Shown here piece by piece: positions 1-64,000 of a DNA stretch of 64,000 nt. The stretch's first letter is position 1, and the number at the start of each line of letters is the position of its first letter. This stretch comes from Bryocella elongata (GTDB taxonomy: Bacteria; Acidobacteriota; Terriglobia; Terriglobales; Acidobacteriaceae), in the NCBI RefSeq assembly GCF_900108185.1, contig NZ_FNVA01000006.1:1-64000 (forward strand). The letters are read 5' to 3'. The notes beneath the pieces were generated by a model. That model worked only from the letters and a program-made list of their open reading frames with translations. It did not search any database and was not told where the DNA came from. A program made the translations under genes and the position numbers.

Positions 1-355
1 TGAGGCTCGTACGCATAGCTCGACCGGTCCACATCCAGCCCGGGGTCCCCAGCGGCAGGTCTTCGGCGCTGGGGTGGAGCAGCTTGCAGGCCCGGCATTC
101 GCTCAGTCCGTGCTCGGCCTGAACGAACGCCACCTCCGCCCTTAGACCGGCAAGCTTCAGCCCGCGGTTCTCATCCTCCAGGCCCTTCAGCCGCTGTGCC
201 TCGGCTACGTCCATCCCACCGTACTTCGGCTTCCAGGCATAGAACGTCGCCGCGCTGATCCCGTGCTCCCGGCACAACTCCGCCGTCTTCACGCCCGCCT
301 CGTGCTGCTTCAAGATCCCGATGATCTGCTCTTCGCTAAACCGACTCTTCTTCAT
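1..355 (-). pseudogene. Decayed IS3-family (IS407-like) transposase remnant, cut by the window edge
   Basis: Read on the minus strand from ATG at 355, the first ~70 residues are a typical IS3 OrfA N-terminus (starts MKKSRFSEEQIIGILKQHE, helix-turn-helix with ELCREHGIS and FYAWKPKYGGMD). The leucine-zipper end of OrfA is missing: at ENRGLK the reading passes directly into OrfB-like sequence (AEHGLSECRACKLL). About 40 bp of foreign sequence (39-79) then shifts the frame, after which OrfB resumes in another frame with LDVDRSSYAYEP. OrfA and OrfB are therefore fused by a deletion and broken by a small insertion, so the copy cannot make a working transposase. The DDE part would lie left of the window and cannot be judged. 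The family call is secure; the subgroup is from memory of IS407/ISxcd-type sequences. Confidence 0.75.
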
Positions 356-433
356 CCTCCGTCCTCCCGTTCCCATTACGAGAGAACTCCAGATCCAACT
401 GGCAGAGTTTGCTGGGGGCAGGTCACAGCCAAG

Positions 434-458
434 AAAAGCCCGCGAAAGCGGGCTTTTT
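434..458. terminator. Rho-independent terminator-like hairpin
   Basis: Stem GCCCGC/GCGGGC with a GAAA tetraloop, preceded by AAAA and followed by TTTTT, so it could work in both directions. It would separate the IS remnant from the mutagenesis cassette. The stem is almost the same as that of the hairpin downstream of rpsA near 13660. Confidence 0.75.
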
Positions 459-645
459 ACTTGGAAAGCTCTCTAGAGAGAGATCCTTTGCCGCGCTAAC
501 TCGAGAGACTTCTCTGCCTCGGGGTCTCTCGTATCTCCTCGGCCGAGGCATCCACGATGCTAGCGCCCTCGAAGGTGGCACGTCGCTACTGACCTTGGAG
601 CTCTAAAGAAAACGTTAATTACTTATTTTCAATTGCTTATGCGGC

Positions 646-657
646 CTGGTGCACCAG
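646..657. promoter_or_regulatory. Perfect 12-bp palindrome upstream of imuA
   Basis: CTGGTGCACCAG is fully self-complementary and lies 55 bp upstream of the imuA ATG, just before a TTGACA hexamer (675-680). Mutagenesis cassettes of this type are normally repressed by LexA, so a regulator site is expected here. I cannot say that this palindrome is the LexA box of this lineage. Confidence 0.35.
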
Positions 658-712
658 CTGCGATGCATGCCTGGTTGACAGTGGATGAGCGCAATAGGCG
701 AAGATAAGGCGA

Positions 713-2032
713 ATGTGCGCGCTGACCCTTTCTACCCAAACCCGGCTGCAGGTGGAGTCTGCGCTGGCGCGCAAGGCGCCTTCCGCACTCACTCCTCGGC
801 CGCGGACGATCCGCGAGCGCATGGGGTCAGGCTCAGAGATCCTCGACCATCTGCTGGATGGTGGCTTGCCTGTTGGAGCGGTTTCGGAGTTTGTGGGCAT
901 TACGGGGTCGGGCAGGACGACCATGGCACTGGCGTTCGCGGCGGCCATGGCGCAGGAGGCGCGCGTTGCGGCGTGGGTAGATGTCGCCGATGCGTTCGAC
1001 CCCGCCAGTGCGGCGCTGAACGGCGTGGATCTGGAGCGGCTGCTGTGGGTGCGTTGTGCATGCACGGGCGCTCCTTCAGCGGACAAGGGCGGTGAGGCCA
1101 TGGCGCCCTCGCGCTCCACTATGCTGCATGCCACGCAACCCCCGTCACCGCTGCGAGGCGGGGGTAGTCCGCATCCGCGTTCGGAGGGCCTGGGGATGCC
1201 TGAAGCCATCCAGGCGATGATGCAGGCTCATGGAGGCCTCAACGATCATCAGGAGAGGCGCGAGCGGAAGAAGGTTGGCACACCGGGAATGCCGAACCGC
1301 CCGCTATCGCCGGTGCTGGATCGCGAAGAACAGGTACCCACTGACCGACAGCCGCCACGGCGCGAGAAGGTTATCCGTGGCGTGCAGGCGGGCAGAGACA
1401 ATGCCGGCCGACGAGTCGACATTCAGGCCATGGAGGCAGCGCAGGGTGGTCCGCGTTGCGCGGAGCCGAAGCCGCATCCGCGCAAGAGTCCGGAGACAGC
1501 GCAGGTGAAGGCGGCGGTGATGCAGGCTGCTGCGGCCCAGGCAGCTCGAGCTTTAGATCCAGTTCGCCAGACTTCCGGTGCAACGTCCGCTCCTCGTCCC
1601 AAGAGGTCGTGGACAGATCTCGATCATGCATTGCGAGTCACTGATCTGTTGTTGCAGGCCGGAGGTTTTGGGCTCATCGTGCTGGACCTGGGAGACACGC
1701 CTGCAGAGAGGAGCTGGCGCATCCCGCTGGCGACGTGGTTTCGGTACCGTGCCGCGTGCGAGCGCTCGCGCACGAGCCTGCTATTGCTCACACAGCACCC
1801 GTGCGCGCGATCCAGCGCCGAGCTTGTCGTCCGTATGGAGGCCGGCGTGATGGAGTCCGCGGGCAAGGTGCTGACTGGCATGCGCTTCCGCATGGAGATC
1901 GAGCGGCAGCGCTTCCAGCACGTGCAAGCGGAGTATGAATCGAACCTCGTTGCCTTTCGCAAGGCACCGCAGCGCGCGGAACCTGGCGAAGCGAAAGGCA
2001 TGTGGAGAGGACGCGCGTCATGGGCCGTGTAG
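713..2032 (+). CDS. imuA: ImuA-like RecA-fold protein of the SOS mutagenesis cassette
   Basis: First gene of an imuA-imuB-dnaE2 cassette; ImuA proteins are RecA/SulA-like accessory factors for translesion synthesis by ImuB and DnaE2. The N-terminal ~115 residues carry a RecA-like P-loop region (GITGSGRTT at 62-70, with Arg in place of the usual Walker A Lys) and WVDVADAFDP. The second half of the fold returns at about residue 299 (WTDLDHALRV, then GLIVLDLGD). Between them lies an insertion of about 180 residues rich in Arg, Pro, Gln and Ala, probably disordered, which makes the protein 439 aa where family members are nearer 200-300. ATG 713 has only a close-set AAGG upstream, so the start is uncertain. 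It overlaps imuB by 13 bp. Identification rests strongly on the two downstream genes. Confidence 0.8.
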   Translation: MCALTLSTQTRLQVESALARKAPSALTPRPRTIRERMGSGSEILDHLLDGGLPVGAVSEFVGITGSGRTTMALAFAAAMAQEARVAAWVDVADAFDPASAALNGVDLERLLWVRCACTGAPSADKGGEAMAPSRSTMLHATQPPSPLRGGGSPHPRSEGLGMPEAIQAMMQAHGGLNDHQERRERKKVGTPGMPNRPLSPVLDREEQVPTDRQPPRREKVIRGVQAGRDNAGRRVDIQAMEAAQGGPRCAEPKPHPRKSPETAQVKAAVMQAAAAQAARALDPVRQTSGATSAPRPKRSWTDLDHALRVTDLLLQAGGFGLIVLDLGDTPAERSWRIPLATWFRYRAACERSRTSLLLLTQHPCARSSAELVVRMEAGVMESAGKVLTGMRFRMEIERQRFQHVQAEYESNLVAFRKAPQRAEPGEAKGMWRGRASWAV

Positions 2033-3528
2033 AGCCGCAATACGTGTGCGTGCATGTGCCTGAGTTCCCGGCGCAGGCACGGCTGCGGGTGCGGCCGGAG
2101 CAAGCGCTGGAGCCTGTGGTCATCCTCGAAGGTGAGCCGCCGTTGCAGGAGGTTTGCAGCACGACACGGAAGGCTCGGCAGCTTGCCGTAACGAACGGTA
2201 TGACGCGTGCGCAGGTGGAGGCGATTTCCGGACTCGTCCTGCTGCAACGTTCCATCGTGGAGGAGCGTGCAACGCGGTCCGCCATGCTGGGCATCGCCGC
2301 TGTGTTTACTCCGCGTGTGCAGGTCGTAGATACGCCGGCGAGCCTGACGTGCGTGTTCGACATGGCAGGTTCCGAGCTGCTCTTTGGAGGTGTGCAGGAT
2401 TCGACCCGATCGATTGCTCGTGCCGTGCGCTCTCTTGGGCTGAGGAGTCATCTTGCGGTCAGCGCCAACTTCCATGCTGCGGTATGTGCCGCTCCCTACG
2501 CTCTGCGCGGACCATGCATCCTTGCCCATCATCGTGAGCATGAGCACCTTGGTCGACTTCCTGTTGTGGCCTTACCGCTCACGGAAGAGCAGGCAAAGAC
2601 CTTCGATCTATGGGGAATCCGCACCCTTGCGGAGCTGGCAGCGCTGCCGGAGACGGATCTGATTACGCGGCTGGGGCAGGAGGGCAAGCGGTTGCGTTCG
2701 ATGGCGCGCGGAGAATGGCCGCATCTTATGGTGCCCGAGGAGGCGGCATTCACGCTGGAGGAGTTCGTGGAGTTCGATGCCCCGGAAGATCGGCTGGAAG
2801 CTCTGCTGTTCGTTGCTGGCCCCATGCTCGATCAACTCATCGCGCGTGCCAAGATGCACGCGCTGTCGCTCGCGTCGGTGACGATCACGCTGCCGCTCGA
2901 TGGTGGCGGGGAGCACGTGCGCACGCTGAAGCCCGCGCTCCCGCTGGCTGATCGTGCAGTTCTGCTGAAGCTGATGAACCTCGACCTGCAAGCACATCCA
3001 CCCTCGGCGGCGGTGATGGGCTTGTGGCTTCACGCAGAGCCGGGCAAGCGTGGCAAGGTGCAGATGGGACTCTTCAGCCCGCAGCTTCCAGAGCCGACGC
3101 GGCTGGATGTGACGCTCGCGCAGATTGAGGCGATGGTAGGTGAAGGGCGCGTGGGGTCGCCGCGGCTTTCCGATACGCATCGGCCGGACAGCTTCACCAT
3201 GGAACGCTTCGCTTCGCCCGCGAAGCCTTCGAATATATCAAGGCCGCAGCTTTCGACAGCGCTTCGCCGCGTGCGTGCACCGTTGGGGTTGCGCGTGTGG
3301 CTAGACGCTCCTGCTCGCAGGCCGAAGTCGTTCGCTTTCGAGAGCAGGCATTACACGGTCGCAGAAGCCTATGGCCCGTGGCGGCAGAGCGGAGAGTGGT
3401 GGAGCGAACGCGTGTGGTCGCGGGAGGAGTGGGATGTGCGCGCGGTGTGCGGCGAGAGCGTGCTGCTCTGCGTGCTTGCGCATGATCTGTTACGGGAGTT
3501 CTGGCAGATCGAGGCGTTCTATGACTGA
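2020..3528 (+). CDS. imuB: ImuB, catalytically inactive Y-family DNA polymerase homologue
   Basis: Y-family polymerase-like protein of about 502 aa that in known cassettes recruits DnaE2 to damaged DNA through the beta clamp. The N-terminus reads VCVHVPEFPAQA where active Y-family enzymes have the catalytic DxD, so the first metal ligand is absent, as is typical of ImuB. FDMAGSELLFGG matches the palm motif usually seen as DIDGxxxLFGG. HhH-type sequence near residue 205 (LWGIRTLAELAALPETDL) and a C-terminal ImuB-type tail (SGEWWSERVWSREEW) complete the family picture. ATG 2020 is preferred over GTG 2002 because GGAGAGG lies 9 nt upstream. Its stop overlaps the dnaE2 start (ATGACTGA), indicating translational coupling. 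Confidence 0.9.
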   Translation: MGRVEPQYVCVHVPEFPAQARLRVRPEQALEPVVILEGEPPLQEVCSTTRKARQLAVTNGMTRAQVEAISGLVLLQRSIVEERATRSAMLGIAAVFTPRVQVVDTPASLTCVFDMAGSELLFGGVQDSTRSIARAVRSLGLRSHLAVSANFHAAVCAAPYALRGPCILAHHREHEHLGRLPVVALPLTEEQAKTFDLWGIRTLAELAALPETDLITRLGQEGKRLRSMARGEWPHLMVPEEAAFTLEEFVEFDAPEDRLEALLFVAGPMLDQLIARAKMHALSLASVTITLPLDGGGEHVRTLKPALPLADRAVLLKLMNLDLQAHPPSAAVMGLWLHAEPGKRGKVQMGLFSPQLPEPTRLDVTLAQIEAMVGEGRVGSPRLSDTHRPDSFTMERFASPAKPSNISRPQLSTALRRVRAPLGLRVWLDAPARRPKSFAFESRHYTVAEAYGPWRQSGEWWSERVWSREEWDVRAVCGESVLLCVLAHDLLREFWQIEAFYD

Positions 3529-6500
3529 GGGCTATATAGAGCTTCATGCAGCCAGCGCGTTCAGCTTCCTTGAAGGCGCCTCGCAGCCGGAGGATCTTGT
3601 GCGGAGGGCCATGGAGTTGAAGATGCCATCCATCGCGGTGCTCGATCGCAACGGCCTCTATGGCTCAGCCCGTGCGCACAGCGCAGCGAAAGAGAACGGA
3701 ATGCGTGCTCATGTCGGTGCGGAGATCAGCGTGGCGGACCTGGGTTCGCGGCTGACGTTGCCGAAGGCACTGCCGCATCAGCACATAGCCGAGCCTGTGC
3801 GACTGCCTCTGCTCTGCACCTCGCGCGTTGGCTACCAGAACCTCTGTCAACTCATTACGCGCTTCAAGATGCGGGAACCGGCGAAGGGCGAAGGCGCGGC
3901 CCTGCTGGAGGATGTGCGCGAGTTTCGCGATGGATTGCTCTGCCTCACTGGCGGTGAGGAGGGACCGCTGGCTGCTGCACTTGCTGCCGGAGGGGAAGTC
4001 GAAGGGCGCAGATGTGTGGCGCAGCTCACGGAGATCTTCGGCGTACATAACGTCTACGTTGAGCTGCAACGTCATGGCTCGCGGGCAGAGGAGGCTCGCA
4101 ACCAGGCGGCGATTCGCATTGCGGAGTCGCTGCGCCTGCCGCTACTTGCCGCCAACGGCGTGCGGTATGCCACGCAGGTAGAGCGTGAGGTGCTGGATGT
4201 CTTCACCTCTATCCGCCACCATGTCTCGCTCGACGAGGCAGGCCGGTTGTTGCAGGCTAACTCGCAGCGTCATATCCGTACCGCACGAACGATGCGTGGG
4301 CTCTTTCACGATCTGCCCGAGGCGATTGAGAACACGGTGTATGTTTCCCAAAGGCTTGAGTTTGAGCTGAATAACCTTGGCTACGAGTTTCCAAGTTACG
4401 ACACACCGAATGGCGAGCCCATGGAGGTCTTCCTGCGCAAACGAGTTGCGGAAGGCATCAGCGTGCGGTATGGACCGAAGAACGACCCTGAGCTATTGGC
4501 GAAGGCGCAGAGGCAAGCGGAGCACGAGCTCGCATTGATCGAGAAGCTCGGCTTCTGCGGCTACTTCCTCATCGTGTGGGATATCGTGCGCTACTGCAAG
4601 ACGCACGACATCCTCATTCAGGGCCGCGGCAGCGCAGCGAACTCTGTAGTCTGCTATGCGCTGGAGATCACCGCCATCGACCCCGTAGGCATGGATCTGC
4701 TCTTCGAGCGCTTCCTCAACGAGAATCGCAAGGAGTGGCCGGATGTCGACCTCGACCTTCCCTCCGGCGACAAGCGTGAGCAGGCCATCCAGTATGTCTA
4801 CCAGCGTTACGGGCAGCTCGGTGCGGCGATGACCGCGAACGTCATCAGCTATCGCGGCAAGAGCGCGGCGCGTGAGGTCGGCAAAGCGCTGGGCTTCGAT
4901 GCGGAGACGCTGGCGCGGCTGACGGGACTGATCGGCCACTGGGAGTGGCGCAAGAAAGGTGAGACCATTGGCGACAACTTCGGGCATGCAGGCTTCGATG
5001 TGAGTCATTGGCGCATCGCGAAGTATGTGGAGCTGTGCGAACGCTTGCAAGACCTGCCGCGCCACCTCGGGCAGCACTCCGGTGGTATGGTCATCTGCCA
5101 GGGGCACCTCAATAAGGTGGTGCCATTGGAGCGTGCGTCCATGCCCGGCCGCAGCGTGGTCCAGTGGGATAAAGAAGACTGTGGCGACCTCGGCCTGGTG
5201 AAGATCGACCTCCTCGGCCTTGGCATGATGGCTGTGATGAAGGATTGCCTCACGCTTATTCCCGAGCACTATGGTGTTGGTGTCGATCTTGCGCAGCTTC
5301 CACAGGATGATCCCGAGGTCTACGACACGCTGTGCAGGGCGGATACCGTGGGCATGTTCCAGGTGGAGAGCCGTGCACAGATGGCATCGATCCCGCGCAA
5401 TGCACCACGCAGGTTCTATGACCTCGTCGTGCAGGTGGCAATCATCAGGCCGGGCCCGATCGTAGGCAAGATGATGCACCCCTACATGCGGCGCAGGCAG
5501 AAGAAGGAGGCGATTACCTATCCTGTGCCGGAGCTGGAGCCCGTTCTCAAGCGAACGCTCGGCGTACCGCTTTTCCAGGAGCAGTTGTTACGCATCGCGA
5601 TGGTCGTCGGCAACTTTAATGGCACGGAGGCCGATGAGCTGCGCAAGGCTGTCGGCATGCGGCGAAGCTGGAAGCGTATGCAGGAGCTGATGATGAAGCT
5701 TCGCAACGGCATGGCCGCGAACAATATCGCTCCGGAGACACAGGAGCACATCGTGCAGGGCATCCAATCATTCGCACTGTACGGCTTCCCCGAGTCACAC
5801 GCCGCAAGCTTCGCACTCATCGCGTACGCCTCGGCCTACTTCAAAGTGAAGTATCTCGCCGCCTTCACTGCTGCGATGCTCAACAACCAGCCGATGGGCT
5901 TTTACTCCTCTGCCGTTCTGGTGAAGGATGCACAGCGACATGGGCTCAAGGTGCGTTACATCGATGTGCAAACTTCGCAAGAGATATGCATTGTGGAGCA
6001 TGACGCCGATGGGTCGCTGTCGCTGCGATTGGGTTTGAATTATGTGCGAGGTCTGAAGGTCGCGGTGGCTCAGCAGCTTGTTGCGGTGCGCCGGTGCGGA
6101 GGGTTGTTTCGCAACGTGGATGATCTGGCTTTGCGTGTCCCTGCTCTCAACCGCAGCGATCTCGCTCAGCTTGCACGCATTGGCGCGCTTAACTCACTGG
6201 GAGGCGTGGAGCATCGCCGCGATGCCATCTGGCAGATCGAGCAGTCATCGCGCCCTGTGGGGCAACTGCTGCGCCAGGCCGCGGCTCATGCTGAAGGCGC
6301 CAACCCGCCACTGCGACAAATGAGCACAGGAGAACGGCTAGTGAGTGACTACTCCGGCACTAGCCTCACTACCGGTCCTCATCCCATGGCGTATCGCCGG
6401 GCCGAGTTGCGCAGGATGGGCGTGTTCTCTGCGCAGGAGCTTCAGAAGATGCGTGATGGACAGTACGTCACTGCAGCAGGTGCTGTCATCGCACGTCAAC

Positions 6501-6736
6501 GGCCAGGTACCGCGCTGGGCTTCATCTTTCTTTCGATGGAAGATGAGACCGGCATCGCCAACGTCGTCATTCATCCAGACCTCTACGAGCAGCAACGCAT
6601 GCTTGTTACACGCGGAAAATTTCTCAAGGTCTATGGACGGCTGCAGAACCAGGACACCGTCATCCATGTGAAGGCCGAGTATCTGGAGCTGATGACAACG
6701 GAGCCCCTTGATATGAAGTCGCATGATTTTCATTAG
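3521..6736 (+). CDS. dnaE2: Error-prone DNA polymerase III alpha subunit DnaE2 (ImuC)
   Basis: C-family polymerase of about 1071 aa, the usual DnaE2 length, which performs damage-induced mutagenic synthesis with ImuA and ImuB. It starts with the PHP domain (YIELHAASAFSFLEGAS); the metal-binding histidines are partly replaced there, as expected for DnaE2. Palm motifs include GRGSAANSVVCYAL and the catalytic PDVDLDLPSGD near residue 406. The thumb/fingers region contains GFPESHAASFALIAYAS and the family-typical MLNNQPMGFYSSAVLVKDA. A C-terminal OB fold (GFIFLSMEDETGIANVVI) closes the protein. It starts at ATG 3521, overlapping the imuB stop by 8 bp; the frame is open further upstream but only inside imuB. 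The three genes form one operon. Confidence 0.95.
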   Translation: MTEGYIELHAASAFSFLEGASQPEDLVRRAMELKMPSIAVLDRNGLYGSARAHSAAKENGMRAHVGAEISVADLGSRLTLPKALPHQHIAEPVRLPLLCTSRVGYQNLCQLITRFKMREPAKGEGAALLEDVREFRDGLLCLTGGEEGPLAAALAAGGEVEGRRCVAQLTEIFGVHNVYVELQRHGSRAEEARNQAAIRIAESLRLPLLAANGVRYATQVEREVLDVFTSIRHHVSLDEAGRLLQANSQRHIRTARTMRGLFHDLPEAIENTVYVSQRLEFELNNLGYEFPSYDTPNGEPMEVFLRKRVAEGISVRYGPKNDPELLAKAQRQAEHELALIEKLGFCGYFLIVWDIVRYCKTHDILIQGRGSAANSVVCYALEITAIDPVGMDLLFERFLNENRKEWPDVDLDLPSGDKREQAIQYVYQRYGQLGAAMTANVISYRGKSAAREVGKALGFDAETLARLTGLIGHWEWRKKGETIGDNFGHAGFDVSHWRIAKYVELCERLQDLPRHLGQHSGGMVICQGHLNKVVPLERASMPGRSVVQWDKEDCGDLGLVKIDLLGLGMMAVMKDCLTLIPEHYGVGVDLAQLPQDDPEVYDTLCRADTVGMFQVESRAQMASIPRNAPRRFYDLVVQVAIIRPGPIVGKMMHPYMRRRQKKEAITYPVPELEPVLKRTLGVPLFQEQLLRIAMVVGNFNGTEADELRKAVGMRRSWKRMQELMMKLRNGMAANNIAPETQEHIVQGIQSFALYGFPESHAASFALIAYASAYFKVKYLAAFTAAMLNNQPMGFYSSAVLVKDAQRHGLKVRYIDVQTSQEICIVEHDADGSLSLRLGLNYVRGLKVAVAQQLVAVRRCGGLFRNVDDLALRVPALNRSDLAQLARIGALNSLGGVEHRRDAIWQIEQSSRPVGQLLRQAAAHAEGANPPLRQMSTGERLVSDYSGTSLTTGPHPMAYRRAELRRMGVFSAQELQKMRDGQYVTAAGAVIARQRPGTALGFIFLSMEDETGIANVVIHPDLYEQQRMLVTRGKFLKVYGRLQNQDTVIHVKAEYLELMTTEPLDMKSHDFH

Positions 6737-7270
6737 GGTTTGCGAGAAAAATTCGCGAGTGGGATGGTTGTTAGTTATTTTGTGGATGCCTTCTTCACGG
6801 TCATTGAGGAAAAACATTAGGTGTTTCGGCAATCATCATCGCCGTAAAGCATATCTTCTGTTGGAAGGCTTGCATGAGGCGGGTCCTATCATGCTTTGGG
6901 GTCGCGGAGCCTGGGAGCCGCAACCGGAATTCGACGATGTTGAGTGTTGTCTGCGTGGCCGTATCTTGCGGTTTACGCTACGCGGATAATAGCTGAAAGG
7001 TGGCCGGACCCTCGCCAGGGCGAGCAGTACACGCAATATGCCACGGCCAACTCGGACGCTCAGCAAACAAGCTCCATCGAGAGAAATACTCCGCCGCCAT
7101 CCGAAAGTGGCATTCTGAGCGACGTCGCCCATGCCGACGCTGCCATGAGGTCAGCGTGAAGCTTGTCTGTGCGCGGTAGGTCGAGCGCGGGACGGTCTGG
7201 TATAGTCACGCCAACAGCCACCATTTCCCAGAGACCCACGAATAGCCTTTTGCAGGAGCGTATCGCCGTG
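6737..7270. other. 534-bp intergenic region, no gene recognised
   Basis: Short frames on both strands show no family resemblance and no ribosome-binding sites. A CTCGCC/GGCGAG inverted repeat lies at 7011-7024. TGGTATAGT (TATAGT 7201-7206) resembles an extended -10 box and is the best candidate promoter for the peptidase gene; no good -35 box is spaced from it. No strong terminator is visible after dnaE2. Confidence 0.5.
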
Positions 7271-10114
7271 ATGCTTCGTCGCACCCTTGTTGCCTTCGCT
7301 GGACTTTGTCTTTGCCCCCTGGCGCTTCAGGCGCAGACCCATGGAGCGGGTCACGTTTCGTCGCCGAAGGAGGTGCTCGGCTTCAACATCGGCGATGATT
7401 ACCAGCTGGCGAACTACACGCAGCTGGTGACGCTCTGGAAGAGGTGGGCGGGCGAGTCGAACCGGATGAAGCTGGAGGAGATCGGTAAGACGGCCGAGGG
7501 CCGGACCATGTACATGGTCACGATCTCGTCGCCGGAGAACCTGAAGCACCTGGACCGGTACAAGGAGATCTCGCGCAAGCTCTCGCTCGCGGAGGGGCTG
7601 ACCGACGATCAGGCGCATGCGCTGGCGGCCGAAGGCAAGGCCGTGGTGTGGATCGACGGTGGTCTGCATGCAGCGGAGACAGAGGGATCGCAGCAGCTGA
7701 TCGAGACGGTCTATCACCTGCTCTCGAGCAACGACCCCGAGGCGCTGCGGCTGCTTAACGATGACATTGTGCTGGCCGTGCTGGTGAACCCCGACGGCCA
7801 GGACATCATGGCGGACTGGTACATGCGCCAGACGGACACCTCGAAGCGCACGTTCATCGGCGTGCCGACGATGTACCACCACTACGCCGGGCACGATAAC
7901 AATCGCGACTTCATCATGGACAACCTGCCCGAGTCGGAGGCGATCGCGAACCAGCTCTACCGGCAGTGGTATCCGCAGATTGTCTACAACCACCACCAGC
8001 TGGGGCCGACGGGCGCGATCGTGTTCGTGCCGCCCTTCCGCGATCCGTTCAACTACGTCTTCGATCCGCAGATCTCGCTGGAGGTGGAGGCCGTGGGCAC
8101 GGCGATGAACCAACGGCTGGTGGAGCGGGGCATGGGCGGCTCCGCGCAGCGGGCGGGCGCGAACTACTCGACGTGGTGGAACGGAGGGTTGCGCACGGCG
8201 CCCTACTTCCACAACCAGATTGGCCTGCTGACGGAGATCATCGGCGCACCCACGCCGATCCCGGTGGAGTTTTCGCCAAGCAAGCAGCTGCCGAATGGCG
8301 ACTGGCCGCTGCCCATCCCGCCGGGCATGTGGCACTTCCGCCAGTCGATTGACTACGATCTGCAGCTGAACCGCGCGGTGCTGGACTACGCATCGCGCAA
8401 TCGCGACACGCTGCTCTACGACATCTACCGCATGGGCAAGAGCTCGATCGCCCGCGGCAGCGAGGACTCATGGACGATCTCGCCGAAGGCGATCGAGCGC
8501 GCGGTTGCGGCGTCTCGCAAGGCGGACCCGAAGCTGAAGGCGACCTCGGTGGCCGAAACGCTCGGAGCCATGGGTGATCCGACGACGATCCCCGGCAGCT
8601 TTTACACGACGGTGCTGCATGATCCGGCGCGGCGCGATCCGCGGGGGTACATCCTCTCCGCGGACCAGCCGGACTTCCCGACGGCCATCCGGTTCCTGAA
8701 CGCGCTGATCAAGAACGGGGTCACAGTGCAGAAGGCCACGGCGGCCTTCACCGTGGACGGCAAGACCTACCCGGAGGGATCGTACGTGGTGCTGAGCGCG
8801 CAGGCGTTTCGGCCCGAGATCCTGGACTTCTTCGAGCCGCAGAACTATCCGAATGACTTCGCGTATCCCGGCGGCCCGCCGAAGCCACCGTATGACATGA
8901 CGGGCTGGACGCTCGCCATGCAGATGGGCGTGCAGTATGACCGCGTGCTGAATGGCTTCACCGGCCCGTTCACTCCGGTCAAGGATCTGCTGGCATTCCC
9001 CGCGGCGAAGGTGGAGGCCGTGGCGCGCCCGGCGGGTTACCTGATCAGCCACCAGAGCAACAACTCGACGATCCTCGAGAACCGGCTGCTGAAGGCGGGA
9101 CTGCCGCTGTCCTGGATGGAGCAGGAGGAGCACGTTGCAGGCAAGTCACTGGGGACGGGCGCCATCTGGGTGCCGGCGTCGGATGCGGCGAAGGCGATTG
9201 TCGAGAAGGCGGCGGATGAGCTGGGGATCGAGGCGCATGGCCTCGAGGAGAAGCCGGCCGGAGCGATGCTGAAGATCAAGCCGGTGCGGGTGGGGCTGGT
9301 GGATGTATACGGTGGGATGATTCCGGCGGGCTGGACGCGCTGGCTGCTGGAGCACTACGAGTTTCCATACAAGGTGGTCTATCCGCAGCAACTGGATGCG
9401 GGCAGCCTGAAGGACCAGTTCGACGTGCTTGTGTTCCCGAGCTCGGTGTATGGGCTGGATGGTCGCTACTCCAGCATCCCGATGCCGCCGGTGGGCTATG
9501 CGATCTCGGGCACGGGGATCGTGCACAGCGAGCCAGCCGCGGCGGATGTACCCGACGCCTACAAGGCGACGACGGGATTCATCACCGCGGACAAGACGAT
9601 TCCCATGCTGAATCAGTTTGTGGCCGCGGGTGGAACCGTAGTGGCGGAGGGGACCTCCGCTGCGCTGGGTGCCGCGCTGGGGCTGCCGGTGTCGGACCAC
9701 CTGACGGAGATGGGCGCGGACGGCAAGCTGCATCATCTGCCGGGAGAGAAGTTCTATATTCCCGGTTCGCTGCTGAAGCTGAACATCGACAACACCTCGC
9801 CGCTTGCGTACGGGATGCCGAAGCAGGTGGCTCTTTACTACGACAACAACCCGGTGTTCAACCTCGCTCCCGATGCGCAGCATAGCCACACGACGGCGAT
9901 CGGCTGGTTCAGCGGCACCGATCTGGAACTGAGCGGATGGGCCTGGGGGCAGCAGTACCTCGATGGCGGAAGCCCGTTCGTGACCTCGAAGATCGGGGCA
10001 GGGCGGGTGACGCTGCTGGGGACGGACGTGACCTTCCGCGCGCAGCCGGCGGCGACGTTCAAGCTGCTCTTCAATAGTCTGCTGCTGAGCTCAGCGGAGG
10101 AAGCCAAGCCCTGA
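7271..10114 (+). CDS. Secreted M14-family zinc carboxypeptidase
   Basis: About 947 aa with a signal peptide (MLRRTLVAFAGLCLCPLALQ, cleavage near AQA). The M14 zinc site is visible as HAAE (H133, E136) in GGLHAAETEG. NPDGQD and a third-ligand candidate in YNHHQLGPTG follow, together with RDPFNYVFDP, typical of the large acidobacterial/Bacteroidetes M14 proteins. From about residue 670 a C-terminal domain resembles a class-I glutamine-amidotransferase fold (VGLVDVYGGMIPAGWTRW, FDVLVFPSS), a pairing common in this subgroup and probably non-catalytic. AGGAG at 7254-7258 serves ATG 7271; GTG 7268 is an equally placed alternative. The gene stands alone. Expected role: extracytoplasmic peptide degradation; the substrate is unknown. 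Confidence 0.85.
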   Translation: MLRRTLVAFAGLCLCPLALQAQTHGAGHVSSPKEVLGFNIGDDYQLANYTQLVTLWKRWAGESNRMKLEEIGKTAEGRTMYMVTISSPENLKHLDRYKEISRKLSLAEGLTDDQAHALAAEGKAVVWIDGGLHAAETEGSQQLIETVYHLLSSNDPEALRLLNDDIVLAVLVNPDGQDIMADWYMRQTDTSKRTFIGVPTMYHHYAGHDNNRDFIMDNLPESEAIANQLYRQWYPQIVYNHHQLGPTGAIVFVPPFRDPFNYVFDPQISLEVEAVGTAMNQRLVERGMGGSAQRAGANYSTWWNGGLRTAPYFHNQIGLLTEIIGAPTPIPVEFSPSKQLPNGDWPLPIPPGMWHFRQSIDYDLQLNRAVLDYASRNRDTLLYDIYRMGKSSIARGSEDSWTISPKAIERAVAASRKADPKLKATSVAETLGAMGDPTTIPGSFYTTVLHDPARRDPRGYILSADQPDFPTAIRFLNALIKNGVTVQKATAAFTVDGKTYPEGSYVVLSAQAFRPEILDFFEPQNYPNDFAYPGGPPKPPYDMTGWTLAMQMGVQYDRVLNGFTGPFTPVKDLLAFPAAKVEAVARPAGYLISHQSNNSTILENRLLKAGLPLSWMEQEEHVAGKSLGTGAIWVPASDAAKAIVEKAADELGIEAHGLEEKPAGAMLKIKPVRVGLVDVYGGMIPAGWTRWLLEHYEFPYKVVYPQQLDAGSLKDQFDVLVFPSSVYGLDGRYSSIPMPPVGYAISGTGIVHSEPAAADVPDAYKATTGFITADKTIPMLNQFVAAGGTVVAEGTSAALGAALGLPVSDHLTEMGADGKLHHLPGEKFYIPGSLLKLNIDNTSPLAYGMPKQVALYYDNNPVFNLAPDAQHSHTTAIGWFSGTDLELSGWAWGQQYLDGGSPFVTSKIGAGRVTLLGTDVTFRAQPAATFKLLFNSLLLSSAEEAKP

Positions 10115-10272
10115 TTCAGGGAAATCGTGAAGCCTTGCCTGGCACGAGAGTAGGCCACTGAGAATTCAACCTGTCTGACCCGGTTTGCCGGATGAGGCAG
10201 GATGTACACTGCCACGTAACACTTCCCATCTTGCTTCCCTTGTCACGGTTCGTGCTTTCCCAGGCCCCTCTC

Positions 10273-10857
10273 ATGGAATCTACGGCTCCCGCACAAGACC
10301 CGGATGATGTGACCTTGCTGCTCCAGGCGTGGTCGCAAGGAGAGCCGCTCGCAGCCGACCGGCTGTTCGAGCGGGTTTATCCGCATCTCCGCTACATTGC
10401 TTCGGCTTTGTTTCGAGGGGAACGCAAGGACACGGTGCTGCAACCGACCATCGTGGTGCATGAGCTGTTTCTGAAGCTCATCCGGCAGCGGAAGCTACAG
10501 TTTGAAGATCGCCAACACTTTTATGGCTTATGCGCAAAGCTGATGCGGCGGATCCTGATTGACCGTGCGCGCGAACAGCGGCGGCTGAAGCGCGATGGCG
10601 GGATTGCGATTGAGCTGGAAGAGCACCTGGCGTGGGTCGATGCGAGGGATGCCGGCTGGATGGACGTGGACCGGGTGCTGATGGAGCTGGAGGCGCTGGA
10701 TCCGAAGATGTTGCGCATCCTCGAGCTACGGTTCTTCCTGGGCTGCACGGCGACGGAGACTGCGGAATTGACTGGGATCTCGAAGTCCACGGTGGATCGT
10801 GCGCTGCGATTTTTGCGCGGATGGCTGTATGAACGGCTACGGCCTCAAGGTGCCTGA
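10273..10857 (+). CDS. ECF-type RNA polymerase sigma factor
   Basis: A 194-aa sigma factor with region 2 (ERVYPHLRYIASALFRGE, VVHELFLKLIRQRKLQF, LMRRILIDRAREQRRLKR) and region 4 (LRILELRFFLGCTATETAEL, GISKSTVDRALRFLRGWL). It belongs to the acidobacterial/planctomycete ECF type usually encoded next to a Ser/Thr protein kinase. ATG 10273 fits the usual N-terminus; no clear Shine-Dalgarno is present. The kinase gene starts 41 bp downstream, so the two are probably co-transcribed, with the kinase likely acting as the sensor. No anti-sigma gene is visible. Confidence 0.9.
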   Translation: MESTAPAQDPDDVTLLLQAWSQGEPLAADRLFERVYPHLRYIASALFRGERKDTVLQPTIVVHELFLKLIRQRKLQFEDRQHFYGLCAKLMRRILIDRAREQRRLKRDGGIAIELEEHLAWVDARDAGWMDVDRVLMELEALDPKMLRILELRFFLGCTATETAELTGISKSTVDRALRFLRGWLYERLRPQGA

Positions 10858-10898
10858 CCCATTCTTCGCGCGCAACGCGCGATCTTCTGTAGACAAAC

Positions 10899-13331
10899 AT
10901 GGCTGAGATGGATGACGTTCGCGAATTCCACGAGATTCAGGAACTCTTCGATCTGATGGTGGACCTGCCTTCTGAAGAGCGCGAGCAGCTTCTGAATGTG
11001 CGGGGCGTCGGGGGTGCAACTCGGCGGCGGCTGGCGACGATGCTGGAGGGCGCCGAGCTGCCTGAGATGGATGCGGCAGGCGTGGCCGCGGCGACGCATG
11101 TGGGACAGAGGGTCGGAGGTTTCCGGCTTGTACAGCTGCTCGGTGCGGGCGGAATGGGCGCGGTGTATCTTGCGGATCGCGTGGGGCAGGGGGAGCCTCG
11201 TCGCGTCGCGGTAAAGCTGATGGCTCCGCATGCGGCTGGGCCAGACTTCGTGCGTCGATTCGAACGCGAGCAGCACAACCTGGCGGAGCTGGATCATCCG
11301 CACATTGCGCGGCTGATCGAGAGCGGTATCAGCCCGGAGGGCGCGCCCTACCTGGCGATGGAGTATGTCGCGGGTGAGCATATCGATCGCTACTGCGATG
11401 CGCAGAGGCTCGGCGTGCGGGAACGCATCGGGTTGCTGGCGCAGGTGTGCGACGCGGTGAGCTACGCACACCGGAACCTGATCCTCCACCTCGACATCAA
11501 GCCCTCGAACATCCTGGTGACTCGTGAGGGCAGCGTGAAGCTGCTGGACTTTGGCACCTCGCGGCTGATTGCAGGGGACAGCCTGCTGACGACAGCGGCG
11601 ATGGCCACGCCAGCGTATGCGAGCCCGGAGCAGCTACGGAATGATTCACTGACAACGGCTTGTGATGTGTATTCGCTGGGCGCGGTGCTCTACACGCTGC
11701 TGTGCGGAAGACGCCCGGTGGAGGATACGTCGATCATTGCGCTGATGGAGCGCGTGTTCCGCGAGGAAGAACCTGCCCCGCTGGAAGATGGGATTACCGA
11801 AGACGCTGCGGCTTTGCGAGGAGCAACCGCGACGCGGCTGCGGCAGGTGCTGCGTGGAGACCTCTCTACGATTGCAGCGCGATGTCTGCGGTCCCTGCCC
11901 GGGCAACGTTACGCGACGGTGGATGCCTTGGCGGACGATCTGCGACGTTACCTGGATGGGCGCGAGGTGCTGGCTCGTCCGCAGACGACAACGTACCGGC
12001 TGAGCAAGTTTGCGCGGCGTAACGTGAAGGCGCTTGCGGCGACGATCGCCGTGATGCTGGTGGTGGCGGGTACGCTGGGTTACGCGGCGTGGCGTCAGCA
12101 CCAGGCGGTGATTCAGGGCGAGCGTGCGCAGCAGATGCAGAGCTTTCTCTATGACCTGTTCCGCATCGCTAACTCCAATTACACAGGCAAGCCCGCGGCT
12201 ACGGTTCCGGAGTTCCTGGAGCTGGGCGTGAAGATACTTCCGGACTTTATCCATGATCCGGACGACCTCCGGCACGCGCAGCTGGCGCTGGGTGAGTCGA
12301 TGCTCCATGATGGCGCGCTGGCTCCGGCGGAGCGTACGTTGCTTTCGGTGCGCGACCAGGCGAAGGCCTCGGGAGATTCCTCATCGCAGGCGGAGGCGGA
12401 TGCCTTTGACGGCCCGCTGGAGGCGCGGCTCGGCCACATGGAGCAGGCCCTGGCGATCTCGCAGGAGGCGCTGGACCTGACGGAGCGGAAGGTCCCGATT
12501 CCGGCGCTGCGCGTGTGGGCGGAGCTGGGCTACGCGGAAGTCCGCGAGAATGGCGGAGTTCCTTCAGACCGCAGTCTGCAACTGCTGCGCGATGCTGTGG
12601 ACACGGCGCGACGGAAGAAGCTATCGGACAGGATCGTGGGTGCTGCGCAGTATGCGCTGGCCAGCGATTTGGAGATCCGGGGACAGCTGGATGAAGCGGA
12701 TCGGCTGATCCGAGACGACCTGGCGATCTACCTGCGCGAGCCGTATGCGGCGTGCGACCAGTCGAAGATGTACGGCGACCTGGGATTCATTGCCGGGGCG
12801 CGCGGTGATGTTGCGGCGAGTGTTCCGCTGTTCCGAAAGGCGTATGACGGAGCCCTCGCCTGCGCGGGACCCGACAACAATTCGACGTTGGTGATTGAGG
12901 ACTTTCTGGCGGGAGCGATGCTGCATTCGGGCGATGCGCCCGGCGCCGTACGTGTGATGCGGGACGCCCTGCCGCGCTGGAAGAAGTTGGGCAGCGGAGG
13001 AACAGACCTTTCGAATGCGCTGTTCTACACGGCGTCGGCGTTGCTCGCGAACCATGAGCTGGCGGAGGCCGAGACAACCGCGAGGGAGCTCATCGAGAAC
13101 GTGTACCGGTTCTCACCTCCCGGGAGCCACACAGTGGGCTCGTGCGAGAAGACGCTGGCGGAGATCCTGATCGCCGAGGGCAAGGACGAAGAGGCGCTGG
13201 CGCACGCACGGACGGCGGACACGGTTCTGACGGCGACTGCGAACTCACCGGCGTTCCAGGCGCAGGCGCAGAAGATGCATGTGGAACGGCTGGCGCTCGA
13301 GGCGCGGCTGGGCGATAAGGGAGCGCCGTAG
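10899..13331 (+). CDS. Membrane Ser/Thr protein kinase with TPR-like sensor domain
   Basis: An 810-aa Hanks-type kinase. After a ~60-residue helical N-terminus, the kinase domain carries the glycine loop (LLGAGGMGAVYLA), VAVKLM with the ATP lysine, HLDIKPSNIL as catalytic loop (HLD instead of HRD), LLDFGTS as the DFG element and TPAYASPEQL. A single membrane helix follows near residue 380 (AATIAVMLVVAGTLGYAAW). The remaining ~400 residues are helical TPR-like repeats, outside the membrane by topology. Loss of the HRD arginine does not remove catalysis but may change activation-loop control. It follows the ECF sigma gene, a pairing that suggests phosphorylation-dependent sigma control; this is inference from family knowledge. 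Confidence 0.88.
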   Translation: MAEMDDVREFHEIQELFDLMVDLPSEEREQLLNVRGVGGATRRRLATMLEGAELPEMDAAGVAAATHVGQRVGGFRLVQLLGAGGMGAVYLADRVGQGEPRRVAVKLMAPHAAGPDFVRRFEREQHNLAELDHPHIARLIESGISPEGAPYLAMEYVAGEHIDRYCDAQRLGVRERIGLLAQVCDAVSYAHRNLILHLDIKPSNILVTREGSVKLLDFGTSRLIAGDSLLTTAAMATPAYASPEQLRNDSLTTACDVYSLGAVLYTLLCGRRPVEDTSIIALMERVFREEEPAPLEDGITEDAAALRGATATRLRQVLRGDLSTIAARCLRSLPGQRYATVDALADDLRRYLDGREVLARPQTTTYRLSKFARRNVKALAATIAVMLVVAGTLGYAAWRQHQAVIQGERAQQMQSFLYDLFRIANSNYTGKPAATVPEFLELGVKILPDFIHDPDDLRHAQLALGESMLHDGALAPAERTLLSVRDQAKASGDSSSQAEADAFDGPLEARLGHMEQALAISQEALDLTERKVPIPALRVWAELGYAEVRENGGVPSDRSLQLLRDAVDTARRKKLSDRIVGAAQYALASDLEIRGQLDEADRLIRDDLAIYLREPYAACDQSKMYGDLGFIAGARGDVAASVPLFRKAYDGALACAGPDNNSTLVIEDFLAGAMLHSGDAPGAVRVMRDALPRWKKLGSGGTDLSNALFYTASALLANHELAEAETTARELIENVYRFSPPGSHTVGSCEKTLAEILIAEGKDEEALAHARTADTVLTATANSPAFQAQAQKMHVERLALEARLGDKGAP

Positions 13332-13403
13332 CTCCCTTGGGTGAGGCGCAAGGATCCTGTTCGCACACGATCACCTCGACCACACCCCGGGGGCCCGGGG
13401 CAC

Positions 13404-13517
13404 GTGGCTTCGGTGACGTTCAGCTTGATGCCGAAGGCCGGGCTGGCCAACGCCACGACGATCACGAACCAGGCGAACATTTTGTTCGATTCTGACGTGG
13501 CGATCGCGACAGGTTGA
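13404..13517 (+). pseudogene. Relic of a large surface protein C-terminus
   Basis: Thirty-seven codons ending in TGA read VASVTFSLMPKAGLANATT, then ITNQANILFDSDVAIATG. This matches, from memory, the last strand pair of long acidobacterial/planctomycete surface proteins that end in a pattern like SFTVKPKAGLPTGT..N.A.IVFDxNxPIxT. There is no start codon with a ribosome-binding site and no body of the protein upstream, since the frame runs into the kinase gene. I read it as the end of a deleted gene. A chance match is possible. Confidence 0.4.
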
Positions 13518-13652
13518 GTCTTGCGTGCATGGTGCGTACTGCTGGAAGAATTGGCGGATCAGAAGCGATGGCAAAGCGAACAGGCGCTTCGTTTGAAGAG
13601 TGATTAGGATGGAGAGCTATCTCGGAGGATGCCTTCTTGAAAGGAGAGCAGC

Positions 13653-13680
13653 AAAAAGCCCGCGAGTGCGGGCCTTTTGC
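13653..13680 (-). terminator. Rho-independent terminator of rpsA
   Basis: GCCCGC/GCGGGC stem with a GAGT loop. On the minus strand it is followed by TTTTTGC, 47 bp after the rpsA stop. The plus-strand side ends in CTTTT, so it may also stop transcripts from the left. Confidence 0.75.
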
Positions 13681-13726
13681 TGTGACGATGTCTAACTACT
13701 CCTTCGCTTCGATCCAAGCGTTGGGC

Positions 13727-15499
13727 CTACTTCGCTGGTGCGAGTGCAATCTCCAAATGCTTGGTGGCCGCATCGAGAGACTTGATGGTAAAGCTCCGCA
13801 CCTGGCCAGAGCGAACATCTTCCGTCGACTTGCTCGACGATGTGGCCGACCCGGAGCCGCCGGACTTCCACTTCGAATTGAGCATGGAGCTGAAGGCCGA
13901 GAGGTCGACGGCTCCGGTGGTGACTGGAGCTGGTGCCGCAGCAGGAGCAGCGGCGGGCAGCGTGCAAGTCACGAGGATACCTTCGCCGAGTTCGACGCGC
14001 GCCACGCCGTTTTCGACCGAGACGACGCGGCCGGTGACGGTGTCGCCCACCGAATGTTCGGCGACGAACTCGTCGAGGCCGGTAGGAACGAGCCCCTTGA
14101 TGCTGAGACGAAGTTTGCGTCCCGCCTGGTCGATCTCGAGAACCTGCGCTTTGACGATCTCGCCGACGCGGAGAACGTCGGAGGGGTGGTTGAGACGGCG
14201 ATCTGCGGTGATCTCGCTGATGTGAACCAGCCCCTGAACGCCTTCCGCGACGGTGATGAAGGCACCGAACGGAGTCATGGTGGCGACGGGGCCTTCGACT
14301 ACCGAGCCGGCCGTCATGCGCTGCGCCGCTTCAACCCAGGGGTCGCCGAGAGTCTGCTTCAGGCCGAGCGAGATGCGGCGGTCTTCGGGAGAGATCGAAA
14401 GGATGACCGCTTCGATCACATCACCGACGTTCGCCACCTCGGTCGCTTTGTGAATGCGCTTGGACCAGGACATCTCGGAGAGATGAATGAGGCCTTCCAC
14501 GCCGGGAGCGATCTCGACGAACGCGCCAAAGTCCGCGATGCGGGTGACGGTGCCACGCACGCGGCCTCCGACGGTGAAGGTCGCAGCCACGTTGTCCCAC
14601 GGATGCGGCTGAAGCTGCTTGAGGCCGAGCGAAAGGCGGTTGCCCGTTGCGTCGACCTTGAGCACCTGCAGATCGAGCGTCTGGCCGACTTCGAGGATGT
14701 CTGCGGGGCTGTTGACGCGGGTCCAGGAGATGTCGCTGATGTGCAGCAGGCCGTCGATGCCGCCGAGATCGATGAAGGCGCCGAAGTCGGTGAGGGAGCG
14801 AACCGTGCCGCTGACGATGGCGCCTTCTTGAAGCTCATTGAAGCGCTGGCCCTTCAGGATGGCAGCTTCAGCTTCGGTGACCACGCGGCGGTCGAGCACG
14901 ACGTCTTCCGCGGCAACATCGAGCTTGGTGATCTTCGCGAGGATCTCCTGCCCGACGAGCTTCTCCATCTCCGCCGCGTCGCGCGTGCCGGTGCGGGAGG
15001 CGGGGATGAAGGCGCGCACGCCCACATCGACCGTCAGGCCGCCCTTGACGACGGCAGTAACGGTACCGGTGATGTTGGTGCCGTCGGTGAAGGCCTTCTG
15101 CAGCCCGCTCCAGTCCGTGACCTTCGGCGCGCGGAAGAGTGATAGCTGGTAGTAGCCGTCAGGATCGCGGCCCTTGACGGAGACGATCAGGGAATCGCCG
15201 GGCTTTGGGGCTTCCGTGGCCTTGGGGAACGCCGTGAGAGCGAGAATGCCCTCGGATTTGAAGCCGATATCGACGAAGACGGACTCGGCGTCGACGGTAA
15301 CAACAGTGCCCTGGATCTGCCGGCCTTCTTCGCCCAGTCGCCGGTTGCTGGTCTTCTGGTAGGCGGAGAATATATCGGCGAAAGCTTCTTCGGGCTCTTC
15401 GGGTTCGGCGAGGACAGGCTGGGTCTGTTCGGGCAGCGTGGTGGAAGCTGCGGGGTCGACGATGGACTCTGGGGTGGTGACTTCGTTTGATTCGGACAT
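13727..15499 (-). CDS. rpsA: 30S ribosomal protein S1
   Basis: About 590 aa with six S1 (OB-fold) repeats after an acidic N-terminal leader. Repeat starts are recognisable at RQIQGTVVTVD, GTNITGTVTAVV, GAIVSGTVRSL, GGRVRGTVTRI, GSVVEGPVATM and GDTVTGRVVSV. Repeats 3-5 have the canonical DFGAF/PFGAF and GL(L/I/V)H(I/L)SE signatures. Repeat 6 is degenerate and is followed by an Ala/Pro and Ser/Gly-rich tail. S1 binds mRNA and helps 30S initiation. ATG 15499 is preferred (GAAGGG upstream) over the in-frame TTG 15517. It is monocistronic, with its own terminator. Confidence 0.92.
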   Translation of the reverse strand: MSESNEVTTPESIVDPAASTTLPEQTQPVLAEPEEPEEAFADIFSAYQKTSNRRLGEEGRQIQGTVVTVDAESVFVDIGFKSEGILALTAFPKATEAPKPGDSLIVSVKGRDPDGYYQLSLFRAPKVTDWSGLQKAFTDGTNITGTVTAVVKGGLTVDVGVRAFIPASRTGTRDAAEMEKLVGQEILAKITKLDVAAEDVVLDRRVVTEAEAAILKGQRFNELQEGAIVSGTVRSLTDFGAFIDLGGIDGLLHISDISWTRVNSPADILEVGQTLDLQVLKVDATGNRLSLGLKQLQPHPWDNVAATFTVGGRVRGTVTRIADFGAFVEIAPGVEGLIHLSEMSWSKRIHKATEVANVGDVIEAVILSISPEDRRISLGLKQTLGDPWVEAAQRMTAGSVVEGPVATMTPFGAFITVAEGVQGLVHISEITADRRLNHPSDVLRVGEIVKAQVLEIDQAGRKLRLSIKGLVPTGLDEFVAEHSVGDTVTGRVVSVENGVARVELGEGILVTCTLPAAAPAAAPAPVTTGAVDLSAFSSMLNSKWKSGGSGSATSSSKSTEDVRSGQVRSFTIKSLDAATKHLEIALAPAK

Positions 15500-15734
15500 G
15501 AAAGCGAAACCCTTCAAAGATCAAGCGATCGCGTTGATCTTTCTCAATTCTGGGTCAGGATATCAGGGTGGCGGCCTCAACCCCCGTGGTCCTGCGAGTG
15601 GCCGAGAGCTTGATGCGACAAATCGAGTACGCGAATGACACCTGCTCGTGGTCTTGAACCCAAGGGTTTGGCGCTCGCGCGCAGTCACCGCGTGGGCGTG
15701 AGTGGGCGGTGGGAGCGGCGGCTGCGATAGGAGA

Positions 15735-17045
15735 CTAAGACGTTGGCACGGGGCGGTCAGCTCGTGGATTGCCTGTGAGGCCTGGCACTAGCATGGTGCA
15801 AACCACGGCAGTGAGGGCTAGTAGCGCCGCTGTCGATAACCAGGCACCCGGGATCGCGCGACTCCTGGTCGCGTGGATCAGGTAGGTGCAGATTGCCGGC
15901 GTATAGCCGCCGAAGACGGCGGTAGCAATGCTGTATGCGAGTGAGAAGCCTGTGCTGCGAACGTCCGCGGGCATGATCTCTGTGAGGTAGACGACCATGG
16001 CGCCGTTATAACTCGCATAGAGGAGAGCCAGCCAGAGTTCGACGCAGAGCAGCCGGGCGAAGGACGGTTGTTGCACCAGCCACGCCATGAAGGGGTATGC
16101 GGTGACCAGCGTGAGGACGGTGCAGGCAACGAGCAAAGGTCTGCGCCCAATGCGATCGGAGAGCGAGCCCATCACGGGCAGCATCGCGAAGTTGAGTGCT
16201 CCAACGCATAGCGTGACGATGAAGGTGCTCTGCTTATCGAGATGCAGGGCGTTGGCGCCATAGGTGGGCGTGTACGCCGTGATCATGTAGAAGGCAGTTG
16301 TGGTCATCGTCGTGAGCATGGTGCCGATGAGCACGATGCGCCAGTTGGCCAGAACGGCTCGCAGGATCTCTGTTGTCGTGAAGCGCTTGCGTTTCGCGAG
16401 GAAGCCCGGCGTCTCTTCGAGCGTGCGCCGGATGAAGAACAGAAACGGAATGAGTGCGCACCCGATCCACAACGGCACGCGCCAGCCCCAGGAGTTCATG
16501 GCTGCCGGTGGGAGCTTCGCGCTGAGGACAAAACCGAGCAGAGCCGCAAAGACGACGGCGAGCTGCTGGCTGGCGCTCTGCCAACTGACGTAGAAGCCAC
16601 GCTCGTGCGCAGGAGCGATCTCGGAGAGATAGACGGAGACGCTGCCCAGTTCGGCTCCCGCGGACAGGCCCTGCAGGAGCCGTCCCAGCAGCACAATCAC
16701 GGGTGCTGCCACACCGATGCGCGCATAGCCGGGCGTGCAGGCGATCGAGAGCGTGCCGAACGCCATGAGTGCGAGCGTAAGCAGTAGCCCCGCACGGCGA
16801 CCGCGGCGATCTGTGTAGCCACCCAGCACAAGCGCACCGAGCGGCCGCATGAGGAAACCCGCGCCGAAGGTCGCGAGCGACAGCATGAGACCGTTGAAGT
16901 CACTCTGGTTGGGAAAGTAAGCCTTTGCGATCGCGGCGGAGAAGTAGCCGAAGATCATGAAGTCATACATCTCCAGGAAGTTTCCGCAGGTCACGCGCAG
17001 TACGGTCGCGATGGGAAACTTCCTGTGTTCACTCTCGTTGTTCAA
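15735..17045 (-). CDS. MFS transporter, metabolite:H+ symporter (MHS) family, citrate/tricarballylate-like
   Basis: 436 aa with twelve predicted membrane helices. The N-terminus (GNFLEMYDFMIFGYFSAAIA), LATFGAGFLMRPLGALVLG, the loop GGYTDRRGRRAGLL and the repeated loop GSLSDRIGRRPLL are the MHS-family signatures. The combination resembles CitA/TcuC-type citrate or tricarballylate carriers more than proline/betaine porters. The substrate is inferred from resemblance only. The start is TTG 17045 with AAAGGA 7 nt upstream; no better in-frame start gives the full first helix. It lies 26 bp after the hydrolase gene stop on the same strand, so it may be co-transcribed with it. Confidence 0.8.
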   Translation of the reverse strand: MNNESEHRKFPIATVLRVTCGNFLEMYDFMIFGYFSAAIAKAYFPNQSDFNGLMLSLATFGAGFLMRPLGALVLGGYTDRRGRRAGLLLTLALMAFGTLSIACTPGYARIGVAAPVIVLLGRLLQGLSAGAELGSVSVYLSEIAPAHERGFYVSWQSASQQLAVVFAALLGFVLSAKLPPAAMNSWGWRVPLWIGCALIPFLFFIRRTLEETPGFLAKRKRFTTTEILRAVLANWRIVLIGTMLTTMTTTAFYMITAYTPTYGANALHLDKQSTFIVTLCVGALNFAMLPVMGSLSDRIGRRPLLVACTVLTLVTAYPFMAWLVQQPSFARLLCVELWLALLYASYNGAMVVYLTEIMPADVRSTGFSLAYSIATAVFGGYTPAICTYLIHATRSRAIPGAWLSTAALLALTAVVCTMLVPGLTGNPRADRPVPTS

Positions 17046-17071
17046 GGCGATCTTCCTTTGCAGCGTCGAAG

Positions 17072-19012
17072 TTATGGCGTGTGCGCGTGTGCGGGCAAGA
17101 TGGATAGCTCGACGGACGAAAGGCGTCCGGCATCGTGGAAGACGGTGTTGTCGACGACGAGCATGCGTCGGCTCAACCCCAGAGGTTCGCCGGTGTTCGG
17201 GTTTACGTCGAAGCGAGGAAAGTTGCTGCTCGAGATATCGAGCCGGATGCGATGCCCCTTCTTGAAGAGGTTCGCGGTGTCGAAGGGCTTGATGGTGAGC
17301 TTGTAGATCTCACCCGGTGTGAGCAGCGTGCGGGTCTTCACGCCATCGCGATAGCTTGCGCGCAGGATGCCATCGGTGAGATTCATATCGAAGCCAGTCG
17401 GGAAGTCTTTGCTGGGCGGATAGACGTCAACGAGCTTGGCGGTGAAGTCGGTGTCGACGCCTGTCGAGGAGGCGTAGAGCGTGACGGTGACCGGGCCCGC
17501 GATGACCACATCTTCGGGGAGTGGCTCGGTCTCGAAGACGAGCACATCACTGCGTGAATGCAGCGGGAGATACGGTGCACGCGAGCCTGGCATATCCGGG
17601 CGCTCGCGCTGATCGTAGGCTCCATCCTTGAGGCGCTTGGATACGCCTCCGCCGATCGATGGCACGGGATGAGCGGGGTCGAACTGAAAGGTGGTCGCGT
17701 GCGACTCGGTCGGAGCTGGTGGCTTCGTCGAGAGCAGTCCTTCCGCGTGCAGGTAGAAGTTTGTGGGTCGTGCTGACGGAGGGGGCCAGGCTTGCGCGTT
17801 CTGCCAACTGCCGCCGTGTTCGAGACGGCCCTGCGCGTCCTTGTGACCATCGCCGCCGCCCATCAGGAAGTAGCGCACGGGTGCCTCATCTGCGGCAGGC
17901 GTATGTACGCCCTTCAGGTAGAAGTCGAACCAGCGGAGATGGAAGTCGATGTCGAAGTCGCTAAGCGCCGCGGTTGGCCCAAAGTCGACATCGCCTGCGT
18001 AGGAGACTGCGTCTCCATGATGGGTCCACGGCCCAATCATGAGGCGCTCCGGCGACTTCTTCAGCTTCGAGAGCTGGTGGAAGTTCTCGATCGTGCCGCG
18101 CAAATAGATGTCGTACCAGCCCCCGATGTGCAGCATGGGGACGTCGGCGGTCTGGGGATAGTACTTCTCCCACTGCATGCCGAGCGTCTCCCAGTAGGGA
18201 CCATAGTCGGAGTGCGTGGCTTCGTCGAGGTAATAGCCTTCGTACACCGGTTCGATGGAGAGCGGGCTCTGGCCTTTGCGCAGCGGGAGCGGGGCGTACC
18301 AGTCAAACTCATGTTCCTGCGTCAGCATGGACCTGGCGACGGGATTCTTTGTGTCGGCGAGCGCCTGCTCCCATGCCCAGGTAAATTGGCGGCCCATCTC
18401 GAAGGCTCCGTCATAGCGCACCGAGTGATCCCAGGCGCTGGACATGCCTCCCATGTTCAGGACGAGGGTGCTCAGGTGCGGCGGGTTGAGCTTGGAGGCG
18501 TCAGCCTGCGTATGAGCGGCGTAGGAGGTGCCAAACATGCCCACCTTGCCGTTGCTGTATGGCAAAGCTGCGGCCCACTCGATGGTGTCATAGCCGTCGT
18601 AGGCGTCGTAGACGTAGTACTTCTCAAAGACACCGCCCGAGGCGTGGCGTCCGCGCGTGTCCTGCACGATGACGACATAACCGTGCGAGGCGAGGGCCTT
18701 CGCAATGGCAATCGTGGCAGGGGCAGCTTTGTCGTAGGGCGTCCGATGCAGCAGCACGGGGAGCTTCACGGAGGTGGGACCGTCAGCGGTGCCGGGGCGG
18801 TAGATATCCGTGGCCAGCTTCACGCCATCGCGCGTGACCATCATCACGTCGACCTGACGTGTTACCTCCGGATACGTCGCGGGAGCAAGAGCGCTGGAAG
18901 ATCGAACTGTATTCGGGGTCTGCGCAACGAACGGCGGTGTGAGCGCGATGCTGCCTGCGAGGACGATCCACCTTGTCCAACGGTGCCGTTGAATGCAGCG
19001 CTGTTGTGTCAT
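17072..19012 (-). CDS. Secreted CocE/NonD family alpha/beta hydrolase (X-Pro dipeptidyl-peptidase type)
   Basis: 646 aa with a signal peptide (basic start, hydrophobic WIVLAGSIALTPPF, cleavage near VAQ). The N-terminal alpha/beta-hydrolase part carries RDGVKLATDIYRP, the oxyanion-region RTPYDK and QDTRGR, and the nucleophile elbow GTSYAA (Ser in GMFGTSYAAHTQ, with Ala where Gly is usual). The acid is likely in GGWYDIYL and the histidine in GPWTHHGD. The C-terminal X-Pro jelly-roll domain is seen in GPVTVTLYASSTGVDTDFTAKLVDVYP. Family members cleave acyl esters, cephalosporin-type esters or Xaa-Pro peptides; which one cannot be told here. GGAG lies 8 nt upstream of ATG 19012. Confidence 0.85.
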   Translation of the reverse strand: MTQQRCIQRHRWTRWIVLAGSIALTPPFVAQTPNTVRSSSALAPATYPEVTRQVDVMMVTRDGVKLATDIYRPGTADGPTSVKLPVLLHRTPYDKAAPATIAIAKALASHGYVVIVQDTRGRHASGGVFEKYYVYDAYDGYDTIEWAAALPYSNGKVGMFGTSYAAHTQADASKLNPPHLSTLVLNMGGMSSAWDHSVRYDGAFEMGRQFTWAWEQALADTKNPVARSMLTQEHEFDWYAPLPLRKGQSPLSIEPVYEGYYLDEATHSDYGPYWETLGMQWEKYYPQTADVPMLHIGGWYDIYLRGTIENFHQLSKLKKSPERLMIGPWTHHGDAVSYAGDVDFGPTAALSDFDIDFHLRWFDFYLKGVHTPAADEAPVRYFLMGGGDGHKDAQGRLEHGGSWQNAQAWPPPSARPTNFYLHAEGLLSTKPPAPTESHATTFQFDPAHPVPSIGGGVSKRLKDGAYDQRERPDMPGSRAPYLPLHSRSDVLVFETEPLPEDVVIAGPVTVTLYASSTGVDTDFTAKLVDVYPPSKDFPTGFDMNLTDGILRASYRDGVKTRTLLTPGEIYKLTIKPFDTANLFKKGHRIRLDISSSNFPRFDVNPNTGEPLGLSRRMLVVDNTVFHDAGRLSSVELSILPAHAHTP

Positions 19013-19189
19013 CAGAAAGCTCCGGCGGACGAGAGGTACACGGCGGCGACCGCTCCATGGCGGGCTAGGGAAGCTGTCGCCAGGGGTGAGGTTAAACCGT
19101 GAAGGTGGGAAGCCTTGCTCGTGAGTGTATCGCCAGTGGCCACACGGCTGCTCGGAGAGGAGGAAACGGTCTAAGTGTTGGGGGCTGGA

Positions 19190-19567
19190 TCAAGCGGGAG
19201 GGCAGCGATTCACGAGGCGGGACATCTTGGCGAGAAGAACCGAAAATTCGATCGGCTTTGCTTCGAAGTCGTCGCAGCCGACAGCAAAAGCCCGCTCCCG
19301 ATCACCGTTCATCACATGTGCGGTGAGCGCGATGATCGGAATGCCGGCCGTGCGATCGTCGGCTTTCATGCGCTCCGTCACCGTCCAGCCGTCCATCCCT
19401 GGAAGGCTCATGTCCATTAGCACCAGGTCGAAGGCATGGTTCTGCGCCAGCTCGAGGCCGGCCGGCCCGTCCTCCGCGGTCAGTACCAGCCAGCCGCACC
19501 GGGCCAGTCGCCGCGAGAGCATGTCACGGTTCCATTCGTTATCTTCCACCAGTAAAACTGTCGGCAT
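19190..19567 (-). CDS. Single-domain response regulator (CheY/DivK-like)
   Basis: A 125-aa receiver domain only. The acidic pair is in LLVEDNEWNRDML, the phospho-acceptor Asp in LVLMDMSLPGMDG, the conserved Thr in IIALTAHVM and the Lys in FEAKPIEF. No output domain is present, so it signals by protein-protein contact, as DivK and many histidine-kinase partners do. It is divergent from the MASE1 histidine kinase gene with 289 bp between starts; the pairing is likely but inferred. Two perfect inverted repeats lie between them. Confidence 0.9.
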   Translation of the reverse strand: MPTVLLVEDNEWNRDMLSRRLARCGWLVLTAEDGPAGLELAQNHAFDLVLMDMSLPGMDGWTVTERMKADDRTAGIPIIALTAHVMNGDRERAFAVGCDDFEAKPIEFSVLLAKMSRLVNRCPPA

Positions 19568-19650
19568 ACGAAATCGTACCGGCCCACCTCGAATTCATCG
19601 ACTCAATGATCGTCTACGTTGCGGAAGAGATGAGCCATGCATCAGGAATA

Positions 19651-19671
19651 CACAATCGCGACACGATTGTG
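19651..19671. promoter_or_regulatory. 21-bp perfect inverted repeat between response regulator and kinase
   Basis: CACAATCG and CGATTGTG, 8-bp arms with a 5-bp spacer. It lies 83 bp upstream of the response-regulator start and 185 bp upstream of the kinase start, where a shared operator would be expected. The binding factor is unknown. Confidence 0.45.
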
Positions 19672-19680
19672 GATCAAGAA

Positions 19681-19697
19681 CATCACCATGGGTGATG
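19681..19697. promoter_or_regulatory. Second perfect inverted repeat in the same region
   Basis: CATCACC and GGTGATG, 7-bp arms with a 3-bp spacer, starting 9 bp after the first inverted repeat. The two have unrelated sequences, so they would be read by different factors or form adjacent hairpins. Confidence 0.4.
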
Positions 19698-19856
19698 GAC
19701 GGGGTGCCACTCTGGACCTAGACTGGGTGAAAAGTGCTGCGACCGTCTGTCGACCCCGACGTCGATCTCTCGCGGCTACCCTTTTCGCGCCGACACAGTT
19801 TCTAGAGAGACGTCTGATTGGCCGATAGAAGGGTAACGGTCTTCACAGGAGGACCC

Positions 19857-21698
19857 TTGTTCGGCATTTTTCCCCAGATCGACCCACCTGAGGCATCGCA
19901 GGCCTCTGGTCCACCGCGCGACGCCCGGATATGGCTTGTCGCGTTGTGTGTGCTCGTCTGCGAGGTGATCTCTACCCTCGTCAATAACCAGAGTTACAAG
20001 CTCGATGGCGCCTCACTCGTCTGGCTTCCCAACGGCATTGTCATGGGGGCTCTCGTCAGTTCGCGGCGGAAGCAGTGGCCGGCGCTGCTGGGGATTGGCT
20101 TCGTCATCGATCTCATGGTCAACGAGATCGTAGGCGGCCCGCTGATCACGGCGCTCACCTTTGCACTCTTCAACTCCATAGAGTGCTTTGTTGGCGCGGT
20201 GATGCTCTATCGATTTCTCTACCCGCGCGCTCGCCTCACCGATTGGCATCAGATGCGTGCCTTTCTGCTCTACGGAGTGATGATTGCTCCCGCGATCGCA
20301 TCTTGTCTTGCGTCGCTCTATCTGTACGTTCACCACGGTATCGCTTTCAGTAAGTCCTGGCGATTCTGGTACGCGGCGGATCTCCTGGGTCTTGCGACAG
20401 CGACTCCACTCTATCTCTCGTATCACCACGACCGTTTGTTCACTGGCCGTTCCCGCCGCGAATTGACGGTGCTCTTCGTGGCCCTTTGCCTTGTGTGCGT
20501 CGTGGTCTTCGACTTCAGCACGTATCCCACCCTGTGGCTCGTGCTTCTGGTGCTGATGCTGCTTGGCGTTCGCGGGGGATACACCGCCTCGGCGCTGGGG
20601 CTGTTGCTGGTGATTGCCATTGGCGGCTATTTCACGATCATTGGTCGCGGCCCCCTCGGAACTTCGATCAGCCACTCGCTGGGATCGCGCATGTTCATCT
20701 TCCAGGCCTTTACTGCCGTGACGATGGTTGTGCTTTATCTAACCGAGGTCGCTGTTGCTTCAAACCGGGCTGCACAGGCCGCCCTGCGCAAGAGCGAAGC
20801 GCGCTATCGGTCGCTCGCCGACGAGCTTGAACTGCGGGTGGAAGAGAGGACTCTCGATCTGCAGCACGAGATCACGGAACGCGAAGCCGTACAGAACGAC
20901 CTGGTCCACGCAAAGATCCTCGCGGAAGAAGCTAACCACGCCAAGAGCGCCTTTCTCGCGAACATGAGCCACGAGCTGAGGACTCCCCTCAACGCCATCC
21001 TTGGCTACAGCGAGATGCTTGAGGATGATGCCGCCGAAGAAGGCCGCATGCACGTCGTCGAAGACCTCCGCCGCGTCCAGCGCGCAGGCCATCACCTGCT
21101 CCACATCATCAACGATGTGCTTGACCTCGCGAAGATCGAGTCGGGAAAGATCGATGTCTTCCCGAAGAAGGTCGAGGTCTCGAGCATCGTCACGGATCTG
21201 GTGGGCACGATCGAACCGCTGGCTGCGGCAAATAGCAACGAGCTCCGAATCGAAGTAGAGTCGCCTGCGGCGATCATCGAGATTGACGCCGTGAAGTTCA
21301 AGCAGTGCCTGCTGAATCTGCTCAGCAATGCCTGCAAGTTCACCAGGGATGGCACGGTCATCTTGAGGATTCGTGCCAGCAATGATCCCGCCTTGCCAGG
21401 CATGAACTGGGAGGTTCAGGACAGTGGTATCGGCATCTCCAAAGCCGACCAGTTGCGCTTGTTCCGGCCCTTTACGCAGGTGGACAACACCTTCACCCGC
21501 AGGCACGACGGTACGGGATTGGGTTTGGCGATCTCACAGCGTCTCATTCGCATCATGGGGGGCGACATTACCGTGATATCGGAGGTGGGGAAGGGATCTA
21601 CCTTCACACTGCATCTTCCCGAGCGGCTCGTGAACCCTGCAACCCCAGCTCCCAGCCCCGTGAAGCACCCGGTCTTCGCCACGGAAGTCGACGCCTGA
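19857..21698 (+). CDS. MASE1-domain membrane sensor histidine kinase
   Basis: About 613 aa. The first ~300 residues form a MASE1-type integral membrane sensor (LVWLPNGIVMGALV, WPALLGIGFVIDLMVNEIVGG and several further helices). A coiled coil (RKSEARYRSLADELELRVEERT) leads to the dimerisation domain with phospho-acceptor His in SHELRTPLNAILGYSEML. The ATPase domain shows LLNLLSNACKFT (N box), DSGIGIS (G1), RPFTQV (F box) and GTGLGLAIS (G2). All catalytic boxes are intact; no receiver domain is fused. TTG 19857 is chosen because AGGAGG ends 4 nt before it; TTG 19818 is an alternative. The likely partner is the divergent response regulator. Confidence 0.88.
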   Translation: MFGIFPQIDPPEASQASGPPRDARIWLVALCVLVCEVISTLVNNQSYKLDGASLVWLPNGIVMGALVSSRRKQWPALLGIGFVIDLMVNEIVGGPLITALTFALFNSIECFVGAVMLYRFLYPRARLTDWHQMRAFLLYGVMIAPAIASCLASLYLYVHHGIAFSKSWRFWYAADLLGLATATPLYLSYHHDRLFTGRSRRELTVLFVALCLVCVVVFDFSTYPTLWLVLLVLMLLGVRGGYTASALGLLLVIAIGGYFTIIGRGPLGTSISHSLGSRMFIFQAFTAVTMVVLYLTEVAVASNRAAQAALRKSEARYRSLADELELRVEERTLDLQHEITEREAVQNDLVHAKILAEEANHAKSAFLANMSHELRTPLNAILGYSEMLEDDAAEEGRMHVVEDLRRVQRAGHHLLHIINDVLDLAKIESGKIDVFPKKVEVSSIVTDLVGTIEPLAAANSNELRIEVESPAAIIEIDAVKFKQCLLNLLSNACKFTRDGTVILRIRASNDPALPGMNWEVQDSGIGISKADQLRLFRPFTQVDNTFTRRHDGTGLGLAISQRLIRIMGGDITVISEVGKGSTFTLHLPERLVNPATPAPSPVKHPVFATEVDA

Positions 21699-21728
21699 CA
21701 GGTTTCAGGACGTAACTGCCGTTTTCGC

Positions 21729-21760
21729 TTGACAAAGATCGGATTGCGATGCATCATATC
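21729..21760 (+). promoter_or_regulatory. Candidate sigma-70 promoter
   Basis: TTGACA at 21729-21734 is a perfect -35 box. At 17 bp spacing the -10 is CATCAT; CATATC lies 3 bp further on. The segment is AT-rich for this genome and lies 135 bp before the secreted-protein gene. Confidence 0.45.
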
Positions 21761-21894
21761 GTGTAACGATAAAAGCTGTGGGCCCTGCACGCACATGGGC
21801 GGTTCCCCCTCTTGAAGCCACCAGGCTTGAAGGGAACGACCCGCTGCATGATGCGCAGACGTCATTCATTCCATACATTGAGCGGAGGTACGGT

Positions 21895-22461
21895 ATGCAG
21901 CTGAAGCCAATCTTCTTTCTGGGTGTTCTCTTGATGGCTTGTTCGAGTGTCTGCGCCCGTGCGCAGATGTCGGTTCATGCCCTGAGCGGTGTCGTGAAGG
22001 CAGTCGGCCCCATGGGAATCGATGTCCAGATTGGATCCGACACCACGACGCACTTCAAGCTGGCGCCAGGGGCAAAGGTTGCCGTGAACTTCGACGGCGG
22101 CTTGCGTTCCGACTCGGTGGCGGCAAACGAGTTCCATCACGTGGGCGCCTTCATCGTGGTCTATTTCTACGGTTATGGCAGCGATGTAACCGCGGTTGCA
22201 GTCAAGGAGCTCAATGCTGGCCCCTATGCGAAGGTTGAGGGCAGAATTACCGACTACGACCGCCGTGGCCACAAGATGACGCTTACGGACGCTGATGGCA
22301 AGACGCACTCGTTCACGCTGGCGGACCATCTGATCGTGGATTCAGACGAGGGAGCCGACGATGGACGCAAGTTTTCTCCGCGCAAGGGAGACGACGTGCG
22401 TGTGACTTATGCCTCTTCAGGTACGCAGGGAACGGTCTCGTTCATCCACGCGAGCCTGTAG
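21895..22461 (+). CDS. Secreted protein with two beta-rich repeats (DUF5666-like)
   Basis: 188 aa. A signal peptide (PIFFLGVLLMACSSVCARAQ, cleavage after ARA or AQ) precedes two similar OB/beta-barrel-like halves, each with a 'G.V..v...g..m.v....g..h.F.l' pattern: LSGVVKAVGPMGIDVQIGSD and VEGRITDYDRRGHKMTLTDA. This layout resembles DUF5666 proteins, whose function is unknown. ATG 21895 has GGAGG 6 nt upstream. The gene stands alone with its own candidate promoter. The Cys in MACSSVCARA is not in a good lipobox, so I favour a soluble periplasmic protein. Confidence 0.7.
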   Translation: MQLKPIFFLGVLLMACSSVCARAQMSVHALSGVVKAVGPMGIDVQIGSDTTTHFKLAPGAKVAVNFDGGLRSDSVAANEFHHVGAFIVVYFYGYGSDVTAVAVKELNAGPYAKVEGRITDYDRRGHKMTLTDADGKTHSFTLADHLIVDSDEGADDGRKFSPRKGDDVRVTYASSGTQGTVSFIHASL

Positions 22462-22463
22462 CT

Positions 22464-24110
22464 CTATCTGGTGCAGCCAGTTGCCGGTGTTGGGCGTAAC
22501 AGTCCTCGACCGGCGGCTGCTCCTGTCAGCGTGCTGTCTTCCACTGCGAGAGCACCGTTGACGAAGAGTTCCTTGACTCCCACACTCAGCTCCCGCGGAT
22601 GCAGATAGTCCGCGCGGGGAGCGTATTTTGCAGGATCGAGTACGGCCACGTCGGCGAAGTAGCCGGGACGAAGATACCCGCGATGGTCGAGCTTGTAGAT
22701 GTCCGCGGTAAGCCCGGTTGAATGGCGGATAAAGCTCTCCAGCGTGATGGTGTGCTTCTCCTGCACGTAAACTTTGTACTTCTGTGTGAAGGTCGCGTAC
22801 TGGCGCGGATGCCCGTCGGAACCATCGGAGCTGGTGACGACCCAGGGCTGCTTCATGATCAGCTCGACGTCGCTGTCGATCATATTGAAGGAAGCGATGG
22901 CAATGCCGGCGCTCTTTCCTGACGCGGAGGTCGACGGAGCAGCAGAAGGGCCGCCCTGCATAATGACGACGGCAGCGTCGACGGCCTTCAGCTTCCATTC
23001 CTTCGCCATCGCCTCAAGCGTCTTGCCGGTCCAGGGCTTGCCGGAGGACGTGAGCAGGATGGAAGCCGGGCCGCCGCGACGGCGCAGGTTCTCCACCATC
23101 TCGACGCGAATCTTCGCCATCGTTGGCGGGTCTTCGAAGCGCTTGAGCATCGCACCGTAACCGCCATCGATGGCCCAACGCGGAACAAGCGAAGCTTCGA
23201 GATCGGAGCCCGAAGCCAGCCAGGGATACTCGTCGGCGGTTACGTCCTGACCCTTGGCGCGCGCGTCGTCTATGAGCTTGACGACCTCGGGCGCCTGCCC
23301 CTGCAGGTCGACGCCCAGCGCCTTGAGGTGCGCGAAGTGTACCGGCAGGCCTGCTTCGCGGCCGATCTGCAGCACCTCCCTGATGGAGTTCATCAGACCG
23401 ACGGTGTAGTCGGACTCGTCGCGCTGATGCGTGTCATACATGCCGCCACGAATGGCGGCCTCGTGTGCCAGGGCGATGACTTCGTCGGTCTTCGCGAAGC
23501 TCTGCGGAGCATAGAACAGGCCGGTGGAGAGCCCGAGTGCGCCGTCGCACATGCCCTTGGCGACGAGCAATTTCTCCTTGTCGAGTTCCTCGGGGCTGGG
23601 CGCGCGGTCTGCCTGGCCAAGGACGCGTCCGCGGATCGCGCCGAAGCCCACGAAGGGAGCGACGTTGGTGCCGATCTTCTGGCCGACGAGATGATCGATG
23701 TCGGCCTTCACGTCGGGGGTGCCATAGCCGTCGACGCCGATGATGATGGTGCTCACGCCCTGCGCAAGCCACGGAGCATTGAGTCTTTTCGTCGCGTCTG
23801 CGGAGCGGATGTAGGTGTCCGGATGCGTGTGCGCGTCGATCAGCCCCGGCGCGACGATCATGCCCTTCACGTCGATGACGCGTGCGGCTTTCATCTTCGT
23901 CGCGTGGCCCACGTAGACGATCCGGTCACCCTTGAGCGCGACATCGCCGACGAAAGGCTTGCCTTCGCTGCCGTCGTAGATCGTTGCGCCGCGAAGAATC
24001 ACGTCGGCGGCGTCCGTGCTCTGTGCAGGAAGGCCGAAAGGGGCGATGGCAGCGGTCAGAGATGCGACGGCCAGAACGTGGCGGAGGCACAGCAGGGCAT
24101 GACGGGGCAT
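22464..24110 (-). CDS. Secreted N-acyl-D-amino-acid deacylase (D-aminoacylase, amidohydrolase superfamily)
   Basis: About 548 aa with a signal peptide (HVLAVASLTAAIAPFGLPAQ). The amidohydrolase fold is clear: strand LRGATIYDGSEGKPFVGDVA, metal-binding HTHPD in GLIDAHTHPDTY, FVGFGAIRGRVLG and ALGLSTGLFYAPQ (the region of the D-aminoacylase metal cysteine/Asp loop), with later His residues in THQRDES, HFAHLKA and ASGSDLE. SSDGSDGHPRQY gives the catalytic Asp, and the C-terminal DVAVLDPAKYAPRADYLHPRELSVG pattern is family-typical. Enzymes of this group release D-amino acids from N-acylated forms, perhaps from cell-wall peptides. The start is set at ATG 24110 rather than TTG 24128. It is the last gene of the cytochrome operon, 24 bp after the small cytochrome c. 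Confidence 0.85.
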   Translation of the reverse strand: MPRHALLCLRHVLAVASLTAAIAPFGLPAQSTDAADVILRGATIYDGSEGKPFVGDVALKGDRIVYVGHATKMKAARVIDVKGMIVAPGLIDAHTHPDTYIRSADATKRLNAPWLAQGVSTIIIGVDGYGTPDVKADIDHLVGQKIGTNVAPFVGFGAIRGRVLGQADRAPSPEELDKEKLLVAKGMCDGALGLSTGLFYAPQSFAKTDEVIALAHEAAIRGGMYDTHQRDESDYTVGLMNSIREVLQIGREAGLPVHFAHLKALGVDLQGQAPEVVKLIDDARAKGQDVTADEYPWLASGSDLEASLVPRWAIDGGYGAMLKRFEDPPTMAKIRVEMVENLRRRGGPASILLTSSGKPWTGKTLEAMAKEWKLKAVDAAVVIMQGGPSAAPSTSASGKSAGIAIASFNMIDSDVELIMKQPWVVTSSDGSDGHPRQYATFTQKYKVYVQEKHTITLESFIRHSTGLTADIYKLDHRGYLRPGYFADVAVLDPAKYAPRADYLHPRELSVGVKELFVNGALAVEDSTLTGAAAGRGLLRPTPATGCTR

Positions 24111-24134
24111 GCCAACATCGTAGAGCAAGTCCGG

Positions 24135-24515
24135 CTATTGCGGCTTCGGGATAGCGGGCGGCAGCAGCTTCTCCGGATGCCTGGCGCGCAGGAACGCGAC
24201 GAGGTCCTCGATCTCCTCCGGCTTGAGCTGATCGCCAAAGGCCGGCATGCCTTTGCCTCCGTCATGGATCTGGTGGGCAATCTGGTCGGCCTTCAGGCGC
24301 TTGCGGACATCAACGATCCTTGGCGCGCGCTCGGTTCCAGCGAGCTGCGCACCGTGGCAGAAGACGCAGCCATGCGTAGCGAAGACTTCCGCACCGCGCC
24401 TTGGAGCGTCCGAAGAAGCCTGGGCCGGATGCATCAGTGACGGCAGCAGTGCCACGCTCAGGGCTGGCGCAAGGAACAAGGAAACAACGAGGGTACGGCT
24501 TCTGTGCAATGCCAC
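24135..24515 (-). CDS. Small mono-heme cytochrome c (periplasmic)
   Basis: About 126 aa from GTG 24515, which has AGGAAG 9 nt upstream; the longer TTG frame from 24569 has no good ribosome-binding site. The signal peptide is LVVSLFLAPALSVALLP...AQA. There is one haem motif, CVFCH, and a likely axial Met in GGKGMPAFGDQLKPEEI, the class I cytochrome c (cytochrome c551/cbb3-type) pattern. It sits between the five-heme TPR protein and the deacylase in one operon, so it probably carries electrons to or from the multiheme protein. Confidence 0.85.
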   Translation of the reverse strand: MALHRSRTLVVSLFLAPALSVALLPSLMHPAQASSDAPRRGAEVFATHGCVFCHGAQLAGTERAPRIVDVRKRLKADQIAHQIHDGGKGMPAFGDQLKPEEIEDLVAFLRARHPEKLLPPAIPKPQ

Positions 24516-24589
24516 AGTGAGAGTCTTCCTGAATAGCGGGTCGGATGCAAGGCCGCGCGCGAGGCGCAAGCCACACGGCGGTCCAAGAG

Positions 24590-26872
24590 CTACTGCATCA
24601 CGCCGTGGCCTGCGACGACGCCAGACAGAGATCCGACCTGCGCAGCCGGTGCGACGGGCTGCCCCGCACCTGTTTCGTGGTGATCGAGATCGTGCACATG
24701 CCAGGGCACGCTCTCGTTGGCGATCTCGCGGTGCTTGCGAAGATACTCGAGAGCGAAGGTGCTGGCGGTCGGATCGTCCTTTTGATCGGCAAAGTACGCG
24801 GCCTCGACCGAAGCCTTCTCCTTCTGGCCCGTGCGTCGATAGAGGATCGCGAGGTTGTAGTGTGCTGCAAGATCGTCGGGGTCGATGGCCTGAACCTGCA
24901 AGTACTCAGCCATAGCCTTGTCGTACTGGTGCATCTGGTAGAACGAGAAGCCGAGCTCACGGTGTGCGTCGCGGGAACGAGGGAACTTGGCTTCGACCAT
25001 CTGCAGGTGCTTGACCGAGTCTTCGAGATCGCCCTGGTTCCGCTCCACCAGTGCGAGGTAGTAGAGTGCGCGCGAATCGTCCTTCAGTAGGGAGAGCGCC
25101 TTGTTGAGGTAAGGCAATCCGTCGTCGTACTTCTCCCAGCCGATGCAGACGATCGCCTGGTTGGTGTAGGCATCAGCGTAGTCGGACCGCAGCTTCGCGA
25201 CCTGCTGGAAGGCTGCGAGCGAAGCTGCGTACTGCTGCGCGTCGAGCAAGCCGATGCCGTAGTTGTTCCAGCGCATCCACTCGGGGTTCTCGTTCGCCTG
25301 CGCGGCTGTGGGGGCGTTCGCCCCGGTGTTCAGCGTGCGGGTGGTTGTGGTCATGTCGATTACGGGCTGAGAGTAGTTCTGGCCCATCGGCATGCTCATG
25401 CCGAAGTTGATGAAGTGCTGATCGAAGCGCCGATAACGCACTGTTGCGGTGACGGAGACTGGCCCCCCGGCCTTCGGCATGGTGAAGGCATAGCGGATGA
25501 GCTGCGAGCGGCCGGACTGGATGGTGTTGTTGTAGGCGACGACCCGGTTGTCCCATACCTGGTGCAGGGCGTTGATACCGCCTTGAGCATTGATGAGGCG
25601 GTTGGTAAAGCTGTGGGCCTCGGGGTCAAGCTCGTTGTCGGGCTGCAGGGCACCGTTCTCGTAGAGGATCTTGCCGGTGGCGTCCTTGACGGTGAAGTCC
25701 ACGTACATCTCGTACATGTCGCGCTGTTCGGGCACGAGCGAATGCGCGGTGCCCTTGTTCTGGATCACCACATCGACCAGGACGCGCTGGCCTGCGTTGA
25801 GGTTGAAGGCATTCTTGCCGAGCGGCGCGATCAGCTCCGGCTGACCTTCTGCGGGAGTCTCGGGCTCGACTGCGAAGATGTCGACGTTGACGACCTGATC
25901 CTTGAGAAACTTCACTACTGCGTCGGCCTGATCGTTGTACTTGTAGATCTGCGGGATGAGCATGTTCGCGGCGGCCCAGCGATGGCTGGCGAGCTGATGG
26001 TTCTTCGCGCCGTAGTCCGGCAACGTGCCCAGATCCGCGCGCTTCATGTGGCAGGTCTGGCAGGTCGAGACGACGTCCTTGCGATAGAAGGGCAGTGGTG
26101 ATTCCTTGGAGAAGGATGCATTCTGCCACTCGTCATAGAGCGAGATGGCGCGCAGCCACTTGTAGTCGTTGAGCGTCTTCGGCAACGCGGCTTTGTGGCA
26201 TGCCGAGCAGAACTCGCTGGTCTTATAGAGCGGCTTCATCACTGCGGCGGAGTGCCGATCGAGGTGCGCGAGGATATCGGCGTCGGACACGGCGTGCGTG
26301 ATGGGCTTGCCGGCTTCATCGACGAGCACGGCAGGCGTGCCCATGACATAGCTTCCGGTGCCGCGGGTGTTCACAGACTGGATGGAATGGCAGACCATGC
26401 AGGTGACGCCGTCCTGGTCATAGGGACGTGTGCGCGGGGCCTTGTCGGTGAGCGAGCCCGAGACCAGCGCGATGGGATCGTGACAGCCTTCACAGTGGCG
26501 TGTCGAGGCGATGCCCTTCTCGGCAGCGAGCAGATTCACATTACGCAGGTAGTAGGGCACGCGGTTGGAGTTGGAGTGCACACTCTGCCGCCATTCCGCG
26601 TGAGCCTCCTGATGGCAGTGGCCGCAGTACTGCGCGGTCGGGAAGTTCTTCGGATCGATGAAGGCGCCAGTGTCGGTCGTCGCGTTCGACGGCAGGTAAG
26701 GGTGGTCGTTGCCGAACTTATAGTTATAGATCGCCGACTGCTTCGTGTTGTATTGCGCGCGAGCCTCGGCAGCAGCCTGATCCTGCGCTGCCGCGCGTGA
26801 AGGAACGACAGCGATGGCGGCGGCAAGAGCCATACCGGTGACGAGGATGCGAAGCTTTGTGCTGTGCTGCAT
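24590..26872 (-). CDS. Five-heme cytochrome c with C-terminal TPR repeats
   Basis: 760 aa with a signal peptide (LRILVTGMALAAAIAVVPSRA). Five CxxCH motifs are visible: CGHCH (83-87), CEGCH (127-131), CMVCH (158-162), CSACH (about 220) and CQTCH (about 270). The arrangement resembles the cytochrome c-554/'doubled CXXCH' multiheme fold used in periplasmic redox chemistry. A beta-rich region follows. The last ~250 residues are TPR units (YADAYTNQAIVCIGWEKYDD, SRALYYLALVERNQGDLEDS, DDLAAHYNLAILYRRTGQKE). It lies 80 bp after the CRTAC1 gene and 74 bp before the small cytochrome. The electron acceptor or substrate is unknown. Confidence 0.88.
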   Translation of the reverse strand: MQHSTKLRILVTGMALAAAIAVVPSRAAAQDQAAAEARAQYNTKQSAIYNYKFGNDHPYLPSNATTDTGAFIDPKNFPTAQYCGHCHQEAHAEWRQSVHSNSNRVPYYLRNVNLLAAEKGIASTRHCEGCHDPIALVSGSLTDKAPRTRPYDQDGVTCMVCHSIQSVNTRGTGSYVMGTPAVLVDEAGKPITHAVSDADILAHLDRHSAAVMKPLYKTSEFCSACHKAALPKTLNDYKWLRAISLYDEWQNASFSKESPLPFYRKDVVSTCQTCHMKRADLGTLPDYGAKNHQLASHRWAAANMLIPQIYKYNDQADAVVKFLKDQVVNVDIFAVEPETPAEGQPELIAPLGKNAFNLNAGQRVLVDVVIQNKGTAHSLVPEQRDMYEMYVDFTVKDATGKILYENGALQPDNELDPEAHSFTNRLINAQGGINALHQVWDNRVVAYNNTIQSGRSQLIRYAFTMPKAGGPVSVTATVRYRRFDQHFINFGMSMPMGQNYSQPVIDMTTTTRTLNTGANAPTAAQANENPEWMRWNNYGIGLLDAQQYAASLAAFQQVAKLRSDYADAYTNQAIVCIGWEKYDDGLPYLNKALSLLKDDSRALYYLALVERNQGDLEDSVKHLQMVEAKFPRSRDAHRELGFSFYQMHQYDKAMAEYLQVQAIDPDDLAAHYNLAILYRRTGQKEKASVEAAYFADQKDDPTASTFALEYLRKHREIANESVPWHVHDLDHHETGAGQPVAPAAQVGSLSGVVAGHGVMQ

Positions 26873-26952
26873 GTGGGGTCAATCCTGTTCGGAACGCGAG
26901 CCTGAAGGGTGCCTGGGGTCGGGCGAATCTTAGTACCGTGGGCCGATACTTG

Positions 26953-28881
<1,929 letters not shown>

Positions 28882-29008
28882 GGCCGACCACTCTAGCAGG
28901 TGGAATCGGTCATGCGCCTCCATCAGAAGGTGGAGCTGATCGAGATTTTGGTTATGCCCGTAGCTGCATCATTGTTCCGACAATAAGGGCTGCGAATGCT
29001 ATTACAAT

Positions 29009-29030
29009 TGACCGGAACTCGATCCGGTCA
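29009..29030. promoter_or_regulatory. 22-bp perfect inverted repeat, candidate GntR operator
   Basis: TGACCGGA and TCCGGTCA, 8-bp perfect arms with a 6-bp spacer (ACTCGA), in the divergent region between the CRTAC1 operon and the regulator gene. TACAAT at 29003-29008 abuts it and could be a -10 box, so a bound protein would block transcription. Autoregulation by the adjacent GntR-type protein is a reasonable inference. Confidence 0.5.
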
Positions 29031-29125
29031 GCCCCCTCCCACCTCAGAGACCGGAAAACCGGCACGGCGGATTGAGAAAGCGTTATCAGGTAACATCGAC
29101 TTCTCCTCCCAAGGTCGGTACCTCT

Positions 29126-30274
29126 GTGAACTCCAGTCCCAAGACTTCCCGCGCCAGCTCCAAGAGGGGTCAGGTCTCTGATGTCCCCAAGGCTGGAATG
29201 CACCGCTATCGCGCGATCTACGAGACGTTGCTCGAGGAGATCCAGAGCGGTGTTTATAAGCCCGGTGAAAGGCTACCCAGCGAGGCAGCCCTCTGCGAGC
29301 GATTCTCGGCTTCGCGTATCACGGTCGCAAAGGCGTTCCAGAGCCTGCAGCAGGAGGGGCTCGTTCGCCGACGTCCCGGGAGCGGCTCTTATGTGGAGAA
29401 GCTGCCCAACTCCGCAACGCGCCAGTTCGGTTTGCTCATCCCGGACCTGGGCACGACGGAGATCTTCGAAGCCATCTGTCAGGGGCTGATGACCTCGCCT
29501 GCGGGAGGCTCGCATTCGCTGGCGTGGGGAAACGCCATGGCACGCGAAGATGCCTCTGTCACGATGGAGCGCCTCTGCCGTCAGTACATCGCTCAGCGCG
29601 TGGCCGGGGTGTTTTTTGCGCCCACGGAGTTTGCCGGTGAAGAGAACAACCGGCGCATCGCGGCCATGCTGGAACAGGCCAATATGCCGGTAGTGCTGCT
29701 GGATCGCGACTTCGAGACCTATCCGAATCGCTCGAACTTCGACTTTGTCGGCATCGACAACCGGCGGGCAGGCTATATCCAGGCGCAGCATCTGGCGCAG
29801 GCCGGGGCGAAGAAGATTCTCTTTGCGATGAGGCCTGGCTCCGCTAATACCGTGGATGCGCGGGCGGCCGGCTATCGGGAGGCCATGTTCGAGCTCTTTC
29901 ACGGTGCCGTCGGCACCGTCGTGGGGGGAGACTTCGAGGACAAAGAGTTTGTCTCGCAGTTTATGAAGCGAGACAAGCCGGATGGAATCGTCTGTGCGAA
30001 CGACGTCACCGCGGCGAAGCTCATGCGGACGCTTCTCTCGCTGGGATACAAGGTGCCGGAGGATGTGCGCATGATCGGGCTGGACGACGTCGGCTACGCA
30101 CGATATCTGCCGACGCCTCTTACGACGCTGCGCCAGGATTGCGCGGAGATTGGCATCGTAGCCATGTCTGTGATGCTGGAACGCATCGAGCGACCCAGGC
30201 ATCCGGTAGTGGATGTGCGCGTAAAGACGGAGCTGGTCATCCGCGAATCCTGCGGGATGAAACTCGGCGGATAG
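29126..30274 (+). CDS. GntR-family transcriptional regulator with LacI-like sugar-binding domain (AraR type)
   Basis: About 382 aa from GTG 29126 (AAGG 11 nt upstream); ATG 29198 is an alternative and TTG 29072 is less likely. The GntR winged helix is clear: YETLLEEIQSGVYKPGERLP, SEAALCERFSASRITVAKAF, LQQEGLVRRRPGSGSYVEK. Instead of a FadR- or UTRA-type domain the C-terminus is a periplasmic-binding/LacI fold (FGLLIPDLGTTEIFEAICQG, VAGVFFAPTEFAG, PVVLLDRDFE, GIDNRRAGYIQAQHL, DGIVCANDVTAAKLMRTLL, RMIGLDDVGYARYL). That combination suggests a carbohydrate effector. Likely targets are the divergent operon and its own gene; hypF starts 12 bp downstream. Confidence 0.85.
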   Translation: MNSSPKTSRASSKRGQVSDVPKAGMHRYRAIYETLLEEIQSGVYKPGERLPSEAALCERFSASRITVAKAFQSLQQEGLVRRRPGSGSYVEKLPNSATRQFGLLIPDLGTTEIFEAICQGLMTSPAGGSHSLAWGNAMAREDASVTMERLCRQYIAQRVAGVFFAPTEFAGEENNRRIAAMLEQANMPVVLLDRDFETYPNRSNFDFVGIDNRRAGYIQAQHLAQAGAKKILFAMRPGSANTVDARAAGYREAMFELFHGAVGTVVGGDFEDKEFVSQFMKRDKPDGIVCANDVTAAKLMRTLLSLGYKVPEDVRMIGLDDVGYARYLPTPLTTLRQDCAEIGIVAMSVMLERIERPRHPVVDVRVKTELVIRESCGMKLGG

Positions 30275-30286
30275 ATCATTCTTCCC

Positions 30287-32659
30287 ATGCAGAGCAAGTC
30301 TTCGATAGGTGATCAGGTAGGAGATCAACCCGGCGCTGCCTCCAGCCGGCGCCGCCTTCTGGTGCGCGGCGTGGTGCAGGGCGTGGGGTTCCGGCCTTAT
30401 GTGCATCAGCTAGCGCAGCGATACCGTCTTGCAGGGTTTGTTCAGAACACCGCGACGGGGGTGGTAATCGAGATCGAGGGCGAACAGCCTGCACTTGCGG
30501 CCTTTGTCGCAGCGCTGCCCGTCGAAGGCCCACCCCTGATGCGCGTGGACGGGATGGAGCAGGAGGACCTGCCCACACTTGGTGGAGTGGAGTTTGTCAT
30601 TCGTGAGAGCGACGCGTCCGGAGATGCTTTCGCTCTGGTGCCGACAGACGCTTGCGTATGCGCTGCATGTCTCGCAGAGATTCACGACCAGGGCAATCGC
30701 CGCTTTGGGTATGCGTTTACCAACTGCACCCACTGCGGGCCGCGCTACTCCATCATCGAGGACGTGCCGTATGACCGGCCGCTGACGACGATGCGTGGCT
30801 TCGCCATGTGTGCGAGCTGCCAGAGTGAGTACGAAGACCCAAGCGACCGCCGCTTTCACGCGCAGCCAAATGCGTGTCCGGTCTGCGGGCCTCGATTGGA
30901 GCTGGTGCATGGTGGTAACCCGCAACAACGTTGCGAGGGCCTGAGTTCTCCGGAGATTCTTGCCGAGGCTGCGCGTGCGCTGCTCGAAGGAAAGATCGTC
31001 GCATGGAAGGGACTCGGCGGCTTTCAGCTGGCGTGTGACGCTGGCAATGCAGCGGCCGTGCGCCTGCTGCGAGAGAGAAAGCATCGCCTGGAAAAGCCCT
31101 TCGCCGTCATGGTGGCGAACGCGGCCGCGGCGCGGTCGCTGGGCGAGTGTGATGAGGCAGAGGTTACGTTGCTCACGTCGCCGCAACGTCCTATCGTCCT
31201 GCTGGAGCGTCGCGAAGGGGCCGGACACCTGGCGGATGAAGTCTGCTTCGGTATACCCGTCGCCGGCGTCATGTTGCCCTCCACCCCGATGCATGACCTG
31301 CTCTTCGCTGAGGTTATGCGGCAGCGCGGTGCGGACGTGCCGCTGGTGATGACGAGCGGCAACCTCAGCGAAGAGCCCATCGCCATCGACAACGATGCGG
31401 CGCTGCGTTCCCTCGCGGAGATCGCAGACGTCTTCGTGTTGCATGACCGGCCGATTCATACCCGGGTCGACGACTCCGTCGCTCGCATCGTTGAAGGTTC
31501 GCCCATGCTGCTGCGTCGCGCCCGCGGCTACGCTCCGGAACCTCTCTGGCTAGGGCTTGGAGACGCGGAAGTGCTGGCGTGTGGAGGGGAGCAGAAGAAC
31601 ACCTTCTGCCTCACTCGCAAGGGGTGGGGACTGATGAGTCAACACCTCGGCGACCTCGAAAATCTGGAGACGATGGCTTTCTTCGAGGAGACGCTGGAGC
31701 GTATGCAGCGGCTCTTCCACGTTTCGCCGCGCGCGGTCGTGCATGATCTGCATCCCGGCTACATGAGCACCCACTTTGCGAAGCGCTGGGCGTGCGAGCG
31801 GGGGATGCAGGCCATCGGAGTGCAGCATCACCACGCGCACATCGCGGCCTGCATGGCGGAGCATAGGCTCACGGGAGAGGTGCTGGGTGTGGCCTGGGAT
31901 GGAACGGGCTACGGAGAAGACGGCACAATCTGGGGCGGTGAGTTTCTTGTGTCAGGACTTGTCGGTTTCCAGCGCGCTGCGCACCTGCGGCCTGTGCTCC
32001 TGGCAGGAGGCGATACCGCAGTTCGCGAGCCGTGGCGGATCGCGCTGGCCTACCTGCAGGACGCCTTCGGCGAAGTACCCGAGGACCTCGCGTGGAGACC
32101 CGGCGCCAGTTCCTCCGCCTTCGAGACGGTGAAGACGATGTTGCAGCGCAGGATCAACACCATCCCGACCAGCTCCGCGGGAAGGCTCTTCGACGCGGTG
32201 GCATCGCTGACAGGTCTTCGCCACACCGTGGCCTTCGAGGGGCAGGCGGCCATGCTGCTGGAGGGTTCCAGTGCGTCAGCTATCCATCCTGCGTATTCGT
32301 TTGCCTTGGAAGAGTGCGCAGGCGCCGCAACCCAAGTCGATCTCCGCCCGATGATCCGAGAGATCGCTGGCGACAGAAGGCTGAACGTAACTCCGGCGAT
32401 CATCGCAGCCCGATTTCACGCCACGATGGTCGACGTGATCACGGAGATATGCCTGCGGCTTCGCAGCAGTACCGGGCTGGATCGGGTGTGCCTTGGTGGC
32501 GGCTGCTTTCAGAATGTGACGCTGCTGCGCGGCTGCAGGTCTGCGCTGGAACAGCAGGGGTTCCACATCTATTGGCCGCAGCGTGTACCGGCCAACGACG
32601 GGGGATTGGCGCTGGGGCAGGCTGCGGTCGCGCTTGCCCGGATCGCCGCCGGGCTCTAA
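30287..32659 (+). CDS. hypF: Carbamoyltransferase HypF
   Basis: 790 aa, full length for HypF, which makes the thiocarbamate on HypE that becomes the cyanide ligand of [NiFe]-hydrogenases. Domains in order: acylphosphatase (LLVRGVVQGVGFRPYVHQLA, GFVQNTATG), two zinc-finger units (CVCAACLAEI...NCTHCGPRY and MCASCQSEY...CPVCGPR), YrdC-like (GGFQLACDAGNAAAVRLLRE, MTSGNLSEEPI) and Kae1-like (GVQHHHAHIAACMAEH, VAWDGTGYGEDGTIWGGEF, LGGGCFQNVTLL). All core motifs are intact. No other hyp or hydrogenase gene is in the window. ATG 30287 follows the regulator stop by 12 bp, suggesting co-transcription. Confidence 0.95.
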   Translation: MQSKSSIGDQVGDQPGAASSRRRLLVRGVVQGVGFRPYVHQLAQRYRLAGFVQNTATGVVIEIEGEQPALAAFVAALPVEGPPLMRVDGMEQEDLPTLGGVEFVIRESDASGDAFALVPTDACVCAACLAEIHDQGNRRFGYAFTNCTHCGPRYSIIEDVPYDRPLTTMRGFAMCASCQSEYEDPSDRRFHAQPNACPVCGPRLELVHGGNPQQRCEGLSSPEILAEAARALLEGKIVAWKGLGGFQLACDAGNAAAVRLLRERKHRLEKPFAVMVANAAAARSLGECDEAEVTLLTSPQRPIVLLERREGAGHLADEVCFGIPVAGVMLPSTPMHDLLFAEVMRQRGADVPLVMTSGNLSEEPIAIDNDAALRSLAEIADVFVLHDRPIHTRVDDSVARIVEGSPMLLRRARGYAPEPLWLGLGDAEVLACGGEQKNTFCLTRKGWGLMSQHLGDLENLETMAFFEETLERMQRLFHVSPRAVVHDLHPGYMSTHFAKRWACERGMQAIGVQHHHAHIAACMAEHRLTGEVLGVAWDGTGYGEDGTIWGGEFLVSGLVGFQRAAHLRPVLLAGGDTAVREPWRIALAYLQDAFGEVPEDLAWRPGASSSAFETVKTMLQRRINTIPTSSAGRLFDAVASLTGLRHTVAFEGQAAMLLEGSSASAIHPAYSFALEECAGAATQVDLRPMIREIAGDRRLNVTPAIIAARFHATMVDVITEICLRLRSSTGLDRVCLGGGCFQNVTLLRGCRSALEQQGFHIYWPQRVPANDGGLALGQAAVALARIAAGL

Positions 32660-32898
32660 GTCTCCGTTACTCGAGATTCCTGCCTCTAGATCCGCGAATC
32701 GAGCGGTTTCACGGGCTATCCGAGTAATTGCATTACAACTTTCGCGCGATGGGTAGGGGTGCGGGAAACCGTTACGCTCAGTGTCAACTCGCGCCAGACC
32801 CACGGCTTCCATATGGAACGTTCGTAAGTCAAGGTGGAAGTCCGGTGCTGAGGAGATGCCCTTCGCGGTTGAAAGGACCGCCTCGTCGGAAGCCACAC
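32660..32898. other. Intergenic leader upstream of the HD-GYP gene
   Basis: 239 bp. Contains a short GTAAT/ATTAC inverted repeat (32724-32736) and a G-rich, structured-looking stretch up to 32880. The frame of the downstream gene is open through it, but ATG 32899 is the better start. No established riboswitch pattern fits fully. Confidence 0.4.
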
Positions 32899-35349
32899 AT
32901 GCCTCTTCGCGCGAAGACTCTCGTGCTGTTGACTGTGGCCGCCGGCCTCAGCGGTCTGTGGTGGAGCCTGCACTTTCCCCTGCAGGACTGGGGACGCTTC
33001 GGCGTGTACCTGGTGGCGGTGCTGCTGAGTTCGGGACTCAAGATCTCGATGCCACGCGGCGACCGTAAACTGGCCTTCAATCTTCCGTTCATTCTCCTTG
33101 CTGTGGTACAGCTCGCTCCGCAGCAGGCCATCGCCCTCGCTGCAGTCTCCTCGCTCGTCGAGTGCCTGGTTGGCATCCGGGCACGTTTCACCTTCACCCA
33201 GATTCTGTTTAATGTCGCGAACGTGACGGCCGCTACGGCAGCATGCTGCTGGGCCTTCGCCCTGGGTCGAGGGCATGGCCTGGATATGGCCCCGTCGCTG
33301 GCAGCCGCGACCGTTCTGTACTTCCTCATCAACACGCTTACGGTGGCTGCGGTGCTGGCCTGGTCCCAGGGGGAAGGAGCCCTGGGGCTGTGGCAGCGTG
33401 AGTTCGCCTGGTACCTTCCGTTCTATTTCGTTAGTGGCACGCTGGCCGTGCTGGTGGTGCTGGTAGGGTCGCGCCTCGGCTGGCTTACGACGCTGCTGCT
33501 GCTGCCCGCGATCTACAGCGTCTACCGCGCGTATCGAACGCAGAAGCGTTTGATGGCGGACCGCCAGGACATGCTGGAGGAGACCGAAGCTCTCCACCTT
33601 CGTACCATCGAAGGTCTGGCCATGGCGATCGAGGCCAAGGATCACAACACTCACGAGCACCTGCTTCGCGTGCGGATCTACGCGTCGGAGATCGGGCGGC
33701 TTCTTGGTCTGGAGCCGGACCAACAGCAGGCGCTTCAGACAGCTTCGTATCTGCACGACATCGGCAAGCTCGCTGTGCCGGAACAGATTCTCAACAAGCC
33801 GGGTCACCTGACGCCGGAAGAGTTCGAGAAGATGAAGATCCACACGGTAGTGGGCGCGGACATCGTGGAGCGGGTTCGCTTTCCATACCCCGTGGTGCCG
33901 ATCGTGCGATCTCATCACGAGTCGTGGGACGGCAGTGGTTACCCGGATGGCCTGTCCGGGGAAGAGATTCCCATCGGTGCTCGCGTGCTTTCGGTCGTGG
34001 ACTGCTTCGACGCTCTGACATGTGACCGGCCGTACCGTCGAGGTATACCCCTGGATGAGGCGATGGCAATAGTCAAGGCTCGATCCGGGACGCAGTTCGA
34101 TCCGCACATCGTTGAGGTGCTCGAGAAGAATTACGTTCGTCTTGAGCAGATGGCTCACGAGGGTTCGGGAGATCTTCGGCGCCTTCAGACCGATGTGGTC
34201 GTGGAACGCGGCGCGGCTCCGGCTGCCGGGTTTGAGCGCGATGGCTCAACTTTGCTGGATGCGAATGGAGCCGATGAAGCGGGCGCTGCACCGCAGCCGA
34301 TCCTTGATGCGCTTGGACTAATCGCGGCTGCGGGCAAGGAGTCGCAGGGCCTCTTCGAGATCACGCAGATGCTGGGGAGCTCGTTGAGCCCGAGCGAGAC
34401 GATCCTCGTGATGTCCTCGCGCCTGCGCCGACTGCTGCCCTTCGATTGCTTCGCGCTCTACCTGATTAGTGGCGAAGGACTTACGCTGCAGCATGTCGAT
34501 GGTCCAGCGAGCTCTTGCCTCTCCATGCGAACGATCCCGATGGGTGAGGGGCTGTCGGGATACGTTGCGGACTGTGCGCAGCCGATCGTCAACGGCAACC
34601 CGCACGTCGAGCCCAACTATGTAGCCGCAGTAGCTGGATCAACGGGGCTGCAATCGGCGCTTTCGATTCCTTTGACCTCACCGACGGGCGAAGTCTTCGC
34701 GGTGCTCACGTTGTACTCGACGAAGGCAGACGCCTTCTCCCGGGAACACCTGCGAATCCTCCTCGCGCTGGAGTCAAAGTTCGCCCTGTCACTCGAGAAC
34801 GCGTTGCGCTTCCGGCAGGCCGAGCAGTACGCGTTGGTGGACCCCCTTACGGAGCTGCCCGGATTGCGCCAGTTCCGCGTTGCCCTCGATGCTGAACTCA
34901 ATCGATCCCGCCGCTCCGGCGATCCTTTTTCAGTCGCGGTCTGTGACCTGAACCAGTTTCACCAGGTCATGGAAGAACAGGGGCGTTCCGCTGGCGATAA
35001 CCTGTTGCGATCTCTTGCGGTGGCATTCCGTGAGTCCTGCCGCTCGTATGACGTGGTTGCGAGAGTCGGAGCAAGCAAGTTCCTCTTTCTCTTCCCGGCT
35101 GCTGAGGGCGAGCTGAATACTACGCTGGCCGAGCTCATCGAAGCAGCGGTGCGCCGTGTTGTTCAAGGTGAGGCGTCGGCGGTCCAGTTGACCGCGAGCA
35201 TTGGGGTGGCGTGCTTCCCAAATGATGGCTCCACGGCAGAAGATGTGCTGGCTGCTGCCGATCGCCGGATGCACGTAGAGAAGCGGCGCTATTACGCAAC
35301 GCATGAGGCCGCGGCCGCAGCTGCGATCAGCCTCGTTGCTGTGGCGTGA
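32899..35349 (+). CDS. Membrane HD-GYP c-di-GMP phosphodiesterase with GAF and degenerate GGDEF domains
   Basis: About 816 aa. The first ~220 residues are membrane helices (LLTVAAGLSGLWWSL, VYLVAVLLSSGLKIS, FVSGTLAVLVVLVG). A complete HD-GYP domain follows: HEHLLRVRIYASEIG, YLHDIGKLAVPEQIL with the HD pair, HHESWDGSGYPDGLSGEEIP with the GYP motif, and DCFDALTCDRPYR. Next is a GAF domain (SSLSPSETILVMSSRLRRLL). Last is a GGDEF fold (DPLTELPGLRQF) whose active-site signature is replaced by VGASKF, so cyclase activity is unlikely. The protein should degrade c-di-GMP under membrane and GAF control, next to an exopolysaccharide locus. ATG 32899 gives a sensible first helix; the frame is open 57 codons upstream. 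Confidence 0.88.
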   Translation: MPLRAKTLVLLTVAAGLSGLWWSLHFPLQDWGRFGVYLVAVLLSSGLKISMPRGDRKLAFNLPFILLAVVQLAPQQAIALAAVSSLVECLVGIRARFTFTQILFNVANVTAATAACCWAFALGRGHGLDMAPSLAAATVLYFLINTLTVAAVLAWSQGEGALGLWQREFAWYLPFYFVSGTLAVLVVLVGSRLGWLTTLLLLPAIYSVYRAYRTQKRLMADRQDMLEETEALHLRTIEGLAMAIEAKDHNTHEHLLRVRIYASEIGRLLGLEPDQQQALQTASYLHDIGKLAVPEQILNKPGHLTPEEFEKMKIHTVVGADIVERVRFPYPVVPIVRSHHESWDGSGYPDGLSGEEIPIGARVLSVVDCFDALTCDRPYRRGIPLDEAMAIVKARSGTQFDPHIVEVLEKNYVRLEQMAHEGSGDLRRLQTDVVVERGAAPAAGFERDGSTLLDANGADEAGAAPQPILDALGLIAAAGKESQGLFEITQMLGSSLSPSETILVMSSRLRRLLPFDCFALYLISGEGLTLQHVDGPASSCLSMRTIPMGEGLSGYVADCAQPIVNGNPHVEPNYVAAVAGSTGLQSALSIPLTSPTGEVFAVLTLYSTKADAFSREHLRILLALESKFALSLENALRFRQAEQYALVDPLTELPGLRQFRVALDAELNRSRRSGDPFSVAVCDLNQFHQVMEEQGRSAGDNLLRSLAVAFRESCRSYDVVARVGASKFLFLFPAAEGELNTTLAELIEAAVRRVVQGEASAVQLTASIGVACFPNDGSTAEDVLAAADRRMHVEKRRYYATHEAAAAAAISLVAVA

Positions 35350-35383
35350 CGTCTCTCATCTCGGAAGCCTGCTCACGATCAAG

Positions 35384-36301
35384 CTACTTTGTCCGATTCC
35401 GCAACCGTGCGGGCCGCCACACGTCATAGCGCAGCTCTCGCGTGCTGTACGGTCGGGCGCGGACGATCGGTTCCCAGCGCGGCGGACGGTCTTGACGGGG
35501 GCTTCGTAGCCACGCGTCGACAACTCCACCCGAAAATGCGGCTCCGCTAAGTACCCGTTCTAAGGTGCGCCGCCAGCGCGGACGGCCAGTGCTGGTGGCC
35601 GGGGGCGATGCTGCATCGCGAAGTCCGCTCCAGGAGAGCAGCTCTTTGAGCCCGCGTCTCTCCCTGGATAGCTTCATCCATGCCAGTCCGTGGCGATAGG
35701 ACACGCCCGCTGCACGCAGCAGGTTCTGAGGATGTTGTGCGGTCACAGCCGCGTTCGGCCGAAGCACCATGCGCACGCTGGCATGGGCGAGGCGCATCAC
35801 GAACTCCAGCGTGCCCAGGGAGCCGGGTTTCTCGATAAAACCGCCCGCCTCGCGAAAGATCGACGAGCGCACAGCGATGAGCCCGGCGTCGAAAGCATGC
35901 AGCGGCGCTGCGCCGCCTCGCATCGGCATACCGAGTGTCTGTCCAACGACAACGCCCAGCAGTGGGTCGGCAAGGAAGGCACGCTCGACGACACGAAGCG
36001 AGCCTGGGGCGAGTGTCACATCGGATGCGAGGAAGACCAGCACTTCGCCGAGGGCCTGGTCCGCCGCTCGATTGCGAGCAGCTGCAAGGCCCCGGCGGCG
36101 TGAGTTCCGCAGCAGTGTGACGGGCCGGCGGATGCCGCCGAGGTCCAGAGCGATCGGCTGTGGGCTGCCATCATCGACCACGACCATCTCGAGGGCCTCT
36201 ATCTCCTCCGAGGAGATAGAGAGGACGCATCGCTGCAAAGCGCCCGGTTGTGCGTGGGCGACAAGGAGTATCGAAAGTGTGAGAGAGGGCAGCTCGCGCA
36301 T
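35384..36301 (-). CDS. GT2 glycosyltransferase
   Basis: 305 aa. GT-A fold: LTLSILLVAHAQPGALQRCV, nucleotide-binding VVVDDGSPQPIAL, GLAAARNRAADQALGEVLVFLASDVTL (the DxD position reads ASD), then acceptor-side GGFIEKPGSLGTLEFVMRLA. No membrane helices, so it is a soluble enzyme using a nucleotide sugar. Donor and acceptor are unknown. It is the last gene of the minus-strand run that begins with the polymerase at 39.0 kb, 188 bp after the preceding gene. Confidence 0.82.
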   Translation of the reverse strand: MRELPSLTLSILLVAHAQPGALQRCVLSISSEEIEALEMVVVDDGSPQPIALDLGGIRRPVTLLRNSRRRGLAAARNRAADQALGEVLVFLASDVTLAPGSLRVVERAFLADPLLGVVVGQTLGMPMRGGAAPLHAFDAGLIAVRSSIFREAGGFIEKPGSLGTLEFVMRLAHASVRMVLRPNAAVTAQHPQNLLRAAGVSYRHGLAWMKLSRERRGLKELLSWSGLRDAASPPATSTGRPRWRRTLERVLSGAAFSGGVVDAWLRSPRQDRPPRWEPIVRARPYSTRELRYDVWRPARLRNRTK

Positions 36302-36489
36302 GGATTCGAGTCCGCATCACAACGCGCATGATGGAAGGACTGAGCACGAGACTACGCAGGAAAGCATGACTGCGCCAGATAACTTCGGTTCCACCTGGTC
36401 ACCACGTACCGCGTTGAGCAGGAAGGACTAATGGTGGTCACCACCGTAATCCGACGCGAGGTTACCCAGATATCGGAGCCAGAGATGAC
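36302..36489. other. Short intergenic region inside the EPS minus-strand run
   Basis: 188 bp without a recognisable gene, terminator or promoter. Confidence 0.4.
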
Positions 36490-37683
36490 CTATGCAGACG
36501 CGTGTGGATTGCGCGGTGTGCGCACCCACGCGGCATCCTTTGCTGCAGCGCGTCGGGTCTTCGCGCGTTGGCGCAGCTTGAAGAAGATATGCGCCGGTAC
36601 GTAGGCAAGAGCGCCAAGGCTCGCGAGCCCTTCCTCGCTGAGGCCTGCAGCAACGATGACGGACAGCGTCATCGCAGCCAGGCCCACAACCGCATAGAGC
36701 CGCAGCCATGGGAGCGGTAACGCGAGCGACAGCAGAAGGCACATGGCAACGCTGGCCGTCGGACGCGCCAGTAGTTCGAGCAGCGGCTCGACGAGGCGCA
36801 GCTCGCCGCAAAGCACAGAGCGCAGCATGGGCATGGTGAGTCTGCGGCGCAGAAGTTGACGGCCGCCTTCCCAGCGCGCGCGTTGTGTTGCTGCAGCTGA
36901 GGAGCCTTCGGGCATTTCGCCAGCTACATGGGCGTCGTCGACAAAGACCACTCGCATGCCCGCGCGTACCAGGGCGAGGTGGTACTCCACGTCTTCGACG
37001 ATGGAGTGCGAGGTGTAGGGAAGTCCGGCGAGCGTGCGGCGCGAAAGCGCGAAGCCATTGCCGAAGATGCCGCACGAGAGCCCGAGTCGCGCTCGTCCCC
37101 GGGGACGCAGCACGTTGATCGCAACCAGCGCGAGAGCCTGCAGCCTGGTGCGCGGCGTGGTGGTATTGGCCGCGATGTAGCGGCACTGTGCCGCGGCTGC
37201 GCCTTGCTGCAGCGCGGTCGCGATGAGGGCCGTTGTATCAGTCGCGACGGTTGAGTCCGCGTCGATCACGAGCACAGCGTCCGCGTCGCCATGCAGGGCA
37301 TGGTGAAAGCCATGATCGAGGGCCGCACCTTTTCCGTGCCCGGATGTCTCATTGAGTACAAGCACGGTAGCTCCCGCGAGCTTCGCGTTCTCTGCGGTGG
37401 CATCGGTGCAGTTGTGCGCGACGACGTAGATTGCCGACGGGGCGTAGCGGCTGGCTTTGAGGCTGCGCACACATGCGGCGATGAGCTGCTCCTCATTGTG
37501 CGCTGGCACCACCACGGCGAGGCGAAGCGTGAGAGTCTCGTGAGCTTTGATTCGAGCTGGCGGCAGAATGGCGGCGCTCGACAGAACGAGCAGCTCTGCG
37601 ACGAGGGGAAGCGTCGCAAGTACGAGCACGCCGCCGAGAAGGTTCAGTGCGAGGTGTAGAGCGATGTGGAATGCAGGCATCAT
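36490..37683 (-). CDS. Membrane-bound GT2 processive-type glycosyltransferase
   Basis: 397 aa from ATG 37683, with GAGG 8 nt upstream. One N-terminal membrane helix (HLALNLLGGVLVLATLPLVAEL) precedes a GT-A catalytic domain with all elements of the cellulose-synthase/chitin-synthase-like group: VVVPAHNEEQLIAAC, DADS (DxD), GNGFALSRRTL, the base in VEDVEYHL and the QRARWE motif (QxxRW). C-terminal helices (VAMCLLLSLALPLPWL, YAVVGLAAMTLSVIVAAG) would place product transfer at the membrane. It starts 10 bp after the polymerase stop, so the two are coupled. Confidence 0.85.
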   Translation of the reverse strand: MMPAFHIALHLALNLLGGVLVLATLPLVAELLVLSSAAILPPARIKAHETLTLRLAVVVPAHNEEQLIAACVRSLKASRYAPSAIYVVAHNCTDATAENAKLAGATVLVLNETSGHGKGAALDHGFHHALHGDADAVLVIDADSTVATDTTALIATALQQGAAAAQCRYIAANTTTPRTRLQALALVAINVLRPRGRARLGLSCGIFGNGFALSRRTLAGLPYTSHSIVEDVEYHLALVRAGMRVVFVDDAHVAGEMPEGSSAAATQRARWEGGRQLLRRRLTMPMLRSVLCGELRLVEPLLELLARPTASVAMCLLLSLALPLPWLRLYAVVGLAAMTLSVIVAAGLSEEGLASLGALAYVPAHIFFKLRQRAKTRRAAAKDAAWVRTPRNPHASA

Positions 37684-37693
37684 GCAGCGGACC

Positions 37694-39022
37694 TCATGTG
37701 TACACCTGCTGGAATTGGAATGCAGATTGCCGAACGCGCTGCGGCATAGGGATGGCCTGCGCCCAGCCTGCAAGCAGAAACAAGAGCTCGTAGGGCTGAT
37801 TGCCGAGGAAGACGGTCGTAATGGTGCCGAGCAGCCCGATGAAGATCCCCAGCAGTGCGAAAGCGAAGCTGCTGTCATCGCGATTCGGCGCATTCAGAGC
37901 GATATAAGCGAGACGTATGACTGTGCTGACGCCGAGCAGGCAGAGGGCAGCCAGGCCAGCGAAGCCTTGCGTCAGGGCGATGAAGAGGTACTCGTTGTCG
38001 ATGGAGCCTTGTCCCGGTACCTGGGGGAAGGTATCGCCCCAACCCCAAAGTCCGCCCTCGCGTGCGATGGGGGCGTAGTTATCGAGAAGCTGGCTTCTGT
38101 ACTGCGCGGTCTGCTGCTCATCGCTGGCGGGAGCGCCGTCGCTGACGTAGTTCTTGAGGCCGGAGTAGGCGATGGCGCCGAAGAGCGCGATCCCGACGAA
38201 GGCGAACTTGGCGGTGCGCTTCACATTCTTTGCTCGCCCGACAAAGAGCACGGGAAGCGCTGCAAGACAGCCAAGCCAGGGGCCACGCGCCTGCGTCATC
38301 AGGAGCGTGATGACGAGGAGACCGATGATCGCGAAGGGCTTGGAGACGGGAGTCCACTCCAGGCCCTTGAAGCGCGGTTCCCACTGCTGCCGATGAAGCA
38401 GCCAAATTGCGAAGACGAGCCCTGTGAAGAGCACCATGCCGGCAAGCTCGGATTGCCCGAAAGGCCCGGAGACGCGACCGAATCCCCACCGGATCTGGGT
38501 CTTCCAGGAGAAGGACTCATCGGGGAAGAGCGGTTGCCAGATCATCGAGTATGGGTTGCGACCCATGGGGTATTCGTAGAGCGCGAGGATGCAACCGAGG
38601 AAGAGCAGGAAGGTGAACCGCTTCACCGTAGCCACCCGGGCGCCGTGCTGCTCGATGAGCGTCTTGCCGATCATGTAAGGCGTCAACGCGAGGGCGACGG
38701 TGTTGAAGCCGTCGAAGATCGCATTGGTGCGCATGTCGAGGAGGTACTCGGCGTAGTACGAGGAGATGATGAAGAGCGGCAGCGCCAGGTCGGCTACCGT
38801 CCAACGCCAGCGCGGGAGCTCCTTGATCAGGATGGCGATGCATAGCGGCACCAGCACGGCTTCGGAGAAGTTGATCGGGGGAAGCGCCGCGACCTTCCAG
38901 AAGAAGTAGGTCGGGATCAGCATGAAGACCGTCAGATAGACGTTGAGAAACGTCTTCGTCAGCGACCAGTAGAAGAGGCCGACGATGCAGATCAGGCACG
39001 GGATGAGGATCACGATCGACAT
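37694..39022 (-). CDS. O-antigen ligase/Wzy-like polysaccharide polymerase
   Basis: About 442 aa starting at ATG 39022; the frame is open 47 codons further, but without hydrophobic character. Ten or more membrane helices alternate with short loops (ILIPCLICIVGLFYW, YLTVFMLIPTYFFW, PLCIAILIKEL and more). A conserved-type stretch GRVSGPFGQSELAG followed by TQARGPWLG, with a periplasmic loop ending GGLWGWGDTFPQVPGQGSIDNEYL, matches the Wzy/WaaL (Wzy_C) superfamily, where Arg, Gly and His/Asn residues in such loops contact the undecaprenyl-linked glycan. Wzy versus ligase cannot be decided by sequence alone; the Wza- and Wzc-like neighbours favour a Wzy-type EPS polymerase. Confidence 0.75.
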   Translation of the reverse strand: MSIVILIPCLICIVGLFYWSLTKTFLNVYLTVFMLIPTYFFWKVAALPPINFSEAVLVPLCIAILIKELPRWRWTVADLALPLFIISSYYAEYLLDMRTNAIFDGFNTVALALTPYMIGKTLIEQHGARVATVKRFTFLLFLGCILALYEYPMGRNPYSMIWQPLFPDESFSWKTQIRWGFGRVSGPFGQSELAGMVLFTGLVFAIWLLHRQQWEPRFKGLEWTPVSKPFAIIGLLVITLLMTQARGPWLGCLAALPVLFVGRAKNVKRTAKFAFVGIALFGAIAYSGLKNYVSDGAPASDEQQTAQYRSQLLDNYAPIAREGGLWGWGDTFPQVPGQGSIDNEYLFIALTQGFAGLAALCLLGVSTVIRLAYIALNAPNRDDSSFAFALLGIFIGLLGTITTVFLGNQPYELLFLLAGWAQAIPMPQRVRQSAFQFQQVYT

Positions 39023-39096
39023 GGCCGGCAGCCGCTGGAGTTCCGGGCATGGACTCCCAGGGAGCTTTAGTCTAGGTCGTGGCTGAAGGTCTGACG

Positions 39097-39963
39097 ATGC
39101 CCCTCTCCGCGACGCTGGGACGCCTTTTGTGGGATGTTCCAACACGTGCGTCGCATGGCACAAACGTTAGGATGGATCGCGTTCTACCTGCCGGTGAAGA
39201 GCTTCTGCCAACTCCAGAGTCGGCGGTGGTGTGGCTTACGGGCTTCCCGGCCGGTTCCGCTCCATGGCTCCTCGAACGGGCAGCTGCCTTATTGACTACG
39301 GGAGAACGCAGCGGTGCAGAGCGCATGCGCTTGCCAGAGGCGCGATCCGAGTTCCTGCTGGGCCGCGCGCTGTTACGTTCGCTGCTGGCTCGACGGCTGG
39401 GGTGTAGCGCCGGCGCGGTGCCGCTGGAGGCCATCCCACAGCACAAGCCCAGGCTGATGCCGGGATCCGGCCCGATCGAGTTCAACCTCTCGCATGCAGG
39501 GGGACGCATTGCGATTGCAATGACCCAGGGAGTGTCGGTGGGTGTCGACATCGAGGCCATCGACCCCGAAGTGGAGTTCATGGAGATCGCGGGTAGCCAC
39601 TTCGCCGCGGCGGAGAGATCCGTCCTCGTGCGCGCCAGGGAAGACTGCCGTGCGCGCTGTTTCTTCCGCCTATGGACGCGGAAGGAAGCGGTCGTCAAGG
39701 CCGCGGGAGATGGACTGACGCTACCTCTGGATGGCTTCGACGTCTCGCCTGCACTGCCGGAAGAATTGTCCCTTGTGATCGACAGCCTGGAGTGCGGAAT
39801 GGGCTCCTGGTATGTGCGGGACGTGCCCGCCGAAGGCCAGTTCACGGCAGCGATCGCGTTGGCTAAGCCGGGCATGCTGGTACACCGTGTCGTGCTGGAC
39901 GAGCAGAACGTGGCTTCACTGTTTCAGGCCGGGACAGCGTTCTCCCAGGTTCGCGTCGCCTGA
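39097..39963 (+). CDS. 4'-phosphopantetheinyl transferase (Sfp type)
   Basis: About 288 aa. Core motifs of Sfp-type PPTases are present: FNLSHAGGRIAIAM, GVDIEAI (Mg2+-binding D and E) and FFRLWTRKEAVVKAAGDGL (the WxxKEA element). The enzyme attaches the phosphopantetheine arm of CoA to a Ser of carrier proteins. The ACP (Ser in GLDSL) and PCPs (GADSL, GAGSL) encoded at 56-64 kb are natural targets, although the enzyme could also serve other synthases. ATG 39097 is used; GTG 39079 and ATG 39172 are possible. It diverges from the polymerase gene across 74 bp and leads the plus-strand EPS run, about 17 kb from the PKS-NRPS genes. Confidence 0.88.
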   Translation: MPLSATLGRLLWDVPTRASHGTNVRMDRVLPAGEELLPTPESAVVWLTGFPAGSAPWLLERAAALLTTGERSGAERMRLPEARSEFLLGRALLRSLLARRLGCSAGAVPLEAIPQHKPRLMPGSGPIEFNLSHAGGRIAIAMTQGVSVGVDIEAIDPEVEFMEIAGSHFAAAERSVLVRAREDCRARCFFRLWTRKEAVVKAAGDGLTLPLDGFDVSPALPEELSLVIDSLECGMGSWYVRDVPAEGQFTAAIALAKPGMLVHRVVLDEQNVASLFQAGTAFSQVRVA

Positions 39964-40154
39964 CAACGCTTGATGGCTCCGGATATTCGAAACGCATCCC
40001 CTCCTGGTAATACGCCTGAGACGTTACCGAATACCACCGAGGTTACTGACAAGTGATTGCACCGGGATGCGGAAGTTGTATTGAGAAGGCAGGCACCCCC
40101 TCCTAGTCTTTGCAAAGACATCGGGCGAACAGCGCCCCGAGTCAGGAGCGCACC
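39964..40154. other. Intergenic region upstream of the WecG-STAS gene
   Basis: 191 bp. Contains a GGTAA/TTACC interrupted repeat (about 40005-40027) and TTGTAT at 40076-40081 with TAGTCT about 20 bp on, a weak promoter candidate for the plus-strand EPS run. Confidence 0.35.
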
Positions 40155-41477
40155 GTGTCACTTCTCGCGTCGTGGACTTATCCCCGGGAAAGTGCAGGCG
40201 TCCTCGAAGGGCCGGCCGGTGCGCGTACCATTCCGCGGCGGCCCAGCTTCGCCGACACGGCGCACATTACTTCGATCGCGCCGGATGTTCGCACGGTCGC
40301 GCTCTTCGGGCTTCCCATCGCCAACGTAAGCATGGATGAGGCTGTCGCTCACATTGAGCATGCCATCGAGGCGCGCCGCTTCGAACAGATCGCTACAGCC
40401 AATCTCGATTTCGCGCGAAACGCCCGCGTCGACGCCAATCTGCATCGCGTCATCTGCGACTGCACCATGGTCGTCCCCGATGGTGCCCCCATGTTGTGGG
40501 CAGCGAAGCTCTTCAATCGACCCTTGAAGCAGCGTGTTACCGGTGTAGACCTGGTTCCGCGCCTCGCGAAGCTTTCCGCAGACAAGGGCTACGGTATCTA
40601 CCTGCTAGGTTCGACGGAATCCCGCGCGGACCGCGCGGTGCAGGTTCTCGAGGGCCGATTCCCGGGGCTGCACATCGCAGGGCGCTATGCTCCTCCTCCG
40701 TGTCCGCTTGATGAGATGGACGATGATGCCATCCTTGAGCGAATCCACACCGCCAAGACGCGGATTCTGCTGGTGGCATTCGGCAATCCGAAGCAGGAGC
40801 TGTGGATCGCACGAAATCGCGATCGCCTGGAAGGCATTGTGGCCATCGGCATCGGCGGTTCGCTGGATATGATCGCGGGCAGCCTCCGCCGTGCTCCGGG
40901 CATCATTCAGGCGATGCAGCTGGAGTGGCTCTTCCGCATGGCGCAGGAGCCTCGCCGTCTGCTGCCGCGGTATGCTCGTGACTTCCGCGCGCTGATGCAT
41001 CATCTTCCGACCGAGCTTTCCGCGAGCAGGCGCCAGGGCAGCCAGGCCAAGCTCTGGCCCATGGAGGTCACCTCCGACGAGAAAACGCGCATTCTGCGGG
41101 TTCCGGAGATCCTGACGGGCTCGGACTGCTACGCTGTGGTGCGCGAGGCCTCTTCGGCCGCGCGGCGCGGGCAGATGCTGATCTTCGACCTGGTCCTGAC
41201 GGGACGCATCGAGGCCGATGGCCTTGGCTCCCTGTTGGAAGCGCGCCGCATCATGTCCGCGGCGAAGCTTCCCGTGTGGACGGTCGGCATCAACGAGCCG
41301 GTGCGACGGCTGGTGGAATCGGCCGGCCTTACCGAGATGGTCCGCTTTGTCCGGAATGTCCCTGAGGCTGTTCGCCTTGCGGGTCGCCCAACCAGCGACC
41401 GGCGGCGCAACACCCAGCCCTACGCTGGGCAGGAGCGCCGCGATTCGCGCCGTCAGCGCCGGGCTCCTCGCGCTTGA
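40155..41477 (+). CDS. WecG/TagA/CpsF (GT26) glycosyltransferase fused to a C-terminal STAS domain
   Basis: About 440 aa from GTG 40155, with AGGAG 6 nt upstream. The N-terminal ~310 residues are a complete GT26 enzyme: LFGLPIANVSMDEAVAHIE, TANLDFARNARVD, VVPDGAPMLWAAKL, VTGVDLVPRLA, YLLGSTESRADRA, ILLVAFGNPKQELWIARNR and GIGGSLDMIAGSLRRAP. GT26 enzymes add ManNAcA, ManNAc or Glc to lipid-linked precursors. From about residue 315 a STAS-like fold follows (ILRVPEILTGSDCYAVVREA, QMLIFDLVLTGRIEADGLGSL, LPVWTVGINEPVRRLVESAGL), ending in a basic tail. STAS domains are regulatory protein-interaction modules; the helix-initiating Ser/Thr site reads EADGLG here, so phosphorylation is doubtful. Confidence 0.85.
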   Translation: MSLLASWTYPRESAGVLEGPAGARTIPRRPSFADTAHITSIAPDVRTVALFGLPIANVSMDEAVAHIEHAIEARRFEQIATANLDFARNARVDANLHRVICDCTMVVPDGAPMLWAAKLFNRPLKQRVTGVDLVPRLAKLSADKGYGIYLLGSTESRADRAVQVLEGRFPGLHIAGRYAPPPCPLDEMDDDAILERIHTAKTRILLVAFGNPKQELWIARNRDRLEGIVAIGIGGSLDMIAGSLRRAPGIIQAMQLEWLFRMAQEPRRLLPRYARDFRALMHHLPTELSASRRQGSQAKLWPMEVTSDEKTRILRVPEILTGSDCYAVVREASSAARRGQMLIFDLVLTGRIEADGLGSLLEARRIMSAAKLPVWTVGINEPVRRLVESAGLTEMVRFVRNVPEAVRLAGRPTSDRRRNTQPYAGQERRDSRRQRRAPRA

Positions 41478-41617
41478 ATTGCGTCTCCGCAGGGCCAAAG
41501 GTTGTATCTGGCGCCGACGGTACACTGACACTTACGGGGACTAGTCATACCCCATCCCTTTCTAAGAGCCTGAAACAGATCCTCCAGCCTCGTCTGGAGA
41601 AACCTGGAGACCGCTCT

Positions 41618-42676
41618 GTGACGTGCCATACTCCCCAGCGTATCGACCGCATCGGCAGACGCGCTCTGTCGTCCGTCGCGTGCGCCCTGCTCCTTGCGAG
41701 CGCATGGGGAACGTCGCAGGCTCAGAAGGGTGGTCCGTCGGACGTTCCGTCCAACCAGGCCAGCCAGACATTGCAACTCCGCGCATTGGAAAGTGCGCCA
41801 GACGCTCCCTATCAGCTGGGCAAAGGCGATGCGATCGTCGTCAACTTCGGCGGCCGTCCCGAGATGGACTCCAAGCAGGTGGTTGGACCGGACGGCAAGA
41901 TCACTCTTCCCATCGCCGGATCGATTCTTGTCGCAGGCAGGACGCGTGAAGAGGCTGCGACCTCGATCGCCACGGCACTCGAACCGTACTACCCGGCCCT
42001 GACGGTAACCGTCGGTGTGGAGAAGTACACGTCCAACCAGGTGATGCTGCTGGGCGCCGTCGAACATCCGGGGCTTGTCACCTTCGACCGTGCACCGACG
42101 CTGCTCGAGGTGATCGCCCGTGGGGGTGCGCTGGAGAGCTCGCGCACGACGCACGCCGATGCGAGCTACAACATGACCTCGAACCTGACGGCTCGCGGTC
42201 CGGCTGTGCCGGAGCGCGTCGCGATCTATCGGGGCACCGACAAGGTTGTGTGGGTTGACCTGAAGCAGCTTCTCGACTCGGGCAGCCCTCTTGCGGCCAT
42301 CCGGCTGGAACGGGACGACATCGTTTATGTGCCGTCGGCTGCGGAGCGCTACGTCTCCGTCCTCGGATCGGTGCAGCACGCAGGCGCCATCCAGCTCGAC
42401 GATTCGAGCACCGTGGCGAAGCTAATCGGCCTCGCCGGTGGATTCACTCCGGATGCTGGTCGCTACCCGCAGATTCAGATCATCTCTACGACGACGGGAA
42501 AGACCCGGACAATTTCATTCAAGGAAGTACTCGAAGCTCATAATCTCGACCTCACGTTGCACTCCGGCGATGTGCTGTACATCCCGATGAGTGGCTTCAA
42601 CCGTGTCGCGTACACCCTGGACAAACTTTCTCCGCTGGTGACGATGTTCACCGCCGGCGCATTCCTCACGCATTGA
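41618..42676 (+). CDS. Polysaccharide export protein (Wza/OtnA type)
   Basis: About 352 aa from GTG 41618, with GGAGA 7 nt upstream. The N-terminal export signal is ALSSVACALLLASAWGTSQAQ; the cysteine in it is not in a good lipobox, so the protein is probably not a lipoprotein. A poly-export domain (YQLGKGDAIVVNFGG, VVGPDGKITLPIAGSILVAG, TREEAATSIATALEPYY) is followed by SLBB units (MLLGAVEHPGLVTFDRAPTL, VSVLGSVQHAGAIQLDDSST). A hydrophobic C-terminus (LVTMFTAGAFLTH) could be the outer-membrane end. Such proteins form the periplasmic/outer-membrane conduit for EPS and work with the Wzc/GumC-like protein encoded 52 bp downstream. Confidence 0.88.
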   Translation: MTCHTPQRIDRIGRRALSSVACALLLASAWGTSQAQKGGPSDVPSNQASQTLQLRALESAPDAPYQLGKGDAIVVNFGGRPEMDSKQVVGPDGKITLPIAGSILVAGRTREEAATSIATALEPYYPALTVTVGVEKYTSNQVMLLGAVEHPGLVTFDRAPTLLEVIARGGALESSRTTHADASYNMTSNLTARGPAVPERVAIYRGTDKVVWVDLKQLLDSGSPLAAIRLERDDIVYVPSAAERYVSVLGSVQHAGAIQLDDSSTVAKLIGLAGGFTPDAGRYPQIQIISTTTGKTRTISFKEVLEAHNLDLTLHSGDVLYIPMSGFNRVAYTLDKLSPLVTMFTAGAFLTH

Positions 42677-42728
42677 TCGAAGGACAACGGTCACCTCATC
42701 CAGGTGGCTCAGGGGCCCAAAAGCAAGC

Positions 42729-45700
42729 ATGAAGCCATCACGAATTGACGGACTGGAGCTTCCCGCAGTGGGAGGCGCGGCAACGCGCTCCGCGGCTCCG
42801 CCTGCCTTCCGTCTGGACGTTGTGCGCAGCGTGCGGCAACATGTCCCGCTTGCCTTGTCGGTCGGTACGATTGTCTTTGCGCTGGTGGTGATCTTCGCCC
42901 TCTCGCGCAAGCCTATGTACCAGGCGGAGAGCATGACGTACGTGGAGCCCCTGGTGACACGCAGCGTCGACGACGGCACACCGGGCGTCTACGATCCCTC
43001 CCGCTACGACTCCTACCTGCAGCAGCAGATGCAGACCGCCACGCGGCCAGACATCCTGGAGCAGGCGATCGCGACCCTTCCCGCGGGCACGTGGCAGCTG
43101 CCGGGAGAAGACATTCACAGCGCTGCAGCTCGCCTGGCAGCCTCGCTGAAGGTGCAGCGCGTGGCCCAGAGTTACCAGCTGTCGATCAGCCTCAGCAGCC
43201 CGAATCCACGTCAGGCTGCGGATGTTGTGAACGCCGCGACCAATATCTTCCTGCAGCAAGGGCGGCACGACGAGACGGTGCGGCAGGATGGCCGCTTGCA
43301 GTTGCTCAAGGAAGAGCACGCACGCATCCAGGCGGAGCTCGACGCAGACCAGAAAGAGCAGACCCAGCTTGGCCAGCAGCTCGGAGTGGCGGACCCGGCG
43401 GGTTCGTTCGGCAATCCCTTCGACTCGCAGCTCGCGAACATTCGCTCTGAGCTGGTGAGCGCACGCCAGGCGCACGATATTGCTGCCGCTCAGCTCGCAA
43501 CCATTGCCTCGGCTAAGGACCCTGACGGCGCGAAGGCCGTCGCCGACGATGCGATTGCCAGCGATGCCACCGTGACCGCGCTGAAGCAGACCATCACCCA
43601 GCGGCGCGCGCTACTGGCCAGCCAGATGGCGGCTCTGACGCCGGCGAATCCGGTCTACAAGCAGGACCAGCAGGAGATCGCGCAGCTCGACAAGCAGCTT
43701 GATGGCCGCGTGACGCAGCTGCGTGATGTTGCAGAGCGCAAGCTGGAAGATAAGCTTCGACTGGACCTCGAGCGAACGGGCGATGTGGAGGCCCGGCTCA
43801 ACGGGCAACTGGCACAGCAGACCGCGCTGGCGCATACTGCGGCGCCGCGGCTGCAGCGGGCGACCGAGCTGGCTGCAGATATCACTCGGCTGGAGAATCG
43901 ATACACCACCGTTGAAGAAGCGATTCGCAGTCTTTCGCTGGATACGAATGGCCCCGGTACCACGCACTTGGTCGTTGCCGCTTCGGTGCCATCCAAGCCT
44001 GAGCCCAGCAAACAGAGACTGCTGTTTGCGCTGGCATTGCCTCTCGGCCTCCTCGCCGGAATTGCCGCTGCAGTCTTCGCCCGCAAGCGTGACCCGCGCC
44101 TCTACACCGAGGGCGACGTGGAGGAGCAGATCGGATTCCTGCCCATGGTGTCGATGCCGGCGCTAGAAGAGGTATCGAGCGTAGCTGCGGAAGAATACCT
44201 GTTGCGCATGGCCGCCGCCCTCGAACGCGCCTATCGTGTGGGTAAGGCGAGGACCTTCGTCTTCACCGCAGCGACTCCGACCACTGATATCTCGGGCTTC
44301 GTCCATGCGTTGCGCTTGAAGCTTATCGGTCTTGGGTTCAAGACCCAGGCCGTCTCTGCCGACGAAGCTTTGCTGGGGCAAAACGTCGGCGTCCAGCCGG
44401 CAGCGGTTCGGCCAGGTTTGCAGGACGGCCTCGCGACCGCGAGCCTGGACCGGCTCAAGTCCAGCTATGACATGATCCTGCTCGAGGCCCGGCCGCTGAT
44501 GCATTCGGCGGAGGCCGAGTATGCGGTGCGTACCGCAGACGCGACGATCCTCGTTGTCGAGAGCGCCTTCACGACCAACGAAGAGATCCGAGAGTGCGCC
44601 CTCCTGCTGCAGCGGCTCAAGGCCGATGGCATCGGAGTGGCCTTGCTCGGACTGCACCGCAACGTCGTTGGAGCCGAGATGCGCGCGTCGATCGCAGAGG
44701 CCGAGCGCCGCCGGCCAGCGCGTGCAATTCCTACCGCGACCGCCGAGCCTAAAGTGTTGGAAGATCGTGTGTACGACATGATGGAGCGTCGCGCCCGGCA
44801 GGAGAGAGTGGTTTCTGCCCGTGAAGACGCCGGGAAACTTGGTATCGTGGAGCCAAAGCGTGCTCCCGACGAGGATCAGGCCCCGTACGAAGATCGAATC
44901 TCATCCTTCCAGCACGAAGAGCAGGATGGTACGCCTTACGTGGAGTGCGTGACCGCTGCTCGACCGAACGTCACACCTGCCACTATCTCTCGTCCGGTCT
45001 CGTCGGCCAGCACCCGGGAGGTCCCCATGCGGGACAAGATGGACGACCTGCGCAAGAGCCTTGCGCAAGTGGAATTCACAGACAACAACATCGCAGATGA
45101 TCTGCCTGATGGGAGTCCAGCCGTGGGTCGAAGCTTCTTCCGCTTCTTTGAACGTAATCCGGAGGAGGAATCTCCGGCAGTGATTGGCTCGGAGATCGAG
45201 CGCGCCTTTGATCGTGTGCTCAAGCGCCCAGAGCCGCAGCCCCGTCGGTCGAACTCCAGCCAGGAGTTTGGCCGAACCGCGGCCGAACCGACGCCGCAGC
45301 TTCCTTCGCGCTACATCCCCGCAGAGCCCGCGCCGCCGGTCATCCCGGAGCGTCATCCTCTGATGCAGGACCTCGTGCCTGCGGAGCCGATGCAGCCTGC
45401 GTGGAGCTTCGCTCCCGAGAACCACGCGCCTGACCGCGAAAGCAACAGCTACGACGCTTCAAGCTACGATTCTGCTGGCTACGATTCAGGGAATCATTCA
45501 GCTGAGGGCTACATGTCCGAAAGCTATGCTGCCGCGCCCTCGTCCCACCAGCCCGACTTCGACACTCTCCGTGAGTTGAGAATGCCCTGGGGACAGTCCG
45601 AGCCCGAGGCGATTGAGCCTGAGGTGTCGCCGCTTTCTGAAGCAAGAATGCCCTGGACGTATTCCTCATCGTCCTATGCACCGCAATCGCACACGTCGGA

Positions 45701-48044
45701 CGATGCGCTGCATCCGGTGGCCGAAGAGCCGATGCAACATGCAGTGTCGAAGGCCGCGACGGGGCCGACGCCCCCTGCTCCATCCTCCGACCGCAGAGCT
45801 CTCTATCCGGTCTATGTGCCGTCGGAGAATGTGATCGCCGCCCGCATGCCCCAGCCACCGGCTACCGCACTGGACCCTGCGCCCGCGCACTTCCCTGATC
45901 CGGAGCTCACACCGTTTGCCAGGGAGCAGCACCGGCGGGAAGTCGCTCGTGCGGCCGAACCCCTTCCCGTAGCGCTCGTCGATCCCCGGCTGGACTCGGG
46001 TACCTTCCGTCACGTCGCGCCAGCCGAGATGACCACGGATCATCTTCGCTCCGAGCTCATTCCGGCGCATGCGACCGCAGTCGACCCGGCCGGGTCGATG
46101 TACGTGTTACGCGATGAGTTGTCCTCTCCGCTCGCATCGGCTCGCGTTGCTCCGGAGATGCGCGTCGCCGAACCGATCGCCATCAGCTCGGCCCGCAGTG
46201 CAGCGGCCGTAGCGGCCCAGCGCCTCGCCGCAAAGATGGCAGCTGAGCTTCCCGCCGCGCCTCCAACCCCTTCTTTTCCGCGGCGTGAGCATATCTCCGG
46301 CCACCACGCAGCATTTGCTGCCGAGGCTGTGACACCGGTAGTCGCCAGCCCGATCGCCGCAACTCCTGTGAGTTCAGCGTCCGCAGTCGAGGCGCCGGAT
46401 GAAGACATGCCTGGCTGGCTTTCGAGTGCTGAGGCCGAGCGTATCCGCCAACTGCTGGCGCGCTTCTCAGATGGCGTGGCGCGTTCGCAGGTCGAGGAGC
46501 CGGCCGCGACCTGGTTTGCCCAGCCGAGAAGTGCAGAGTCGCAGCCGGAGCCTGTGCCGGCTCTGGCGTCTGGCCCTCTGTACGCAGCCTCTGCGTTTCA
46601 GCCGATTCAAGCGCCCGAGCCGAAGAGTGCGTCTGACCTTCGCCCGGTCGCGTCGGTGGCCACGGCACGCCCCACCGACGCGGAGATCCACTTCGGCTAC
46701 TCGCACGCTCAGCCGTCCGTTCCCGCAGTCGAGGTTACGTCGTCTGCGTGGGGTGCGCCTTCGGCAGCAGCAGCATCCTTCGTAGAGCCTGTGATCGCAG
46801 AGCCTGCAGTCCCGAGCTTTTCCGCGTACACTCCGTCAGTTTCGATTGAGGCCCCGCAGGTTTCCGCTTCAGCGCCTGTCAGCTGGTCGGTTCCGGATGC
46901 AATCCATGCTCCTGATTTCGGCGTGCCGGCTGAGCTGAAGGCCTACGAGATCCCGGCCTCGACGCTCCCCGCAGCTTCGATGCCCGTCCCCGAGTTTGCT
47001 TCGGCAGCGCACTTCGAGCAGCCCGCAGCTGCGCTGGATGCGGAGCCGGAAGGCGAAGTCGTTCCAGAGCTGCAGTGGCCGTCTTGGCCGACTCTCGCGC
47101 GCAATGCAACGCTTCTTCCGTCGGATCACCAGGAGGCGGAATCGCGACCCTGGTACGAGACCTTCGAGAACCACTTCCGCGAGGCCTCGCAGAACGAGTC
47201 GCTTGTCGTTGCGGAATCAGTTCCGCACGTCGCAGTCGAGCCGGCTCCCATCGCCGATGCAGATGCCGAGCCCGCGCCCAAGCCGGTTAGCTACGCTCCG
47301 GTTGCACCAACTCACGCGGAGCCGGCTCAAGCGGCACCCACTCCGGCACCGGGTCTTGCACTCCAGGTTGAGGCTCCGACCGAATCGATGGCCGCTCCGG
47401 TTGTCATCCGGGTGGCGGAGGCCGCGCCTCAGCCCGTGATCGAGGCCGTCAACAACTCGCAGACCCACGCTGTTCTGCCGACGAATCCCATCTCGACTCT
47501 CTACTCGAGCCATGCACCGTCCGCGGTCTCTCGTGCTTCGGCCGAGGCGGTGCTCGCGCGTACCCTGGCGCAGGCCCCGGTACGTTCCTTCGAAGAGTCC
47601 GGGCCGCTGTACTTTCACGAGTCGCATCCTGCGACTCCGATGCCGCGTGCCGACGCGGGGGAAACGCTCCGCTTCAACGGGAACGGGCACGCTCCCTCGA
47701 ATGGCAACGGCACTTCGACAAATGGCAACGGTAACGGCCACGCCAGCAATGGCAACGGTCACCCGGTCAATGGGTACCAGCGGCTCGTTGAATCCTCACG
47801 GTACGAGCTCCAGGCGGCTGAGGTCGAGTTTGAAGCGCCCACCCCCTGGAAGACGCGCAAGCCGCCTGTTTCAGCGCCCGCTCAGGTCGATGAACTGACC
47901 CCACAGCCTGGCCGCTGGGGTATGCTGAGTCGCTTCGATCCTCACTCGACCAGCGCCGATGTGCTCGGTCCCGCAGGTGCGCGTTTCGCTGAGGATCGCG
48001 ACGATTCTGAAGAGGAGCCGCAGCGCAGGTCTGCCACACGTTAG
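42729..48044 (+). CDS. Giant Wzc/GumC-like chain-length/co-polymerase protein with pseudo-BY-kinase and long disordered tail
   Basis: 1771 aa. Residues 1-450 form the Wzz/GumC module: membrane helix 41-62 (VPLALSVGTIVFALVVIFAL), a long periplasmic coiled-coil region (KEEHARIQAELDADQKEQTQ) and a second helix near 430 (LLFALALPLGLLAGIAAAVFA). Residues ~460-650 match the BY-kinase fold, but the Walker A position reads ATPTTDIS rather than GxxGxGKS/T, so it should not bind ATP as a kinase. DMILLEARPL stands where Walker A' is expected. The remaining ~1,070 residues are Pro/Ala/Glu/Ser-rich and probably disordered, with short conserved-looking islands (two RMPW copies near 950 and 970, RPWYETFENHFREA near 1475) and an Asn-Gly repeat near the end. 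Normal GumC/Wzc proteins are 450-750 aa. The frame is unbroken and the next gene starts 3 bp after the stop. Confidence 0.85.
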   Translation: MKPSRIDGLELPAVGGAATRSAAPPAFRLDVVRSVRQHVPLALSVGTIVFALVVIFALSRKPMYQAESMTYVEPLVTRSVDDGTPGVYDPSRYDSYLQQQMQTATRPDILEQAIATLPAGTWQLPGEDIHSAAARLAASLKVQRVAQSYQLSISLSSPNPRQAADVVNAATNIFLQQGRHDETVRQDGRLQLLKEEHARIQAELDADQKEQTQLGQQLGVADPAGSFGNPFDSQLANIRSELVSARQAHDIAAAQLATIASAKDPDGAKAVADDAIASDATVTALKQTITQRRALLASQMAALTPANPVYKQDQQEIAQLDKQLDGRVTQLRDVAERKLEDKLRLDLERTGDVEARLNGQLAQQTALAHTAAPRLQRATELAADITRLENRYTTVEEAIRSLSLDTNGPGTTHLVVAASVPSKPEPSKQRLLFALALPLGLLAGIAAAVFARKRDPRLYTEGDVEEQIGFLPMVSMPALEEVSSVAAEEYLLRMAAALERAYRVGKARTFVFTAATPTTDISGFVHALRLKLIGLGFKTQAVSADEALLGQNVGVQPAAVRPGLQDGLATASLDRLKSSYDMILLEARPLMHSAEAEYAVRTADATILVVESAFTTNEEIRECALLLQRLKADGIGVALLGLHRNVVGAEMRASIAEAERRRPARAIPTATAEPKVLEDRVYDMMERRARQERVVSAREDAGKLGIVEPKRAPDEDQAPYEDRISSFQHEEQDGTPYVECVTAARPNVTPATISRPVSSASTREVPMRDKMDDLRKSLAQVEFTDNNIADDLPDGSPAVGRSFFRFFERNPEEESPAVIGSEIERAFDRVLKRPEPQPRRSNSSQEFGRTAAEPTPQLPSRYIPAEPAPPVIPERHPLMQDLVPAEPMQPAWSFAPENHAPDRESNSYDASSYDSAGYDSGNHSAEGYMSESYAAAPSSHQPDFDTLRELRMPWGQSEPEAIEPEVSPLSEARMPWTYSSSSYAPQSHTSDDALHPVAEEPMQHAVSKAATGPTPPAPSSDRRALYPVYVPSENVIAARMPQPPATALDPAPAHFPDPELTPFAREQHRREVARAAEPLPVALVDPRLDSGTFRHVAPAEMTTDHLRSELIPAHATAVDPAGSMYVLRDELSSPLASARVAPEMRVAEPIAISSARSAAAVAAQRLAAKMAAELPAAPPTPSFPRREHISGHHAAFAAEAVTPVVASPIAATPVSSASAVEAPDEDMPGWLSSAEAERIRQLLARFSDGVARSQVEEPAATWFAQPRSAESQPEPVPALASGPLYAASAFQPIQAPEPKSASDLRPVASVATARPTDAEIHFGYSHAQPSVPAVEVTSSAWGAPSAAAASFVEPVIAEPAVPSFSAYTPSVSIEAPQVSASAPVSWSVPDAIHAPDFGVPAELKAYEIPASTLPAASMPVPEFASAAHFEQPAAALDAEPEGEVVPELQWPSWPTLARNATLLPSDHQEAESRPWYETFENHFREASQNESLVVAESVPHVAVEPAPIADADAEPAPKPVSYAPVAPTHAEPAQAAPTPAPGLALQVEAPTESMAAPVVIRVAEAAPQPVIEAVNNSQTHAVLPTNPISTLYSSHAPSAVSRASAEAVLARTLAQAPVRSFEESGPLYFHESHPATPMPRADAGETLRFNGNGHAPSNGNGTSTNGNGNGHASNGNGHPVNGYQRLVESSRYELQAAEVEFEAPTPWKTRKPPVSAPAQVDELTPQPGRWGMLSRFDPHSTSADVLGPAGARFAEDRDDSEEEPQRRSATR
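47676..47774 (+). repeat. Asn-Gly codon repeat near the end of the giant Wzc-like protein
   Basis: Repeated AAYGGN units encode NGNGHAPSNGNG, TSTNGNGNGHASNGNG and HPVNG. This low-complexity tract could change length by slippage in multiples of 6 bp, keeping the frame, and acts as a flexible linker before the last ~90 residues. Confidence 0.7.
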
Positions 48045-48047
48045 CCC

Positions 48048-48605
48048 ATGAGCATCTTTCGCCAGATTCGCAGCGACTGGATCGCGCATCAGCGCGACTG
48101 GTCGCGGCATGGCTTCTGGGCTCTGATGGTCTATCGTTTCGGCAACTGGCGCTATGGCATCCGCCCGCGCGCCCTGCGCATGCCTTTCTCGTTCGCCTAT
48201 CGCGTGCTGCACTTCATCTCGATCAGCCTCTGTGGCATTGAACTGCCGTGCGAGGTGAAGCTGGGCGACCGCTTCGTCATCGAGCATGTCGGCGGCATCG
48301 TCATCAGCGGCGACGCCGTCTTTGGCGAAGACTGCGTGATTCGCAATGGTGTTACCGTAGGGCTTCGTCATCGCGGCCAGCGTGGCTCGCCATGCATCGG
48401 TGATCGCGTGGACATAGGCGCCGGAGCCAAACTGCTGGGGCCAATCCGGATTGGAAACGATGTGGCCATCGGCGCCAATGCAGTGGTGCTCTGTGACGTA
48501 CCGGATGGCTGCGTCGCCGTCGGAATTCCCGCTCGTATCCTTTCGCGTCGCAGCCATGACGTTCCAACTGTTGAAGCAGGCATGGAAGATCTGGTGCTGC
48601 GATGA
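48048..48605 (+). CDS. Serine-acetyltransferase-like left-handed beta-helix acyltransferase
   Basis: 185 aa. A helical N-terminus (FRQIRSDWIAHQRDWSRHGF) like that of EPS-associated SAT homologues is followed by hexapeptide repeats (VKLGDRFVIEHVGGIVISGDAVFGEDCVIRNGVTVG), then SPCIGDRVDIGAGAKLLGPIRIG and the conserved ending AVVLCDVPDGCVAVGIPARIL. It probably O-acetylates a sugar of the EPS repeat unit with acetyl-CoA rather than serine, given the locus. It starts 3 bp after the giant gene, and its stop overlaps the next start (ATGA). Confidence 0.82.
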   Translation: MSIFRQIRSDWIAHQRDWSRHGFWALMVYRFGNWRYGIRPRALRMPFSFAYRVLHFISISLCGIELPCEVKLGDRFVIEHVGGIVISGDAVFGEDCVIRNGVTVGLRHRGQRGSPCIGDRVDIGAGAKLLGPIRIGNDVAIGANAVVLCDVPDGCVAVGIPARILSRRSHDVPTVEAGMEDLVLR

Positions 48606-49627
48606 GTCTCACGACATCGAGCACGGTGGTAGCTGCGACGCTGAGTGTTGTGATCATCGGTCGCAACGAAGGTGCGCGTCTCGAGCGGTGCCTGGAGTCG
48701 ATCGCACGTATGGACCGCGAGGGCCTGCAGGTCGATGTGATCTACGTCGACTCCGACTCGAAGGACAACAGCGTAGAGCTCGCGCGACGGCACGGAGCCC
48801 GCGTCGTCGCGCTTCATCCCATCAGGCCGACGGCGGCGCTTGGCCGCAATGCAGGCTGGCACGAATCGCAGGCCGAGTTCGTGCTCTTTCTCGATGGCGA
48901 CACGATCCTCGACCCGCAGTTTGTGCAGAAAGCACTCCCTGAGTTTGCGCAGCCGCGCATCGCCTGTGTCTGGGGCCATCGGCGCGAGAGAAAGCCGCTG
49001 CGTTCCATCTACTCGCGCGTGCTGGATCTCGACTGGATCTATGCTCCGGGAATCGTTCCGTTCTGTGGCGGCGACGCAATCTTCCGTCGCAGCGTGCTCA
49101 TCACGGCCCGTGGGTATGACGAGACGCTGATCGCCGGCGAGGAGCCGGAACTCTGCCAGCGATTGCAGATCCTCGGTCACCGCATCCTGCACATCGATAC
49201 CCCAATGACGGAGCATGACCTGGCGATCGATCGCTTTGCGCAGTACTGGAAGCGCGCCGAACGAGCAGGTCATGCCTACGCCGAGGTCTCGACCCGGCTT
49301 GCAGGTACAAAGTTTCCCTTGTGGTCCGAGGAGTCGCGGAGGAACCGGCTCCACGCTCTCGTGCTGATCGCTGTGCCGGTGATCGCGATCAGTGGGAGTG
49401 TGCTTTTGCGATCCGCGTGGCCGTTGCTCACGCTTGCGTTGCTCCCCATGGTCTTCCTGCGCTCGGCGTGGAAGGCGAGATGGAAGAAGGCAGACCCGAT
49501 CACGCTGATGCTCTACGGTGTGCACTCGCACCTGCAGCAGATTCCAATTGCGGTCGGCCAGTGGCGGTATCGAGTCGGCCGGCGCAAGGGGCGGACCATG
49601 AAGCTGGTGGAATACAAGCGGTCCTAG
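48602..49627 (+). CDS. GT2 glycosyltransferase with C-terminal membrane helices
   Basis: 341 aa. GT-A domain: LSVVIIGRNEGARLERCLES, YVDSDSKDNSVELARRHGAR, GRNAGWHESQAEFVLFLDGDTILDP (DGD as DxD) and FCGGDAIFRRSVL, with the acceptor-side acid in GEEPELCQRL. Two hydrophobic segments near the C-terminus (LHALVLIAVPVIAISGSVLL, LLTLALLPMVFL) anchor it in the membrane. It overlaps the acetyltransferase gene by 4 bp and ends tail-to-tail with the next, minus-strand gene, overlapping it by 4 bp. Confidence 0.85.
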   Translation: MSLTTSSTVVAATLSVVIIGRNEGARLERCLESIARMDREGLQVDVIYVDSDSKDNSVELARRHGARVVALHPIRPTAALGRNAGWHESQAEFVLFLDGDTILDPQFVQKALPEFAQPRIACVWGHRRERKPLRSIYSRVLDLDWIYAPGIVPFCGGDAIFRRSVLITARGYDETLIAGEEPELCQRLQILGHRILHIDTPMTEHDLAIDRFAQYWKRAERAGHAYAEVSTRLAGTKFPLWSEESRRNRLHALVLIAVPVIAISGSVLLRSAWPLLTLALLPMVFLRSAWKARWKKADPITLMLYGVHSHLQQIPIAVGQWRYRVGRRKGRTMKLVEYKRS

Positions 49628-50226
49628 CGCGTCTGCAAGGGCTTCGCAGGAACTCCGCCAACGGTTTCTCCTGCAGCTACATCACGCGTGACGACAGCAT
49701 TCGCACCAACCGTCGCATGATCGCCCAAAGTCACTCCGCTGAGTACCGCTACACCACGGCCGATCCATACCTCTCGCCCGAGCACGATGGGTCTTGCGAC
49801 GTGGGGCGAGTCTCTCAGCGTGATTCCGGACTCGCGCGTGTGGTTTGCGTCGCGAAGGCTGGCGTATTCGCCAACCATGCAACCATCGCCAAGAACGATC
49901 CGGGAGCGAGCAACGATGTGCACTCCGCTCGACAAGACAACGCCCTTGCCAAGCACGATCTCTCCATCTCCTTCGGTCTCTAGATAGACCCCGGGATACA
50001 GGAGAGCGTCGCCGCCGAACCGTATGTTTCCGGTGCCGTAGACCTGGGTGGCGCCCATCACGACTACAGAAGCCGGCAGTGGATGGCGCAGTGCGGCAGC
50101 GAGCCTTGCATGCGAGATCAATCTCACTACAAGGACACGCGGAAGTTCGATTGTGCGGAGGAGCATTCGCAAGGGCGCGGTCAGCAGAGTCTTCAATGGA
50201 GATCCCGAGGATGTAGAAGCGAACAT
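49624..50226 (-). CDS. WcaF-like hexapeptide acyltransferase
   Basis: 200 aa. Left-handed beta-helix with many hexapeptide turns (TGNIRFGGDALLYPGVYLE, GEIVLGKGVVLSSGVHIVAR, IVLGDGCMVGEYASLRDANH), then the catalytic-loop-type DANHTRESG and the ending IGRGVAVLSGVTLGDHATVGANAVVTRDVAAGETVGGVPAK. This is the NodL/WcaF/maltose-acetyltransferase pattern; it most likely acetylates a glycan residue. It sits 4 bp after the preceding minus-strand GT2 gene. Confidence 0.82.
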   Translation of the reverse strand: MFASTSSGSPLKTLLTAPLRMLLRTIELPRVLVVRLISHARLAAALRHPLPASVVVMGATQVYGTGNIRFGGDALLYPGVYLETEGDGEIVLGKGVVLSSGVHIVARSRIVLGDGCMVGEYASLRDANHTRESGITLRDSPHVARPIVLGREVWIGRGVAVLSGVTLGDHATVGANAVVTRDVAAGETVGGVPAKPLQTR

Positions 50227-50230
50227 CGCG

Positions 50231-51301
50231 TCACCACGGCTGCGGCGGTGAGATACGGCCGCCGTTCGTATCGCGCCAGGCCTGGTTCATCAGCCGGATG
50301 AGTGCGCGGAAGTGGACTGCGCGGCGTTGCCGTTCCTCGCTGCGGCTCGCGAGGTTGCGAAGCCACGAAGCTGTGTAGAGCAGCTGCTCCATGCGCCTGG
50401 CAGCCCATGCGCGGGAGCCGTGATGCCTGCGGTAGTAGAGCAGCGAGCTGCGCATGCGCCACAGTACAACCTGTGCCGCGATGGAAGAGAACTCCAGTGT
50501 CTTGAGCTGGCGCGAGCTCTCGCCGCCGATATGCGTTACCACGATATCGGGCCAGTAGCAGACCTCGTACCCTGCGTTCTTGAGGCGGCGGCAGAGATCA
50601 ACCTCTTCGTAGTAAAGGAAAAATGCAGGATCGAAGTTGCCGACACGCTGTAAAGCTTCGGGCCGCAGAATGGCGAACGCGCCTGGGATCCAGTCGACGC
50701 TGGCTGGTTGCGTGAGGTCGCTCCAGGTGCGGTCGAGGCGGCCGAAGAAGCGCGAACGTGGATAACGATACGCGAGGCCGCTCAGCACGATAGCGTCGCC
50801 AAGCACGGTATGGAACATACGCGCCGAGGGTTGCGGCGAACCGTCTCGACTAATTAGGCGAGCACCTCCAGCTGCGCAACCTGGGTTCGCATCCATGTGC
50901 GCGATGGCGCGTTGAAGCGCGTCCTCATGCAGAAAGGCGTCTGAGTTCAGCAGCACAAGATATCGGCCACAAGCCTGTTCGAGAGCGAGATTGTTCGCCC
51001 GGCCAAAGCCGACATTCTCAGTGGTACGCAATAGGCGAACCTGAGGGAACGTTTCAGCGACCATCTCGGCAGAGCCATCGCGAGACGCGTTGTCCACGAC
51101 GAAGAGCTCAGAGCTGAAGGGCGCGGACAACTGCAGTGCGGACGTGATGCACTCCCGCAGGAGTTCGCGGGTATTGAAGCTCACGATGATGATGGAGAGC
51201 TCCGGTCGCACAGGTTCACGGGCATCGGGCTTCGGTCCGGCGTCGCCCAATGCCTTGAGCGTCGTGGCCTGCGACGTCTCCGCGATGACCGCCGGGCTCA
51301 C
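50231..51301 (-). CDS. GT2 glycosyltransferase, rhamnosyltransferase-like
   Basis: About 356 aa from GTG 51301, which has GAGGAG 8 nt upstream and overlaps the previous stop (GTGA). Typical GT2 sequence: LSIIIVSFNTRELLRECITS, FVVDNASRDGSAEMVAETFP, GFGRANNLALEQACGRYLVLLNSDAFL (NSD as DxD), DWIPGAFAILRPEAL and FDPAFFLYYEEVDLCRRLKN. This is the WbbL/rhamnosyltransferase-type subgroup of GT2, though donor assignment from sequence is unreliable. Confidence 0.85.
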   Translation of the reverse strand: MSPAVIAETSQATTLKALGDAGPKPDAREPVRPELSIIIVSFNTRELLRECITSALQLSAPFSSELFVVDNASRDGSAEMVAETFPQVRLLRTTENVGFGRANNLALEQACGRYLVLLNSDAFLHEDALQRAIAHMDANPGCAAGGARLISRDGSPQPSARMFHTVLGDAIVLSGLAYRYPRSRFFGRLDRTWSDLTQPASVDWIPGAFAILRPEALQRVGNFDPAFFLYYEEVDLCRRLKNAGYEVCYWPDIVVTHIGGESSRQLKTLEFSSIAAQVVLWRMRSSLLYYRRHHGSRAWAARRMEQLLYTASWLRNLASRSEERQRRAVHFRALIRLMNQAWRDTNGGRISPPQPW

Positions 51302-52575
51302 GATCGCATCTCCTCTCCGTTGAAGCACTGCGCAAGTCGCTCCTGGTTCAAAGGGAGGTTGTAATCATGCACGATGCGCCGACGAGCGGAGCGGCCGAGG
51401 AACTGCCGCAGGGTCGCGTCTCCTGCCAGCGTGGTCAGTGCATCGGTGAGCTCGCGGATGTTCGAAGGCGCAACGAGAATGCCATCGCGACCGGTGTGAA
51501 TGAGCTCCGGAATTCCTGCGATGGAGGTGCTGATGCATGGAATTCCCAGTGCCATGGCTTCCATCAGAGCGACTGGAATGCCTTCCGCGAAGCTGGCGAG
51601 GACGAAGATGTCGGCGTCGCGGACGCGTGCCAGCGTTTCGTCATGAGGTAGTGAGGAGGTGAAGAGAATCTTCTCGGTGAGTCCACGCTCGCGAACAAGT
51701 TCCGTCAGGCCGAGGCGCTCGGGGCCATCGCCGATGAGTGTCGCAGAGAATTCGATCCCGCGCTCTCGCAGCCCGTAGAGCGCCTCGATGAGGATGCGAT
51801 GTCCCTTGGCCGGAACGAGCCGCCCGGTGCAGACGATCTCGAGAGGCCGGTTATCGACGTTCTGAACAGCAAGCGAAGGAGTCAGCGCGGCGGGGTCCAC
51901 GCCGAGGCGAACCACATCCAGCTTGCCCCAATGTGCGGGAGGCAGCAGTTGCATCAGCTGGCTCCGGCAGAAGTCGCTGATGCAGATGATGTGGGTGGCC
52001 TGGGTGAGCTTTTCACTCAGATGCTCGGCTCCGGTGTTGAGAAGTTCCTCCGGGCCGTGGATCGTCAGCGAATAGGGAATGCGCCACGCGATGGAGGTGA
52101 GCATGCCCACCGCCGCCACCGGCCCGCCGAAGTGCACGTGGAGATGATTCAGCTTGCGGGAGCGCATCCATTGTCCCAGAAGCAGAGCCTCAGCCAGATA
52201 GAAAAGCCAGTAGCCTCGCTCGGTCAGCCTTAGTCGACGGATAGCGAAGACAGCGCGAAGACCGCGAAGCAGGGTGATAGGGTGCGCTGCAATCGCGCGT
52301 GCAAGGAGCACCAGAGCACCTAAGGTATTGCCATCCTTGAGGTAACGCGTGGCATTCGCCTCACGCAGTTCTTCGTCCGAGAGACGGCTTGAGGGTCGGT
52401 CCGGGAGATTGATCGATGCGGTCTCGATATGCAGGCCACGAGCACGAAGTCCCAGAACCTCTTTGAGGAGGAAGGTGTGGGAGACAGCCGGATAGCGGCT
52501 CAGCAGATAGGCGTAACGTGTCGTCGTCTTGCTGCGTGGGCTCGGCGCGGCCTTGCGGGGCGGGGCAAGCGGCAT
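51298..52575 (-). CDS. GT4 glycosyltransferase
   Basis: About 425 aa. GT-B fold: the N-terminal half has YLLSRYPAVSHTFLLKEVLGL, LNHLHVHFGGPVAAVGMLTS and YSLTIHGPEELL; the C-terminal half has VVRLGVDPAAL, IVCTGRLVPAKGHRILIEAL, LIGDGPERLGL and the nucleotide-sugar site FAEGIPVALMEAMALGIPCI (EGxP...E). This resembles colanic-acid/EPS GT4 enzymes (WcaL-like). ATG 52575 is preferred, since the conserved region starts soon after; ATG 52635 is possible. Stop and next start overlap (GTGA). Confidence 0.85.
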   Translation of the reverse strand: MPLAPPRKAAPSPRSKTTTRYAYLLSRYPAVSHTFLLKEVLGLRARGLHIETASINLPDRPSSRLSDEELREANATRYLKDGNTLGALVLLARAIAAHPITLLRGLRAVFAIRRLRLTERGYWLFYLAEALLLGQWMRSRKLNHLHVHFGGPVAAVGMLTSIAWRIPYSLTIHGPEELLNTGAEHLSEKLTQATHIICISDFCRSQLMQLLPPAHWGKLDVVRLGVDPAALTPSLAVQNVDNRPLEIVCTGRLVPAKGHRILIEALYGLRERGIEFSATLIGDGPERLGLTELVRERGLTEKILFTSSLPHDETLARVRDADIFVLASFAEGIPVALMEAMALGIPCISTSIAGIPELIHTGRDGILVAPSNIRELTDALTTLAGDATLRQFLGRSARRRIVHDYNLPLNQERLAQCFNGEEMRS

Positions 52576-52663
52576 GGTTTTGTGTTCTAGTGCCGGCACG
52601 TTATCAGCTTGCTCTCGCGATACCCCCAAAGCCATTCAACTTCGGGGCGTGGTGCTTCCACCA

Positions 52664-53881
52664 ATGGGCTACTGCGCTACCAGTTTTGACGAGGTAGGTT
52701 GGAATCGCCGCATTCCATCCCTACGGACCGATGCCTTGACGCTTGACGTAAAACCGAAGACCGAACTCCCCGCTACATCGAACAACTTCGATGCGTTGCG
52801 CCTGGGCCTCGCGGTGCTCGTCATCTACTCGCACAGCTACGCGCTGGGGTTGGGGTCCGAGGCCACAGAGCCGCTTTATCGACTTACGCGAGGACAGATG
52901 AGTCTGGGGGCGCTGGCCGTCGACCTCTTTTTTGTCCTGAGCGGCTACTTGATCACCGCGAGTGCCGAGAAGTCTTCGTCGGTGGGCTCCTATCTGAAGA
53001 AACGTGTCCGCCGCATCTACCCGGCGTTTATCGTGAATGCGATCCTCTCCGTGGTGATCGTAGTGCCGCTGGCTCATGCCGTGATCGCCTCACCCGCGTG
53101 GGGGAACTTCGCTCTGCAAACGTTGCGGCTTTGCGAGTTTGAATACTCGAGTGCCTTCAGTGCGAATCCATTTCCGGGGCCGATCAATGGCTCGCTGTGG
53201 TCCATCCAGTATGAGTTCTGGTGCTACCTGGGCGTCGCCGCTCTTGCTTCGTTCGGGCTCTTGCGCCGGAAGTGGCTCCTGCTTGCGAGCTTCGTCGCTT
53301 CGGTGGGAGTCAGTGTGTTGTGGCAGGTGAAAGGCATCGTGCTTGGCGGCAAATTTCTTGGTCAGCTGCTGGGGTCGCCACAGCTTTGGGCGCGAATGCT
53401 TCCGCTGTATCTCGCCGGCGTGGTCGCGTATCTCTTCCGTGACAGGATTCGCCTCAACGCCCGCGGCGCGGTGCTTGCGTTGATCGTGTTGATCGGCGCC
53501 AGCTTCGTATCCCTTGGCTGGACGCTTGTATTTCCTGCCGCGGGAACGTACCTGGCGCTGTATCTCGCCTTCGCTCCCTGGCTTCGCCTGCACGGGGCGG
53601 CCAGACTCGGAGACTTCTCCTACGGAACGTACCTCTACGCCTTTCCGATCGCACAGATCATCATGAGCCGTTTCGGACACGAAGTGCCACCGTGGCAGCT
53701 CTTCGTACTCGCGACGCCGTTGACTCTGTTGGCCGCGATTGCAAGCTGGTACGGGGTCGAGCGTTGGTTCGTTCCTCGCGCGCGGCGCAATGAGGCCGTG
53801 CGGTCGTCGGCTGGGGCTCAGGCTGTTGCGGTGACACGCTCTTCCGCGCGTGCGGTGCTTGAGGCAAGAGCCGACTCGTAA
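52664..53881 (+). CDS. Acyltransferase-3 (OafA/YrhL-like) membrane protein
   Basis: About 405 aa from ATG 52664; no Shine-Dalgarno decides the start. Ten or so membrane helices. Acyltransferase-3 signatures: NNFDALRLGLAVLVIYSHSYAL (R and the catalytic His), LGALAVDLFFVLSGYLITAS, RRIYPAFIVNAILS and SLWSIQYEFWCYLGVAAL. The family O-acylates extracytoplasmic glycans, including O-antigens and EPS. The last 64 bp overlap the end of the converging GT4 gene on the other strand. Confidence 0.85.
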   Translation: MGYCATSFDEVGWNRRIPSLRTDALTLDVKPKTELPATSNNFDALRLGLAVLVIYSHSYALGLGSEATEPLYRLTRGQMSLGALAVDLFFVLSGYLITASAEKSSSVGSYLKKRVRRIYPAFIVNAILSVVIVVPLAHAVIASPAWGNFALQTLRLCEFEYSSAFSANPFPGPINGSLWSIQYEFWCYLGVAALASFGLLRRKWLLLASFVASVGVSVLWQVKGIVLGGKFLGQLLGSPQLWARMLPLYLAGVVAYLFRDRIRLNARGAVLALIVLIGASFVSLGWTLVFPAAGTYLALYLAFAPWLRLHGAARLGDFSYGTYLYAFPIAQIIMSRFGHEVPPWQLFVLATPLTLLAAIASWYGVERWFVPRARRNEAVRSSAGAQAVAVTRSSARAVLEARADS

Positions 53882-55092
53882 ACCTTCAACATCGTGTCGA
53901 CTTTGCTCTCCCAGTTGAAGTGCTCTTCGACCCGGGCGCGTCCAGCAGCCCCCATTCGCTCACCCAGCGCTGGCTGCTCGACGAGCAGTTGCATAGCATC
54001 ACGAAAGCCATCGATCATCGCTTCGCGGCTCGAGGGCGAGACCAGGAAACCACAGCTTGCGTCGAGATAGTCGAGCGGACCGCCCCAAGCCGTTGCGATG
54101 ACGGGCTGCGCGCATGCCATCGCCTCGAGCACAACCGCCCCTCCACATTCGTACAGACTGGGCAGAAGGAGGCCGCGTGATTCCTGCAGGATCTGCGCGC
54201 AATCGCTCTGTGGCAACCACCCCAGGAAGCGAACGCGCTCCCCAAGGCCAAGGGTCTGCGCGAGGGCGCACCATGCGGCACGCATCGGACCGTCGCCGAT
54301 GACATCGAGCTCAACGTTATCGACCTGGCAGATCGCCTCGAGTGCAATGTCGAGCGCCTTCCAGTCTACGAGCCGTCCCATGAAGACAAAGCGCGCGGCC
54401 GCTGAGTGAGGCTCGATGGCTTGATGGACAGCAGGCACACCCCACTGCGCGAGATCGACTCCGTTCTCGGGTAGCAGGATCACTCGCGCATCGGAAGCAT
54501 CAGTCAATGCGAGCCGGGTTCGGTCATTGGCCACTAGTAGAGCCTGGGCTCTACGCTTACCTGGAATAAGCCTCTGCACGAGATCGCTCACAGCTCTGCC
54601 CAGGTCGATCACGGCGCGGCCCGGCAGCGACTCTCTTCCGCGAAACGCCGATGGATACTCCATGCCACCGTTCATTGGGCCGATGATCACGGGCGCCCCC
54701 ACGTCGTAGATCATGGAAGGGAACCGCGGCGCAACGGGAATTGGCTGATGAACGATGGTATTGGCATCGGTCAACGTACGCAGCAGGCCTCTCTGTGCGG
54801 CCTGCGTCAGCATCTGGTTCGCAAGTCCGACGGTGGCTTCCGCGACACGATGCGGAAGCCATCGCGAGCACCAGTGAAATAGCTTCTGCAGCGGGCGATC
54901 CGCGATGAAGTGCAAGCGATCCTGCTGTTCCGGAAAGAGCGATTCGAGCTCTTCCCGGCAGCGTTCGTGCACGATGAGCTGCACATCGATGCCGCGCTTC
55001 AGAAGGACGCGCAGATAGTGGTAGGGAAGAATGGCCTCGCCGCCCCATCGTGTGGAGGTGTTCTCCGCGACGAGGAGCACCCGTATCGCCAC
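53818..55092 (-). CDS. GT4 glycosyltransferase, last gene of the PKS-NRPS operon
   Basis: About 424 aa from GTG 55092, one base after the preceding stop. GT-B features: VLLVAENTSTRWGGEAILPY, IIGPMNGGMEYPSAFRGRES, RFVFMGRLVDWKALDIALEA, VIGDGPMRAAW, RVRFLGWLPQSD and the donor-site LYECGGAVVLEAMACAQPVI. No membrane helix or signal. Its position directly behind the NRPS and GT8-like genes suggests it could glycosylate the peptide/polyketide product, but it could equally belong to the EPS set. It overlaps the acyltransferase gene tail-to-tail by 64 bp. Confidence 0.85.
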   Translation of the reverse strand: MAIRVLLVAENTSTRWGGEAILPYHYLRVLLKRGIDVQLIVHERCREELESLFPEQQDRLHFIADRPLQKLFHWCSRWLPHRVAEATVGLANQMLTQAAQRGLLRTLTDANTIVHQPIPVAPRFPSMIYDVGAPVIIGPMNGGMEYPSAFRGRESLPGRAVIDLGRAVSDLVQRLIPGKRRAQALLVANDRTRLALTDASDARVILLPENGVDLAQWGVPAVHQAIEPHSAAARFVFMGRLVDWKALDIALEAICQVDNVELDVIGDGPMRAAWCALAQTLGLGERVRFLGWLPQSDCAQILQESRGLLLPSLYECGGAVVLEAMACAQPVIATAWGGPLDYLDASCGFLVSPSSREAMIDGFRDAMQLLVEQPALGERMGAAGRARVEEHFNWESKVDTMLKVYESALASSTARAEERVTATA

Positions 55093-55093
55093 G

Positions 55094-56095
55094 TCAGGCC
55101 CGCCCCGCGTGAAAGAGTCGATAGTAGCCAAGTCCCGCAAGCATACGCTTGGCGGTTTGCTCGGCTTCATAACGCTCACGCGAGAGCTCAACGAAGGGCA
55201 GTCTGTTTCCGTCGCCGAGGCACATAGCGCCCTGTTTGACGATGCCCAGTTCTTCCGCAGTCACAACCCAGGACTTGGCTTCTCCACCCGCGTGGAAACA
55301 CTTGATGGTGCTCCAGGGCTCAGTGCGCAAGAGCGTCGCGCCCTGCACTCCGAGCTTGCGAGCTACGCGCTTGAGCTGCGTGCGATGCCAGCACAGCCAG
55401 TGTGCGGGATCGAGGTAAGAACCGCCGAGCTTCATCGCGATTGCAGACCACACGATGGCTTCGACGTGCATCATGCGTGGCAGCTGGGCGCCTCCCAGGC
55501 GTCCCAGCACCCAGTCGAGCCATTCAAGGGTGCCGTCGTCGCCGGGAGCACTCCACTGCGCGACTCCGATGTCTACATGTCGAGCGAGGCGGATGCTGTT
55601 GTCGAGCGCGCGGCGAACGACCTCCTGCGGCAACAGGCAATTCGGCTGTTGCCACATAAGCCGTAGCTCGGTCGCAGGTGTCTGCTCGAAGCGAAAGCGG
55701 TTTGGGAAGAACGTGTCAGGATCGAGGACGACGATCTCCTCTCCCGGTGCGCTCATCAGCAGGGGATCGGTAATCTTTCGCCAGCAACCATGGCCCGCTC
55801 GGAAGGCGCGAAGATTGGACCAGCGGCCAAACTGCGAAGCTTCGGCATCCGCGAGGCCGGCTTCGCTGGTGATGCTATAAGCTGCAGCCTGTGGCAACAG
55901 ATCCGCAAGGGCATCGGCAAGTCTGGATTTGTCCTCTGCGCTATCGGTGATGAGATTCAGCGCAATGGGCTCGTCCGCGTGCCGCAGCAGGCTCGCGATG
56001 CCGCTCCTGGCGTAGGAGAGGGAACGCGGTGAAAGCAGAAGGAACACGCGCCGCGGTTGCTTGATCGGCAGGGGTGCGGGAGTGGGAAGACTCAT
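55094..56095 (-). CDS. GT8-like/unassigned glycosyltransferase-type protein
   Basis: 333 aa. The only strong catalytic-type motif is VVLDPDTFFPNRFRF, a DxD-containing segment as in GT-A enzymes, after RVFLLLSPRSLSYARSGIAS and the nucleotide-fold-like PIALNLITDSAEDKSRL. Later parts (MMHVEAIVWSAIAMKLGG, IKCFHAGG) fit a small-molecule glycosyltransferase of the GT8 kind, but I cannot place it firmly in a family. The start overlaps the upstream NRPS stop (ATGA), and the next gene starts 1 bp after its stop, so all are translated together. It is soluble, with no signal peptide. Confidence 0.6.
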   Translation of the reverse strand: MSLPTPAPLPIKQPRRVFLLLSPRSLSYARSGIASLLRHADEPIALNLITDSAEDKSRLADALADLLPQAAAYSITSEAGLADAEASQFGRWSNLRAFRAGHGCWRKITDPLLMSAPGEEIVVLDPDTFFPNRFRFEQTPATELRLMWQQPNCLLPQEVVRRALDNSIRLARHVDIGVAQWSAPGDDGTLEWLDWVLGRLGGAQLPRMMHVEAIVWSAIAMKLGGSYLDPAHWLCWHRTQLKRVARKLGVQGATLLRTEPWSTIKCFHAGGEAKSWVVTAEELGIVKQGAMCLGDGNRLPFVELSRERYEAEQTAKRMLAGLGYYRLFHAGRA

Positions 56096-58635
56096 CGCAA
56101 GGCCTCATTCAGATAGGCTGCGAGGGCATCGATGCCGGGTTCAAGGAAGAGGCGTTCGTGGTTGCCGTCCACTTCGCGTATCTCGATTCCGCCGCGGATG
56201 ACGTCCTTCCAGCCGAGCTCGAGCGCAGCATTGGGGAAGTCCTGGTCTCGCGCCCGGAAGAGCATGAGAGCACCCTCATAGGGTTTGGGCACATACCGGT
56301 TGATCGCGACGAGGTTGATCTCGTTCGCGTCTTTGAACCAAGCAGGCAGAGTGCGGAACCCCAGCGTGGCCGCTGCTGCCGCTGCGTAACGGATCGCGCG
56401 CGTATGCAACTTGCTGGCGATGTAACTGCGGCGCGCTTCGACGCTGAGCGTCTCAGTGTTTCCGCGCAGACGATCGACGCGCTGATGCGCCTTCTCCTGC
56501 GTTGAGAAGCCGCTACGCTGTTCTTCATCGAACTTGCGCGTGCGCGAGTCGAGCATCCCGAGCATCGCGACCTGCTGCCCCGCAGCGCGCAGCTGCCGCG
56601 CCATCTCCAGCGCCAATGTCCCCCCGAAGGAGTAGCCAAGCAGATGATAAGGGCCAGAGGGTTGCAGCGCTCGCATCTCTGCGATGTAGAACTGTGCGAG
56701 GTCCTGCATCCTCAACAGGGCGGGCTTTCCTGGAAGCAATGCTTGTGCCTGAATTCCGTACACAGGCCGGTCCACGCCAATGCGACGCGCGAGGCCATAG
56801 AAGCTGATGACGTTTCCACCGACGCCGTGCACGATGAACAGCGGCTCGCGAGTACCCTCGGGCTTGAGCGCGACCAGCGAGGACTCGCTGCGTGCGGACA
56901 CCCGCCGGCGAATGAGGCCGGCAACGGCAGCGATGGTCGGCGCGCCCACAAGCCCGGCAAGGCCGATCTCCATCGAGAAAGTGCGGTTCATGCGGGTGAC
57001 CAGGCGCAGAGCAGCGAGTGACCCCGCGCCGAGCGAAAAGAAGCTTGACTCCACACCGATGCGCTCAATGCCAAGCGTCGTCTGCCAGATCTCCGCGAGT
57101 TGCCGTTCCAGAACATCGCGCGGCGCAATGTAGCGCTGATGATCGACTGTCGATTCCTGCATCGCGATACGTTGCACGGCCGGTGCGTGGGTCGAACTTC
57201 CGCGGCCAACAACCGCGCGGGCTTCGTCGCTCACGACGGGGAGTTGGTCTACTGCCGTCGTGGGATCTTCCAGGCCTGACTGCATGAGCTCGACAAAGAG
57301 TCGAAGATAACCGCGCACGGTATCCATGCGATGCAGCTGTGGGTTGAACTCCAGCTGTAGCCTAGGGCCTTCCTCCTCGCGGTCGACCACGGCAAACATC
57401 ATGTCGAAGACGGCGCCGGGGCTTTCGGACCGCAGTGGGGTGATGTGGATGCTTCCCTCTGCCGTAGCAATGCGGCGCGCGACCATGAACGACTTCTGAT
57501 ACAGAAAGAAGATCGGGATCTCGAGCGAATTGTCGCCGCGGAAGTAGGGATCATGTACCAGGTCTTCAAAGGGCAGCGCCTGATGCTCCACCGCGGCGAG
57601 TGTCCACGTATTTACCGCGTCGAGCAGCTCGCGGAAGCTCATGTCCTCACGCACGAAGGCACGCAGGACCTGGATATTCATAAAAAGCCCGATGAGCTCC
57701 TCAGTCTCTTCGCTTCGATTGGCGCAGGGAGATCCAATTGTGAGGTCACGACGCCCGGTCGCCCGCGAGAGCATCGCGGAGAAGACCGTGAAGAGCAACA
57801 CGTTGAATGTGACGCCTTCTCTGGCGCAGTAGGCTAACGCCCGCTGTGTGAGGTCGGAGGGTAACAGCAGCGTCTGGATATCGCCCGTGGCGTTCTTCTT
57901 GTGTTCGGGCAGGTGCTCGGGCGCATCCGCATCGGTCGGGAGCGCGATGGGGGCGGCGTCGCGGCCCAATGTGTTGCGCCAGAAGTCGAGTGAGCGCTCG
58001 TGCTCCTCGCTGTTGCACCAGTCTTCATGCCAGACGGCATAGTCAGCAAATTGGATGGGAAGCTCGGGAAGTTGCGGCGCGACGCCACGCACCCCAGCCT
58101 CGTAGAACTCGAGCATGTCGCGCATCAGTATGCCGTTAGAGATGCCGTCGCAGATGATGTGGTGCATCGTGACGAGCAGCAGATGATGCGATTCGTTCAA
58201 TCGGATCAGGCGAAGCGCGAGTAGCGGACCGCGCGCGAGATCGAAGCGGAAGGCTGCATGGTCGCGTGTGATGCGGTCGCTGGACTGGCGTCGTTCCTCT
58301 CCCAGGCAACCGCTGACGTCATCAAGCAGAATCGGGACAGGCATGTGCGGATGGATCAACTGCATCAGCTGTCCATCCCGCAGCAGGAAGGTGGTGCGTA
58401 GCGATTCGTGGCGCTCGACGCAGGCGGCGAATGCCCGCGTGAGGACAGCAACATCCAGTGCGCCATCGCACTGCCACATCAAAGGCATGTTCAGCGCAGG
58501 GTTGCCGGAATTCAATTGATCCAGCGACCAAAAGCGGACTTGTCCCCGCGTCGCAGGCATGGCGTACAAATCCGCGGAGGCAGCAACCTGCGCCGTCTGG
58601 AGTTCATTCACGAGTTCGTCGAGTTCCAGTGCCAC
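56092..58635 (-). CDS. NRPS termination protein: condensation-PCP-thioesterase, no adenylation domain
   Basis: 847 aa. Condensation domain at about residues 25-460 (MPATRGQVRFWSLDQL, the active-site HHIICDG starting at H158, SHLLLVTMHH-type context and FEDLVHDPYF). Carrier domain with the attachment Ser539 in SFFSLGAGSLAALRL (GAGSL where GGDSL/GGHSL is usual). Type-I thioesterase from about 590 (PLFIVHGVGGNVISFYGLAR) with nucleophile Ser669 in GYSFGGTLALEMA and His826 in DGNHERLF. There is no adenylation domain between C and PCP, so the last carrier must be loaded by another protein, or the domain only passes the chain to the thioesterase. The gene starts 6 bp after the hybrid PKS-NRPS stop and overlaps the GT8-like gene by 4 bp. 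Confidence 0.88.
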   Translation of the reverse strand: MALELDELVNELQTAQVAASADLYAMPATRGQVRFWSLDQLNSGNPALNMPLMWQCDGALDVAVLTRAFAACVERHESLRTTFLLRDGQLMQLIHPHMPVPILLDDVSGCLGEERRQSSDRITRDHAAFRFDLARGPLLALRLIRLNESHHLLLVTMHHIICDGISNGILMRDMLEFYEAGVRGVAPQLPELPIQFADYAVWHEDWCNSEEHERSLDFWRNTLGRDAAPIALPTDADAPEHLPEHKKNATGDIQTLLLPSDLTQRALAYCAREGVTFNVLLFTVFSAMLSRATGRRDLTIGSPCANRSEETEELIGLFMNIQVLRAFVREDMSFRELLDAVNTWTLAAVEHQALPFEDLVHDPYFRGDNSLEIPIFFLYQKSFMVARRIATAEGSIHITPLRSESPGAVFDMMFAVVDREEEGPRLQLEFNPQLHRMDTVRGYLRLFVELMQSGLEDPTTAVDQLPVVSDEARAVVGRGSSTHAPAVQRIAMQESTVDHQRYIAPRDVLERQLAEIWQTTLGIERIGVESSFFSLGAGSLAALRLVTRMNRTFSMEIGLAGLVGAPTIAAVAGLIRRRVSARSESSLVALKPEGTREPLFIVHGVGGNVISFYGLARRIGVDRPVYGIQAQALLPGKPALLRMQDLAQFYIAEMRALQPSGPYHLLGYSFGGTLALEMARQLRAAGQQVAMLGMLDSRTRKFDEEQRSGFSTQEKAHQRVDRLRGNTETLSVEARRSYIASKLHTRAIRYAAAAAATLGFRTLPAWFKDANEINLVAINRYVPKPYEGALMLFRARDQDFPNAALELGWKDVIRGGIEIREVDGNHERLFLEPGIDALAAYLNEALR

Positions 58636-58641
58636 TTGTCC

Positions 58642-61600
58642 CTACCTGGTTACCTTGAACCGCTCGCGCGGCACGGCTGAGATCCGCGCCGGCCCACGAG
58701 GCTTTGCTTCTAACTCCGCCTTTGGCAATGCATGGCATACCGCAGCTACGGTTCGATGCTCAAAGATCTGTGAGGCTTTAACGAGAAGACCTTCGCGCTG
58801 CGCGCGCGCTGCGATGCGGAAGATCGCCAGCGAGTCAGCTCCCATCTCAAAGATGCTCTCCTCCACGCTGACGGCCTTGAGCTTCAGGACATCAGCCCAA
58901 ATGGCAGCGAGTTGAGTCTGCTCAGCCGTGGAAGGTGGAACAAAGTCACGCTTGGGTGCCTGCCCCGCAGTGCCGTCGACCATCCTCAGCAGGGCCTTGC
59001 GATCGACCTTGGTGTTCGGCAGGCGGGGGAACTCGGGTAACACCAACACGGTTGGAGGCACCATATACGATGGCAGCTCGCGTTCTGCTGTGCGTCGCAC
59101 TCTCTCACTCAGCTGCGGATCCACATGCTGCTGTCCGGCATCGAGGAACGCAACCAGTCGCGTGCTGTCGGTCCCAGGTTCCGTGCGGGCGAGGACAATC
59201 GCCTCGCGGACTGCATCATCTGTAGCGAGCACAGCTTCGATCTCTCCAAGTTCGATGCGGTATCCGCGAATCTTTACCTGGAAATCTGTTCGACCGAGCA
59301 GTTCTATGGCTCCATCGGCATGCCGTCGTGCAAGGTCGCCGGTGCGATAGATCCGCGCATTGACCGACGGTGCGATCACAAAACGCTCAGCCGTTAACTC
59401 CTCCCGATGCCAGTAGCCCACCGCGAGCCCATCGCCACCGATGCAAAGCTCCCCGGTGACGCCAATCGGGCATAAGCGAAGTTGATCGTCGAGGACGTGG
59501 AATTGCGTGTTTGCAATGGGGGTGCCGAGGCGCAGAGGGCCATCACCGGCTGCGACGCGGGTCGCGGAAGACCAGATGGTGGTCTCGGTCGGACCGTAAA
59601 CGTTCCATACACTCGCAGACCTTGCAATCAGCTGGTTCGCGAGGTCGCGCGGCAGAGCTTCGCCTCCGCAAAGAGCCTTCAGCGGGGTCGCTGTATCCCA
59701 TCCGGCATCGATCAGGATGCGCCACAGCCCAGGGGTAGCCTGCAGCACGGTTGCGTCGCTGCGTTTCGCGAGATCCAGCAACAGGCCGCCGTTGCTCACC
59801 TGCTCATCGGTTGCAATGACAAGCTTCGCCCCCGTCAGCATGGGGAGGAACATCTCGAGTGCTGCGATGTCGAAGGCCAGCGTCGTGACGCCGATGAGCA
59901 CGTCATCGCTGGAGAGCCCGGGCTCGCGCTGCATCGAGTGCAGCAGATTCATCAAGGCGCCATGCGGGATCGCAACACCCTTGGGCTTTCCGGTCGACCC
60001 TGATGTGTAGATAACGTACGCGACGTCGCTGGACTTGATAGCCGCCGGGAGTGGATCGCTGACGCGAGGCTGGGGCCCGGTGATGTTGAGCATCTTCGCA
60101 TTCGAAATGATGCTTGGATCGCGTCCGGTGAGGAGAAGCTTGAGGCCTGCATCGTCCACGATTCCACGCAGGCGATCCTGGGGATGCTTCGGGTCGAGCG
60201 GCACGTAGGCTCCGCCTGCCTTCATGACAGCCAGGAGCGCCCCAGCCATTTCGACGGAGCGTTCAATGCAGATGCCGACGAGTTCGCCTGGCTTCAGGCC
60301 TTCGTGTACGAGACGATGGGCGAGCAGAGTCGCATACTCATCGAGCTCCACGTAGGTCCACTTGCGGCCATTGCATTCGAGCGCCACCTTCGTTGCAGTG
60401 AGAGCCGCATGCCTGGTGACGATGGACGGCAGATCTGTGAATCGCCCAAAGTCGACGGCGGTCTGGTTCCACGTATTGCGCAGATACGACTGCTCGCTTT
60501 CCGTCAGTATCGCTAACTCAGCTGCGGTCGCGTCAGGCTGCTGCATCATGCTTTCGAGCAGCTGCTCCCAGTGGCCCATCCACCGCTCGATGGTCGATTC
60601 AAGAAAGAGCGTGTTGTTGTAATCACAAGCGAAGTGCAGCCCGTCAGATTGTTCAATGACGTTGAGAAACAAATCGCTGTTCACGAACTGCTTCGGCTGG
60701 CTGTTGATCTCAGCAGTGAGCCCGTCAAAGTTTGCGGCGTCCCCAACACGTTCGAGATTGAACTGTACTTCGATCAGCGGCAGTCGTCCCGGTTCGCGCT
60801 CCAGCTTGAGTCGGCGCAACAGGCTGCCGTAGGTGAACTCCTGGTGCTCCTGTGCATCGAGCAGCACCGTCCGAGCCGCCTTCATGTGCGAGAGCACGCT
60901 TTCCGCGGGCTCGAGCTCGCTGAGCAGCGGCAGATAGTTGACGCAGTGTCCGACAAGACTTTCGCCCTCGAGCAGAGCCTGGGCGGCCGTCGATATTCCC
61001 ACGACCAGCTCCTGCTGGCCGCTGAGTCGATGCAGCAGCAGCTCGAAGCCCGCGAGCAGCGTTACATATAGGCTGCAGCCATTTCGGGCACTGAACTTCT
61101 TGAGCCGGGCATAGCGGTCCGCATCAATGTGTCCGTTGTATGTCGCGCCGGAGTAAGTCTTCACCAGGGGGCGGACGCGATCGGTGGGCAGATCGAGTCG
61201 AGGTGAACGACCTTCGAACTTGTTCACCCAATAACGTTCGTTCGCTTCAAACTCGCCACGGGCTTCCCGTTCACGCTGGGCCGCGGCATACCGGCTGAAT
61301 GATAACAACGGAGCGAGTGCGCGAAGGCCTCCCGAGCCATTTGTGTATACAGCGGCGATCTCCTCAAGCAGCAGATTGGCAGACCAGCCATCCAGCACGA
61401 TATGGTGCCCTGTAAGTACAAGGGCTACGCTCTGAGCGCTGAGCCTGAACGCCATGATGCGGAGTAGCGGGCCCGAGTGAAGATCAAACGGGCTGCGTGA
61501 ATCTTCCTCGCTATACGCACGAAGAGCCTGCTCCTGGGCATCGCGCCCCAGTGCCGTGAGGTCAGACCAATCGACTGGACCCTCATAGGCTGGCGCGATG

Positions 61601-64000
61601 CAGAGGGACTCTCCATCCTGACTCACCACGCTACGCAGAGCGTCATGGCGGGCGATCACGGCATCGATCGCGAAGCGAAGGTCTGCTTCGCGAAGCGGGC
61701 CGTGCAGTCGGACCATCACCGACTCATTGAACGCGCAGTTGGCTTCCTGCCCCAGGGCAGCCGCAAGAAAGATCTCGCGCTGGGGCTCGGTGAGTGCTAC
61801 GTGCGACGGGGAAAATTCGGTCGCGGAGTCACCTTGGTCAGCCGCAGATAGTGACGAGGATTCCTTTGACGGAAGGACGCCGTGACTCTGCATCTCAAGG
61901 ATGGTCTCGCGGAAGGCCAGCTCTACTGCAGCGAGATCAGCGTCGGTGTGCGCGGAGGTGAGGAAGCATGGATAGCCTTCCTGGATGTGGATACCGCGGG
62001 CCCGCATCGCGTAGTAGAACAGCGTGCCTAGCGGAGTCTCGCCGGGGAATGTGAAGTAGAACCACGAGGCGAAGTGGTCGATGTGCAGAGGGACGCCGCG
62101 CTCCATGAGGAAGGCTCCGAGCGACTCCGAGATGGCCTTCGTCTTTGCGTTGAGTGTCTCCTGCAAAGATGGACCCTTCTGCTTAAGGTGCTGAAGCACG
62201 CTCTTAGCCGCAGCCATCGCCAACGGATGGCGCACAAATGTTCCGGCAAAAAAGGTGACGCCGACCTCCGGGATGGAGTCGTCGCCATAGTTCCACGAGC
62301 CGCCGTCGAGAGCGTCAAGATATTGCGCTTTGCCGGAGAGCACACCAATCGGATGTCCGCCGCCGATCACCTTGCCGTAGGTGCACATGTCGGCGCGGAT
62401 GCCGAGATACTCCTGTACGCCACCGGGCGCAACGCGGAAGCCGGTGACAACCTCATCGAGGATCATCGCGGCGCCATGCTGTTCGGTGACGCGGCGGACC
62501 TCGCGGATGAAGTCGAAGGGCTTGTTCTCGGGATGCCGCGTCTGCACGGGCTCGATGAGCACTGCTGCGATGTCATCTGCGTTGTTGCGGATGTACTCAA
62601 GTGCTTCGGGCGTGCCGTAGTCGAGCACGGTGATGTTCTTCACGTTGTCGAAGGGAATGCCGGGCGCGATGGGAGCGCTGCCACGCGGTGTCTTGCGGAT
62701 CAGCACCTCATCGAAGGTGCCGTGGTAGTCGCCGGAGAAGTACACCACGCGGTCGCGACCGGTAACGGTGCGAGCGACTCGGATTGCAGCCATCACGGCT
62801 TCGCTACCCGTATTGCAGAACGTCACACGTTCATTGCCGGTGAGGTCGCAGATGAGCTTCGCGACCTCTCCCGCGAGTGCGGACTGCGGCCCAATCGCGA
62901 CTCCGCGATCAAGCTGCTTCTTGGCTGCCTCAACGACAAACTCCGGCGAGTGACCAAACATGATGCAGCCATAGCCATTGACGATATCGATGTACTCGTT
63001 GCCGTCGATGTCCCACAAGCGTGAGCCCAGCGCACGGTCCGTGACCAGCGGATACACCATCTCCTTCCACTGCGGACGGAAGCCTGAAACCGCTCGGGGG
63101 TCAGCGAGGCGCAGACGATCCGCTGCAGTGCGCCGCTTTGACCCTGGCGTCTTCGCGGTGTAACGCGCAATCAGTGAATCGATGTAGTTGCGCTGCTGGG
63201 GAGTGATCTCCTGCGAGGCCCGTTGTGGCGGCCGGAACGAGCCATGCTTCGTATCCAGCGCGGTGGAAGCCTGCGTGGCGGGAGCCGACGTCTTCAACGG
63301 AGCGATTGGAGCGGGAGTGCCAACAGCGTTGGAAGGAAGCGAAGGGGAAACTCCGCCTGACTGGACAGCCGCCTGCAGGGCTGCCACTTGCTGGGCGAAC
63401 ATGGCAGAGAGAGCTACAACCTGGCTGGTAAAGAGCTGTTCGATCGCGGAGCCCGCAGCCTCCGGAGTAGGCACCGTGATCGCAGAGGTCGGCGCCGGAG
63501 CCGCAGGAACAGGCGAAGCTGCTACGATTTCGGGAGCCATCTGCTCATCGAGATGCTTCGCAATAGCAGCGATCGTCGAGAGTTGTTCCATGACTTGGCG
63601 CAGCGTGATCTTGACCTTGAAGCGTCGGCTGACTGCTAGCGTGGCCTGCGTAAGGAACAGGGAGTCGAGGCCAAGCTCGAGGAATGTGAGGTCATACTCC
63701 GCCGGTGCGATGTCCACCCCGCTGAGTTCAGTGAAGAGTGAAGCTGCTTCCTGCTGCAGCCGCTCAAAGCGAGCAGGGGCCAACTGCGGTTGCTGCGCGT
63801 CGCGTATTGCTGGCGTGGCATTAATCGAACTCATAGCTGGTGATGGTCCCTCGGACATAGGCGGCGCGGATGCCAGCTCGTTGATGCGAACCTGCGGCGC
63901 GGGCGGATCGACCCAATACAGCTTGCGTTGAAATGGATACGCAGGAAGTGAAACGCGACGGCGTGTCTCGGCCGCGTAGTAGCGATGGGGATCGACGGAG
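58642..64000 (-). CDS. Hybrid PKS-NRPS megasynthase (partial): AT end-ACP-aminotransferase-C-A-PCP
   Basis: The frame is open to the right edge. The first visible residues include RRRVSLPAYPFQRKLYWVD, the linker that follows a type-I PKS acyltransferase domain, so the gene starts outside the window; the ATG at 63858 is internal. Numbering from that Met: ACP with Ser66 in FLELGLDSLFLTQ; Pro/Ala-rich linker ~110-240; class-III PLP aminotransferase ~260-690 (WDIDGNEYIDIVNGYG, ILDEVVTGFRVAPGG, Lys496 in TYGKVIGGGHPIGV); condensation domain with HHIVLDG from H818; adenylation domain ~1190-1650 (YVIYTSGSTGKPKG at 1281, NVYGPTETTIWSS, YRTGDLARR, LPNTKVDRKAL); PCP with Ser1676 in FEMGADSLAIFR. The order ACP-AMT-C-A-PCP is that of microcystin McyE and iturin/mycosubtilin MycA, which make beta-amino acyl chains. 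Hand alignment of the A domain gives the specificity code DILQCGVIWK, nearest to glycine codes I know. Confidence 0.92.
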   Translation of the reverse strand, partial: SVDPHRYYAAETRRRVSLPAYPFQRKLYWVDPPAPQVRINELASAPPMSEGPSPAMSSINATPAIRDAQQPQLAPARFERLQQEAASLFTELSGVDIAPAEYDLTFLELGLDSLFLTQATLAVSRRFKVKITLRQVMEQLSTIAAIAKHLDEQMAPEIVAASPVPAAPAPTSAITVPTPEAAGSAIEQLFTSQVVALSAMFAQQVAALQAAVQSGGVSPSLPSNAVGTPAPIAPLKTSAPATQASTALDTKHGSFRPPQRASQEITPQQRNYIDSLIARYTAKTPGSKRRTAADRLRLADPRAVSGFRPQWKEMVYPLVTDRALGSRLWDIDGNEYIDIVNGYGCIMFGHSPEFVVEAAKKQLDRGVAIGPQSALAGEVAKLICDLTGNERVTFCNTGSEAVMAAIRVARTVTGRDRVVYFSGDYHGTFDEVLIRKTPRGSAPIAPGIPFDNVKNITVLDYGTPEALEYIRNNADDIAAVLIEPVQTRHPENKPFDFIREVRRVTEQHGAAMILDEVVTGFRVAPGGVQEYLGIRADMCTYGKVIGGGHPIGVLSGKAQYLDALDGGSWNYGDDSIPEVGVTFFAGTFVRHPLAMAAAKSVLQHLKQKGPSLQETLNAKTKAISESLGAFLMERGVPLHIDHFASWFYFTFPGETPLGTLFYYAMRARGIHIQEGYPCFLTSAHTDADLAAVELAFRETILEMQSHGVLPSKESSSLSAADQGDSATEFSPSHVALTEPQREIFLAAALGQEANCAFNESVMVRLHGPLREADLRFAIDAVIARHDALRSVVSQDGESLCIAPAYEGPVDWSDLTALGRDAQEQALRAYSEEDSRSPFDLHSGPLLRIMAFRLSAQSVALVLTGHHIVLDGWSANLLLEEIAAVYTNGSGGLRALAPLLSFSRYAAAQREREARGEFEANERYWVNKFEGRSPRLDLPTDRVRPLVKTYSGATYNGHIDADRYARLKKFSARNGCSLYVTLLAGFELLLHRLSGQQELVVGISTAAQALLEGESLVGHCVNYLPLLSELEPAESVLSHMKAARTVLLDAQEHQEFTYGSLLRRLKLEREPGRLPLIEVQFNLERVGDAANFDGLTAEINSQPKQFVNSDLFLNVIEQSDGLHFACDYNNTLFLESTIERWMGHWEQLLESMMQQPDATAAELAILTESEQSYLRNTWNQTAVDFGRFTDLPSIVTRHAALTATKVALECNGRKWTYVELDEYATLLAHRLVHEGLKPGELVGICIERSVEMAGALLAVMKAGGAYVPLDPKHPQDRLRGIVDDAGLKLLLTGRDPSIISNAKMLNITGPQPRVSDPLPAAIKSSDVAYVIYTSGSTGKPKGVAIPHGALMNLLHSMQREPGLSSDDVLIGVTTLAFDIAALEMFLPMLTGAKLVIATDEQVSNGGLLLDLAKRSDATVLQATPGLWRILIDAGWDTATPLKALCGGEALPRDLANQLIARSASVWNVYGPTETTIWSSATRVAAGDGPLRLGTPIANTQFHVLDDQLRLCPIGVTGELCIGGDGLAVGYWHREELTAERFVIAPSVNARIYRTGDLARRHADGAIELLGRTDFQVKIRGYRIELGEIEAVLATDDAVREAIVLARTEPGTDSTRLVAFLDAGQQHVDPQLSERVRRTAERELPSYMVPPTVLVLPEFPRLPNTKVDRKALLRMVDGTAGQAPKRDFVPPSTAEQTQLAAIWADVLKLKAVSVEESIFEMGADSLAIFRIAARAQREGLLVKASQIFEHRTVAAVCHALPKAELEAKPRGPARISAVPRERFKVTR

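Follow-up and report, generated by a model that had tools for sequence, protein, structure and literature searches.

Gene content of the locus

The window analyzed here, a stretch of 64,000 nucleotides from Bryocella elongata, ends on its right side with four consecutive minus-strand genes, read from the sequence as a hybrid PKS-NRPS, a C-PCP-TE protein, a GT8-like protein and a GT4 glycosyltransferase. The close spacing that an earlier note had ascribed to these genes is borne out by their coordinates: the stop of the hybrid gene (58642) and the GTG start of the C-PCP-TE gene (58635) are 6 bp apart, the C-PCP-TE and GT8-like genes overlap by 4 bp (56092-56095), and a single base pair separates the stop of the GT8-like gene at 55094 from the GTG start of the GT4 gene at 55092. 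The longest open reading frame of the GT4 gene opens at a TTG at 55191, and the 1-bp gap requires the internal GTG.

The hybrid gene is truncated by the window, which contains the C-terminal part of the synthase with AMT-C-A-PCP (58642..64000, minus strand), characterized by Pfam domains, catalytic motifs and specificity codes. The full gene reaches C10:66552 and encodes 2636 aa with the Pfam order KS-AT-ACP-AMT-C-A-PCP, which includes the ACP-AMT-C-A-PCP order reported earlier. The note had recommended reading rightward past the window for the KS and a loading module; this reading yields the KS-AT and then a stand-alone A-PCP gene with a threonine code (C10:66549-68531, minus strand; Pfam and specificity code), which lies upstream of the hybrid gene, overlaps it by 4 bp and passes the NCBIfam amino-acid-adenylation cut-off. 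Its best start is the ATG at 68531, preceded by AAGGAG and located 79 bp past the gene for a Wzx flippase (C10:68611-70050, minus strand, Pfam). The four-gene boundary was thus wrong, and two upstream genes, Wzx and the stand-alone A-PCP, have to be added. A PAF-AH-like hydrolase follows at C10:70336-71526 (minus strand, Pfam), and an Flp/Tad pilus operon starts just upstream of the locus (C10:73925-79860, plus strand).

From end to end, the assembly line reads A(Thr)-PCP / KS-AT(malonyl)-ACP-AMT-C-A(Gly)-PCP / C-PCP-TE. All catalytic motifs sought were found, namely the KS Cys-His-His residues, the AT motifs GHSVG and HAFHS (malonyl type), the carrier serines, the AMT lysine, two HHxxxDG motifs and the TE motif GYSFG. 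Pfam places a class III aminotransferase domain (Aminotran_3) between the ACP and C domains of the hybrid; its PLP lysine lies in a TYGK motif and is invariant across a 15-row alignment. Against the solved aminotransferase of mycosubtilin synthase A (6kfm), the AMT region reaches 454 bits, and against the best-scoring glutamate-semialdehyde aminomutase 195 bits; the former score bears out the beta-amination that had been proposed. A scan of locus L004 gave no promoter-like sites (2.7 expected in shuffles) and 6 terminator-like sites (9.8 expected). The window genome also contains a second NRPS locus (G000:C7:144644-148941) with a PPTase about 3 kb away.

The assembly line is part of an exopolysaccharide (EPS) locus that spans approximately 35.4 kb to 70 kb and contains GT2s, Wzy_C, a PPTase, WecG, Wza, a Wzc-like protein, acyltransferases, GT4, the GT8-like protein, the line itself and Wzx. 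Its edge is marked by a GT2 glycosyltransferase (35384..36301), followed by a further GT2 (36490..37893) and a polymerase or ligase of the Wzy_C/O-antigen-ligase family (37694..39163), all on the minus strand and assigned by Pfam. On the plus strand lie the 4'-phosphopantetheinyl transferase (PPTase; 39079..39963, PF01648 with 61 bits against a cut-off of 25, domain at 39535-39756), a WecG/TagA-family glycosyltransferase (40110..41477, Pfam), a Wza-type export protein (41474..42676, PF02563 and SLBB, Pfam) and a Wzc-like polysaccharide co-polymerase of 1771 aa (42729..48044), the last recognized by BLAST to the Wzc-like proteins of genomes G117 and G140. Pfam gave no match for this protein in the window and a weak AAA/BcsQ match for its G117 homologue. 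Its Wzc-like part comprises residues 17-666 and is followed by a tail of some 1100 residues with a high content of Ala, Pro, Ser and Glu; eight homologues are 719-787 aa long, and those of G383 and G339 have 1211 and 1324 aa, respectively.

The remaining genes were identified by Pfam and by colinear homologues, and comprise a second hexapeptide-repeat protein (48048..48605, plus), a GT2 glycosyltransferase (48602..49627, plus), a hexapeptide-repeat acyltransferase (49624..50226, minus), another GT2 (50231..51328, minus), a second GT4 (51298..52635, minus; its best NCBIfam match, EpsE, is below the cut-off), a membrane acyltransferase of the PF01757 kind (52529..53881, plus; matched colinearly in G383 and G140, unmatched in G339) and the first GT4 (53818..55092, minus), which is additionally supported by its junction. 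The GT8-like protein (55094..56095, minus, 333 aa) obtained no family from Pfam, NCBIfam or a PDB sequence search; it was assigned as a glycosyltransferase of the GT-A fold from an AlphaFold2 model, Foldseek and colinear homologues. The model has a mean pLDDT of 93.7 and resembles the GT-A enzymes xyloside xylosyltransferase, LARGE1, glycogenin and LgtC at TM-scores of about 0.4-0.5, so the name GT8-like holds. A precomputed Pfam domain was attached to 0 of the 120 matches listed for this protein.

Wzx, a Wzy_C-type protein, Wza, a Wzc-like protein and glycosyltransferases are therefore all present, with Wzc recognized by homology only and a Wzy_C protein that could be a ligase. The PF02397 initiating sugar-phosphate transferase has four copies in the genome and none on contig C10. 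No enzyme that would join peptide to sugar was identified.

Specificity codes and the predicted product

The stand-alone A-PCP carries the code DFWNIGMVHK and the hybrid A domain the code DILQLGVIWK. PMC12283262 groups DFWNIGMVHK with the threonine codes, noting that it selects N-methylated Thr too, and gives DILQLGMIWK as glycine-activating. The hybrid code differs from this glycine code by one residue. A threonine code is found in 10 of the 13 acidobacterial loci that have a separate A-PCP gene; the other three (G143, G114 and G087) carry different codes, which are presumably valine-like.

Codes and domain order together lead to a predicted backbone of 3,4-diamino-5-hydroxyhexanoyl-Gly(-Gly). 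The Thr-code A-PCP would supply threonine as the starter, the KS-AT would add C2 by one malonate extension, the AMT downstream of the ACP would convert the beta-keto group to a beta-amine, the C-A-PCP with its glycine-like code would add glycine, and the C-PCP-TE would end the line, perhaps after a second glycine. The PPTase encoded within the EPS locus is the candidate for priming the carriers. Extension by one A-domain residue and release by the thioesterase, both suggested previously, are supported by this layout. The diamino acid predicted from an amino-acid starter combined with an AMT is an unusual one.

The earlier note had envisaged a glyco-lipopeptide with a fatty-acyl starter, as AMT hybrids such as MycA indeed use fatty-acyl starters. 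At this locus, the gene directly before the KS is the A-PCP with the Thr code, and Pfam scans of the six genes of the line region found neither an acyl ligase nor a starter-C domain. The line starts from an amino acid, hence the "lipo" part of that proposal is unsupported; a lipid starter was rejected, and we consider a glyco-lipopeptide extremely improbable.

The terminal module is an 847-aa C-PCP-TE protein without an A domain (56092..58635, minus strand, Pfam). The same C-PCP-TE architecture is found in G236, G294 and G498, whereas the terminal module of G140, G383 and G339 is C-A-PCP-TE with a glycine code in its A domain. In the AMT tree, the window genome is separated from the G236/G294/G498 group by G383 and G339 (supports 99, 82 and 100), which implies two losses of the A domain if the tree of the AMT is also that of the whole line. 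The terminal A domain has decayed in the G117 group, where none of seven sequences has an intact code and the one sequence scanned gives a split, weak Pfam match; its place is taken by a second C domain in G034, G041, G143, G114, G332 and G487. The set of loci thus forms an evolutionary series in which the terminal A domain was lost, decayed or replaced and the C, PCP and TE domains were kept. Since the terminal A domain is missing here and kept with a glycine code in three relatives, A2 may load the A-less PCP in trans; the alternative explanation is that the terminal C-PCP-TE would only release the product.

Two further variations were noticed in relatives. The G140 hybrid synthase (G140:C1:753654-760517) shows no AT domain by Pfam and may therefore need an AT in trans, and G102 has a separate A-PCP-TE-like gene (G102:C8:68924-72316) about 11 kb from the line.

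Colinearity in related genomes

The 14-gene run from Wzx to Wza is matched colinearly in full in G383 and G140 and, apart from the acyltransferase, in G339 (13 genes), at 36-73% identity. G140 belongs to the same genus as the window genome, and G383 and G339 to another genus. Conservation of this order in other genomes makes a chance arrangement very unlikely. In G117, the hybrid gene begins 13 bp past the Wzc-like gene. The close packing of the line with glycosyltransferases and the EPS locus beside it, both noted earlier, are likewise supported.

This conserved order also bears on the possibility that the line makes a secreted glycopeptide, with the GT8-like and GT4 enzymes glycosylating the released peptide rather than building EPS. 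Both genes are tightly packed behind the TE gene and hold the same position in G140, G383 and G339, as such a role would suggest. However, the run goes on beyond them with GT4b-GT2c-Hexapep-Wzc-Wza, EPS loci without the line also contain GT2c and GT4b relatives, and a search with the GT8-like protein scored 982 homologues, of which one lies close to EPS genes in G072 that have no line beside them. The earlier idea that the two enzymes serve the peptide alone does not find support, as both run on into a complete EPS locus, and we judge a secreted glycopeptide to be improbable.

A PPTase lies in the line or at most 20 kb away in 12 of 17 loci; the exceptions are G047, where the distance is 28 kb, and G143 together with the short-contig loci G041, G087 and G016, where the PPTase sits on a different contig. 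The PAF-AH-like hydrolase recurs no more than 20 kb from the line in 9 of 17 loci (G114 among the recurrent cases) and adjoins the line in G236, G294, G498 and G332; it may act on the product of the line.

Distribution of the line and its linkage to Wza

Searches with the ACP-AMT query found the line in 17 of 150 genomes of the family, representing 13 of 79 genera, and in 27 of 396 genomes of the phylum at E 1e-80, three of which are partial, weaker matches. We refer to a locus as linked when no more than about 22 kb separates Wza from an assembly-line gene. Four of the 17 loci in the family sample (G041, G142, G087 and G016) are on short contigs and were left unscored; among the other 13, linkage was found in 11, the exceptions being G143, with Wza about 25 kb away, and the unlinked G047. 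Twelve further loci in genus g35 include three that are linked (G332, G339 and G383) and nine with Wza more than 45 kb away. Nine loci come from other acidobacterial families, three of them (G184, G218 and G310) near contig ends and unscored; none of the six scorable ones is linked, and all six fall outside the linked AMT clade described below.

Under a simple chance model, 1.4 linked loci would be expected among 23 compared with 12 observed, two more linked loci (G099 and G114) having been left out for short contigs. As a control, we scored other NRPS clusters of the same genomes, and 1 of 9 scorable clusters (G143:C16) was within 22 kb of Wza; this control omits weak matches, one fragment and G245:C19 (a 16 kb contig), and G245:C33 was read on one side. 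The subtype of Wza found at this locus occurs in 21 of 150 genomes and the AMT line in 17, with both present in 12 (Fisher P 7.7e-9), a P value that, like that of the chance test, overstates independence and is too small because the genomes are related. Chance neighbourhood is rejected by the colinearity and the distance test together.

Each partner is also found without the other. Nine of the 21 genomes with the Wza subtype lack the line, and five genomes with the line lack the Wza subtype; an obligate EPS-peptide unit is consequently rejected. In seven of the nine line-less genomes (all but G020 and G081), searches of the EPS stretches at E 1e-6 gave neither a PPTase nor an A, C, KS or carrier domain; these used reference proteins only, and some loci were cut by contig ends. 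G064 and G116, from the same genus as the window genome, have neither the line nor this Wza subtype (best matches 28-30% identity). In G236, G294 and G498, the line is accompanied by a PPTase and a PAF-AH-like hydrolase, and no recognized EPS genes were found in the 9-17 kb read on each side.

Linkage beyond the Acidobacteria

A wider scan of genome contigs gave at least 80 loci. Thirteen named records, their contigs assigned by length, were tested for Wza, and two of these (L088 and L092) are on short stretches. Linkage was found in six records, namely an Acidobacteria MAG (L078), Rhizobium terricola (L080), R. lusitanum (L081), Rhizobiales AFS084704 (L084), Novosphingobium rosa (L085) and a Boseaceae bacterium (L095); the five unlinked records are L083, L086 (Caballeronia), L087, L096 and L102. 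The Boseaceae line shares the Thr code and also has a Gly code; it comes with a C-TE protein lacking an A domain and with a PPTase, and WecG-like and weak Wzc-like matches occur nearby. Beside the line of R. lusitanum there are a polysaccharide pyruvyl transferase, a GH16 enzyme, a GINT1-type protein and a DegT-family aminotransferase.

In an AMT tree of 67 rows, 25 of them unscored, the 20 linked rows fall without exception into a single 41-row clade (support 99) that spans Acidobacteria and Proteobacteria. Twenty of the 32 scored rows in this clade are linked, compared with 0 of 10 scored rows outside. The 12 unlinked rows consist of G143 (the case with Wza at about 25 kb), G487, L086, L102 and a derived group of eight g35 genomes to which G236, G294 and G498 belong. 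The linkage label requires 6 changes on the tree versus 14.2 in shuffles, with 0 of 500 shuffles as low, a figure that is helped by near-copies.

Relationship between the line and the polysaccharide

Our preferred reading is that these genes form the peptide-polyketide arm of one Wzx/Wzy/Wza-type EPS locus and that the peptide is most likely joined to the polysaccharide or exported with it, a reading to which we give an about even chance. A short cationic peptide would be made for the polysaccharide repeat unit built by the neighbouring glycosyltransferases, and it would be joined to, or exported with, the repeat unit handled by Wzx/Wzy/Wzc/Wza.

The serious rival to this reading is a free small metabolite, such as an antibiotic, a metal chelator, a protease inhibitor or a signal, for which the position in an EPS locus would reflect co-regulation or a shared exporter and in which the glycosyltransferases would take no part. 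The three g35 genomes with the line and no recognized EPS genes point in this direction, as do the ordinary TE at the end of the line and the 9 of 21 genomes that have this EPS type without the line. On the other hand, the linkage in 20 of 32 scored clade rows across two phyla and the colinearity of 13-14 genes in three relatives argue against it, and among the genes scanned with Pfam around the line no efflux-pump family was found other than Wzx. A free metabolite sharing regulation or export is, in our view, quite possible though on balance not probable.

The best account is that one type of EPS locus acquired an accessory peptide-polyketide line, which several lineages then retained. Functional coupling to the polysaccharide would be the simplest reason for this retention, and covalent decoration its boldest form; covalent attachment of the peptide is possible. 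It is rather doubtful that the loci of Acidobacteria and Proteobacteria represent a whole class of nonribosomal substituents, in which a beta,gamma-diamino peptide would be joined to the repeat unit of a Wzy-type EPS.

Peptide-polyketide assembly lines are usually investigated separately from surface polysaccharides, and a recurrent locus that contains both, with a PPTase among the sugar genes, brings them together. It provides a concrete test case for the placement of nonribosomal peptides on bacterial exopolysaccharide.

Comparison with known systems

Soil Acidobacteria are reportedly rich in such clusters, according to one study. AMT hybrids were already known, including in Acidobacteria, and the amination by the AMT draws on glutamine, as stated in the available part of PMC3870968. 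Their pairing with an EPS locus is what appears to be new, as no description of it was found among the matches listed in the open literature searched. For EPS of Granulicella, the accessible portion of PMC5259719 reports no or negligible protein in two preparations from strains that may not carry the locus, and neither of the words "amino acid" and "peptide" turned up there.

The synthase MycA of Bacillus has the same ACP-AMT-C-A-PCP order, and its AMT is the closest solved structure by sequence (6kfm). MycA uses a fatty-acid starter and its product is a long cyclic lipopeptide, whereas the line described here starts with a Thr-code A-PCP, adds two or three residues only and lies in an EPS locus. 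McyE and NdaC, of microcystin and nodularin synthesis, resemble it by description only, in that a PKS module with an AMT precedes C-A-PCP; McyE has a methyltransferase domain and is part of a long cyanobacterial line. The flavipulchrin (Pfl) cluster of Pseudoalteromonas is similar in its chemistry, with malonyl extension, AMT action at C-3 and then glycine, the same three steps as predicted here, according to the part of PMC12819058 available; it differs in its fatty-acyl starter introduced by a Cs domain and in its heptapeptide ring, and that part of the text mentions no polysaccharide genes. With Wzx/Wzy-dependent EPS loci, the locus shares Wzx, Wzy_C, Wza, a Wzc-like protein, WecG, several glycosyltransferases and acyltransferases; unlike them, it has no PF02397 on its contig and contains an assembly line together with a PPTase.
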